The notes below the pieces were generated by a model. The model worked only from the letters and a program-made list of their open reading frames with translations. It did not search any database and was not told where the DNA came from. DNA of 64,000 nucleotides from Henckelia pumila (lineage: Eukaryota; Streptophyta; Magnoliopsida; Lamiales; Gesneriaceae), in the NCBI RefSeq assembly GCF_033568475.1, contig NC_133122.1, forward strand, positions 179,881,449 through 179,945,448, written 5' to 3'. Below are positions 1 to 64,000 of the stretch, piece after piece (position 1 is the first letter of the stretch; each line of letters begins with the position of its first letter). Position numbers and translations under genes: made by a program.

Positions 1-1453
1 TAACGGTTATCTTTATGTAGAATCTAAATCCCAAGAATACTTTGCATGCTCTGATACCATAAATATAGTGACCCTTACCCGGATCACCTACTAAACATAA
101 CTTAGGCATGCAATTAACTTAATTAAACGAATATCAAAATAAAACTGCAAAAACCATAAATATTATATAATCCCAAGGCAAGGAATCTGTAAATACCCAA
201 ATATAATACAACCCAATCGAATAGTTGTATCAATCCAATAACAACAGAATAAAACTTAGGCGAAGCTCCAGCTGACCAACCACTGCCTAGCCCCTCTTAG
301 ATCCACCCGCCTCGTCCAATCGCAAACCTGCCCCATGGAATAGGGTGTCCAGAAACACAGAGTACGAGACGTGAGCATAAAACGCTCAGTACGAGAGTAT
401 GAGTATACATGCATGCAAAGTGAACTCCCTATAATCTCGAGGTCAAGGATCATATAACAGAGACAGACCGGGCCCTGGTATGTAGCACGTTGTGCCGTCG
501 CTTCAGGAGGTGGCTCCCATACCATAATACCAGTGGATATGCCGGACCCAAATCGATGGAAGTCCAACCACTAACAGGATAGGGAAAAACCCTACTAACA
601 GACATCTCGAAGGAGATAGCTCAGTATGCAAATGAATGCAGCATAAATCAATGACATATAAACCATGCAGTCACATAATACATGCATACTCAGTCAGAAT
701 ATCTCGAACAATACTTTCGTACCTCAAATCAGTGCAAGCTCTACCAACTCTAGGTCCATGCCTATAGTCTGCTCTACACTGCCAAATGATACTACTATCA
801 TTAAAGTGCTCTAAAAGCCTTAACTAAGCTATTGCATACTCCTAAATATTTATAGGAAGCAAAAGCTATACCTTCGTCTGTCGTTAGCCCTTTGATATCG
901 AGTGCCTCAAAAACTAGGCCACAACTCCGCTACGACGCCTAGACTGCTATGCCACTTTCAGATTCTCAACGGAACGCCTAGAATTCCCTAGATCTGAGTT
1001 AGAAGGCTAAGGAATCGAGAGAGAAGAGGTGATTGGTGCACTTCAAAAATGAGCTCGGCACCCCCTATTTATAGACGGAGTTCGGGCCCTCCGAACTGAC
1101 TTCGGAGCCTCTGAACACGTTCGGATCGTTCGAACTGGACTTCGGATCATCCGAACTCAATATTACATCATTGCTTATGTCAGCATGATGACATCATCCA
1201 TGACGACTGTCGGCAGCACGTTTGGAGCGCCCGAACCACTCTTTGGATCGTCCGAACCCTGACTTCGGACCGTCCGAACCTTGACTTCGGAGCCTCTGAA
1301 CTCGATGACCCTCAAACCATTTTCAAGTGTTCTGAATCCAATTCCGGACTCCGTTAACCCATTAAGAGTTCTCTTAATCACGTTTACTCTTAACTAGTAG
1401 GATTAATGAATTGATTAACACTTAATTACTGATTTCGGATACGGGCTACTACA
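1..1453 (-). mobile_element. 5' LTR and primer-binding site of an LTR retrotransposon, body off the left edge
   Basis: Read on the minus strand, an LTR runs from 1453 (TGTAGTAGCCCG) to about 64 and is followed at 59-48 by TGGTATCAGAGC, the usual plant primer-binding site for initiator Met tRNA. The internal region would lie beyond position 1, so only the 5' LTR, the primer site and some 47 leader bases are visible. The LTR has a minus-strand TATA-type motif (plus strand ctatttatag near 1066) and short variable repeats built on TTCGGA..GTCCGAAC at about 1080-1310. The same LTR family recurs as a solo LTR at 54410-55716. Superfamily cannot be decided because no coding region is in view. Divergence from the other copy suggests an insertion that is not recent. 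Confidence 0.75.
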
Positions 1454-1459
1454 TATACA

Positions 1460-3560
1460 TGTAGTGACCCAACACAGATAACCTAGATACTGACTACTAG
1501 ATTAGCATGCAACTAACTTGAACAGTTAAAACTTAATCAGATATAATTGCGGGAATGGAAAATAAATCCACGCGCAAATCCGGTATAATACAATCGGTAG
1601 AGCCAATGAGAACCCAAAATCATTTTAATACAACCATATCGAATCGGTGACTGAAAACCAAAGAAACAATTGAAATAACATTGATAAAACTTCACAAGCG
1701 GTCATTGGATCCACCTTTAACACAACCGGCTCCTGCTTTCTCCAACCCAAGACCTGCCACGTCGAATGAGGTATCCAATATAATATCAAGGACATTAATG
1801 ACTAACTTCTGGTTCAAAAAGTATGAGTATATAAACATACACGTGCATGCAAATTATGTGACAAATGACTAGGTCAACTAGATAAAATCATGCTCAGACT
1901 AGGCGTCGTGAGTGAATAGTATCATCTGGGGTCAAATCTCCTGTGTAGCTCACACACTCGTCTCTATCGCATATATTGGTATCCTGGTCATCGTGGCCTC
2001 AATCCCACAATCGTGGTAGCTCTCGGTGTCCGATCGCATATCAAAGTATAGGCCTGAGCGACCTACTAGAATGACTATATAAAATGAGATACACACTCAA
2101 CTAATATATGCATATGCAGTATATGTAAAATAGTAAAACATGGATATAATGACCAAGAAAAAAGCGTGAAGCGTGTCGAAGCGTGGGAGCCAAGCTTCAA
2201 GCTTTTTAAACTTAAATGCGATTACTACGAGCTTAAGCGTACGCTTAAGCGTAAAAAAATGTTTTTAATTTAAACTATAATTTTAGTCATCTAAAACAAA
2301 TTAACTGAGTAAATAATGAATAAATATAACAAGTTCAAGTGTAATGCATTAATTCTTTGTGAGATTCTAATTCAATTTATTTCATCATTTATTTCATATC
2401 CCGTGTCATCGAACATAAAATAAATTAATTGGTCTAATATAAAACATTAACTGTAAAGTCCCTCAATATGTACTGCATTCACACCATCGCTACACTTAAC
2501 CATACAATATTGTACATTTATAACATTTCTAACAATCACTCACTAATAAAATGGCTAATTTATGATTTATTTTCTTATTATTAATCAATTTTAGTTTTTT
2601 GAAAAGTCACATTTAAGCGTATTTAACGACACTTGACATTGTCAACTTATGTCTGACCGTTTTTTACCGCTTTTGGCCGAAGCAAAGCATTTTGGTGAAG
2701 CTTAAAGCTTAAGCTAGGCTTAATCAATCTTTTTAGAACATCGATAATGACACATAAAATGCAACACATAGACATGAATACTCAGCTGGATATCTCAGTT
2801 AGTACTTACGTACCTCTCTAAACAGGTCGAGTAAACAGGGTTTACTGTATAAATTATGGGCCTACATATCAAGTGAACACCGTATCATTATTACTTGTTT
2901 GAAAAGCTTAACCAAGTCAACTCCCAATAACTGCCAAGAGTTCAAGGCTATGCACGAGTCAATCATCAACCCTTCGGTGTTGAAAGCCCAAAAACTCAAA
3001 TACAACTTAGCTACTGCTCGACCCTCGATTGTATGGTCAAGAATGCTCAAAATATGCACTGAAAGCGAGAGGATTAACTCAAAATTGCTCCTAAAAAATG
3101 AAATACCAAGATCTATTTATAGACAACGATATTTAATTCGTTCTTAATAGCCATGAAATGATCATCTTAGGATGATCCTTTTCGCAATATCTGAACTATG
3201 CATGCGTCGACATCAACGTGCCAACAATATTTTGGCACATCAGTGGACACCTGAGTTCAGAAGATCCGTTCTCCAACATGAATCTCCAATTTGGATCGTC
3301 TGAATTGCTATGTGTATTGTACGTTTGAGTCGGTTTGACACTTCATTAATCTAATTGGCCATGCACTCTTCGGAAGATCCAATATACGTTCGGTGGTTAT
3401 GATCTCCGTTCGGAAGTTCCTAACTACATTCGGTGGTTCCGAACACTTCAAAGGTCCACACTTATTTTTTTTTTGGGTTCCAAACTATACTTCGTTTTGC
3501 TTAATTAATGACCAATTGATTTTGTTTTGATATTTTAATTGCATAAACGGAACCAGATCA
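1460..3560 (-). mobile_element. older, divergent LTR of the same family, carrying a nested insertion
   Basis: From TGTAGTGACCC at 1460 the sequence follows the LTR at 64-1453 in order but with much divergence: the opening block, the tract around 1680-1800, and the block at 2755-2830 that matches the LTR segment around 665-730 (catactcag..atatctc..cgtacct). The GC-rich tail with TTCGG and CGGA motifs follows at about 3250-3450. The right boundary is blurred and given as approximate. Only six bases separate it from the neighbouring LTR, so the two are either nested or abutting. A hAT-like element (2154-2743) interrupts it. Confidence 0.5.
2154..2743. mobile_element. hAT-like non-autonomous DNA element inside the old LTR
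   Basis: An 8-bp direct repeat, ataatgac, stands at 2146-2153 and again at 2744-2751, and the LTR homology is interrupted exactly between them. Eight-bp target duplications are typical of hAT transposons. The 590-bp insert has no coding capacity, is rich in AAGCTT/TTAAGCG motifs at both ends in opposite orientation, and has an internal palindrome TTAAGCGTACGCTTAA near 2235. The terminal inverted repeats are weak, so the superfamily rests mainly on the target duplication. Confidence 0.6.
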
Positions 3561-4523
3561 AAATATATATATATATAAATATATTTGTTACCTTGTATAC
3601 TAGTATCCAGGGTATTTGGGTGCCATACCATGAACAAGCACCACCATGCGTATTATGGAAATCTCTGAGTATAAATAAGTTAGAGTCTTCATTTGTAAAT
3701 CACCAAGTTGCAATATAATATTTTCTGAAAGCATTGTCGTGTTTTTATAAATACTTGCAGACATTTTAGCACAACAAACACTTGCACACACACTCACCTT
3801 CAAAGATATTTTGCTAGTACTCGCAAGGGGCGAAAGTTATGGAGCAAATGTCGTACATGATCTTAGATGACTTAAGTCCGTGACAAGCCTACTTCCCAAA
3901 TGTTTATCTTTTTATTTTTTTTTCTAAAATACATTATCGTGTTTTTGAACCAACTCGACTAATGTTTATCCATTAAATTTGAAATTAAAGTAATCAAATT
4001 TTAAAATTAAAATGACATGTAAATAAATAAATATAAATATACTATTTTATAATAGTTGAGACCCCTATAAAAAGTTGATTTGATGCGAGGACACCAACTT
4101 TTTTTTTCATTTTGTCTTTCAATTAATTTTCCCCTATATCACTAACTTTCTCTAGAGAAAAATGGTTTTATCTTCTGTACGTGGTTGTATTTCTTTTTCT
4201 ATTCATTACAACATCAATTTTAATTTATTTTTTTAAATAAATATATACCTATTTTTTGTTTCCATTTTGTAAAATCATCATATATTAAATTATATATATA
4301 TATATATTTTTTATATCAATTTTTTTTTGTTATACACGCAATCCCGACCGCTGGTATGAGTGGTATATACAAAGATACTTATAAAATTTGGTATCGAGCG
4401 GTAAAAGCAGCACATTTTCGAAATCATGAAAAATCTTTCACCAAACCTATCAAAAGTTGCTTTTGGTTCTAAAGCTTCAAAAATTGGTACCAAAATCAAA
4501 TTGGAGGGGCGCGGTTTCAGACT
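3561..4523. other. AT-rich intergenic stretch upstream of the 646-aa gene
   Basis: A short TA run lies at about 3561-3590 and another at about 4294-4310. A TATA-like tataaata at about 3671 precedes sequence resembling a leader, but no open frame of substance follows. The last few hundred bases should hold the promoter of the downstream gene; I see no motif that fixes it. No gene is supported here. Confidence 0.4.
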
Positions 4524-4628
4524 GTGATTCCCCGCCACCTCCGCTGGTGGAGGCAACACCCCTTTTTATCTCTCACTCACCATCCTCCCAAAACCCTAGC
4601 TTCATTTTTGTTCTTGAACACCTTCGCA

Positions 4629-7600
4629 ATGGCTAAATCTGAAACACACCCTGAAAATGGTGCTAACAGTAAAAAGAAGTTTTCAGAGGATTACGAGCAT
4701 GTGCCTTTAAAGCAGAGGCTAAAGATGATGCTGGCGACCCACAATATATCATTGGACTCGAGCGTCAAGTTGGAGAGCGATATTCCGGATTTAACACCGT
4801 TCGTAGCCCCATTCCTTTAGTTTTCCATTTGTCATTTCTTCGTACGTATTCCCGCCTTTCTTTATTATCAGTTTCCTGCTTTTGAAATCGGGTTTCTCAT
4901 GTGCAGAAATACGGGTGGCGCTGTGGCTAGGAAAAGGGAAAATGAGCACTCTGATTCCCAGGTCCCTTTGTGTACGTTTCCATGCTGCTTTCACTATATG
5001 CGATGCTTAATTTCCAATTGTTTATGCATTCCCTCCTCTTTTCCGTGAGTAGTTCAGCACAACTCATGTGTTGATGAAGCTCAAGTTGAATAGCATTGCT
5101 AGGAATTGCAGTGTATTCATATGGTTAAAGATTTTTTTTAAAAAAATTTAGATCGTGAGATTCATTTATTAGAAATTGTAATATAACATTTACTTTACAT
5201 ACGATGCCTCCTATGGGGAAGAGATGTAGTGATTGTATTGTGGTCCGCCTTATGAGTTGTCCCCCCACTGTTGCTAGTTGAAATGTTTCATAATATGGAA
5301 AGGTATATCTTTAAGACTTAAGTTCCTCTGTTGTTACAAAATATGGATCTTTCAAAATCTTGCTGAGCTGGGTGAATTTGACCACCAAGAAACTCTATCA
5401 AGAGACTGCATGAACTCAAGCGAGAAATTAGCTATTGCTATAGTATCTGATGAAATCCATTCAGTAGATAGTATGCTACAAGATCTTCACTTTTCCAAAT
5501 ATCTTATTGCAGTGAAGGTAGAGGAAGGCGTTGATATTCTAGCAACCAAGTGTAGCTACAGTTACCTGTTGCCTGGAAGCCAGCCAGTTAATATTGACCC
5601 TGAGACGAGTGATAAATTTTGTGATGAACTTGATCATGTTGTTTTAAAGGAACGACTGAGGCGGCTTCTTTTAAGGTTTCTCTTTTTGTTTATAACTGTT
5701 AGATCTTTCATCCATTTATCTTAGAAAATGTAACTGTACACTTCATCTAATGCTTGATTAGATTGTTTGTGAACAAAGCAATTGCATTTTGCTCATCTAT
5801 TGCACTTTAATCACGTTGATGGAATTATGCAGAATTAGGAATTTAAAATTTAAAAAGTTTATTTTTTTTGAGAAAGGCCTGACAAGAGGAAAGCTTTAAC
5901 CGGTCAGAAATTCAGTTCAGTGAATAAGGTTTTTCTTTATAATATGGTTTTGCTATTGGGTGGTTAATATAATCATCATAACATTTTTTTCCCCCAAAAA
6001 AGTTGTGATTCTGCCAAGAGGATTAGAGGAAGGCTTTGATCGGTCAGAACTAAGATTGCTTCAGTGAATAAGGTTTTCCTTTATAAAAAGGTTTTGCTAT
6101 CGTGTGGTTAATATAATCACTGTAGCATGTGTGTGTTTTTTTTAATTTTTTTAAAGTCATGATTCTGCCAACATGGCTAGAAAACCCTCGATGAGATTGC
6201 TTTATTGCTCTTCCGGTTGGTATATATGATTAATTTGAGGCAAGTCAAAAGGAAAAAGAAAAAGGAAAATGAGAATTTTTCAAATCGAATTTCCACTACA
6301 ATTTTCATCTGGGAAACATGAATGTAATTTGAATTCTTGAAATATGCCCCATAATTCTCAATGGTCGAGCATATCCTTCATGAACACTTTTTAGAGTTTA
6401 TACCACAAAAGTTTAATTACTGGACATGGGATTGATTTATCTTATCTATATCTTTCTTTTTCACTACCGATGTCTTTATGTTATTCTTTCTGCCATAAAT
6501 TTCCTCCTTTTTTCTTTCTATTTTACAGCAAATCCTTGGAATTGCAGTCAAAGACGCTGGAGGTATTTATTTTGACGATTAATTGAAGTGGCTGCCCTCA
6601 TTGATATTTTTGAGTTTTTAGTTAAAATTTTCACCTACATCAGTAGTATGTATCACTTTGTCTACTTGACATGGATTCATAATTTTGAAATTTAGATTCA
6701 ATTCTTCAAATGCCTCATGTTTAAGCATTTGGGGTTAAATCTTTGTTGCACTATGATTCCTTGATTATTTCTTCTAGGAGATCTTTCACCAAATTTCAGC
6801 GGTTAATCTTGATTAAATGCCAATTTCTGGGCCTAGCTTTCAAATCAATCTAGTAAATCCAGGATGATCATTCTCTTCATCTAACTTAATCTTTATTTAT
6901 ATGTGTCTATCCCATTCCCACCAATTTTTGGTATGCCTGCAGCAATTATTTTGGCAAGTCAGAACAATGTGGAGGAGTATTGTATATTTTATTGAATGCA
7001 ATGTCTTCCATCGTATCAGGCTTAAAACAATTCCACCCTTATGATACTTAATGTAAACAAAATGAGAAAACTGAAAAGTGTAGGACTGTTGATTATATTT
7101 ATAATTATTTGAGAAAGAACAATATTGTTGTGGTGCACCATATTTGTTGGAAAGAGAATATCTTTTTGGTCTTTTCTCCATTACCGATAACTGAATCTTC
7201 CCTGGGTGTTCCTCTTTTACCAAACTACTCTCGCGTTTAACCATAAAAGTGAGCTTTTTACTGGTCTGGCTCTAGCGGTGTAAATGAAAATATTTATTAT
7301 CACCTGAATAAATTTGCTTAGTTTTTTCTATTGTGAATTGATAATTTGATATAGCTGCCTGAAAATTTCACAACAGAATTCTTCTGGACTATCAATCCCG
7401 GTTTCTGAATCTGGTCACAAACAAAGTGCTGGAAGAGTAGGACAGTCAAGTTTTTGTGATCGAAAGCTCGCCGTACCTGGTAAATCAAATTTATGAGATC
7501 AACGTGACAATAAAATCTGGTTACTGTTTTTGTCTTGTAGAATTATTCATGCATTTTTGGTTGTTTCCCTGAAGAAGTGGTATCACATGTGCAGGGAAAT

Positions 7601-10001
7601 CCTCGGGGATTCAAAGGAAGGACAGCATTCAATTTTCCGAGAATGTAGACTCTATACACGAATCAGATTGTGGAAGGGTTCTTCAGTCTGGTAGTATTAC
7701 TCCAGCTCAAGATTCAACTGAACCAAAGTTGGCAAATATCAAGGTTGAACCACGCCATGAATCCGAGAGTTTAGATGTAATGGCAGTGGCCAAGATGTCG
7801 GCCAAGATGTCCTTCAGTCATTTGGTTTTGAAGAAAGAAGAAATTGATAATCTTGATGATTTGTATGAAGCTGAGCTGGATCACATGTTGCTCCGAGAAC
7901 GGATGAAGTTGCTGTCATCGAAAAATGTTCCCCGTATGGATATTCACAAAAAATCAGAACGACTGAGCACAATGGATCCTTCTGCCTTAAATTCTAACAC
8001 CGGTTCATCGAAACCGATGCAGTCACTGAAAGTCAATCGTCCAAGAAAGCGGCGAAAAACTGTCACGTAAGTCGGTTGTTTGGTCTTTTCAAATCAAACA
8101 CTTGAAAACATTCCGATCCATGATGATGTGTCATGTGTCAAGTTTCATGTTGCTTTGTTTTGTGCTAATTTCAGGGATTCAATTGAAGTTGCCATGGAAG
8201 AAGATGCTCCAGGACTTCTTCAGGTACTTTGGGCATCTTAGTTGTGTTTCTCTTCTGAAATTTGGTTCATGGTGAATTTTTTTCTTATGAACAGGTATTA
8301 CTTGAAAAAGGTGTTTCACTTAATGAAATTAAGCTTTACGGTGAATCAGAAAGTCAAGATGCTTTGGACGATTCATACACTGAAGATAACTTTTCAGAGC
8401 TTGAAGCAGTTATATCTAAGGTTGTGACAAAATTATAATTAGTGAAGTTCCTTTTCTGTTGGATGATTGTTTTACCACTTGTTGTACATTCTGGTTCTTC
8501 ATATTGGTCAACATTGCATTGCTTATTGAATTCTCTTTTCGTATTTCAATCAAACGGATTTTGTCATGCTGACTATTTGACTGCACGAACATTTAGGACA
8601 GCTGTTTTTTGAATTTCCTGTTGGCTTCCTATACCATGTGAAAAAGTTTTTGTTTTATGTTCTATTTGCATGTAAAGCACTGACGATGTTTCTAGATTCT
8701 GCTAAGTTAATGAAAAGTGCAAGTGGACTGCCTTCTACACAAAAATGAGATGAACATCGCACAGAAGACATTACACATTTGATAAAGGAGTGTAGAAGAG
8801 AGTGAAAATGATAAATTGACAAATGGAAACTGAAATGGTGAGGACAGGGTATTGACAGAGCTGTTGGCAACAGTAACTTTACCTCCCAAATTTATTACGG
8901 ATGCACAAACAACCTCAATCTACTCTAAGGAAAGATGTGTGCTAAATATTATGCTAAAATGGCCAAGATCTATTTATCCTTATGAACTAATTGCTGCATA
9001 ATGTCTTTTGCAATGTCTGATCTTGTTATATGTGCCACAGCTTTTTATGCAGCGGGAATCATTGCTAAGGTTTGGACCTTTGAGATGTGGAAAGGGGGAG
9101 AAGGCTAGTTACTGTTTGGCATGCTTATTCTCACTCGTGGAGCAGGTATGGACTACCTTTTGAATTTTGCCCCTTATGTGTCAGCCCCGTTCCAATTAGA
9201 ATCTTGTAAACCGTGGGGCAAGCCATTTAAGGCTCTCTTAGGTAAACAGAACTCAGAGTTATCCTTATTGGGTGTGGAAATCCGGGTTCATGGAGTGGGT
9301 TACTTTACCGGGTCTTGGTCGGTCAGGGTTATCTTGGTGATGTGGGATCAAAGAGTGGTTTTGGTTACGGATAATTTGATTGGGTAATCCTTGGTATCTG
9401 TTCATATTGAGGAAGAGAATGTCTCAATCTCAGATTTATTAAGAGGTTGGGCTTTGTCTATTGTTGATCTGAGTAGGGTCATGCTTAGATTTTTATTGCG
9501 AGTGGATCACTTGTTCGCATATTGTAATCAATAGCCTTCACGTATCTTATCCAAAAAAAACAAAAACAAATTATCCTTGTTGGGTAAGTGGCAGCGGCAA
9601 AACCCCTCATTACAGTATAGATGGTTGAGGCACAGAAGATGCAGAGTAGAATCTGGCTAACAATGGAACATAAACCTTCTCAGTGGTGTCAGTTTAAATG
9701 ACTATAAATTCTACTGCTGGGTAAGCAGTTGAGGCAGGCTGTAATGAATACAGATGGATTGGTGACTTTGCCTGAAATTGGTGGTGAAATCTATACTTCC
9801 CAGAAGTCTTTGGTTTACTGTTTACCATTGCACACAACCTTTACTTAATCATGTTTACCTATCCATCTGAAACACAAACATAGTTCAGTTGAAAGTTGAC
9901 TTGCCAACTTAGTGAGCGACAACAATAACAGTGATGTGGGGAGTGCCAAAATATGTGTACTCATACACACAGACACACACACACACACACGCACACACAC
10001 A

Positions 10002-10040
<39 letters not shown>

Positions 10041-12834
10041 CACTTTTACAGAAATAAACAGGATTTAATTGAGATAGAACAAAACATATAAATATTAAAC
10101 TTGAGGTTTCTAAATATTTATTATCGCTTTGGAAACCACTTTTCCTCTTACGTGACACCTTCCTCGTAGGCCACCTTTGTGGTCAAGCTTCTCAGATACA
10201 TTAATTTAAATTTTGGGCGAAATTTTAGGTCCTTGTATCTGTAATTAAGATTAATCTGAAAAAAATACTTCTGTTCTTATTCAACCGTTATCATTTGTTT
10301 TTGGGTGATGGCTTAACCAACTCATTTTTCCCACAGGCAAGATATCTACAGTTTCGAAATTGGCCAGTTGAATGGGGATGGTGCCGAGACCTCCAGTCAT
10401 TTATCTTTGTTTTTGAAAGACATAACAGGTAACTTTGTCGCAATTATGCTTTAGAGAAGATTTCTTTAAATGCCTGTAGTGGGCTTAAATATATTGGGCC
10501 TACACTATTATCCCAATTGTCAAGAATATACTAGATGCAATGACTTGGGAAAAGGGAAATGTTTTGGGTAGAGAAATAATATAATACTTGACTTTGTTGG
10601 AGGGAAAAACATGCTAACTTATTTGTATCTGCTGAGAGCTAGCTTATGCTAGGGCAAGAAGATTGAGTATTTTCATTTTCGTGAAAGGATTTATTCCTTG
10701 GCTGAGTATTTTCTCAGATTAGTTCATGACTTTGACTTCTTGCTGAATCGATCCATTTTCATATTAATTTTGTTGGCTCTTATTGTTTTTGAGTTGTTCA
10801 GAGAGTGAGTTTCTATCAATGTCTTAATGGATGAAAGGTTTACCAACACTTTCATGCTTGCAGGATAGTTCTTGAACGCCCTGAATATGGTTATGCAACA
10901 TACTTTTTTGAACTGGCAGCTTCTTTACCAATACATTGGCAAATCAAACGATTGGTGACTTCCATGAAGCTTACCAGCTGTGGCAGGGTCACTTTACTTG
11001 AGAACAAAGCATTAATGGTGATTACTATTCATAAAATCGCATCCATAGCCAGAATAATTTGAGTACTTTTGCTTAATGTGAAAATGATCTACCTGAAGTC
11101 TGTTATGTTTGACTTGCTATTCTGCACTCTTAACAATTTGATTTGCACATACTATTGTGATTGAAAGCCTGAGGACTTATCGTTGGTGCTAATAGTGACG
11201 TTACGGGGTCTTGATCTTCTCTAATTTGTCACAAAACACGATCTAATTTTTCATTTGTTTTGGTTGCAGTTATTTTATCTTCTTATTTTTCTGATTCCCG
11301 ATGTGAACTCTTCAACTGGATAGATTGATATCTCTGTTTCACGATACATCTTTCATTCTGAGGCATTTCAGTTGTATGTGAGATGTTGATAATGGAATCT
11401 AGCATTGGTAAATTTGTCATTGTTTCTTGGTTGTCTCTAACGTCTTTTGGAATATTGACTATTAATATCGAAGTTAGATTGCCAGTCATTTTCTGTGTAA
11501 AACGTGTCTTAAATTTTCACCTTTGAATGTTTATAGACTGACAGAATTTTTAGCAACTAACATTTTGTGCAAGCAATATAAGACTCCTTCCTTGAAAAGA
11601 CGTATCTGATTATCTTATTAAACCTTATACTTGTCTGTTGTTTAGATTGCACTCCCGCGTAGTTTAGGGCTCATCTATTGAGACTCTTATTTGCATGAGA
11701 AACTTTGGTGGCTTCATTGTACACAATGTGAATGGTGTGTGATTTACTGTACTATCCTGAGGTGAAGTACAATTTGCAGCGTTGAAAAAACCACGTGCTA
11801 TTTGTTTTCCAGCATTCTATTATTTCTACTTTTGTCTATCAGCTTATGCTGATGAATCATTTAAGGTTAAAGATTAATTAAATTATGAAAGGAGGAAATA
11901 GGGTTGATTTAAGAATCTGATCTGATGAAATTGAAAGGGGAATGAATTAACAATGGATGTAGAGGACCACGTTTCCCTTAGAAGACTTCTCTAGACAGGC
12001 TTAATTTTCGTTTCTTCGAACTCCCATGCTGTTTGCAACCTTTATCCAAGTTCTCTATTTTCTTATACCCCTGTATTCAATGTTTAACCTATTTGCAAGA
12101 TTGGTTTTGTTTGTCAGGAAGTTTCATCTTTTTGTTTCTGTTTCTTATGAGTCTGCAGAAGGGAACATTTATTTCAAGTTTCACTTTGCTATTTGTGCGA
12201 ATGTCTCCTAGAGATTATATTTTCATCTGTAAAAAATGTTAAATCTAAAGTAGAAAGAGTATCTTAGTTGTTACATGTGTTCTTTTACTACATTCACAGC
12301 ACCTTCACGTGGACACTTTAGGTGTTCTTTTTTTATTTTTTATTTTTTTATATTTATAATTATTTTTATAAAAATAGCTTTTTGGCTTCTTTTTTCTCAA
12401 TGTGCTATTCAAGATCGTCTGAGCTTCTCGAATTGGCTACATTATGATTTGCATTCATACAGCCGAAATAAAGCATTATAATGCCACTCTTGTGAATATA
12501 GCTGTGTGATTTAAAATGCTCTGAGTTTGCCTTCAATGGTTTAAGCCGAAATAATGTACAGGTAGGTGAAGATTTGACAGAAGGAGAAGCTCGGGTGTTG
12601 ATGGAATTTGGTTGGATACCGAACACTGGTCTTGGAACAATGCTCAATTATTTTGACCGAGTTGTTCATGACAGGAAGAACGAGAAGTATAGCTCTTCTG
12701 AATGGAGTTCCAAAATAGGTAAGTTGCTTATGGATGGTTATAATGGTGGCACTATAATATCTGGGGAGAGTCCAAAAAACGTTGTGGAATGTAATGCTGA
12801 GCATTCCATGCAAATCAAGCTAGAAGTTGATTGA
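4629..12834 (+). CDS. conserved plant protein of unknown function, 646 aa, 12 exons
   Basis: I do not recognise a named family. Exons by splice sites and phase: 4629-4798, 4907-4961, 5368-5675, 6529-6562, 7377-7479, 7595-8066, 8175-8223, 8295-8420, 9041-9145, 10337-10428, 10864-11017, 12562-12834. They sum to 1941 nt with every phase matching, which strongly supports the model; the exon 2 donor and exon 3 acceptor are the weakest junctions. An upstream in-frame ATG at 4524 exists, but ATG 4629 follows sequence of 5'UTR character. The N-terminal half is charged and low in complexity, with three related motifs: residues 20-35 (EHVPLKQRLKMML), 161-177 (DHVVLKERLRRLLL) and 316-330 (DHMLLRERMKLL). 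A basic RPRKRRK near residue 376 looks like a nuclear localisation signal. Residues about 398-610 form a compact Trp/Cys-rich region (CLACLFSLVEQ, WPVEWGWCRDLQSF, GWIPNTGLGTMLNY) that is probably the conserved core. No transmembrane segment or signal peptide is evident. Nuclear location is inference. Confidence 0.85.
5881..6150. repeat. tandem duplication within intron 3
   Basis: Two diverged copies of about 125-140 bp lie side by side (about 5881-6000 and 6013-6150). Shared anchors in the same order are ggaaagcttt/ggaaggcttt, cggtcagaa, cagtgaataaggtttt, ggttttgctat and gtggttaatataatca. A third fragment starts near 6171 (gattctgcca). No coding role. Confidence 0.7.
9274..9570 (+). mobile_element. 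A-tailed retroposon insertion in intron 9 (SINE or 5'-truncated LINE)
   Basis: A 15-bp direct repeat with one mismatch flanks the segment: ttatccttattgggt at 9259-9273 and ttatccttgttgggt at 9571-9585. The insert ends in an A-rich tail (ccaaaaaaaacaaaaacaaa) directly before the right repeat. Long target duplication plus 3' A tail is the signature of LINE-machinery retroposition. No clear pol III A/B boxes are visible, so a 5'-truncated LINE 3' end is at least as likely as a SINE. Confidence 0.65.
9962..10039. repeat. compound (CA)n/(TA)n microsatellite
   Basis: An interrupted CA run passes into a TA run, inside intron 9 of the 646-aa gene. It is likely length-polymorphic. Confidence 0.95.
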
Positions 12835-13089
12835 AGTTAGTTCTTTCTCTCTTCATAGTAATGTAAATTATGTCTTAGAAACAAGGATACTTTGGTTTGG
12901 GTAATCGATTAATGTCTCCTCTTTGGTACCTTTGAAAATGTCGATTCATGGAGACAGATTTTTTGGGTAATTTGGCAATGATGGGTTAGTAATTCAGTAC
13001 TCTTAAAACATTTTTTTCGGTAATATGTTTCCGAAAGATAAATACAGTGGGCATTGGATTTGGGAGGCGTTCAAAGAAATTGCCGACTT

Positions 13090-13226
13090 GCTCCCGAGGT
13101 TTGTCAAAGCTGGTGGAGCTTACCTAACTAGCGTAATTTGCAGGCTATTGCGTTAGTTCGGGGGTTTACCCATAGCGCACCTAAGGGTAGCGGTTGCAGG
13201 TTCCTACATCACAAAAAAAAAAATAA
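13090..13226 (+). mobile_element. SINE with 13-bp target duplication
   Basis: The body runs from gctcccgagg to an A-rich tail at 13213-13226. It is flanked by a perfect 13-bp direct repeat, aaattgccgactt, at 13077-13089 and 13227-13239. The 3' portion (GGGTAGCGGTTGCAGGTTCC before the A tail) resembles the 3' end of widespread plant Au-type SINEs from memory; this was not searched. At about 137 bp it may be 5' truncated. Confidence 0.75.
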
Positions 13227-13668
13227 AAATTGCCGACTTCTTCACATCGTGAATTCGTGACTAGTAAAGTAAACGTATGCCAAAATTAATTAATTGTAGT
13301 TTTTTTATTGGATTAATTAATTGTAGTTAGGAACAAGTTGACTACGACATTGCTCTCACAAATATATGAGTTGGGTTTTTTTTAAAAAAAAAACAATATC
13401 AAGAATTTATATCTGTGAATTTATATTCATGAGATAGATTGATTTCGTAAAAATTAATATTTTGGACGTTAAAGTAATTTTTTGTTATGCGGTTGCTTTA
13501 GATTTGAGATTTGTTTCAAAAGATTGATTGTTTTTTTTATGGCATCAAAAGACTAATTGTTGAGATGATCTTATTAGAGTTTTTGTATGTATATATTAGA
13601 CGTACTTATCTCGAACAGAAGATTTACAAAAATAATTCTAAATCTATCTAAATAAATTAAGAAAATTA

Positions 13669-13745
13669 CTCGAAGTCAGCGGGAATCGAACCTTTGGTTT
13701 CAGGGCCTCAGCTTTAGCCATTGGATTAAGATCTTATCGGCATGC
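13669..13745 (-). other. tRNA-like fragment, decayed tRNA or SINE head
   Basis: On the minus strand a B-box-like GGTTCGATTCCC is preceded at suitable distance by an A-box-like TTAATCCAATGGC and by a D-arm-like CTTAATCCAATGGCTAAAG. The T arm and anticodon arm do not pair well, so this is not a functional tRNA. It is either a tRNA pseudogene or the 5' part of a tRNA-derived SINE. Confidence 0.4.
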
Positions 13746-13759
13746 GTGTGTATATATAT

Positions 13760-14106
13760 TAGGGCTGTAAACGAGCCGAACCGAGTTGAACTATAGCAAA
13801 ATTTTAGTGTTCGAATTCGAATTGAGATATTCGAAGTTCGGTTCGAAACTCGAAATTTTTTTATTTTTGGCTCGAGTTCGATTCGATAGAGAGTTTGAGT
13901 TCGATTCAAATATATTATATAATATTTATAAATATTATATATGTATATTATATATCTCGCGAACTTTCGAACAAAAGATTTTAGGCTCGAATTCGGCTCG
14001 TATAATAGTTCGATTTCGGCTAAAGTTCGAAAAATTCAAATCCGAATCGAATATTTTTTCGAGTCGGCTCGAAAAATTCGCGAGCCGGCTCAGCTCATTT
14101 ACAGCC

Positions 14107-14109
<3 letters not shown>
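13760..14109. mobile_element. hAT-like MITE, TAGGGCTGTAAACGAG family
   Basis: The left end TAGGGCTGTAAACGAGCC matches, inverted, the right end ending CATTTACAGCCTTA. Length is 350 bp. Possible 8-bp duplications atatatat flank it (13752-13759, 14110-14117), but they fall in TA repeats and are weak evidence. Internal sequence is built from TTCGAA and GCTCGA words. Long open frames across it are by-products of this composition, not genes. Confidence 0.65.

Positions 14110-14158
<49 letters not shown>
14110..14158. repeat. (TA)n microsatellite
   Basis: About 49 bp of alternating TA directly follow the MITE. Confidence 0.95.
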
Positions 14159-14163
<5 letters not shown>

Positions 14164-15716
14164 AAACCGGAACGTAGGCTGCTCCGTTATGCTCAAAAAA
14201 TAAAATAAAAAATTAGTCTACTCCGTAAGATTGTGTCATCAGTGGCATCATACGATTCATACCGCTTCAGCAACCTTGATATTTCAATTTTCTACCTCAT
14301 TTTTGTATTAAGAAATTTGACTCTTTTTTAAAAAATTAATTTAATGGAGATAGTGACAATTTTTAATATTAAATTAATTAAACTTTATCAATCGAATATA
14401 ATAAAATTTTGTACGTCTAATATATTTTTTTTGAAAATTGTATGTCTAAATTTTAACTTAATAATTATTGGCTTTATAAATGTAAAAGGTGCAGCGCTTA
14501 TTTGTTTTAATTTAAATTCTTTGAATGTGATTAATTATTATTATTAGTCGATAAAGCACATGCAGAACGATAAATTAGAGGGCTGAGGCTGGAGATTTGA
14601 TGTGGAGGCTATTTTTGTTTCGATGAGAAATGGAAAAATATGCGCGATAGTGTGAGAGATATTCATGGTTTTTTTTATTTAAAAAAAAAATCGCGACTTT
14701 AGATAGTTTAATAAATTAGAATATAATCGTAATTTTATCTTAAATTTTATAAATTAATTAAAATTTAGATAATTAAAGGTTAATATATATATATTGTTAT
14801 ATTATTATAGTAGAGAGCTTTTAATTAAATAACTTTAAATTGATTGGTGAAATTTGAAATGAAATTACGATTATATCCTAATTTAATTCCAAACAAAACA
14901 AAAATTATTAGATAAATTAGTCATTTTATATGATCTCCTATTTTTTTGACATTATATTAGATTTAATCTTATTTACCAAAATAACATTCTCTATCTTTGT
15001 TTGTATTTTTAAAATTTTAGATTAGATATTTATCACTTTTAAATTTTTGAATATTTAATTCATCATGTAACTTCTAAAAGTAACATAAAAATCAATTAGC
15101 ATAAAAAATTTATATAGATACACACATCGTGTGCAAGGAACGCTAGTATCCAATAACAAATACCATGGTGAAAGCTAATTTGAATTTTAGGGAGAGCTAT
15201 TATCCCAATATCCCCGTCTTTCTTTACCAATTATAATGTGGTTGGTTCCTTTTTATAATTGGTAATTTGACTTTGTCGCATTAAGATAATCAATATTCAA
15301 TAGTTGCGCTACATCCGTTCTAGATTAATGGATATTATATTGACATTGTTATCCAATTAGCTTCTCTTAAACAAAAAAAAAATTAAAATATATGCAAGTC
15401 AGATTTTAAATCACTTTGGTATGAAGTATGAATTCCTGAAATTAATATTTATTAATGGATTACCTCGAATTTTTTTTTTTGGGATACAATGAGGTGGAAA
15501 TTTATCTAACTTTTTTTTTTTAGTAAAGAAATTTAATTGAACTAAAAGTGATTATTTTTTGTCAAATGAAATTTGATAAAATTCAAAATTTAAAGTTAAA
15601 GTTGAAGAGAATCTTGAGTAGAATGATTTTTCTTAAACACAAAAACTCACGTTCTCATGTATTAATTTTATGAGAGAGATATCTTATTTGGATCATAAAT
15701 AAAAAAGACAAAAATT
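14159..15716. other. AT-rich intergenic stretch, no gene seen
   Basis: Only short random frames occur. There are several poly-T/poly-A tracts and no recognisable repeat ends that I can define. Confidence 0.4.
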
Positions 15717-15871
15717 ACTATGAGACGGTCTCAAGGGTCATTTTTTTGAAACTGATTTTTTATATGGGTTATCCATTAAAAAATATTATATTTTATGTCA
15801 AAAGTATTACTTATTATTATAAATGTGAGTAGGATTGATCCGTCTCACGGATGAGACCGTCTCACATGAGT
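15717..15871. mobile_element. MITE, GAGACGGTCTCA family, copy 1
   Basis: The element starts actaTGAGACGGTCTCA and ends TGAGACCGTCTCACATGAGT, an inverted repeat. The interior carries tccattaaaaaatattat and attacttattattataaat, shared with copies 2 and 3. The GAGACGGTCTC core is itself almost palindromic. Confidence 0.65.
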
Positions 15872-16040
15872 GTTAAAAGTATTACTTTTCATTGTTGATA
15901 TAAACTGGAACGATTCGTCTCACAAATATAGAGATTGTTTGGATCGATTCGTCCCACAATTATATAGACCGTCTTATAAGACATCTTAAAATTATGAAAT
16001 TTGATCATTAAAATATATTTATTTTAGATTTAATCGATTA

Positions 16041-16208
16041 ACACTCCTGTGAGACGGTCTCATCCGTGAGACGGGTCAATCCTACCCATATTTATAATAA
16101 TAAGTAATAATTTTGGCATAAAATGTAATATTTTTTAATGAATAACCCATATAAGAGATCCGTCTTAAAAAAAATGACAATTTAGATCGTCTCATAAGAG
16201 TTTTTGTC
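16041..16208. mobile_element. MITE, GAGACGGTCTCA family, copy 2 (inverted relative to copy 1)
   Basis: It contains GTGAGACGGTCTCATCCGTG at the left and gatcgtctcataagag at the right, with the copy 1 interior in reverse complement. Together with copy 1 it could form a long hairpin in a transcript spanning both. Confidence 0.6.
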
Positions 16209-16239
16209 TAATCTATATAGTAGTATTTATAATTAGGCA

Positions 16240-16402
16240 AAAACTTATATGATACGGTCTCAAGAGTCATTTTTTTGAGATGAATCTCTTATGTGAGTTA
16301 TCCATTAAAAAATATTATATTTTATGTCAAAAATATTACTTATTATTATAAATATGAATAAAATTAACTCATCTCACGGATGAAACCGTTTCAGATGAAT
16401 AT
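16240..16402. mobile_element. MITE, GAGACGGTCTCA family, copy 3
   Basis: It is in the same orientation as copy 1 (gatacggtctcaagagtc ... ctcacggatgaaaccgtttcag), is more diverged, and lies about 30 bp from copy 2. Confidence 0.55.
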
Positions 16403-16539
16403 TACTCTAATAATTAATAAGATGTGTCACTAGCGGTGATGCCAGGATCAGAAGTCGCTAATTGTGGGCCTGTCGCTGAATTTATATATAATTATCTTAA
16501 ACTCAAATATGTACAAAATATTTGAAAAAAGGTCAAAGA

Positions 16540-16812
16540 TGTTGTGAAAAAGTAAAAATTTACGGTAAAAAGTAAAAACTCAAAAACTCAAAATTCTACA
16601 CTTTATAAAATTTTTCTCTCTTCACAATTGTGTTTTTCTACACAAATGGAGAGACCTATTTATAGATCTCAATTGGAGATTAGTCAAAAATTAATACATC
16701 ATTAATTACATCATCACACACTAATTTTCAATATTTTACAACTCAATTTTCAACTTTCAACCTTCAACATTCAACAATAAATAATAATATATATTTATAT
16801 ATATTTTCAACA
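16540..16812 (-). repeat. 3' LTR of the Copia element
   Basis: It is a 273-bp direct repeat of 22653-22925 and starts TGTTGAAAATAT on the minus strand. A TATA-like ctataaatag (minus strand) lies within it. Confidence 0.95.
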
Positions 16813-16977
16813 CTCCCCCTTGTGATGATGATCATGATAGAATGACTATCTCCATTACGTGTTGTATACTGCCTCGTTAAAAACCTTACTAGGAAAAACC
16901 CATTGGGACAAAAACCATAGTAAGAAAAAAAGAGTGCAGCCACGTAAACTCCCCCTGATGTCAACATGAATGATTCT

Positions 16978-19900
16978 TCACATATTTCGTAGATTGCGCA
17001 TCCCAATATTATAAATGTGTTTTCTGAATATAGCCGTGGGAAGTGCCTTTGTGAAGAGATCGGATGAGTTCTCACTTGATTGAATGTAACAGATATCAAT
17101 ATCTTTATTCTTCTCCAGCTCTTGAGTGTATGCAAAGAATTTAGGAGGAATATGTTTAGTTCTGTCACTTTTGATGTATCCTTCTTTCATTTGGGCAACA
17201 CATGCGGCATTATCTTCATACAGTGTGATTGGATTCTTGTCCACTGATAATCCGCAAGAAGTTTGGATAAGCCGAGTCATTGATTTAAGCCAGACACATT
17301 CACGGCTTGCTTCATGTAGTGCAATAATCTCGGCATGATTTGATGAAGTTGTAACAAGTGTTTGTTTCTGTGATCGCCAAGAGATTGCAGTGCCTCCACG
17401 AGTAAATACATATCCGGTTTGGGAACGTGCCTTATGTGGATCAGATAAGTATCCAGCATCAGCATAACCAATTATTCTCTGATTTGTATCTTTTGGATAC
17501 AAAAGTCCCAAATCCGTCGTTCCTCGTAAATAACGGAATATATGTTTAATTCCGTTCCAGTGCCTCTTCGTTGGACATGAACTGAATCTTGCCAATAAAT
17601 TTACTGCAAAAGATATGTCTGGTCTAGTGCAATTTGCAAGATACATAAGAGCACCAATGACACTTAGATATGGTACTTCAGGACCAAGAACAACTTCATC
17701 ATCTTCACATGGACGAAATGGATCCTTTTCTATATTCAATGATCTGACAACCATTGGAGTACTTAAAGGATTTGATTGATCCATATTGAAAAGTTTAAGG
17801 ACCTTCTCTGTATAATTAGACTGGTGAACAAAAATTCCACATTCTTTTTGTTCAATTTGTAAACCAAGACAATACTTGGTTTTTCCAAGGTCTTTCATTT
17901 CAAATTCTTCCTTCAAGTACATCATAACTTCTTGAATTTCTTTATTCGTTCCAATGATGTTTAAATCATCAACATATACAGCAATAATTACACATCCGGA
18001 TGTTGTTTTCTTGGTGAAAACACAAGGGCATATTGGATCATTTACATATCCCTTTTTCATCAAGTGCTCACTTAGCCGATTATACCACATTCGGCCAGAT
18101 TGATTTAACCCATATAATGATCTTTGCAATTTTACAGAATAAAATTCTCTGGGTTTTGAACTTTGTGCTTCAGGCATCTTAAATCCTTCAGGGATTTTCA
18201 TGTATATATCACTATCAAGTGATCCGTATAAGTAAGCTGTAACAACATCCATAAGACACATTTCCAAATTTTCAGACACTGCCAAACTAATCAAATATCG
18301 AAACGTAATTGCATCCATAACAGGAGAATATGTTTCTTCATAATCAATTTCAGGTCTTTGAGAAAAACCTTGTGCAACAAGTCGAGCTTTATATCTCACT
18401 ATTTCATTTTTCTCATTTCTCTTTCGAATAAAAACCCATTTGTACCCAACAGGTTTAACACCTTTAGGTGTAAGGACTATAGGTCCAAAAACACTACGTT
18501 TATTTAGCGAATTTAATTCAACCTGGATGGCATCTTTCCATTTTGACCAATCCTTTCGAGTTTTGCATTCACCAAAAGATTTTGGTTCATTATCTTCATT
18601 TACGATGTCACATGCCACATTGTACGAAAATATCTCATCAATATCTTGTACATTCTTTCGGTTCCATATTTTTCCAGTATTAATATAATTGATAGAGATT
18701 TCATGATTCTCGTCAGTTTGTGGTTCTGACAAAATATTTTCATCATCGTGTGTTTCTTCTGGAACACCATTTTCTATTTTCTGATCATCATTTTTCTCTA
18801 TGTATTTTCTTTTCCGAGGATTTTTATCCTTTGAACCGATTGGCCTTCCACGCTTCAGGCGTTTTATGACATCATGAATGTTTTCATTTTGTTTCTTTGG
18901 AATTTCAACTCGAGCAGGGGCATTTACAGCAGATATATATGATTTTGTTACCCCTTTTGTGTCTGCAAATGCATCTGGCATTTGATTTGCTATTCTTTGC
19001 AAATGCACAATTTGCTGTACATCTTTATCACATTGTTTAGTTCTAGGATCCAAATGTAATAATGATGGTACATACCATGTGATTTCTTTTTCGATGTGTT
19101 TCTTTTCTCCCCCTAACATTGAGAAGTTATTTTCATCAAAATGACAATCAGCAAACCGTGCTGTAAACACATCGCCTGTCTGAGCCTCAAGATATCTAAT
19201 GATTGATGGACTATCATAGCCGATATAAATACCATTCTTTCTTTGAGGTCCCATTTTTGTTCTTTGAGGTGGTGCAATAGGCACATACACCATACATCCA
19301 AAAATTCTCAAATGAGAAATATCTGGTTCTTTGCCAAATACAAGCTGCAATGGGGAGTGTTTATGATATGCACTTGGCCTGATGCGAATCAATGCAGCAG
19401 CATGTAAAATTGCATGTCCCCATATAGAAATAGGGAGTTTCGTTCTCATAATCATTGGTCTAGCAATCAACTGCAGACGTTTAATCAATGATTCAGCTAA
19501 TCCATTTTGTGTATGAACATGAGCTACAGGATGTTCAACAGTAATTCCCATCGACATACAATAGTCGTTAAAAGTCTGGGAAGTAAATTCTCCAGCATTA
19601 TCAAGTCTTATTTTCTTGATCGTATATTCGGGAAATTGATTCTGCAATTTTATTATTTGAGCCATCAATTTTGCAAATGCCACATTCCGAGTGGACAATA
19701 AACATACATGTGACCATCTGCTAGAGGCATCGATCAATACCATAAAGTATCGAAATGGTCCACATGGTGGATGAATTGGCCCACAAATATCACCTTGAAT
19801 ACGTTCAAGAAATATGGGTGATTCCTTTTGGATTTTAGCTGGTGATGGTCTTATAATAAGTTTCCCCAGAGAACATGCTTTACACTGAAACTTATTATTC

Positions 19901-20472
19901 TGAAAGATCTTCTGGTCTTTCAGTGGATGACCACTTGTATTTTCTATAATCCTTCGCATCATTATTGAACCAGGATGTCCCAATCGATCATGCCAATTTG
20001 TTAGTATTGAAGAATTTCCAATAACCATATTTGATTCGATTGGACTTATATGTGTATAATGCAATCCAGTAGGGAGCATTGATAATTTCTCAACTACATA
20101 TTTCTTTCCTGATTTATATGTAGTAAGACACATATATTTCTCATTTCCTTCGGTTATTGTTTCCGTATCATAACCATGAGAATATATATCATTAAAACTC
20201 AACAAATTTCTTTGTGATCGTGGTGAATATAAAGCACTATTTATCAAAAATTTTGTACCATTAGGTAACAAAAATTGTGCTTTGCCACATCCTTCAATCA
20301 AGTCTACAGGACCTGATATTGTATTCACCATTGTTTTTGTTGGTTTTAATTCCAAGAAATATTTTTCATTTATGAGGATAGTGTGCGTTGTACCACTATC
20401 TGGTATGCAAACTTCCAGTGCATTATTTCCATCTTTGATCATAGCATTTTCCATAATGATCTTCAAAAACAA
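16978..20472 (-). CDS. Copia pol frame (protease-integrase-RT-RNase H)
   Basis: This is a fossil retroelement frame of about 1164 codons. Visible landmarks in order are an aspartic protease motif DSGTTHTI near residue 26, a GAG-pre-integrase zinc-binding region, an integrase core, the reverse transcriptase with YVDDLNIIG, and an RNase H-like C-terminus. Integrase before reverse transcriptase is diagnostic of Ty1/Copia rather than Ty3/Gypsy. It belongs to the element at 16540-22925 and is not a host gene. Confidence 0.93.
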   Translation of the reverse strand: MFLKIIMENAMIKDGNNALEVCIPDSGTTHTILINEKYFLELKPTKTMVNTISGPVDLIEGCGKAQFLLPNGTKFLINSALYSPRSQRNLLSFNDIYSHGYDTETITEGNEKYMCLTTYKSGKKYVVEKLSMLPTGLHYTHISPIESNMVIGNSSILTNWHDRLGHPGSIMMRRIIENTSGHPLKDQKIFQNNKFQCKACSLGKLIIRPSPAKIQKESPIFLERIQGDICGPIHPPCGPFRYFMVLIDASSRWSHVCLLSTRNVAFAKLMAQIIKLQNQFPEYTIKKIRLDNAGEFTSQTFNDYCMSMGITVEHPVAHVHTQNGLAESLIKRLQLIARPMIMRTKLPISIWGHAILHAAALIRIRPSAYHKHSPLQLVFGKEPDISHLRIFGCMVYVPIAPPQRTKMGPQRKNGIYIGYDSPSIIRYLEAQTGDVFTARFADCHFDENNFSMLGGEKKHIEKEITWYVPSLLHLDPRTKQCDKDVQQIVHLQRIANQMPDAFADTKGVTKSYISAVNAPARVEIPKKQNENIHDVIKRLKRGRPIGSKDKNPRKRKYIEKNDDQKIENGVPEETHDDENILSEPQTDENHEISINYINTGKIWNRKNVQDIDEIFSYNVACDIVNEDNEPKSFGECKTRKDWSKWKDAIQVELNSLNKRSVFGPIVLTPKGVKPVGYKWVFIRKRNEKNEIVRYKARLVAQGFSQRPEIDYEETYSPVMDAITFRYLISLAVSENLEMCLMDVVTAYLYGSLDSDIYMKIPEGFKMPEAQSSKPREFYSVKLQRSLYGLNQSGRMWYNRLSEHLMKKGYVNDPICPCVFTKKTTSGCVIIAVYVDDLNIIGTNKEIQEVMMYLKEEFEMKDLGKTKYCLGLQIEQKECGIFVHQSNYTEKVLKLFNMDQSNPLSTPMVVRSLNIEKDPFRPCEDDEVVLGPEVPYLSVIGALMYLANCTRPDISFAVNLLARFSSCPTKRHWNGIKHIFRYLRGTTDLGLLYPKDTNQRIIGYADAGYLSDPHKARSQTGYVFTRGGTAISWRSQKQTLVTTSSNHAEIIALHEASRECVWLKSMTRLIQTSCGLSVDKNPITLYEDNAACVAQMKEGYIKSDRTKHIPPKFFAYTQELEKNKDIDICYIQSSENSSDLFTKALPTAIFRKHIYNIGMRNLRNM

Positions 20473-20614
20473 TATGCAATAAAATGAATTAAGAAAGATA
20501 CATGCAAATTATAATATGTTACAATTTAATTTCAGAATAAAACAATACATGCAAAATATAATATGTTTTACAATATAAAAATTACATTGTTACATTCTTT
20601 TCCCACCAGTACAT

Positions 20615-21676
20615 TTAATCAATATCTTCGAAATCATTCAAAAAGTAGGCAGCATCTAAATTCATTGAACCACTTGCATGGTCAATGTTTTCAGTAAAAT
20701 TGGTCTCTTTTTCTTTCCCCTTTATTGAATCTTTATAGAGCTTACACAGATGCTCAGGGGCTCGACAAGTTCTTGACCAATGTCCTGGAGTGCCACATCT
20801 ATAACAAACACTCTCAGTTCTTTTTGGATGATTTTCATTTTCACCCGTATTATCATGCTGCCTCTTTTGTGGGTGGTTCGTGACGTTCCTTTGAGATGAG
20901 TTATTGAAATAACTATCTCTTTTATTTTCAAATCCACGGCCTCGACCACGACCGCGATCATTTCTACGCCCACGTCCACGCCCACGTCCTCGTCCACGAC
21001 CTCGACCAAAATCTTGTCTATATCTTTGATTTTGGTTTTCATTTTTACTTACGACATTTGCTTCAGGAAATGCCGTTGAACCAGTAGGTCTGGACTGATG
21101 ATTTCTCATGAGCAATTCATTATTCTTTTCCGCCACGAGTAAACATGCGATGAGTTCTGAGTATCTTGAAAATCCACGCACTCTATATTGCTGTTGTAGA
21201 GTTATATTTGATGCGTGGAATGTGGAAAATGTCTTTTCAAGCATTTCCATCTCAGTAATATTATGCCCACAAAATTTCAGCTGTGAGACAATTCGATACA
21301 TCGCAGAATTATAATCACTCACCTTTTTAAAATCTTGGAATCTTAAAGTATTCCATTCATCTCGTGCGGTCGGAAGTATAACTTCCCGTATATGCTCAAA
21401 ACGTTCTTTTAACCCTTTCCACAAAATCATTGGGTCTTTTTCGGTCAAATATTCACATTTCAACCCCTCATCAAGATGTCTGCGTAAAAATATCATCGCT
21501 TTTGCTTTATCTTGTGAGGATGATATGTTATTTTCTTTGATAGTTTCGTTAAGACCCAATGACTCGAGATGCATTTCTACATCGAGGGTCCATGACATAT
21601 AATTCTTTCCGGTTATATCAAGTGCAATGAATTCGAGTTTCGCCAAGTTCGACATGGTGGTACTAGAAAATAACAA
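20615..21676 (-). CDS. Copia gag frame
   Basis: About 353 codons. The N-terminal MSNLAKLEF..GKNYMSW is the typical plant Copia gag opening. A long Arg/Gly-rich tract precedes a CCHC zinc knuckle (CYRCGTPGHWSRTC). It lies about 140 bp upstream of pol in a separate frame. Many Copia elements encode gag and pol together, so whether the separation is native cannot be told from this one copy. Confidence 0.9.
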   Translation of the reverse strand: MLFSSTTMSNLAKLEFIALDITGKNYMSWTLDVEMHLESLGLNETIKENNISSSQDKAKAMIFLRRHLDEGLKCEYLTEKDPMILWKGLKERFEHIREVILPTARDEWNTLRFQDFKKVSDYNSAMYRIVSQLKFCGHNITEMEMLEKTFSTFHASNITLQQQYRVRGFSRYSELIACLLVAEKNNELLMRNHQSRPTGSTAFPEANVVSKNENQNQRYRQDFGRGRGRGRGRGRGRRNDRGRGRGRGFENKRDSYFNNSSQRNVTNHPQKRQHDNTGENENHPKRTESVCYRCGTPGHWSRTCRAPEHLCKLYKDSIKGKEKETNFTENIDHASGSMNLDAAYFLNDFEDID

Positions 21677-22075
21677 TGCATTTTATTAGTTAATTTCCAT
21701 AAATATGACAATACAAAATAATGGAAGAACGTAAATTACAAGTGCGTATACAAATAGAGAAAAAATATGTGTTGAAAAATCGCTGGTGAGTAAAAGACTC
21801 GTGAGCATGATGATCATAGTCGTTATGAAAAATATCCTTATAAATGTCATCATCTCCATCTTCGAAAAAACCGAGGATAAAATATTTTGAGAGAAAGAAT
21901 AAATTTGGTGTGATTGAAAATGAGTTTGAGTGAACATATTTATAGGGCAAAAACTAGCCGTTTTGTTACCGTTTGTGACCGTTGGGGGTAAAGAAAAAAT
22001 TGAGTATGTGTTGAATAAAAATTCGTGATAATCATGTAATGCATATAATGATAATCATAATTAAATAATTATGTA

Positions 22076-22395
22076 TATCATATCACATTATTATAAGGTC
22101 AGTGTCGTAGATAGCCTTTTATATAATGTTGTGAAATTATACCAATATAGTTAGTATAAAGTCAGGTATAGTATATCATATCACATTATTATAAGATCGG
22201 TGTCGTAGACAACCTTTTATATAATAACATGAGATTATACAAATATGGTTAGTATATAAATACACAATAATATATATCATATCACGTTATTATAAGGTCA
22301 GTGTCATAGACAACCTTTTATATAATAACATTAAATTATATATTAATATAGTTAATATATATACATAATAAATATATATCACGTTATTGTTTAAA
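22076..22395. repeat. three tandem repeats in the Copia leader
   Basis: Three imperfect units of about 100-115 bp share tatcatatcac, ttattataag, cagtgtc and acaaccttttatataata. They lie between the right LTR and gag, in the untranslated leader of the element's transcript. Confidence 0.75.
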
Positions 22396-22652
22396 AACCT
22401 TAGAGGCTTTTATACTTGTCGTATCCCTTACCGGGAGTGTGGGATGTCGTCTTAACATCCTCCCAGGATTTATAACAAGTTTTGAAAAAAACTTATTTTT
22501 TTCATAACATGATATTATATATTAATATATACACAATAAAAATATATAAACAGTAAAATAAAAATTCTTACTTGTTGAATATTTTTGACTTCTTCTTGTA
22601 TTTTGGAGCGTCGGAAAATATAGAGAACCTTCGAGCGATCGTGCTGATAACG

Positions 22653-22925
22653 TGTTGTGAAAAAGTAAAAATTTACGGTAAAAAGTAAAAACTCAAAAAC
22701 TCAAAATTCTACACTTTATAAAATTTTTCTCTCTTCACAATTGTGTTTTTCTACACAAATGGAGAGACCTATTTATAGATCTCAATTGGAGATTAGTCAA
22801 AAATTAATACATCATTAATTACATCATCACACACTAATTTTCAATATTTTACAACTCAATTTTCAACTTTCAACCTTCAACATTCAACAATAAATAATAA
22901 TATATATTTATATATATTTTCAACA
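22653..22925 (-). repeat. 5' LTR of the Copia element
   Basis: It appears identical to 16540-16812. The primer-binding region lies immediately to its left (22652 downward). Transcription of the element would start here on the minus strand. Confidence 0.95.
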
Positions 22926-24098
22926 AAAGAAACTAATTAATTTTTAAATATTTACGAGTCAGTGTTAGCCTTTCATGATCAGCTTAAGATGTCCTTTCAG
23001 ATCCTATATGGCTTTTGAACATTATTCCATACTACATTGATTTGGTCATCGTATTTTGGAGTTGATTTTGTATGAGACGATTTTTCATGAGACGAGTCAA
23101 ATTCACTTATATTTATAATAAAAAATTATTTTTTTAAACATAAAAAAGTAATACTATATCTTGGGTAATTCAATCAGTAGATCCGTATTATAAGAGTTTT
23201 TGTGATCATTTTGCTTATCACATATTTCTTCTCATCCATATCATTTTATAATATGTGAATTTTTTTGTTAGAGAATTGCTAAATTTCTTTTTGTTTATAT
23301 ATTTAGAAACAAAAATTATTTATGTTTGATCTTTATGAGTTATAAGTCATTATAATTATTTGAAGAAAACGATAACTATTCCCGTTAGGAGAATATTTGA
23401 ATCATGATGTATGAGTTGTAATATTTAAAAAAATTAAGTTGTAATTCTACCAAGTTAAACGAGTAGAGTTGGATTACAATGTCGAGTTTCAAAATTATTT
23501 CTCTTTAATACCAATATATATCTGTCGAAACCGATCAAGTAAGCGGAGCCTCCCATTCAAGTTTTCTTATGTTTTGCATTTAATACTTATCGACAAATAC
23601 ACTTCGCCCTCAAAGAGACTATTTAATTTTCTACAATTAAAAGCTGAGTTTGCCTTTGACTTTCCTTTGTAGAATTTTAATTTTTATATAAAAGTACGAC
23701 ATAAATATTTGCAGGAGACGTGTATATTCGTTGAATGAGATTCTGTTGATGAATATTCTATTATAATTTTGTTTATTGTATTAAAAAATAAGATCTTATT
23801 GCATGTATTGAAATTTGAAATAGATAGTTCTTTAAGAAATTTGTTTTATCGATTTAACAAAGGATTAATATATCTTATCGTAAGTGATGTTTACAGCAAC
23901 AATTGCCTATTATTTTAATCAATACTAATGTCCATTTATCTGAATGCACTTATACAGCTAGATTAATATTCATGGAAACATGTTAATTTTTGTTATTTTA
24001 ATGATTTTTCATATTTTTACTAAAAGTGATAAACTATATGAATTTTTTTGACTATATATATATAATATAATATTGGATTTAAAAAATAAAAAATATGT
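22926..24098. other. AT-rich intergenic stretch with a degraded MITE
   Basis: A decayed relative of the GAGACGGTCTCA family can be followed at about 23066-23204 (atgagacgat...catgagacgagtc...gatccgtatta). The rest holds only short random frames. No gene is supported. Confidence 0.4.
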
Positions 24099-25113
24099 AT
24101 AGCTAGAGAAATATATTTTTGATCCTGTAAGTTGCACCTCTTCTACTTTTAGTCATGTTAGCTCAAAATTTTCAACATGCATGCATTAACTGCTCCCAAC
24201 ATTTTTCGATTTTGATCCTTTTTTTTGTCAAAATCCTACTAGACTGCCGAAAAATACTTAGTTTTCCTTCGGATTTGTTGACATGAAATTTAAAATTAGG
24301 GACCGTGTTTTTATGGAATCTATGTGGCTCAATCTCAATTCCAAATAGACAAAAAATACTAAAGCAAACCTTAAAAATTCCACATAATACCCACAAAATA
24401 ATAAAATTCAAACAACTTTTTTTGTCTCACAAGTCAAAGCCGTGAAGAACAATAAAAAAAATAATTTTAAACAAAAATTCACAAGAAGGAAGAAAATACA
24501 AAAGAACAAGAAACAAGGAAAAAATAGCAGATACCTTTTCATTATTAGGGTTTGAATCAATTTTTTTTTAAAAAAATTTGGACCGATCCCTTTGACCCAA
24601 ATCTTTTGAAGGAGTACGCCATTTCAATCTGGGCTGCTATGAATACAATTTTTTCTTTAAAGATGCTACGGATCCAAACGATCAAAGCTGAATATTTCTT
24701 GAGTTGGCTTCACAAATAAATAAATTCTTGAGTTGGCTTCACAAATAAATAAAATATATATTTCTTGAGTGGATCTCACACTCACCTCCTTGAGACGAAA
24801 TAATCGAAACTTTTTGATGGGTTTGGTGAGAGAAATAAGTTATATGAATGTTATTATTTTTGTGGGTTTTAGTGATTTAGATTGAGCCACACGGATTCCA
24901 AAAACGCAAGATCTTCAATTTTAAATCCATGTCAACACATCCGGTGGACAGCTAAGCATTTTTCGATGATCTAATACAGTTTTTTAAAAAAGGACCGAAA
25001 TCGAAAAAAGTTTTCAAGCTAGTGCATGGATATTGAAAATTTTGAGATAACATGATTAAAAATAAAAAAAAAAAACGCAACTTAAATGACAAAAAATGTA
25101 TTTCTCTCAGCTA
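24099..25113. mobile_element. non-autonomous element with long inverted repeats, MULE-like
   Basis: The left arm, about 24099-24380, matches the reverse complement of the right arm, about 24860-25113. Paired landmarks are tagctagagaaat with atttctctcagcta, ttgagccac in both orientations, and the ttgacatg / catgtcaa pair. Arms of some 250 bp on a roughly 1-kb element are typical of Mutator-like elements. Flanks aaatatgta and aaatatagg could be a worn 9-bp duplication. A tandem 30-bp repeat (ttcttgagttggcttcacaa) lies between the arms at about 24690-24750. No transposase is visible; the minus-strand frame at 24172-24411 is only an arm read as protein. Confidence 0.65.
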
Positions 25114-25695
25114 AATATAGGATTGAAGATTTTTAAAAAAATATTAGAGGTTATTTAATATAGAGACCTCAAATTTATTTAAACAGTAAGATAGTTTATA
25201 TTAGTTTATAAATTTTTTTATATCGTAAATGTCAAAAGCTAGAACTATATTTATATGTGTGTTTTGCATTCACCTCTCCATACTCCATACTTGGTGTTTG
25301 ACTTAACTATCTTATTAGGTTAAAAAAGAATAACATATACAAGAGAGTTAAGTAATATATACAGTATCGTAGGATGATGGATTTGAAATCCATGAATTTC
25401 GATTATATACTAGTTGCTTTTGCACGCAATGCGCATGTGTGATTAAAATATAAATATTATTTATGTATACATATATTATATTTTTGTTTCAAATCAATTT
25501 AAATTTTAAAATAAAATGAAGACACAAAAATGGATAAAATTATAGACAAATGAAGTTTAAAATAGAGATAGAGATTTAGTTAATTTTTATTTTTTTGCTT
25601 TTTGAAGGATATTTAAGATATTTCATCTTTGGGTTTACCAAATTAATTTTAATTCGGTTACTAAATGCTGCTCTTCTTTAATAAGAAAGTAAGAT
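25114..25695. other. AT-rich intergenic stretch, no gene seen
   Basis: Nothing recognisable beyond short random frames. Confidence 0.4.
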
Positions 25696-26468
25696 TAGGG
25701 GTGAGAAAAAATATCGAATTTTCTGTATACCGAGTGATGTAGCAAAAAATTGATATTACCTGTATCACAAAGCAAAGTGCGTGGCACCGGGGGTTGTCCG
25801 ACGAAGACAATTCGACGCTCAAGTCAGTATTTGCTCAATAAAAGTTATAGAGAACTAGAACATGTGACTATAGAGAGCGTACCTTAGAGGACTTGAGCTA
25901 TTTATAGATAGTCGGAGAGTTTCATGAGCTTGAGCCTCTTATGGGCTTTTAGAAATTTACGGGCTTTGATAAAGTGTCCAAATAAATAACTAAATAATAT
26001 GAGACCCAAATGAATTGAGTCACTGATCTTGGGCCCCGGAAGAAAGTCAAATTGGGTAATAATCCATTACCGAGGTTACCGTACCGAAAAAATACCGACT
26101 TTTCGATATACTGAAGATTTTGGTATGGTACGGTAACGATACCAAACTTTTCGATACGGTAACGATATGAAATTTAAAAATTTCGGTATATACCGATATA
26201 TTATATAAAAATCTATAATATTTTTAAACAACAAATTTGTAAATTTTAAAAAATATAAGGTTTTTTTTGGGTATAAGACGATATATACCGATACCATACT
26301 GAAATCTCTGTATACCGTAAAATTTTGATATAATCGGTATGCTAGTTATAAATACCAAAATTTTCGATACGGTATAAATATAAAATTTTCTTATACCGTA
26401 ATTTTCGATATGATATAAGTTATGCATTTTTTCGATACGGTACGGTACGATACGATATGCCACCCCTA
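25696..26468. mobile_element. hAT-like MITE (TAGGGGTGAGA...CCACCCCTA) carrying a nested insertion
   Basis: Ends TAGGGGTG and CACCCCTA are inverted. The 8-bp flanks agtaagat (25688-25695) and aataagat (26469-26476) agree at 7 of 8 positions. The body consists of variations on ATACCGA / TCGGTAT, the same composition as the element at 32597-33081. The outer element is interrupted at 25735-26068. Confidence 0.7.
25735..26068 (-). mobile_element. probable solo LTR inserted in the MITE
   Basis: The insert breaks the ATACCGA-rich MITE and is flanked by the direct repeat accgag (25729-25734 and 26069-26074). It is 334 bp and compositionally unlike its host. A minus-strand TATA-like ctataaatag lies near 25900. 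Size, short target duplication and promoter-like core fit a solo LTR; the family is not recognised. Confidence 0.5.
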
Positions 26469-27468
26469 AATAAGATTTATAATAAAACAATAGATCAAAT
26501 ATTAAATATGCACATTACTCATTTACTAGTAATATAAAGTAAAATAAATATCAGATGACACCAATCACCATGCATGTTTGAGTGAAATTGAAATATATCA
26601 TAATTAACGTAGATAAGATATGAATTTAAAGTTTATGACATTACTTTTCTGAATAACAGAAATATATTTGAACTCTATTAATCTTAATACAATCTAAATA
26701 CATGGGAAGTGAATAAAAACAAATTAAAAAAGTATTACTTTCAACAAAATTTAGAGTTGGTCAACCCCGGGAAATTAATAACATTTATGGGAAAATCAGG
26801 GCCACATCAGATTATGAAATGCTAGATGTGTAAGGTCATAAACTTCAATAATTAACTTTTGATTTCACAGTCGTCACCATGTTTAGGTAAAACGTCGATT
26901 TATTTTTGGCAATAATTGATGGTGGGATTGTGTATTATTTACATATTTTAAAAAATTTTCTTTGCATTAGTTATGCATGAAAAATATATTTTCAACCGAA
27001 GCGTGAATTGAAAACTTGAAAAAGACATTAATTTTTCTTTATTGAATTTTAAAATTCGCAAAAAATCTAAGTCAACTTTGAGATTGATCCACTATCATTT
27101 CTTTCTTTCTTTTTTTTTTTGGTCTTTTTGTTTTTTGTTTTTGCAATTTCAGCCAATCAATATCAATATCCAGGTAAGGAATCTTGTACAGCTGAAGAAA
27201 CAAAAGTTTTAAAATTAAAAAAACTTAGTCCAATGCCTATGACTTATTTAAATTAGATATGTTTTAAATAGTTTATTTTTTTTTAAAATTTAATTAGATT
27301 CAAAGGTCTGGTGTTGGCTCAAGAGGATTCATCCTTTGAACATCATTATCAAATCGATGCTTTGAACCATTCGGTCACTGATATTTCCAGTTTGGGAGTG
27401 GTCGATTGTAAAATCATATATTCAGTCATGTTTTTATTTTATTTTTTGTAAACTTTTAATAAACAATC
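26469..27468. other. AT-rich intergenic stretch, no gene seen
   Basis: Only short random frames and homopolymer tracts. Confidence 0.4.
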
Positions 27469-27476
27469 AATGAAAT

Positions 27477-27859
27477 TAGTGGTGTTCACGGTTTGATTAA
27501 CCGTTCGAACCGAGTCGAAATCGAAAATTCGATTTAACCGAAAACTAAACCGAATTTTCAGTTCGGTTTTTAGTTTTTTGGATTTACGTTTTTTGTTTTC
27601 GGTTCGGTTCGGTTTTTTCTGCTCGGTTCACTGAACCGAACCGAAAATCGGTTTTTTGATTTTTAAAATTTTTAATTGATTTTTAATATTTTAATTGATT
27701 TTTATTTGTTTTTATTAATAAATAAATATATATTAATTAAATAAAATAAAATAAATAGAATTTCGTTAAACCCAAAAATCGAACCGAACCGAACCGTGAA
27801 ATTTGGTTCGGTTTTCGGTCCGAATTTTCGATGAAATTCGGTTCGAATGAACACCCTTA
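27477..27859. mobile_element. hAT-like MITE, GGTGTTCACGGTTTG family
   Basis: It starts tagtGGTGTTCACGG and ends GAATGAACACCCTTA, an inverted repeat. Flanks aatgaaat (27469-27476) and aatgaaag (27860-27867) match at 7 of 8 positions. The interior is dominated by GAACCGAA and TTCGGTT words. Length 383 bp, no coding capacity. Confidence 0.75.
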
Positions 27860-28060
27860 AATGAAAGAAACTGCTCACACGTATTTGACTCTAGCAGTTG
27901 GTTCTATGATTGATCTTGAAGGCTGAGTTACTCCTTCCATTTTCTTTCATTTAAGGTGTAATTTGTATGCGATTTAGTTTAATGAATTTATATCGACGTT
28001 TTCAAACAACCTCTAAATATCTGATTCCTTGTAATATATAGTCTAGATACAGGTGTATGC

Positions 28061-28110
<50 letters not shown>
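28061..28110. repeat. (AAT)n microsatellite
   Basis: About 50 bp of ATA/AAT repeats, with a shorter run at 28120-28150. The phrase aataatctgcaagt occurs after both runs. Confidence 0.95.
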
Positions 28111-28622
28111 CTGCAAGTTAATAATAATAAAATAAGTTATAATAATAATCTGCAAGTGCTGGTTGAGAATCCAATTCAAGATTCCCCAACAAGGTCAACA
28201 CACCTACGCTTTTAGTGTTGCATAGAAATAGAGGGATCAATTACTCACCGCTCAATTAGAAAGAGATAATAGCCAAAATTTTTTTTATAAGTTTAGTCTA
28301 TTTTGTATTTTCGTAATGAAAATATTTATTGTTTTGTTTTGATCAGGTGACTTAGATCATGTTTAGATTTTTTGTCATCTGGACACGTTACATTTATCGA
28401 TTTCATATCGGTATTTTTGTGATATCAAGTCCGTCCGGTGAAAAACAAAATTTATAGCTCCAAAAAATATATATTCAGTTTAGAAAATGCTTAATTTCAC
28501 AAGTACAACCAACACGCACGTCACGCTCCTTGAATATTCTCATTTGTCAAAAACTCAAATTTCAAGAAATTTTTTAATTTAAAAAATATTAATTTATGTC
28601 AACAACTGCTGTTTGTTCCCAC

Positions 28623-28630
28623 TATAAAAT
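28623..28630 (+). promoter_or_regulatory. TATA box of GS1-A
   Basis: TATAAAAT lies 88 bp upstream of the start codon, in a block that is alignable with the GS1-B upstream region (gcttgtccctcttgaaact versus gctggtgcctcttgaaatt). Position and sequence fit a plant TATA box with a leader of about 60 nt. Confidence 0.55.
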
Positions 28631-28717
28631 GGCTTGTCCCTCTTGAAACTGAAACATTCCAATCCAAATAATTTATTAATTGTTTGTTTGAAGAGAAGCT
28701 GCACATATTCTTGAAGC

Positions 28718-31537
28718 ATGTCTTTGCTTTCGGATCTCATCAACTTCAACCTCTCAGAATGCACTGATAAGATCATTGCAGAATATATATGGTCAGTGTT
28801 TTCTTTGTACAAGATCATTAATGCATAATATATATATATAGTCTGTGTTTTCTTTATGTCTTTTTTCACTAGTGTGTTGCTTTCATCGGTTTTTTAACGG
28901 TGATCTCTCCCGTTATGTCATTCCTTAACTACATGGATGGCGAAGTTCTCTTTGCATTTTCTGCCTCATTCGTTTGGATCACCGTGTTTTCGTTGACTTT
29001 GTTTGTCTACTAATATGTTTCTTCATACTTTTCAAGAAGAAACGAGTGTTGTGCTACAATTGTTTATACCATTTTTGTATTGTTTTGATCCCTGGTGGAA
29101 AGATTTTCTATCAACAGAGATGGTCAAATCTTATTGAGCGGATTTCTAGCTACATGGTATATTATTTGTGTTAATGTAATATATAGCTACTTGCTTAAAG
29201 ATTTTCTTTTGTTTATTTTTCACGTTCCTTGTTTAGTTTCACTTTGGTGGAGTGGAGTTGATTTGTAAGTTTTGAACAGGTAATGATTTTGTTGGTTTAG
29301 GGGGTTAAAATTTGCATATGGTTCACTTTTTATTTTTTGATCGAGGGCTCCTCTTGTAATTTTTTTCCCTGGTTATTCTATTATATTACTCATGCCTACC
29401 GGGAAACTGTTCTTCTTGGACAGACAATTTACTGTTTAATTTGCTTAAAAACTCTAAAAGAGTCTCGAGCATTTCTGTTTTTGTGGTGTATTTTCGGTCT
29501 TCATGGTGCTCTATTCGGAAAAAAGTAGTGTTTTTAAGTTATTGGAGTCGAGTAATATACTGAAAGAAATGATGCAAAAAGAGTGTATTCAGATGAGGAT
29601 CATATCTAGTTTTTAGCCTATCTATTCTGTTCAAAACCTTCTTATTCCGACGCAGGATTGGTGGCTCTGGAATAGACATCAGGAGTAAAGCAAGGGTACG
29701 TAAACCAACCCTTTTTCACATAGTTTATCCGACTTTATAAGGTTATTGAGCCAAGTTGTTTGGTTTTGACAGACTGTTCCTGGACCCGTCACCGATCCTT
29801 CAAAGCTTCCCAAGTGGAATTACGATGGGTCGAGCACAGGCCAAGCTCCAGGAAAAGACAGTGAAGTCATCATTTAGTATGGTTATTTCAAATTTTGTCA
29901 TAATATGTTTCCAAGTAAAGGTTCAACAATTAATGCATTTTTTGATGCAATGAAACAGTCCTCAAGCGATATTCAAGGACCCATTCAGGAGGGGAAATAA
30001 CATCTTAGTGAGTTACTTCTTGTACCATGAAGTTTTTTTGCGGACCATAAGCTTCTGAAATCCGAGTAGATTAAGTGATAATTCTGTGTCCCAACTACAG
30101 GTGATGTGTGATTGTTACACTCCTTCTGGTGAACCGATTCCAACGAACAAGAGATACAACGCAGCCAAGATTTTCAGCCATCCTGACGTCAAAGCGGAAG
30201 TACCATGGTACCATTTTTCCATTCTGATGCAGAATTTTCCTACTCATTTCTCTGTTTTATTTATTTATTTTGTTTTGTTTTCGAATTCCTCGTTTTAGGT
30301 ATGGTATCGAGCAAGAATACACGCTTTTGCAAAAAACTGTTAAGTGGCCTCTTGGATGGCCTGCTGGTGGTTATCCTGGACCTCAGGTGATTATCAATTA
30401 GCAGCTAGCAGCCTCAATCAATCATGTGTCTCTCTCCCATTTCCAGTTCTACATCTGCTATATTTCAATCTTTTTCTTGCAATTTAGGGGCCATATTACT
30501 GCGGTGTTGGAGCCGACAAAGCTTTTGGACGTGATATAGTCGATGCACACTACAAGGCGTGCCTTTATGCTGGAATCAACATCAGTGGCATCAACGGTGA
30601 AGTGATGCCCGGCCAAGTAAAATGCCCAACACACCTCTTCTTCTATACATACTATTTTAAGTTAGTGTTGATGTTTGTATATATATGTTCTGTATCTGCT
30701 TTTTTTCAGTGGGAATTCCAAGTTGGACCCTCTGTCGGCATTGCTGCATCTGATGAGGTGTGGATTGCTCGTTACATTCTCGAGGTAATACATTTTCCTG
30801 TTAAATGAAAGTTATCCATTAGATGGCCTCGACGATCATGTTGAAAAGTCTGTTCTCTTGTTGACAGAGGATCACTGAGATTGCTGAGGTTGTGCTATCT
30901 TTTGATCCCAAACCTATTCAGGTAAAAACCTTTCCACCACCGAATTTTTGTTGGATGTATAATGTAATCGGAGCATGAAACAGCATTTCTTGTATTCGTT
31001 CACATAGGGCGACTGGAATGGAGCTGGAGCTCACACTAATTACAGGTAATGTTTACAGTCACGATCATGTTGTGATCATCATCTTGTGAAATTAATTCGT
31101 GCTAAATCTCTTTCGATGAATGATGGTTTAGCACCGAGTCCATGAGGAAGGAAGGAGGATATGAAGTCATAAAGAAGGCTATTGAGAAGCTAGGACTGAG
31201 GCACAAGGAGCACATTGCTGCCTATGGGGAAGGCAACGAGCGTCGTCTCACAGGAAGACATGAAACTGCAGACATCAACACCTTCAAATGGGTAAAATAA
31301 CACATTCTAGCTAGTATCATGTTTTACATGTACAATGAATGAATCAGACAGATTAAAGTTGGCTGGCATTGTTTCGGACTGCAGGGAGTTGCAAACCGCG
31401 GTGCTTCCATCCGTGTGGGACGAGACACTGAGAAAGAAGGCAAGGGATACTTCGAGGACAGGAGGCCAGCCTCGAATATGGACCCGTATGTTGTTACATC
31501 CATGATTGCGGAGACAACCATACTCGGGAAGCCCTGA
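28718..31537 (+). CDS. GLN1: cytosolic glutamine synthetase GS1, copy A
   Basis: This enzyme joins ammonium to glutamate using ATP in the cytosol. Twelve exons: 28718-28791, 29656-29695, 29773-29876, 29959-30007, 30101-30207, 30299-30386, 30488-30616, 30710-30784, 30868-30921, 31008-31045, 31132-31291, 31385-31537. They give 1071 nt and 356 aa, the standard plant GS1 length, with no plastid transit peptide. The beta-grasp domain (about 19-100) is followed by the catalytic barrel. Metal and substrate residues are present: E129 and E131 (GIEQEY), E192 (NGEVMPGQ), E199 (WEFQVG), H249 (GAGAHTN), R291, E297, R311, R316. Unusual changes at usually constant positions are K66 (PGKDSEV, normally Glu), V123 (AEVPW, normally Glu), T138 and K140 (QKTVKWP). 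None is catalytic. It is the upstream member of a tandem pair with GS1-B. Confidence 0.96.
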
Positions 31538-32596
31538 ACATTTTGAATGAACAGCATTATCATGAGTTGGGAGTGCTATTTTATTTCACATTTACAAAGA
31601 AACGTGTTTTTTTAGAGAAATGAACATCAATCCTTCTATATATTTTCTATGTAGTTATATGTGTTAGAGATATTACTACTTGTTTGAATCAAGTGTTCAT
31701 TTTGTATTTCTGGGTTCAAGGTTGAGTTAGCTCTCCTCGCTTGTTGATCCAGTTTGTGAAATAACTGGACGCCTTTGTTATTAATAACGTGTAAGGATTG
31801 ATTTTCCTTTTTTAATAAAGATTTTCAGCTTTGTTATGAAAAAGAAAGAGAGAAAGTTGCCTCAATGTTTATTTTTTAGATTTGATTATGTGAAATAACC
31901 GTGAAATAAATAAAATATACAAATACCCTTGACATACTCAAATGAAATAATCATAGTTCAAATCATAAAAGGTTTTGTACATGCCGCCCATAGGGTACTA
32001 TCCTATGGGCGACATGTCCCCCCGATCGACCATTCCATCATAAAGACACTCCAACTATCCTACAATTATATCACTCTATCAATGTCTCAGAAATATATAA
32101 ATTGTAAATACATGAATAAATACATAATTTAGATGGGAAATGATCCTGTCTACATTCGAATCAACTCCATCAGACGTCCTCGGATTATTCCTAGTTGATC
32201 AAATGTGATAGGCCGAGAATGCCACCGTTCTAGTATTCAAAATCTTAGGTCGTCTACCGTCTACACTCACACTTAAATAAGCATAGATTTACGTAACATT
32301 TTGTATTTGTATATTTAATAGATGATTGTCTCGTTTATCGATGAATTTCGATTATTTGATTGATTTAAATAGTTTTTACAACTTTTAAAAATAAATAATT
32401 ATGAATTTTTTTTTAATAAATTTAAGAGTTACTTATTTTTAAAAATTGCAAAAACTACCTTAGATTTACAAAATTCTAATCAATTTTAAATTCACTATAT
32501 ATATTAATAATGATTTAGATGAATTTTAAATACAAGTGTCATTTGAAATTTGTTGTCAATTTATCGAAATTTGCCATCCAAATGCGAACTTATATC
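31538..32596. other. GS1-A 3' region and spacer
   Basis: The first 150 bases align with the GS1-B 3' region (gggagtgctattttat, ttacaaagaaacgtgtt, gaacatcaatccttctat) and are probably the 3'UTR. Beyond that I see no gene. A strong hairpin stands at 31979-32017. Confidence 0.5.
31979..32017. other. strong inverted repeat (hairpin)
   Basis: Arms acatgccgcccataggg and tcctatgggcgacatgt pair at about 15 of 17 positions around a short loop. It is GC-rich in AT-rich surroundings, without a T tract or other clue to function. Confidence 0.6.
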
Positions 32597-33081
32597 TAAG
32601 GTTGGAAAAAAAATACCGAAATGCCATCATACCGCATATATCGTTTCGAAAAAAACCGTATATACCAAAAATTTCATATCGAACTGAAATTTTCGGTATA
32701 CGATATGAAATTTTCGGTATAGGTATCGGTATATGATTTACAAAATTTCGGTATTTCGGTATATCAAAAAAATATTTAAAAAATCGGTATACACGGTATC
32801 GGTATGCACGATATCGGTATACCGAATTTTTAAATATTTTTTAAAACTATTTTTTAAAATAAATGTCGGTATACACGGTATCATACCGATACCGTACCGA
32901 ATTTCGATATACCGAAATTTTTCGATAAGAACAGTATGAATTTATGTCATACCATAATTTCGGTATACCGACATTTTGGTATACCGAAATTTTCGGTACG
33001 ACATCGGTATCGAAAATTTTCGACATGATATGCGATATTCGTTGAATATCGCAATATACCGTACCAAACCACCCCTCCTTA
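32597..33081. mobile_element. hAT-like MITE, ATACCGA family
   Basis: It shares the ATACCGA / TCGGTAT composition with 25696-26468. Its ends are TAAGGTTGG and a right end whose complement reads TAAGGAGGGGTGG. No clear target duplication, so the ends are approximate. Confidence 0.5.
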
Positions 33082-33305
33082 ATCCTTATACCTCCGAAAA
33101 ATTGAAAGAATAATTTTTTAGTTTTCATACCAAGATTTAAGTTGAATAATTTTTTTTTTTAAAAAAAATATGCAATTACTGTTCCTAGAACAATAAGAAA
33201 TCGTACTAAAAAAAAAGGGAAATCGAAAATAGAACCGTACATTTCCTGATGTTAGAAAGTTTGATAATTCTGCTGTCAAAAAAAAAATTTGTTTGATAAT
33301 TCAGC

Positions 33306-33740
33306 TACCTCCTGGGCTCCTCCTCCTGTCCGCCGCCGCCTGGTACAAGCCTCCGACGCATCACCACCACTGTCCGGTGCAGAGATCGGATCCCTTTGTC
33401 ACCACCTTTTAATCCAAAATTCCCATTCAAAATCACTCCAAACCCACGTTCTTCCTTGTGTAAAACCCCCCCACTCGCTACTGTCCATTTTCTTTTCTTC
33501 ACATGACTTTCTTCTCACAGCAACTCCACTTTCCGCCACTCGATCCACTTTCTTTGCACCCACCAATTGATATCCGAAGCAAAACGTTTACTCCCCAACA
33601 CTCCTTTTCAAGAAAAAGGAGAAATTGGGATTCCGCGGCTTTTCCAGTGATAATTGAAACATAAAGGTACCCAAAGATCTTATCTTTATGCATTCACTGG
33701 ATTAATGACTGCTTATTTAGAACTGGGCTTTCGTCTCCAG
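33306..33740 (+). pseudogene. truncated PPR pseudogene, duplicate of the 48684 gene
   Basis: The stretch aligns in order with the 5' part of the intact PPR gene: the CT/CCG-rich tract and gccgccgcctggtaca, gcatcaccaccactgtccgg, cccattcaaaatcactccaa, ttcttctcacagcaactcca, tttgcacccaccaatt, ggtacccaaagatct, then ttcactggattaatgactgc. It lacks the start-codon region and has several internal deletions and frame changes. It stops where the intact gene would read on into the repeats (about position 190 of 606). A PIF/Harbinger element begins about 120 bp downstream. It has no coding capacity now. Confidence 0.85.
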
Positions 33741-34405
33741 TGCTTCTTATTTTTATTATTATTTATTTAATGTTATTTTATGGTTTACTCAAATGTTTTA
33801 TATATGTATTACAACTTACAACCTTGCCAAATGTTTTAATAATCACTATTTATAAACCGAGAGCATCTCCAACCATCTTTCATTTTGGAGGATTGGAGGA
33901 TGGATTGGCCTTCAACCATCCTCTATTTGTGAGGATGACATATTTACGAAAATGTCATCCTTTAAAATTATTTTTTAGACTTTAAAAATGATGAATTTAT
34001 TTTTTAGTCCCTATTTTAAATTATTTTCAGTTTTTATATTAAATATTACTTGGTAAATTGGTCTAATTTTTATTATTTTGAGTGTTCTCTCATTTTATTT
34101 TTAAAATTAATTTCAGTGTTTAATTTTTTTAGTTTAATTAAATTTTATTTGTTTTTTTTTTATAATTTTTCAATAAATTAATTGTAATTTTATTATTTTT
34201 AAATAACATTAAATGAAAATTATGAACAAAGTAATTAGAAACACACAAAACAATTTAGCACAAACATTTTATTCAAAACACGATTTACTACAAACATTTT
34301 GTCGACTTAATATAACTTGGAAACCATGCGATTATTTTGACACGAGAATAAATCACCAACAAAAAAAAACACAAATAACAATAAAAATAAACACACTCGT
34401 CGCAA

Positions 34406-35433
34406 TCAAAAAAATAAACTAGTAGTCCGATAGATTGAGTTCGGGTGGTGAAGTTCCTCCAAAAAATTGTCCGAAAGGTGCAAAATTCCCAGCGGAACTA
34501 TCCCCCATCCTAGTATTTTCTTATAAATGTTTTGTTGCTGTTTGATCAAGTATGAACGCACTGACTCATCAACATACATGTGGTTCAACAATAGTATTTT
34601 ATTATCTTCCTTCTCGGCCATTATATCATTTTTTTGTCTCTCAATATCAATGAGCTCTTTTCGATGGATATCAGCATTCTCCATCACAGCCACCATTTTT
34701 TCACTACATTTGGCCATTATGGAAAGGTCATTCGAGTGTTCTTCATTAGCTTTTCTTTTTCCTTTGGCCTTTTTTATGTCAATTGAACGCTTAAAACCCC
34801 CTGATGGGCTATCTTCATCCAGGTTTATAGCAAATCCGGATAAAACTGGAGAATCGGGTGTTGGTCATTCTGTGTTGGGAGAATAGTTTGATTGGGATGA
34901 ATCGATGTTCCCATGGTTTGGTACAAAATTAGGTAAAACAGCGTTGGATGGTCTAAACTTCTCTTGATCTTTAAATAACTGCCAAACATGATCCAACCTC
35001 CAAGTCAACCCAGATGATTGCTTAAATAATTCTTTTGCTCGATCCAACTACAACCACATATAATTTGTATCTTAGTTGCATACTATAAAAATAAAATTCA
35101 TTTGAAATATATATTCTAACAAAATTTACTACTCACAATGTCTTTCTCAGAAGCACCACTTGGACGGCTAAGTTCCACCTGGCTAACACATGAACTAAAG
35201 TTTTGAACAATCTTGTTTATGTTGAACCAGCGGCATTGGAGGGCTTTAATAGTACGAGGCTCTGCTGAGCTATCAGTGACTTGTTCGTTGTAGGTTGCTG
35301 CAACTCGCGACCACAACTTATCACGTGATTGGTTTATACCAATTATTGGATTTTGGGAGACATCAAGATACGCCATGATAAGGAGTTTGTCCTCCTCGAT
35401 TGAGAAAGCAACACCGCGTTTAGATGAAGCCAT
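34406..35433 (-). pseudogene. Harbinger ORF1 (Myb/SANT-like), copy 1
   Basis: Exon 1 is 35433-35137 (MASSKRGVAFSIEEDKLL... W-x-R-V) with a GTGAGT donor; exon 2 opens at 35047 (DRAKELFKQSSGLTW) after a TAG acceptor. The N-terminal SANT/Myb-like domain would bind the element's ends and recruit the transposase; the C-terminal half is a charged NAM-associated-type coiled region (KELIDIERQKNDIMAEKE). An in-frame TGA follows NYSPNTE at about 34865, and the last residues are out of frame relative to copy 2. Probably non-functional unless the TGA is read past. Confidence 0.8.
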
Positions 35434-35689
35434 TTGATAGTAAATAATTAGTTTATGTATCTGATATATGTGAATGCTAAGAATGTCACTTCTATTTATA
35501 GCTCAACAATTTTGGATAACAAATATGGTCCAACGGTTAATATTAAAGGATATATGATCTGACGCTTCTAATCAACTTACTTGGATGTATGTTTCTTGAG
35601 ATACGCAAATTAAATCTGAAAGGTGTATATTTAGATAACTAATTTTTAAAAAAACATGCAAAGATATGTTATGTGTACAGATGAGTAGT

Positions 35690-36260
35690 CAAATCAGTCA
35701 TCAAGACCTGCGAGTAGTGGCCAACTAGACATCACATCTTTTATGTCTTTCATTGCACGATTGTAGACAACACGTGATAAAGCTGTGCAATAGTTGAGTA
35801 TTGAGTTGTCTCTGATCGCGGCTAGACAACCCATGCCAGCTTCTACTAGAAGACATGACTACTTGCAAATAAAGTATTAAAATATGTAAATATATATATA
35901 CATGACCTTTATATGTATGTATTGTACATGACCAGTCGCATCATTTGTCACTACCCGTGAGTAGTGGACAACTAGACACACCCATGCCAGCTGCTAGTAG
36001 AAAACACGAGTACTTGCAAATAGACAAATAATGGAGTATTTTATTGTAAATAAAATGACACAAGTGGATAATCCATTATTGGATTCCATTTCAATGACAC
36101 AACCCGTGATATTTATGTACAATCAAGTATTAAAATATGTATATATATATTCTCAAAAAAAAAAAATGTAAATATATGTTATATACATAAATGACTAGTC
36201 ACATCACTTGCCACTACCCGTGAGTAGTGGCCAACTAGACACACAATTTTTGTGTTTTTT
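35690..36260. repeat. palindromic repeat array between the divergent Harbinger genes, copy 1
   Basis: The hairpin-forming cactacccgtgagtagtg occurs at 35949-35966 and 36222-36239, and a partial copy (cgagtagtggccaactagac) lies near 35711. Each is followed by caactagaca. The segments catgccagct..ctagtagaa and tacttgcaaata repeat with them, giving a unit of roughly 230-270 bp. It sits in the shared promoter interval of ORF1 and the transposase. Confidence 0.75.
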
Positions 36261-36366
36261 TTATTGTAAACATACAATTTTAGATATTCCGTGATATTTA
36301 CTCATCCTACTGAATATGAGTATTTAAGACTCAGGACTTGGTCTTCATTTACACATCCTACTGAAA

Positions 36367-37724
36367 ATGAATTTTCATGAGGGAGGTCCTTCAAATTTTT
36401 CTTTCAATGAACCCTCGCCACCATCTGATGGTGAAGAGCAACCTAGTGTCATGATAAAGAATGAGTTTCATCTCATTGACCAACAACAAATGGTTTTAAG
36501 TCAACTAATTAGTGCTACCGTTGCCACCGAGTACTTCCAAGAAAATGATAATTTGCAACATGGAGGATCAATTCCTGGCCATATTGTGATTAATCGAGAT
36601 AGATTGGCCGCTGATCAACACTTATTTGCTGACTATTTTTCAGAGTCTCCGATGTACAATGAGTCAATGTTCAAACGACGTTTTCGAATGTCTCGCCGCC
36701 TATTCTTGCAAATTATGGAATCCGTTGAAAAGCATGACAATTACTTTGTTCAGAAAGTAGATGGATTAGGGAGACCCGGGTTGTCACCACACCAAAAGAT
36801 AACTGCTGCATTGCGAATCTTAGCTTATGGTACATCGGCAGATTCAACGGATGAGTATATTAAAATCGGTGAGTCTACTGCAATTGAAAGTTTGAAAAGA
36901 TTTTGTCTGGCTATGGTGGAGGTGTTTGGTGACTGGTATCTTTGGTCTCCCAATACTGAGGACATTGAAAGGATTCTCCTTATTGGAAAACAACGTGGAT
37001 TTCCGGGGATGCTGGGAAGCCTCGATTGTATGCATTGGAAATGAAAAATTGTCCTACCGGTTGGGCTGGACAATATAAAGGTCGTAGCGAAAAACCAACT
37101 ATCATTTTGGAGGCCGTAGCAGATTACGAGTTGTGGATATGGCATGCATATTTTGGTTTGCCAGGTTCAAACAACGATATTAATGTGTTGTCAAAATCTC
37201 ATTTATTTGCTAATTTGGCCAACGGGGTAGCTCCTCCCGCTAACTATGTTATACAAGGAAAAGAATACACAGTGGGATATTATCTAGCCGACGGTATATA
37301 TCCAAAGTGGGCTACTCTAGTGCAAACAATTCACAATCCACAAGGTCCAAAGAGACAATATTTTGCAGCACGACATGAAAGTTGTCGAAAAGACGTTGAA
37401 CGCGCATTTGATGTACTTCAATCAAAGTGGGCAATAATTACTGGACCAGCCCGATTATGGAGCAAACGAGTCTTGCATGATATCATGACCACATGCATAA
37501 TAATGCATAATATGATTATTGAAGATGAAAGGGATGAGCATGTATCAGTCACAAATTATCGCGAAGCGCCCACCCCATATATTGAAATGACACATGATGA
37601 GCATGTTCGATTTCAAGAGTTTCTTGCACGACATCGTCAAATAAAAGATAAGTCGGCTCACTATGCACTTCGGGATGCTCTTATCGACCATTTGTGGGAG
37701 GAATATAGTAATTCAGAATTTTAG
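36367..37724 (+). pseudogene. Harbinger DDE transposase (ALP1-like), copy 1
   Basis: About 452 codons. The DDE triad is recognisable: D in LGSLDCMHW, D in GSNNDINVLS, E in RKDVERAF. The helix-turn-helix-like N-terminal part includes MSRRLFLQIMESVEKHD. Near 37042, right after the first D, one G is missing compared with copy 2 (ggaaatgaaaaa against ggaaatggaaaaa), which shifts the frame and splits the gene into 36367-37044 and 37026-37724. Confidence 0.9.
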
Positions 37725-38774
37725 TATTCCTAATTGTCAATTGATGTATTGTTCTTTAAACTTTTATGTGTTGTTTATATTTATGTTAATTTTTATTTTG
37801 TCTGTATGATTAATGTTTGTGTTGTGTGCAATGCAACTGTTTTCATGTGTTTGCAATTTAATTACCAAATAAATGCATATTTTTTTTAAAAAATAACGAG
37901 TCGTGTAAATTTAATTTTTTAATATGTTTAACATTATAATACATAATTATTAATATATTACACGATTTTAATTTTAACCATATCCAATTAATATAGTTGA
38001 AAAACATATTATGTAATTTTTTTATTATATAAATATATATGTTTTAAAAAAATAAAATAGAAAATGGAGTATTTGGTAATATTTAGGGGATATGGGTTGG
38101 AGAAATTTTTTGAAAATAGAGATCACGAATCTCTATTTAGAGGATAGAGGATGAAATATAGAGGATATGAGTTGGAGATAGCCTAAGAGCATCTCCAACC
38201 ATCCTCTATTTGCATTCTCCATTTTGGAGGATGCTATAGTGATCCTCCATATTTGGAGGATCACTGTTCAAATAGAGGATGGATTTGGAGGATAACATAT
38301 TTACGAAAATGTCATCCTCCAAAATTATTTTTTAGACCTTGAAAATGATGAATTTATTTTTTAGTCCCTATTTTAAATTATTTTCAGTTTTTATATTAAA
38401 TATTACTTGTTAAATTGGTCTAATTTTTATTATTTTGAGTGTTCTCCCATTTTATTTTTAAAATTAATTTCAGTGTTTAATTTTTTTAGTTTAATTAAAT
38501 TTTATTTGTTTTTTTTATAATTTTTCAATAAATTAATTGTAATTTTATTATTTTTATATAACATTAAATGAAAATTATGAACAAAGTAATTAGAAACACA
38601 CAAAACAATTTAGCACAAACATTTTATTCAAAACACGATTTACTACAAACATTTTGTCGACTTAATATAACTTGGAAACCATGCGATTATTTTGACACGA
38701 GAATAAATCACCAACAAAAAAAAAACACAAATAACAATAAAAATAAACACACTCGTCGTAATCAAGAAAATAAA

Positions 38775-39789
38775 CTAGTAGTCCGATAGGTTGGGTCCGG
38801 GTGGTGAAGTTCCTCCAAAAAATTGTCCGAAAGGTGCAAAATTCCCAGCGGAACTATCCCTCTTTGCTAGTCTTTTCTTATAAATGTTTTGTTGCTGTTT
38901 GATCAAGTATGGACGCACTGACTCATCAACAGACATGGGGTTCAACAATAGTATTTTATTATCTTCCTTCTCGGCCATTATATCATTTCTTTGTCTCTCA
39001 ATATCAATGAGCTCTTTTCGATGGATCTCAGCATTCTCCATCACAGCCACCATTTTCTCACTACATTTGGCCATTATGGAAAGGTCATTCGAGTGTTCTT
39101 CATTAGCTTTTCTTTTTCCTTTGGCATTTTTATGCCAATTGAACGCTTAAAACCCCCTGATGGGCTATCTTCATCCAGGTTTATGGCAAATCCGGATAAA
39201 ACTGGAGAATCGGGTGTTGGTCATTCTGTGTTGGGAGAATAGTCTGATTGGGATGAATCGATGTTCCCATGGTTTGGTACAAAATTAGGTAAAACAGAGT
39301 TGGATGGTCTAAACTTCTCTTGATCTTTAAGTAACTGCCAAACATGATCCAACCTCCAAGTCAACCCAGATGATTGCTTAAATAATTCTTTTGCTCGATC
39401 CAACTACAACCACATATAATTTGTATCTTAGTTGCATACTGTAAAAATAAAATTCATTTGAAATATATATTCTAACAAAATTTACTACTCACAATGTCTT
39501 TCTAAGAAGCACCACTTGGACGGCTAAGTTCCACCTGGCTAACACATGAACTAAAGTTTTGAACAATCTTGTTTATGTTGAACCAGCGGCATTGGAGGGC
39601 TTTAATAGTTCGAGGCTCTGCTGAGCTATCAGTAACTTGTTCGTTGTAGGTTGCTGCAACTCGCGACCACAACTTATCACGTGATTGGTTTATACCAATT
39701 ATTGGATTTTGGGAGAAATCAAGATACGCCGTGAAAAGGAGTTTGTCCTCCTCGATTGAGAAAGCAACACCGCGTTTAGATGAAGTCAT
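38775..39789 (-). pseudogene. Harbinger ORF1 (Myb/SANT-like), copy 2
   Basis: Same architecture as copy 1. It shares the in-frame TGA after SPNTE (near 39221). It has its own TAG at the end of exon 1 (after RPSGAS, near 39502) and a one-base deletion near 39127 (ggcatttttatg against ggccttttttatg). It retains a C-terminus, ending GPNLSDY, that copy 1 has lost. Confidence 0.8.
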
Positions 39790-40039
39790 TTGATAGTAAA
39801 TAATTAGTTTATGTATCTGATATATGTGAATGCTAAGAATGTCACTTCTATTTATAGCTCAACAATTTTGGATAACAAATATGGTCCAACGGTTAATATT
39901 AAAGGATATATGATCTGACGCTTCTAATCAACTTACTTGGATGTATGTTTCTTGAGATACGCAAATTGAATCTGAAAGGTGTATATTTAGATAACTAAGT
40001 TTTAAAAAAATATGCAAAGATATGTTATGTGTACAGATG

Positions 40040-40610
40040 AGTAGTCAAATCAGTCATCAAGACCCGTGAGTAGTGGCCAACTAGACATCACATCTTTTAT
40101 GTCTTTAATTGCATGATTGTAGACAACACGTGATAAAGCTGTGCAATAGTTGAGTATTGAGTTGTCTCTGATCGCGACTAGACAACCCATGCCAGCTGCT
40201 ACTAGAAGACATGACTACTTGCAAATAAAGTATTAAAATATGTAAATATATATATACATGATCTTTATATGTGTGTATTGTACATGACCAGTCACATAAT
40301 TTGTCACTACCCGTGAGTAGTGGACAACTAGACACACCCATGCCAGCTGCTAGTAGAAAACATGAGTACTTGCAAATAGACAAATAATGGAGTATTTTAT
40401 TGTAAATAAAATGACACAAGTGGATAATCAATTATTGGATTCCATTTCAATGACACAACCCGTGACATTTATGTACAATCAAGTATTAAAATATGTATAT
40501 ATATATTCTCAAAAAAAAATGTAAATATATGTTATATACATAAATGACTAGTCACATCACTTGCCACTACCCGTGAGTAGTGGCCAACTAGACACACCAT
40601 TTTTGTGTTT
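40040..40610. repeat. palindromic repeat array, Harbinger copy 2
   Basis: Same array as at 35690-36260: cactacccgtgagtagtg at 40305-40322 and 40565-40582, and a partial cccgtgagtagtggccaac near 40063. Confidence 0.75.
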
Positions 40611-40718
40611 TTTTATTGTAAACATACAATTTTAGATATTCCGTGACATTTATTCATCCAACTGAATATGAGTATTTAAGACCCAGGACTTGGTCTTCAT
40701 TTACACATCCTACTGAAA

Positions 40719-42086
40719 ATGAATTTTCATGAGGGAGGTCCTTCAAATTTTTCTTTCAATGCACCCTCGCCACCATCTGATGGTGAAGAGCAACCTAGTG
40801 TCATGATAAAGAATGAGTTTCATCTCATTGACCAACAACAAATGGTTTTAAATCAACTAATTAGTGCTACCGTTGCCGCCGAGTACTTCTAAGAAAGTGA
40901 TAATTTGCAACATGGAGGATCAATTCCTGGCCATATTGTGATTAATCGAGATAGATTGGCCGCTGATCAACGTTTATTTGCTGACTATTTTTCAGAGTCT
41001 CCGATGTACAATGAGTCAATGTTCAAACGACGTTTTCGAATGTCTCGCCGCCTATTCTTGCGAATTATGGAATCCGTTGAAAAGCATGACAATTACTTTG
41101 TTCAGAAAGTAGATGGATTAGGGAGACCCGGGTTGTCACCACACCAAAAGATAACTGCTGCATTGCGAATCTTAGCTTATGGTACATCGGCAGATTTAAC
41201 GGATGAGTATATTAAAATCGGTGAGTCTACTACAATTGAAAGTTTGAAAAGATTTTGTTGGGCTATGGTGGAGGTGTTTGGTGACTGGTATCTTTGGTCT
41301 CCCAATACCGAGGACATTGAAAGGATTCTCCTTATTGGAAAACAACGTGAATTTCCGGGGATGCTGGGAAGCCTCGATTGTATGCATTGGAAATGGAAAA
41401 ATTGTCCTACCGGTTGGGCTGGACAATATACAGGTCATAGCGGAAAACCAATTATCATTTTGGAGGCCGTAGCAGATTACGAGTTGTGGATATGACATGC
41501 ATATTTTGGTTTGCCAGGTTCAAACAACGATATTAATGTGTTGTCAAACTCTCATTTATTTGCTAATTTGGCCAACGGGGTAGCTCCTCCCGCTAACTAT
41601 GTTATACAAGGAAAAGAATACACAGTGGGATATTATCTAGCCGACGGTATATATCCAAAGTGGGCTACTCTAGTGCAAACAATTCACAATCCACAAGGTC
41701 CGAAGAGACAATATCTTGTAGCACGACATGAAAGTTGTCGAAAAGACGTTGAACGCGCATTTGGTGTACTTCAATCAAAGTGGGCAATAATTACTGGACC
41801 AGCCCGATTATGGAACAAACGAGTCTTGCATGATATCATGACCACATGCATAATAAGGCATAATATGATTATTGAAGATGAAAGAGATGAACATGTATCA
41901 GTCACAAATTATCGCGAAGCACCCACCCCATATGTTGAAATGGCACATGATGAGCATGTTCGATTTCAAGAGTTTCTTGCACGACATCGTCAAATAAAAG
42001 ATAAGTCGGCTCACTATGCACTTCGGGATGCTCTTATCGACCATTTGTGGGAGGAATATAGTAATTCAGAATTTTTGTATTCCTAA
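40719..42086 (+). pseudogene. Harbinger DDE transposase (ALP1-like), copy 2
   Basis: About 455 codons in one frame, with two nonsense codons: TAA at 40890-40892 (copy 1 has a sense codon) and TGA at 41493-41495 (tatgac against tatggc in copy 1). The frame at the site of copy 1's frameshift is intact (CMHWKWKNCPTGW). DDE residues are all present. The C-terminus reads through the copy 1 stop for three extra residues. Confidence 0.9.
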
Positions 42087-42794
42087 TTGTCAATTGATGT
42101 ATTGTTCTTTAAACTTTTATGTGTTGTTTATGTTTATGTTAATTTTTATTTTGTCTGTATGATTAATGTTTGTGTTGTGTGCAATGCAACTGTTTTCATG
42201 TGTTTGCAATTTAATTACCAAATAAATGCATATTTTTTTAAAAAAATAACGAGTCTTGTAAATTTAATTTTTTAATATGTTTAATATTATAATACATAAT
42301 TATTAATATATTACACGATTTTAATTTTAACTATATCCAATTAATATAGTTGAAAAACATATTATGTAATTTTTTTATTATATAAATATATATGTTTTAA
42401 AAAAATAAAATAGAAAATGGAGTATTTGGTAATATTTAGAGGATATGGGTTGGAGAAATTTTTTGAAAATAGAGATCACGAATCTCTATTTAGAAAATAG
42501 AGAATGAAATATAAAGTATATGAGTTAAAAATGGCCAAAGCGAACGATACTCCTTGGTTCGTTTTGGTGTTGCATGGACACATATGGACAGCGTAGCCTG
42601 TTGTATAATCAATTGCGGTTCAATAAAAAAAATTATATTTCCCAAAAAAGTTACGGAATTTATAAAATGTTTAATTCCAAAAACATAGGCAAGCCCCACG
42701 TCACGCTTCTTGAATATACATTTGTCAAAACCATATCAAAGAATTCTCTTTTTCATAAATAATCATTCATGTGAGCTGCTGCTGATTTCACACC

Positions 42795-42801
42795 ATAAAT
42801 A
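42795..42801 (+). promoter_or_regulatory. possible TATA-like element of GS1-B
   Basis: ATAAATA lies at the place corresponding to the GS1-A TATA box, 88 bp before the ATG. It departs from the consensus, so initiation may be weaker or elsewhere. Confidence 0.3.
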
Positions 42802-42882
42802 TGGCTGGTGCCTCTTGAAATTGATGCATCCCAATCCAAATAATATATTGTTTGAAGAAAAGTTAGAAAATATTCTTGAAGC

Positions 42883-46424
<3,542 letters not shown>

Positions 46425-47825
46425 AACATTTTGTATGAGTTTGGGAGTGCTATTTTATGTCTCATTTACAAAGAAACGTGTTGTAGAAAAGAACATCAAT
46501 CCTTCTATGTGTTTTCTATATGAGTTATATGTTGGCTATCGAATGCAGTTCCCTAAAAAATTGAAGGTATCTATTTTATTTACCAAAAGTTCCGCAATGG
46601 GTTTGCGTTCGACCAATTATCATGTGATACAATTTGGAACTATTAATGAAGAGTTGATATTTACACTTTATTTTGTGTTATTTATATTCCACTCCATGTG
46701 TAAAGTGGAATGAAAATTTATTTACAAATGGAGTGCAAATAACAAAAAATGGAGTGTAAATTTTAACTCCCATAATGATATCCTCTTTAAAGTTTTTTAG
46801 AACTACTTTAGAAATATTATATATCAACAAATTTATTGAAAGAAATATTAATTTCTTGATGATATTTTTCATTTGAAAATATTACAAAACATGATATTTT
46901 TTCAGGTTCAAATATTTTTGATTGAATATTTACGTAGATTTGTTAATATTTTGATATGTTATTTTCTAGTATTGTTATTATCAATTATTAACATCGAAGA
47001 CAACACTTAATGCATAGTATTGGAAGATGTTTTCCAGTTTTGGCAGAACGAAATTTGTATTTGATTTTTTTTATTTTGATTATTTAGGATGTAATTTGGT
47101 TTCTCAACTTGTTGAGAAATTTAGTCTTTATTGATTTTCATAAAAATCATTAGTATTGTTTTGTAAAACCTATATAAGTTTTTCTAGCGATTATTTTGCC
47201 TTGAAACACTCGCACAAGTACTAGTTATTTGTGCATAATTATCTATGGTTTTATTTGTTTTATTCGTGTTTTACTATTTTCGCTCCATGTTGTCTCTGGT
47301 GTTGCCAACACCGTAGATAATACGAACTCTACACGAATTTAAGATAGATCGCAATTATTCCATACATTTATAATTATGTTTAGAATAAAGTCACCAACTT
47401 ATAATGCTAAAAAGGATGTAAGGCCAACATTAATTTTTAATTTTTGGTTATTTTGATATAATTAACGACGTGACAATTTGATATGTCATTATTTTAGTGT
47501 CACTATATATATATTTTTTTGATATCACGTTAGCATTTTTAATGTTACGTCGATAATTATATTATATCGAAATAGTCGATAATTAAAAGTTAGTATATCA
47601 AAAATTAAATATAAGAACGTTAATATACTAAATAAAAAACTGACAAATTAATTGAAAAGGAAAAAGCTATATTACCTTATTTTTAACCAAATATGGTACA
47701 AACCGCCCTAACTTGTAATTCCTTTGTTTTAAAAGACATCGTTTAAAGCTTCAAAAAAAAAAAAGAAAAAAAAAAGGCATCTCCTTTTTTTTTAAAGGGC
47801 AATTTTCCCATTTTTAAAGTTTAAA
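46425..47825. other. GS1-B 3' region and spacer with small foldback repeats
   Basis: The 3'UTR-like block aligned with GS1-A ends near 46530. A 103-bp foldback lies at 46659-46761, and a second inverted repeat at about 47400-47650 (cattaatttttaattttt / ttaaaagttagtatat with taattaacgacgtgaca / tgttacgtcgataatta). Around 47030-47330 the sequence has a retroelement-LTR flavour but no definable ends. No gene is supported. Confidence 0.45.
46659..46761. mobile_element. small foldback/MITE-like element
   Basis: Left arm atttacactttattttgtg and right arm, in complement atttacactccatttttt, pair over most of 103 bp, with a second pair cactccat / atggagtg inside. No coding capacity and no convincing target duplication. 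Confidence 0.5.
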
Positions 47826-47833
47826 ACTTATAA

Positions 47834-48556
47834 TAGGGGGGATCGATTAGGGCCTGTCCCGTAACCCCCTTACCCGATTCCCGTTTCGATAAGAATTGAG
47901 ATATTTTTTTAACCCGATCCCGCACCCGAGAAATATTGGGACCCGAATTTTCGGGATCCCGAACATTCCGAATCTCATCGGATCAAAAGAGGGTAATCCC
48001 GAACAATACTTTTTTGAAAAACTTTTTTATGATTTTTTTATTAAAAAAATTTATGAAGAAACTCAAAGAATTTCTTAGTACATTACAAATAAATTAAAAT
48101 TTCTTTGTATATAAGCATTAAAAACTAAAACATCTTCTTAGTACATTACAAATAAACTAAAACAACTACTTGATTAATAAATAAAAAACATATAATTATT
48201 CATAATAATAAAAAAAACAAAATAAAAATTTATAACTCAATGTTAATATTAAAAAAGATAAATATAAATATTAAAAAATAATTATATAGTAGATAATTAT
48301 AAAACATTAATATTAAAACAAGAAAATTTTAAAAAAATTCAATTTTTATTAAAAAATATTATTAATATATTCGGATCGGATAGAAAATTCTATCGGGTAG
48401 AGTTGTGTATCTCGATCCCGATCTCTAAATTGATCGGGTCGAGAAAAATCACGACCACTCGAATCGAGAAAAGTTTGGTCGAGAAAAATTCGAAATGGGA
48501 CGAAACGAGTTGGGAATCGGAAAGGCTCGATAATTTTAAGAATTTTGCAAGCCCTA
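47834..48556 (+). mobile_element. hAT-like non-autonomous element, GGGACGGG family, copy 1
   Basis: It starts TAGGGGGGATC and ends GCAAGCCCTA. Flanks acttataa (47826-47833) and ccttataa (48557-48564) match at 7 of 8 positions. The ends are rich in CCCGATCCCG/CGGGATC words and the centre is A/T. An inverted family member is at 59598-60288. It stops about 120 bp before the PPR start codon, so it may lie in or near that promoter. Confidence 0.75.
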
Positions 48557-48683
48557 CCTTATAATACATTTGAAACATGAACCAAAATCTCAATGTCTCC
48601 ATAAAATGGAAAAAAAAGCAATTACAATTCCTACAAAAAAGTGAACTCATGAAAACTGAAGTGGGAGTGGGAAAATCGCTGAT

Positions 48684-50504
48684 ATGGCTACCAAGAAGAT
48701 TTCAAGAACATCCGTCCATCTCTTACCACCTCCTCCATTCCACCACCTGTACTCCTCCTCCTCCTCCGCCGCCGCCTGGTACAAACCTCAGCCGCATCAC
48801 CACCACTGTCCGGTGCAGGACTCGGATCCCATAATCACCACCCTTTCTCAGGCCATCCAAAATCCCCATTCAAAATCACTCCAAACGTCTCTCAAACGCA
48901 TTCTCCCTTCTGTAGAACCCCAACACATAATAACCCTTATCACCCTAAACCCACACTCGCTGTCTCCACACTCTCTATTTTCTTTTTTCACATGGCTTTC
49001 TTCTCACAGCAACTCCACTTTCCGCCACACCTTGCACTCTTACTGCACGATGATCCACTTTCTTTGCACCCACCAATTGCTTTCGGAAGCAAAAAGTTTA
49101 ATCCAAACAGTTGTTTCAAGAAAAGGAAAGAATTCGGCTTCTGCTGTTTTTGGAGTAATCATTGAAACCAAAGGTACCCAAAGATCTGATCTTTATGTAT
49201 TCACTGGATTAATGACTGCTTATTTAGAACTGGGCTTTGTCTCCGATGCTATCCAATGCTTCAGGTTGTCTAAAAATCATAAATTTCGAGTTTCCTTCGA
49301 CGCTTGTAGGAAATTGCTTGAACATTTAATGAAGTTGAAGTCTTTCAAGTTGGTTTGGGGGTTCTACAAGGAGATTTTGGAATGTGGGTATCCAGCAAGT
49401 TTGTATTTTTTCAACAATTTAATGCATAGATTTTGTAAAGAAGGAGAAATAATGGTTGCCCGGTCTATTTTTTGTGAAATCGGAAAATGGGGTTTGAGGC
49501 CAAGTGTTGTATCTTTCAATACTCTAATAAATGGTTATGTTAAGCTTGGGGATTTGAACGAAGGGTTTAGGTTGAAAGCTTCGATGGAGGCCAGTGGGCT
49601 TCAACCTGATATTTATACTTACAATGTTCTAATCAATGGAATGTGCAGAGAGGGTCGAATGGATGATGCAAATGAATTGTTCCTTGAGATGTTTAACAAA
49701 GAATTGGTTCCAAACTACGTCACTTTCACAACATTGATTAATGGCCATTGCAAGAATGGTAGGATGGACTTGGCCATGGAGGTATATCAAAGAATGCTGG
49801 GAGAAAGCTTAACTCCTGATTTGATCACTTATAATACGATTCTCAGCGGTTTTTGCAGGAAGGGTGAAATTAAGAAAGCGCAAGATCTTGTTTTTGAGAT
49901 GTGCACAAAGGGATTGAAGCCTGATAAAATCACGTACACAACACTAATTGATGGGTTTTGTAAGGAGGGAGATTTGGACAAGGCATTTGAATATAGGGAA
50001 AGAATGATTAAAGAAAGTATTGTGCTTGACGATGTTGTTTACACAACCCTTATTTATGGCTTGTGTAACGAAGGGAAAACTTTTGATGCCGAAAAAATGT
50101 TGAGGGAAATGTTGAGTGTGGGCTTGAAGCCTGACGATGCTACTTATACAATGGTCATTAATGGATTCTGTAAGATAGGGGATGTTAAGAGTGCTTGTAA
50201 GCTGTTCAAGGAGATGCAAAGAAATGGAAATTTACCATCGGTTGTGACTTATAATGTGCTTATGACTGGCTATTGCAAGCAAGGACAGATGAAAAATGCA
50301 AACTTGCTCCTAAATGCAATGATTAATTTAGGGGTTAATCCAGATGATATTACATATAACATCTTATTGGAGGGGCACTGCACATATGGAAACTCTGAGG
50401 ATGTTTGTAAATTGCGGAGCGCTAAAGGGCTTGTTCTCGATTATGCTTCTTATACTGATGTTATTAGCACCTTAAGTAAAACGTCTAGATCACACAGGGG
50501 CTGA
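48684..50504 (+). CDS. P-class pentatricopeptide repeat protein, 606 aa, intronless
   Basis: PPR proteins bind organellar RNA one base per repeat and direct its processing, stability or translation. The N-terminal 40-50 residues are rich in Ser, His, Arg and Pro with few acidic residues, fitting an organelle (likely mitochondrial) targeting peptide. Tandem 35-residue repeats are clear from about residue 200 to 590, with openings such as VVSFNTLINGYVKLG, IYTYNVLINGMCREG, YVTFTTLINGHCKNG, LITYNTILSGFCRKG, KITYTTLIDGFCKEG and VVTYNVLMTGYCKQG. All are plain P motifs; no E, DYW or SMR domain follows. Length and layout resemble the Arabidopsis At1g09680-type protein (from memory, unsearched). ATG 48684 is chosen because it starts the targeting-like region. 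A truncated duplicate lies at 33306-33740. Confidence 0.92.
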   Translation: MATKKISRTSVHLLPPPPFHHLYSSSSSAAAWYKPQPHHHHCPVQDSDPIITTLSQAIQNPHSKSLQTSLKRILPSVEPQHIITLITLNPHSLSPHSLFSFFTWLSSHSNSTFRHTLHSYCTMIHFLCTHQLLSEAKSLIQTVVSRKGKNSASAVFGVIIETKGTQRSDLYVFTGLMTAYLELGFVSDAIQCFRLSKNHKFRVSFDACRKLLEHLMKLKSFKLVWGFYKEILECGYPASLYFFNNLMHRFCKEGEIMVARSIFCEIGKWGLRPSVVSFNTLINGYVKLGDLNEGFRLKASMEASGLQPDIYTYNVLINGMCREGRMDDANELFLEMFNKELVPNYVTFTTLINGHCKNGRMDLAMEVYQRMLGESLTPDLITYNTILSGFCRKGEIKKAQDLVFEMCTKGLKPDKITYTTLIDGFCKEGDLDKAFEYRERMIKESIVLDDVVYTTLIYGLCNEGKTFDAEKMLREMLSVGLKPDDATYTMVINGFCKIGDVKSACKLFKEMQRNGNLPSVVTYNVLMTGYCKQGQMKNANLLLNAMINLGVNPDDITYNILLEGHCTYGNSEDVCKLRSAKGLVLDYASYTDVISTLSKTSRSHRG

Positions 50505-53500
50505 TCAAGTCAAATATAAAATTTTGAATTCTTGGGTTGATTTTAGCCACCACTTGGATTCTATATGAAGAGGATAGTGCACATCCTTGAATGTTAATAG
50601 ACAATTTAGGTGTACTCCGCGTGAGCAATTTCATCAAAACATTGTTTTATGGATAGGGGCAATCCATGGTCAAGGATATGATGTTATAGGTGAATATATG
50701 TATTGATTTTGTTGCATCTATTTTCAGATCTACAAAGCAACACATTTTTTTTTCATTAGTGGAAGACTGCCATAATGGGGGACAATCAAAGATCAAGGGG
50801 CCATATGTGTAAGAGAGGGGATATCCCTGTGCGAAGGTTTAATATGCTTGGTAATTCACGTCTAGGTGAGAACATGCTAAATTCTAATGACTTGCTATTG
50901 GAACATGAAACGAGATCAAATGTAGATAGACTAGTGGAAAGTTTCGTGATAACCACGTCGTGTAAGGTGAGAACCTTGCACAATTGCAAGAGATACTTCT
51001 CCTTTGGAAACTGAGGTTTTATGGCCACGAGTCATGGTCTCATGGATACATTCTCTTGGCTGCAGGGCAACCCATTGTCTCTTCCTTTACAGCCCCTTTT
51101 AAGATGGAGCCTTCTTCTAACCTCATGTCCTTCATGCAATTGAAAGGTTCTTCAACTAATGCTTTATTTTCATTTCTTGTTTTCAGAAAAATAAACAGTG
51201 AAATTTCACCATCAATGCTAGCCTGAATTGCCTAGATATGAGTTTGCAACAAACTCAACTTCGCTGCGCCTGCACCGAGTTTTGCGCCGATTCTTGGCCT
51301 ATTGCCCTTATCTGCTGGGTGACAGATGATTGGACATGAGTTGTTTCAATGCTAGTTATCAGCCCTGAAGGCTGAACATCGAATGCCTGGTCTGTGAACA
51401 AGGTATTACCCCATTGAGCTCCAAATTTCATTTTGAATGAAAATCAGCTTAAATATTAATCTTTTATGTTGATCAACGTTTCCTACTCGGTTGAAAGCAG
51501 CCAGAATATACAAATTATCTTTGCAAAACATTTTAATACAACTCAAGACGGAGGAATTCATGCCCCCGCATTCTATTTACATCAGTTTTCATACATTTTT
51601 TATGGTCGAATCCCTATCAGTTGTAATTCAAACATCCCAAACAAGTCATAAAGATATTTATGTACTTTTACAACAGATCAGAATATATAACTTATGGCCC
51701 TTTCGTATATTTGACAATTTTATCCTGTGGATTTTACTCCTATGTATTCATGCATTCATCCTGAGAGTTAAAATAATTTTTTTCTTGTTCAAAGTGCTCC
51801 CAAAGTAATAGCCTCCATAATTCGAGATGTTTAAATTTAAATAAGTAATTTACTTAAATAAAATAATTTGTATTAATAATAAATATGAGCGCGAAACCAT
51901 GCATTTTCTTGTTATTAGTTGCATGTACTTTTAGTTTTTTTTTTTTTAAAATTTTTTTTTGGGTTGCTTATTTACATCTTGAGAAACATTTTCTCGATTG
52001 TGTATTCTCAAAAAGCAAAGGAAATTACTGCCACACATACTTGATAATTCTTCATCATGTTTTTCCTGTTTTTGATTGTAAAACTGGGGAAAAAAAGTTG
52101 TATTTTCGACTATAGAGTATATCAAATGAACTATTTAAATCATTTATAGTATAAAGCTCTTTTAAAAGTGTTTTTTTTTTTTAAATTTGGTTTTTAAAAG
52201 TGTTTTTCAAAGTAAAAGTTACGATTATTTTATTGTTTAGATAAATAGATTAAAAGTATATTTTTTTATTGAGTTATTTGAAAAGCATCTGAAAAAGTTA
52301 TAAATTTGGACTTTTAGAAAAACACTTATTTTAACTTAAATGTTTTGTGATTTTGAAAAAAGCTATAAATTCGGGCTTTTAGAAAACCATTTATTTTAGC
52401 TTAATTAAATGTTTTGTGATTTTAAAAGCACTATAAGACCGATCCAAACAAATTTAAAACTATAAAAGCATTTTTTTAAAGCACTTGTTTTTTAAAAGGG
52501 CTTTTTATGCTCTTAACTTTAGTTAACGACCCTATATCTATACTATCCATATGACACAATACAGGTACAAATGGCCAATTTTGGAGTCATGATATAATTT
52601 TTTGTAAAGCAAAAAAGGTCCTTATATAAAATTGAAAAAACACTTTATCTTAATTTAACAAAAAATTATACCCTATTTTAATAAATATTTTATTTATCCT
52701 ATAACTATCATATTAATAAAATATTTTTTATCTTTACTTTTTAAATGATTATGTATATCTCATTTTACATAAAAATATTATAAAACTATTATTAAAATTT
52801 TATATTTTGTATCTTCTCTAGGGGTTTCACAAAAATATAATATTTAGATATCTTTAATTTTGATATTAAACATCATTTATATAAAATATAAAAATACTTT
52901 AAAATATTAATATATTTCGTTGTATATAATTAGGGTCGTCTGTCTCGATTAACAATTTTATAGATATAATTGATTTATACTTAATTTTAGTCATATATCA
53001 ATTAACAATTATAGATATAATTTATTCATACTTAATTTTAGTCATATCTAAAAAAAATTACAACTGAACTAATTATTGAAATATAAAATATATTATTTAT
53101 ATATAATTATATAACATATAATACTAAGTATATTATATTATTTTATATATACGCGATCGTGTGCACGATTATGCTTGTTGGGGAAAAAAATCATCATTGA
53201 ATTGCATTTGAAAGTTATAATTTTTCAAACTCATTCTGATATAAGTAATTACAATATATGCGTTGTGTGCTTCAACAATTTATTTTTTTAATGAAAAAAT
53301 AGAAAATAAATGATGAAATCTTTAAAAAATATATAAAAAAATTGCAGCGTTTTTTTAAAAAATAATCATTGAAACACAATAAATATATCAATTTTAAAAA
53401 AATGGACTACATTTTCATAAATAAAAAAAATCAAAGAACACAAAATGAATGTCATTTTGGTAAATGAAAAAACATCAAAGGCCTAAAAAAAATTATATGA

Positions 53501-53673
53501 AATGACTATTTGTCCAATAATTTGGTTTTTTTCGAGTAAAATTTATGTTGGTACACGAACTATTGACAAAATAACAAATTGAACATGACCTAGTTGTAAA
53601 TGAGTTAATTGTTACATGATCCAGCTATACTTTTTACCTTTTAATAAACTATCCTTTTAAGTCCAATTATTTT
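50505..53673. other. long gene-poor stretch downstream of the PPR gene
   Basis: The first kilobase has higher complexity and may include the PPR 3'UTR, but its frames (for example 50775-51014 and 50984-51226) show no recognisable protein. At about 52154-52492 a MITE-like segment has inverted ends (aaagctcttttaaaag / cttttaaaaagggcttttt-type) and repeated aaaagtgttttt / aaaacactt words. At about 53540-53660 is a block (gagtaaaattt..actattgacaaa..ttgttacatga) that recurs inverted at about 58283-58410. The rest is A/T-rich. Confidence 0.4.
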
Positions 53674-54409
53674 TGTTGGGTTGTGAAACACAAACAATCT
53701 TGATTTTGATGATAACAAAACTTGTTATTGTGTTTCTAACATATTTACTCTAGTGTGAAGTTGATAACTCAAGATGGAAGCTAAAACTCGAATTTAGCCA
53801 AAATAAATTTTTGGCGAGCTCTAGTATTTCGATGATATCTCACAGCTCAGTGATAAAAATGATTAGCTGTCAAGATGACTGCATAGAAAACTCAATTTGG
53901 AACATATCGTATTTCACTTCAGTTGAGCAAAAACGGAATCTAGATCAAACTGACGTCTCAAGACCAAACTGAATTGGATCAGTTGAGCAGAAAATAGAAA
54001 GTTGATCTCGAGCAGTTCTAGTATTTTGGCCATATCTTGCAGTTTTGTTATCCAAATAGAGTGATTCAGTAGGGTTAGAAAAATAAGACAATGATCTACA
54101 AATCATATTCAAAAGTCGAAGTCTGAATCGGAGCATAAGGAGCTGCTAAACTGCATTGAAGCTTCTGATTCGTAACAGAAATTTCTACAAAATTTCTGAA
54201 ACAGTCTAGTATTTCGAGCTTAACACTCTCATATGAAATCCAAATTGAGTGTTTCTTGATGTTGTGGAAAACCAAGATAAAGAACTACAACTTTCATGTT
54301 CATCACTTTGTCCAGATATCAATGGATCATACCAAACAACATTCAATTTGGAAATTCAGTTTTGTTTGCCAAACTGCTACCTAAACTGAAGTTGGTAAAG
54401 ATCAGTTTA

Positions 54410-55716
54410 TGTAGTGAACCTTATCGAGATCACCTACTAAACAGAACTTAGGTATGTAATTAACTTAATCAAACAGTAAACCAGAAAAAGCTGCGGAAAC
54501 AATAAACATTAATACAATCCCAAGGAAAGGAATCTGCAAATATCCAAATAGTTATACAACCAAATCGAATGCTGTATCAACCCAATACAAAAAGAATAAA
54601 CCCTAGGCGAAGCTCCAGCTGACCATCCCCTGCCTAGCCCCACTTGGATCCTCCCGCCTCATCCAATCGCAAACCTGCCCCATGGAATAGGGTGTCCAGA
54701 AATACAGAGTATGAGACATGAGCATAAAACGCTCAGCACGAGAGTATGAGTATACATGCATGCAAGTGTACCGTCTACCGACTGGAGGTAAAGAATCAGA
54801 TAACAAAGACAGATCGGGCCCTAGTATGTAGCACGCTGTGTCTTCGCTTCAGGATGTGGCTCACATACCGAAATATCAGTGGATACGCGGGACCCAAATC
54901 GATGGAAGTTCATCCACTAACAGGATAAGGTAAAACCCTACTAACAGACATCTCAAAAGAGATAGCTCAAGATGCAAATGTATGCAGCATAAAATCATGA
55001 CATATAAATCATGCAGTCACATAATACATGCATACTCAATCAGGATATCTCGAACAGTACTTTCGTACCTCAAATACTAGGCGCGCTCTACCAGCTCTAG
55101 GTCTACGCCTATAATCCGCACTACACTGCCAAATGATACTAATATCATTATAGTGCTCTAAAAGCCTTAACTAAGCTATTGCATACTCCTAAATATTTTT
55201 AAGAAGTAAAAACTATCCCTTCGTCCGTCGTTAGCCCTTTGCTGTCGATTGCCTCAAAACTAGGACACAGCTCCGCTACGACGCCTGGATCGCTATGACA
55301 CTTCCGGATTCCCAATGAGACGCCTAGAATGCCCTAGATCTAAGCTAGAAGGCTGAAGAAACGAGAGAGAAGAGATGATTGGTGTGCTCAAATGTGAATC
55401 TCGGCATCCCTATTTATAGACCACGAACGAAACGTCCATTCCTCATCGTTGCGTCCGTTCTGCCTAACGAACGTTGCTTCCGTTCTCCTTCGTTGCTTCC
55501 GATGTCCCATCAAGTGCGTAAGCAATGACGCATTTCTGATGGCACGAACGTTGCGTCCGATCCCTGAACGTTGCGTCCGTTCCTTCTGATCCTTCGGACC
55601 ATTTCTGATCATTCCGGGTCTAATCCCGGACTCCGTTAATCCATTAAGAGTTCCTTTAATCATGTTAATTGGATTAACTAGCAATTACTCACTAAAACTG
55701 GGTTCGGGCTACTACA
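54410..55716 (-). mobile_element. nested solo LTR, same family as the LTR at 64-1453
   Basis: Its plus-strand ends are TGTAGTGAACC and GGGCTACTACA. Flanks gtttA-type repeats (54405-54409 gttta, 55717-55721 gatta) match at 4 of 5 positions. It is collinear with 64-1453 throughout; the GC-rich repeat tract differs, here built on ACGAACGTTGCGTCCG words (about 55420-55590). No primer-binding site or internal sequence follows, so it is a solo LTR inserted in the older one around it. Confidence 0.8.
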
Positions 55717-56744
55717 GATTACCTACCCAAACTGAAGTTTGCCAAGATCAGTTTACCTACCCAAACTGAAGATTGCTCAACTTCTACCCAAACTGCTACA
55801 GTATCGAAACAACTACGGTATCCAAACTTCTACAGTACTTCAGTTTCAATTTCGCACCAGTTTCGAACGAAAGTTCAGTTGATCTCCAAGTTCAGTTGAG
55901 CTCCAGAAACAGTACAGAAATCTTCCAACGACTCTATTTCTATGTCTAACAGCTATATCATTATTGGAGCCTATAAATACAACACCTTGAAGATCAAATA
56001 CAAATTTTTGAAGGGAGATTCAAAGGCAGAGGGCATTGAAACCAGATTGATCAGTTAGTTGAGAGCTTGTCCTTGGTGTGAATAACACATCAAAATTCTT
56101 GAGCGTTAATAGTCTAGTTCTTCACACTCAACTCACTCACATATGCAAGAGAGATGTATTTCATAGATTGGTTGACTGAGAGTCTTAACACAAAGACGTT
56201 AAATATTGTGTTTGTAGTCTTTGGCATACGAGACGTTATGCGGATTGTGAGGTTGCAGCCTACAATCAAGTGACTAAGAGTTCTAAGATAGGTCGTGGGT
56301 AAGTCTTAGTTTTAGAGTGAGTTTGTACAAATGAGTTGTATGAATCAAAGTCTTCTAGTGATATCCTTTCGAAGATGAAGAATGAGTGACATAGGATTTT
56401 TGAAATCTTCGAAAATCCATAAACAAATTCGTGTCTATTTATTTATCGCATTTACTTTACTTTGCTGCTGTTTTTAAGATGTATTGTTGAAACATTTTAT
56501 GCGTTCTTCATATACCTAAATATTGCATTCAAAGTATTTGATAAAATACTTCAACCACTCTGTTTTCATCATTTTAACTCATATATTTTCAAATGATTCC
56601 CAAAAACGTTTAATCGATTTCTACGAAGGATTATTTTGAGTTTGTTCCGCTTGGTTTGAAAACCAAACTCGATTTAATTCATCGGTGATCAATATTTCAA
56701 GAACCGAGCGATTTCTACAAAGGATAATTTTGAGTTTCTTCCGC

Positions 56745-57095
56745 TGTTGGGTGCAATAATTGTCCTTGTTGGGTAGAGCAATCGAACCATGACACTTGAG
56801 CTGCTATGCGGATTAAAAAGATTTGAGTTGCATCATTACCACCAGCTATAGTTTTTGGTAAAGCGGCAAGCGCTCGGTCCTACAATTGGTATAAGAGCCA
56901 AGGTCATGGGTTCGATTCCCATTCTTGCAAGGAGTGCAATTATTGAGAGGGAGATTGTTGGGTGCAATAATTGTTCCTGCTGGGTAGAGCAATCGAACCA
57001 TGACGCTTGAGCTGTTGTGCGGTTTAAAAAGATTTGAGTTGCACCATTACCACCAGCTATAACTTTTGGTAAAGCGACAAGCGCTCGGTCCTACA
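56745..57095 (+). mobile_element. TRIM (miniature LTR retrotransposon)
   Basis: Two 140-bp direct repeats (56745-56884 and 56956-57095) run TGTTGGGTGCAATAATTG to CGCTCGGTCCTACA. Between them lie a primer-binding-like TGGTATAAGAGCCA at 56887-56900, a segment with gggttcgattcccat, and a purine tract gagagggaga directly before the second repeat. With a 71-bp interior and no coding room this is the TRIM layout. It sits inside the solo LTR and has no clear target duplication. The two repeats differ at several positions, so it is not recent. Confidence 0.85.
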
Positions 57096-57221
57096 TCTAT
57101 TTGGTTGAAAATCAAACTCGATTTAATTCATCGGTGCTCAATATTTCATGAACCGAGCTATACTATAGCTCAAAATATTTTTTAAACTTGTATGTTTTCC
57201 ACCCCAAACCCGATCCTATCA

Positions 57222-58110
57222 ATTTTCATTAAATTCAACTAAATGTATTTTATTTTTCAAGGTTAATTATTCATTAAAAATTTTAAAAAGTTTTGGATGC
57301 ATCACCTGGAAATGCTTGGGCCAAAACCTACAGCTAAATGAAATGGGAAGTTATATTTATTTAAAAATTATAATAAATAAGTCTCACTATTTTTCAAATA
57401 TATTTATATTTTATATAATCGTTAATAAAAATTATTTACTCAAATATAACAAATTTTCAAAATATTAATGAATATTTAATAAAATAATATTTTTTCTATA
57501 CATATTAAATTATTATTATATTTTAGATACAATTTGATATGAAATTTATATATAAATAAAATTACGTAATAAATACATTATATATATGATTAAATATATT
57601 TTAAATTACCGAGAAAAATGTAATGGCATAAATATTTTGATTTATATTTAAATTTAAGCATGAGTAAAAAAAAATATAAATTTGCTTGAAATGCTTAAAT
57701 CAAGTGCACGAATTCTTTCCTATGATTTTATGATATTTCCCTTCAAAAAAAGTGTACGAATTTTAAGTCATCAGAATTATGCAAATGAGGACAATGAGTA
57801 CGATTTTTTTTAGACATTTGTTTTTCGATTTACAGCTTAATATTGAACTTTTTCCGAATTTCCAATATATCAATACCAAATATTAAAACTAAAATCGTGA
57901 TTATTTTTATTTCAGTATTCTAAAAACAATTTCATCGAACTCCAATAAAATATATTTGTTTTATATTATTTTCATAAATATATTAATTTTTTAATGATTT
58001 GAGTCGATAATCATTTAATACTATAATTAACTATTAATATAATATTTTAAAATTAATCGATAAAATAACACTCAAAATAAAATTGCGTATCTAATTGATT
58101 TTAATAATGG
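57222..58110. other. AT-rich intergenic stretch, no gene seen
   Basis: Only short random frames; very A/T-rich. Confidence 0.4.
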
Positions 58111-58282
58111 TAGTTGAGAATCAAACCCATAACATTGGCTTTGACATCAATTGTAGGACCGAACACACTTGTCAATTTATTAAAAGCTATAGCTGGTGGT
58201 ACTCAAATCTTTTAAATCACACGGCAACTCAATCGTCATGGTTCAATTGTTCTACTTAACAAAGATAATTATTGTATCCAAT
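58111..58282 (-). mobile_element. partial TRIM: one LTR plus primer-binding region
   Basis: In reverse complement, 58282-58152 follows the TRIM LTR (ACAATAATTATC, GAACCATGACG, GATTTGAGT, ACCACCAGCTATAG, TCGGTCCTACA). It is followed by ATTGATGTCAAAGCC and gggtttgattctcaac, the counterpart of the primer site and interior of the copy at 56745. The other LTR is missing. Confidence 0.75.
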
Positions 58283-58826
58283 GGATAAACTTGAACTTTT
58301 AATTTGATATTGTATCAATTAAGCCATTTATAATGGTTCATGTAACAATTTACCAATTTATCAATAGTTTATGTTATACCAAAAATGAATTTTACTCGAT
58401 TTGCTAGGATTAATTTAGGATGCAATTGTAAATTTATTTAAAGATTAACCAATTAATTGAAAAACAATTATTTAAAGTGGACTCTACTATAATAATGTAA
58501 ATGTAATCATTTTGATTTCAATTTATTTTTTTAAAAATAATTTTTTGAATTAAACTCAGTTTAATTACTGCATTCAAACATTAAAGTTAACTTATTTCTA
58601 GTTCTAAAAACACTTGAAAGATTGAGATCGTTAAAAATATTTTTTAAGCTACAATTGTGCTCATATACATCACGCATTAAGTTGACAATATAGACCTTGT
58701 GATCAGTGACATAGTTAAGAGAGGCCGGCGGTTGCACCGTTCCCTCAACTTTGCTCATTTTGTAATTTCCTGGCTCCATAAATGTTAGGTGTGGGATCGC
58801 TCTCTTTATTATGAGTCTATGACATG

Positions 58827-59336
58827 CAAGGGCGGAGGTAGGTGTGAAGTCCGGGTGGCCCAAATTTTTTTTAAATTTTTTTTATTAACAAAAAATTTTA
58901 AAAATGAATTTTAAGTGTTATTTTTGGGGTTAATGTTATACTAGCCCGGGTAATTTAATTAAAAAAATGAAATAGCCCATTTTTTAGTTCTCAAAACTAG
59001 TCCAAAAAAATAATGAAACTAAAAATGAGTTGTTTTTCATGTCTATCGTTGTCTTAGTGTCATATTTTTCACTCTCTATCTTCTAAAGTTCTCTGACATT
59101 ATAATGCTTCCACTTTTATAAAGTATATATCGACCAAACAATTATGAAATTTATATATTCGCTGAGAAATATTTAATATTTTTGTAATTAATTTTGAGAC
59201 GATTTTTTTTGGTTTTTTTTTAATAAAAAAAATTACCGTTTTTTCTACAAAATCGATGTTTTCAGCTTCTATGATTTTTGGATTTCTCGCTAAAAAATTT
59301 TAGCCCGACAAAGTTGAAATCCTGGCTCCGCCATTG
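58827..59336. mobile_element. MITE-like element with GGCGGAG termini
   Basis: The left end CAAGGGCGGAGGTAGG matches, inverted, the right end CCTGGCTCCGCCATTG at 13 of 16 positions. ATG follows on both sides as a possible 3-bp duplication. Length 510 bp; A/T-rich interior; no frame. Confidence 0.5.
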
Positions 59337-59597
59337 ATGAAGTATATGTCGATAACAACACTGAGATAAGTGATTCAAATATCAAGATCTACGATCAAAA
59401 AAGATCATAGAAGAACGTGGATGAGTAACATGACCGATTAAAAAAAACGTGTAATGTCGTAGATCTATTTTATATACGTATATCTATGTTAGTGATCCAT
59501 TTGTTTACAAGAATATGCATAAATTTTGGCAATGGACAGACTGTCATGTGCTAGTGTGGGATGAAACAGTTTCCATTAAAATTTTGAAACTCAAAAG

Positions 59598-60288
59598 TAG
59601 GATGACAAATTTCACATAAATCACCACCCTTTTCCATTTTCAATTCGTTTTCGTCCCGATTTTTTTTCGGCCCGAAATTTTTTCGACTTAAGTGGTCGAA
59701 ATTTTTTTCGACCCGATCAATTTCGAGATCGGGGTAGGCAACTCTTCCCGACGGGATTTCCGACCCGACCCAAATATAAAAATAATATTTTTTAATTAAA
59801 AAAATAATTTTTTTAATAATTTTATGTTTTAATATTAATGTTTTATAATTATCTACCATATAATTTTTTTATATTAATCTTTTTTAATATTAACATTAAG
59901 TTATAAATTTTTATTTTGTTTTTTTAGTATTATGAATAATTATATATATTTTTTTGTATTAATCAAGTAGTTGTTTTATTTTATTTGTAATGTAGTAGGA
60001 AGATATTTTAGTTTTTTAATGGTTACATACAAAGAAATTTTAATTTATTTGTAATGTACTAAGAAATTTTTTGATTTTCTTCATAATTTTTTTTAAAAAT
60101 ATTTTCATTGAATTTGTTTTAAAAAAATATTGTTAGAGATTACCCTCTCCCGATCCGACGGGATCCCGAACATTCGAGTCCCGACACTTCTCGAGTGCGG
60201 GATCGGGAGAAAAAAAATTTCAATTTCTATCGGGACGAGAATCGGGTAATGGGGTTACGGGACGAATCCCGACCCGATTCCACCCCTA
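59598..60288 (-). mobile_element. hAT-like non-autonomous element, GGGACGGG family, copy 2
   Basis: A perfect 8-bp target duplication ctcaaaag stands at 59590-59597 and 60289-60296. The ends are taggatgac and CCACCCCTA. It is related in reverse orientation to 47834-48556: the cgggatcccgaacatt core, the acccgattc words and the A/T centre occur in both. No transposase. Frames through it are by-products. Confidence 0.85.
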
Positions 60289-60373
60289 CTCAAAAGCATG
60301 CATTAATTTCCCTACCTGTAATGGTTAATGCGATTGCCACTAACACTAACTATAAAACTATAAAAATGATGCC

Positions 60374-60610
60374 CACAGGGGCATAGGCGAGTTGGTAAGG
60401 TCTGAGGTGATGTGAGAAGAAATTTTTCAGCGTTGCGAGTTCGATCCTCGTATGGAGCATATTCCCTGCTGAAATATTGTGGGGTATGCTCTGGGGATTG
60501 ACTATGTTGCTCCCTCCCTCAGGTCCTGTAATTTGTGCACATCCCTCGATTTAACCCCGCATGAGCCAATGAGCCTCTGATTTATGTGGGATGGTGGTAT
60601 TTTGGAAAAT
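60374..60610 (+). mobile_element. tRNA-derived SINE
   Basis: The 5' end reads like a tRNA: ggggcaTAGGCGAGTTGGTAAGG fits the pol III A box and gcGAGTTCGATCCTC the B box about 45 bp on. A non-tRNA body follows (tgtggggtatgctctgggg ... gatttatgtgggatggtgg) and an A/T-rich end near 60610. The target duplication could not be placed, so the 3' end is approximate. Confidence 0.7.
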
Positions 60611-61798
60611 AAAATAATTTTTTTGGGATATTTTTACTCTCATTATTTTTGTCTAATCCAAAAATTAACTTTTTACATTCATTTACATCATCAAATCTAT
60701 CGTTTGCAAATGCTTTAATAAGGATGTTTTTATTCAAAAGCTAGTATTAAAATCACCTATTTACCAAAAGACTCAACTTGAAAAATTCAACCTTTTACTT
60801 TCATTTTCAAACATGACCAACTTCTTCACAATCTACAAAATGAATAACTTATGTAAAAAAACATAATCTCTTATCGATTTAATACATCACTAATTGATAA
60901 GAAAAAGTCAATTTTACTCGCGTAAAATAAAATTTATTTAAAACATAAATTTTAATATATAAAATGTGAAGACTTTCGTATCAAATCATAAAATTTTGAC
61001 TAAGAGCTGATGCGACGATTTTGTTTTATTAAAGGCAGAAATTGAAGTTTCTAAACAGTGAGGAACCCAAAATTAAAAAAATCACAACATCAAACGGTTT
61101 CATGAATGTATTTTTTAAAATAGATATCTACCTAATTCATGAAAAATATTATTTTTATTGTATAGATGGATTGAGTGAACAGATAAAAATCCGTGATATC
61201 GTCTCACGTAATATCCACACTTGAAAAATATAAAAAAAAAAAACAAAAAAATTGAGAAGCCAGGTGACCCCTTCACCAAAGGGTGGCGGCTCGTCCACGA
61301 AGATGGTTATAAAAGATCACATCCACATTCATAAAGCGATCGAAGTTATCACGACATATATATAACGATTAAATTAAAGCCAACTCAACTTGCTCGAGTG
61401 GGTGATGATCTTTTGTGGCAAAGTATGGATAATTAATTCTTTCCCAGTTTTGAAATCAAAATTATGTATTTTTAGAACATATTAATTAAGACTACAACAG
61501 AGAACTTGAATCTAATTGTCAAAACCTTGCAATTATTATGGGCTTTTTTTTTTTTTTTTTGGGTTAACGAAAAAGCAAGCTAGCTAGACAATAAATTATT
61601 GGCCAAAATCATGTATCCCAATAACTAAATAAACAAGTTATTTTCTCCACTCCCTATATCGAATACGATGAAGCCCACTGTATAGTTGAAGTATTTAGAT
61701 ACAATATATTTTTTCCATTTTAAAACCTGTTTCTCTGTTTGAACCGAACTCCAACTCCACATTAATTTAGTACCTACACCTACATATACAGGTGGATT

Positions 61799-61842
<44 letters not shown>

Positions 61843-62347
61843 TAACACAACTGATTTCAGGCTTTTAAAACATCAAAATTGTGTGTGTCTATATATTTAA
61901 TTTGGGAAAAAAATTAAAAGAAACAACTAAATGAAAAAAAAATGATGCTATATAATGAGGTTAAGTTTGTATTTGAATTGATAGATTTTAAATTTATGGA
62001 TTTCGATGAAATAATAGATTAATTCTTGAATTTATATTTTATTTATTTACACATATATCAATAATATAAAATATAATGAATTTCAAATGACATTATTATT
62101 AGCAAACTCCTCATTTATAATTTAGTTTTATAATAATGAACACTTAAATATTGCCACCCCACGATTAGATAATTTAAAAGAAATTAAGTGAGTTATAAGT
62201 TATCACATCACTTGCAAGTAATGTAATATATGTTTGCATGATTGATATATATATGTCAACACCCAACATCTAATCAAATTATTTATTTGATAGTGCGAAC
62301 GAAGCTGATAAATAAATGACATCACACACACACACATATATATATAT
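60611..62347. other. AT-rich intergenic stretch, no gene seen
   Basis: It includes a poly-T tract near 61545 and a (TA)n run at about 61799-61839. No gene is supported. Confidence 0.45.
61799..61839. repeat. (TA)n microsatellite
   Basis: About 40 bp of alternating AT. Confidence 0.95.
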
Positions 62348-62365
62348 CACTACAAGAAAAACGGC

Positions 62366-62602
62366 TAAAGACAACGGATTTTATCCATTGTCGTAGGCTG
62401 CAAAAAACCGTTGTACTTTTCAGTGTTGTTGAAAGTGCGCCCTACGACAACGGATAAAATTCGTTGTCGTAGGTATCCGTTGTCTTTTCTATTTACAACA
62501 ACGGATTTTGAGATAACGGATTTTATCCGTTGTCTTTTAACAACACTGAAAAATACAACAGTTTTAAAATGACAAAGACAACGGATAAAATCCGTTGTAG
62601 TT
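62366..62602. repeat. CACTA subterminal repeat array
   Basis: About eight occurrences of ACAACGGAT(T/A) or the inverse ATCCGTTGT are arranged in hairpin-like pairs. In En/Spm elements such arrays bind the TNPA-type protein. Confidence 0.7.
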
Positions 62603-62781
62603 TCTCAAATAAAAAACAAAAAAAAATTTAATATACAAATTTTCAATATTATAAATAAATGAAAATTTAAAATTTTCAAAATTAAATTTAATATACATTT
62701 TTCAATATTACAAATCAATCAAAACTCTAATTCTAATTCAATCTACACTATAAAATAGAGCAAGGAACTAATTTATATAAA

Positions 62782-62823
62782 TTAACTTGGATCACTCGTT
62801 TCAGCAACATCCACTTGTATATC
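62782..62823 (-). CDS. possible terminal exon of a gene inside the CACTA element
   Basis: After an acceptor ttgcag on the minus strand, 14 codons read DIQVDVAETSDPS and stop. The position just inside the element's end fits the last exon of a transposon-carried gene reading toward this terminus. Very short, so tentative. Confidence 0.25.
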   Translation of the reverse strand, partial: DIQVDVAETSDPS

Positions 62824-63445
62824 CTGCAACAATTCAAAACAAAATTACAACAGTAAATGCAAATGTTCAAGAAGTATATAGCAAGCCGCAAGTTTCAGAT
62901 AAATAACGTAAATAAAGCGGCAAGCAATTACAATATACAAATTACTTCGTCAGTTTGATATAGTCAACAGAGGCACATCTGAATCCTTCCAAGAATCTGA
63001 AAATGTTGTTCAGAAAAAATCACCATTAAAAGTGATAAGTCATATTAATCATGGTCATTCTATTCAAAATATAAATTTCCTAACATCACACACTCATTAG
63101 ACAAGCCACAAACAACATTTAATTACCATGTGAAGAGAATATTTTCGTTAGAAAATATGCTTAGTAGACACGCAGACACAAAAAAACCAACTAAATTCCT
63201 TTTATATGAAATAAATAACACAGACACTTCTTGACAAGCTCAAATATCTCTTAGTCTCTCTCACAAGAACATTACTACCCAAGCTAACACATTTAATAGC
63301 TTACTCTTTTCAGTAGCCAAAATATAGCAATCCTGTAGTTAAATAGAACCTCACAAAAAGTAGAAGTTCTAATCTATATCACAAGAAAAAATTAGAAATA
63401 AAAACATACTTTTTCCAAAAAAAATGGAGAGTGAAAACTTCATAC

Positions 63446-63526
63446 CTTGGTTTACCAAACACATCTTTCAAATCAGATATCAAGGATTCCTTCTGATGTA
63501 GTAAGATGAATTTTTTCAGTGCATCT
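63446..63526 (-). CDS. possible internal exon of a gene inside the CACTA element
   Basis: On the minus strand a CTAG acceptor, an 81-nt open segment (DALKKFILLHQKESLISD, then LKDVFGKP) and a gtatga donor follow each other. The amphipathic, Lys/Leu-rich peptide looks like coding sequence. I could not connect it securely to the candidate at 62782 or to upstream exons. Confidence 0.3.
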
Positions 63527-64000
63527 CTAGAATTAATTGCCCAAGTAATGAGAAGAGATTGTAGCTTAGTTCAGCCGTGCATGCACAATAAAATTACTTG
63601 GGAAAAAATACCATTAAAAAAGTATTCCAAAATCATTCACGACAGCAACATGATGATGATGGTGGAGACTCGAAACACAGTAATGCTGAGAATAAACACT
63701 TTTGATAGAAATCCGACGTCTAAGTTTCTTCTCCTCTTCAGATTTGCATCTTTCATATACACTTTCTTAAATTATATTCTTCTGCTGATTGTTATTTCAT
63801 GCCACAAGTGGTGACATATTATTTCATCTCGGCTGAGATTCAAATTTCAATCGAATTTCAATGCCCTCCTTTTCTTCTTCGTGATTGCAAATATAAGACT
63901 GCAATTAGAGTGTTAAAAGAAACTTCAGCATGAAACAATATATTTTACCTCGATGTCATTCACACATGCACCCTTGCACAAATAATTGTACATACCCATT

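What the first reader, a model, noticed from the sequence alone, without database searches (positions are those of the whole stretch)
28450..50504. Tandem duplication of a [GS1 + PPR] gene pair
Seen directly: GS1-A is followed 1.8 kb later by a piece of the PPR gene, and GS1-B is followed 2.3 kb later by the intact PPR gene, in the same order and orientation. Upstream regions, all intron positions and the 3'UTR blocks of the two GS1 genes also align. Two unrelated single-copy genes were therefore copied together, after which one PPR decayed and both GS1 copies were kept. Retention of two GS1 genes next to loss of the PPR duplicate suggests selection on GS dosage or divergence (inference).
Basis: partly seen in the sequence, partly recalled or inferred. 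Interest (0 to 1): 0.7.

Follow-up and report, generated by a model that had tools for sequence, protein, structure and literature searches.

The report
Tandem glutamine synthetase genes, PPR fragment
A plant chromosome carries two side-by-side copies of a nitrogen-assimilation enzyme gene made by one old duplication that also copied part of the neighbouring gene; this is an ordinary kind of event, and the copied part of the neighbour was probably never a working gene.

Summary
Two intact cytosolic glutamine synthetase (GS1) genes lie head to tail with the same 12 exon lengths and alignable 5' and 3' flanks, each followed by PPR sequence in the same order and orientation. Neutral divergence agrees (GS1 introns 0.22, GS1 four-fold sites 0.20, PPR four-fold sites 0.23), as one joint duplication predicts. 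The interpretation needs correction. (1) GS1 is not single-copy: nine further match places; the PPR gene has no close second copy. (2) That a whole gene pair was copied and one PPR then decayed is not shown: PPR-A matches only bases 59-567 of the 1818-base reading frame and stops abruptly. A breakpoint inside the PPR gene (dead on arrival) is at least as good; the junction is hidden by two tandem PIF/Harbinger-like elements and 200 bp of unassigned DNA. (3) Both GS1 copies are under purifying selection, but with about four-fold higher dN/dS than the other branches (0.17 against 0.04, P = 2e-6): relaxation is shown, dosage selection is not. Tandem GS1 duplicates are already reported in legumes (PMC7177731, passages). 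Ordinary; low interest.

The parts
28441..28717 (+). GS1-A 5' flank homologous to 42622-42882; left edge of detectable duplicate homology
   Evidence: blastn block; JC 0.255 over 259 aligned sites
28718..31537 (+). GS1-A, cytosolic glutamine synthetase, 12 exons, intact 356-aa frame
   Evidence: exon model; Pfam PF00120 and PF03951 over cut-off
31538..31662 (+). GS1-A 3' flank homologous to 46425-46532
   Evidence: p 0.094 over 106 aligned sites
32597..33076 (.). dispersed repeat in the A spacer only
   Evidence: 39 other places among the 40 scored of 838 candidates
33307..33744 (+). PPR-A fragment (pseudogene), matching bases 59-567 of the PPR-B reading frame; gaps of 1, 7, 9, 37 and 21 bases in A and 2, 1 and 1 in B
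33861..38183 (.). PIF/Harbinger-like element 1 (transposase ORFs, minus-strand NAM-associated ORF); ends read by eye
   Evidence: PF04827 and PF14303; TIR-like ends
38187..42536 (.). PIF/Harbinger-like element 2, head-to-tail copy of element 1
   Evidence: 97.3% identity, JC 0.026 over 4255 sites, PF04827, ends by eye
42537..42621 (.). short unassigned junction DNA before the GS1-B 5' flank; weak unproven match to PPR-B 50362-50426
   Evidence: tests began at 42546; at 42540
42622..42882 (+). GS1-B 5' flank homologous to GS1-A
42883..46424 (+). GS1-B, cytosolic glutamine synthetase, 12 exons, intact 356-aa frame
46425..46532 (+). GS1-B 3' flank homologous to GS1-A
47834..48557 (.). dispersed repeat in the B spacer only
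   Evidence: 39 other places among the 40 scored of 2389 candidates
48684..50504 (+). PPR-B, intact 606-aa pentatricopeptide repeat gene without close paralogue
   Evidence: ORF, Pfam PPR repeats, best other genome match 31% identity (72 of 793 candidates scored)

Best explanation
One local direct tandem duplication copied a segment that began about 280 bp upstream of the GS1 start codon, ran through the whole GS1 gene and ended in the next gene, a PPR gene. The right breakpoint most likely lay within the PPR coding sequence, so the upstream copy (PPR-A) was a truncated, non-functional piece from birth, while the downstream copy kept the original PPR intact. Shown: homology, order, orientation, equal neutral divergence, two intact GS1 genes under relaxed purifying selection. 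Inferred: the breakpoint inside the PPR gene; later insertion of the Harbinger-like pair near the junction; an age of roughly 16 million years at an assumed 7e-9 substitutions per site per year (recalled rate). Both GS1 genes probably still make cytosolic enzyme and are partly redundant.
For: Colinear blocks. Equal neutral divergence in GS1 and PPR. GS1-A and GS1-B group together with 99% ultrafast bootstrap among eight sequences of this genome; A-B dS 0.227 against 0.75 and 0.89 to the nearest other paralogue, L048 (YN00). PPR homology ends abruptly at 33744/49250, and the DNA search with the whole PPR frame found no other copy of the missing 3' part. PPR differences are flat by codon position (25/145, 20/144, 24/145), so no phase of coding constraint shows on PPR-A. 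dN/dS is below 1 for A (P = 0.034) and B (P = 8e-5), and equal dN/dS of A and B is not rejected (P = 0.93).
Against: 116 bp (33745-33860) and 85 bp (42537-42621) beside the Harbinger pair match neither the left flank nor the PPR remainder convincingly, so the breakpoint itself is not seen. A weak match of the right junction to PPR-B 50362-50426 (against PPR 49251-50504, 13 or 19 of 772 control windows and 18 or 5 of 1000 shuffles score as high for the two query lengths; several comparisons were made) would, if real, mean a longer PPR copy that was later deleted. The PPR N-terminal region may be lax in PPR-B too, which weakens the codon-position argument. The genome DNA search is not sensitive to old short matches: one search missed the known 77% match at 28441.
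Confidence: 0.62

Rival explanations
1. One reading: the whole GS1 + PPR pair was duplicated, and PPR-A then lost its 3' two thirds and its first 58 coding bases by deletion.
For: PPR-A carries gaps of 1, 7, 9, 37 and 21 bases and lacks the 5' end, so deletions did happen; weak junction match to the PPR 3' end.
Against: No convincing remnant of PPR 49251-50504 or its 3' flank beside the junction; no third-position excess; needs an additional large deletion.
Confidence: 0.33
2. Two separate events: GS1 was tandemly duplicated alone, and the PPR piece was copied independently, for example by a transposon.
For: The GS1-PPR spacers give no convincing alignment, and a small TIR-flanked element about 0.79 Mb away carries an 80-bp PPR-A-like piece, so PPR pieces can move.
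Against: Same order, orientation and similar spacing, and equal neutral divergence; each spacer holds its own dispersed repeat, which explains part of the difference.
Confidence: 0.04
3. Assembly artefact: unmerged haplotypes joined in tandem.
For: None found.
Against: About 20% neutral divergence, different repeats in each copy, both copies inside one 204-Mb contig.
Confidence: 0.01

Closest known systems
Hypothetical tandem GS1 duplicates in legumes (P. vulgaris, V. radiata, G. max; PMC7177731, passages seen)
   Same: Adjacent duplicate cytosolic GS genes; 12 exons and 356 aa as the usual GS1 structure
   Different: Here a piece of a flanking PPR gene was copied along; whether those legume duplicates carry neighbours was not looked up, and the plant here is unnamed
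Partial tandem duplications with a breakpoint inside a neighbouring gene (recalled, general)
   Same: Whole gene plus truncated neighbour, direct orientation
   Different: The junction here is hidden by later transposon insertion

Membership tests
Cytosolic glutamine synthetase GS1 | 12 coding exons, 1071-bp CDS, 356 aa (as given in PMC7177731) | tested here: met
   Both copies
Cytosolic glutamine synthetase GS1 | Gln-synt_N and Gln-synt_C domains over the Pfam cut-off | tested here: met
Cytosolic glutamine synthetase GS1 | Active-site residues (maize numbering; the list is recalled) | tested here: met
   14 of 14 positions looked at are identical in A, B and L048
Cytosolic glutamine synthetase GS1 | Enzyme activity and expression | not testable with these tools
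   No expression data held
Single-event tandem duplication | Same order and orientation, adjacent | tested here: met
Single-event tandem duplication | Equal neutral divergence of both gene pairs | tested here: met
   (wide interval for PPR)
Single-event tandem duplication | Visible junction between the copies | tested here: inconclusive
   Interrupted by the Harbinger-like pair and about 200 bp of unassigned DNA
Single-event tandem duplication | Outgroup with the unduplicated arrangement | not testable with these tools
   No plant relatives held
Duplication of a complete GS1 + PPR gene pair | Homology across the full PPR gene in both copies | tested here: not met
   Only 48742-49250 of 48684-50504 has a counterpart; a later deletion could also give this

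The most novel reading that the evidence does not exclude
GS1-B, with substitutions at positions that are invariant in the compared paralogues (for example Y126C near the E129/E131 metal site and N310D next to R311), has become a modified subunit that changes the kinetics or regulation of mixed GS1-A/GS1-B oligomers.
Probability: 0.08. Interest if true: 0.4.

Novelty: new member of a known kind. Interest (0 to 1): 0.15.

Why it matters
It is a clear example of a tandem duplication that takes part of a neighbour along, and a caution: a missing duplicate partner need not mean that it was lost while the other was selected for. It adds a constrained but relaxed GS1 pair to a family of interest for nitrogen use, without changing any general view.

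Tried and rejected
A larger duplication unit was considered because 63-1397 and 54409-55681 are alike in direct order (86% over the main block). The genome search shows a high-copy dispersed repeat: the 39 other scored places (40 scored of 12405 candidates) are 88-93% alike over about 54409-55716. Matches of 53.7-56.7 kb and 32.6-33.0 kb to loci near C3:180.69-180.70 Mb lie in or beside such repeats; of 53.7-56.7 kb only the inner part was shown to be high-copy.

A third GS1-PPR copy was sought: no third GS1 near the window among 70 matches, and only a short PPR-like piece at C3:180700783-180700862.

Junction homology tests against the GS1-A upstream and the PPR remainder gave nothing firm. 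Full results for the right junction: against PPR 49251-50504, 18/1000 shuffles and 13/772 control windows (query to 42630) or 5/1000 and 19/772 (query to 42621); against PPR plus 3' flank, 8/1000 and 34/772 or 12/1000 and 51/772; against the GS1-A upstream, 29/1000 and 281/772 or 17/1000 and 241/772. For the left junction: 69/1000 and 39/772, 203/1000 and 106/772, 443/1000 and 81/772. Searches found each junction only in itself, but one search also missed the known 77% match at 28441, so these searches see close copies only.

Spacer alignment with the repeats left out and the low-complexity filter off gave weak same-strand colinear hits (for example 33164-33230 with 48610-48676, 66%, E 5e-5, and 32300-32430 with 47054-47180, 65%, E 3e-5), but also inverted hits as strong (E 4e-6), so I treat them as AT-rich noise; some could be real remnants.

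By counts B has more changes than A (52 against 30, P = 0.02; nonsynonymous 22 against 10, P = 0.05; 6 ambiguous changes dropped), yet dN/dS does not differ (Fisher P = 0.49; P = 0.93). Of eight fetched GS loci, two gave full exon models (L048, L049), two had no acceptable exon 2 (L050, L051; masked, not masked, whose rows for them I do not use), two lacked the first and last exons (L052, L053) and two were dropped (L054, L055). YN00 failed for 15 or more of the distant pairs. The codon model used only A, B, L048 and L049. Structure prediction was not run, since 16 solved GS sequences match at E below 1e-50. Paper searches returned nothing; of 34 and 43 I saw listings only.

Full report
Setting. 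The window lies at C3:179881449-179945448 of an 885-Mb genome in 133 contigs; contigs C1-C4 measure 183, 201, 204 and 234 Mb. Gene structures and repeats are those of a flowering plant (inference). No relatives are held, so outgroup synteny could not be tested.

Observation. Blastn gives colinear same-strand blocks over the GS1 5' flank, gene and 3' flank, and over PPR sequence downstream of each. GS1-A (28718-31537) and GS1-B (42883-46424) have identical exon lengths (74, 40, 104, 49, 107, 88, 129, 75, 54, 38, 160, 153) and intact 356-aa frames with 326 of 356 residues identical (which corrects exon 4). Both glutamine synthetase domains score over the Pfam cut-offs, and 14 of 14 recalled active-site positions are the same in A, B and L048. 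PPR-B is an intact 606-aa frame with PPR repeats.

Copy number. The statement that both genes are single-copy is half right. A protein search shows GS matches at nine places outside the window (C4:37.26, C1:91.54, C1:66.88, C4:150.64 and C2:84.61 Mb, and two each on C99 and C115; the C99 and C115 sets have equal or nearly equal scores and may be redundant contigs), and the Pfam family search adds a more distant GS-domain locus at C3:18.17 Mb. PPR-B has no close paralogue: the best other protein match is 31% identical (72 of 793 candidates scored), and DNA search finds only the A fragment and a short piece elsewhere.

One event. Jukes-Cantor divergence is 0.218 for introns 2-11 (826 sites, CI 0.183-0.256), 0.196 for GS1 four-fold sites (151), 0.255 for the 5' flank (259), 0.229 for PPR four-fold sites (71, CI 0.122-0.376) and 0.179 for all PPR sites (434, CI 0.139-0.224). 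The 3' flank is more alike (p 0.094 over 106 sites; P = 0.015 against introns), unexplained, possibly constraint. A and B group together with 99% ultrafast bootstrap; the nearest other paralogue, L048, is at dS 0.75 from A and 0.89 from B, against 0.227 between A and B (YN00; other methods give 0.218 and 0.272 for A-B).

What happened to the PPR copy. Only 48742-49250 of the gene (48684-50504) has a counterpart, at 33307-33744. The fragment has gaps of 1, 7, 9, 37 and 21 bases relative to PPR-B (and PPR-B gaps of 2, 1 and 1) and lacks the start. Differences are flat over codon positions (25/145, 20/144, 24/145), so there is no trace of a coding phase for PPR-A, although this N-terminal region may be lax in PPR-B as well. 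The simplest reading is that the right breakpoint fell within the PPR gene; later deletion is the rival. The junction is obscured by two head-to-tail PIF/Harbinger-like elements (33861-38183 and 38187-42536; PF04827 transposase; JC 0.026 over 4255 sites) and about 200 bp that I could not assign. A weak match of the right junction to PPR-B 50362-50426 (13 or 19 of 772 control windows as high against the PPR remainder) is left as inconclusive.

The spacers. The GS1-PPR spacers (31663-33306 and 46533-48741) give no convincing alignment. Each contains a different dispersed repeat (32597-33076 and 47834-48557), which explains part of the difference. The rest is unexplained; this is the main untidy point for a simple tandem duplication, since the 5' flank of the same age still aligns.

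Fate of the GS1 copies. A codon model on GS1-A, GS1-B, L048 and L049 gives dN/dS 0.169 on the two duplicate branches against 0.043 elsewhere (P = 2e-6), no difference between A and B (P = 0.93), and rejects neutrality for B (P = 8e-5) and more weakly for A (P = 0.034). Both are kept by selection, in a relaxed mode. B has the longer branch (52 changes against 30, P = 0.02). B carries changes at positions invariant in the compared paralogues, such as Y126C, K237V and N310D; A has G229E. This fits partial redundancy or subfunctionalisation. Dosage selection is possible but is not indicated by the PPR loss.

Known kind. PMC7177731 (passages seen) names hypothetical tandem GS1 duplicates in Phaseolus vulgaris, Vigna radiata and Glycine max, and gives 12 exons as the dominant GS1 structure. 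A search for papers that hold glutamine synthetase, pentatricopeptide, tandem duplication, synteny and GS1 together gave none, which says only that this combination was not found in that library. The finding is ordinary.

Noticed in passing
33861-42536: Two head-to-tail PIF/Harbinger-like elements, 97.3% alike, separated by TAA, with transposase and NAM-associated ORFs; the outer flanks (CGA and AAA) show no matching target-site duplication.
   Followed up: partly
L047:4774-4967 (C3:180700773-180700966): A roughly 190-bp element with TIR-like ends (GGGTCCGTTTGG / CCAAACGGTACC, read by eye) carries an 80-bp piece 94% like PPR-A and 81% like PPR-B: a Pack-MITE-like capture, apparently from the PPR-A pseudogene.
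   Followed up: partly
16540-22925: Copia-like element by the look of its ORFs (not tested), flanked by two 273-bp direct repeats that are 100% identical, suggesting a very recent insertion.
   Followed up: no
54409-55716: Solo-LTR-like high-copy repeat, also at 63-1397, apparently nested in another repeat.
   Followed up: partly
31538-31662 / 46425-46532: The GS1 3' flank is more alike than the introns (P = 0.015), possibly 3'UTR constraint.
   Followed up: no
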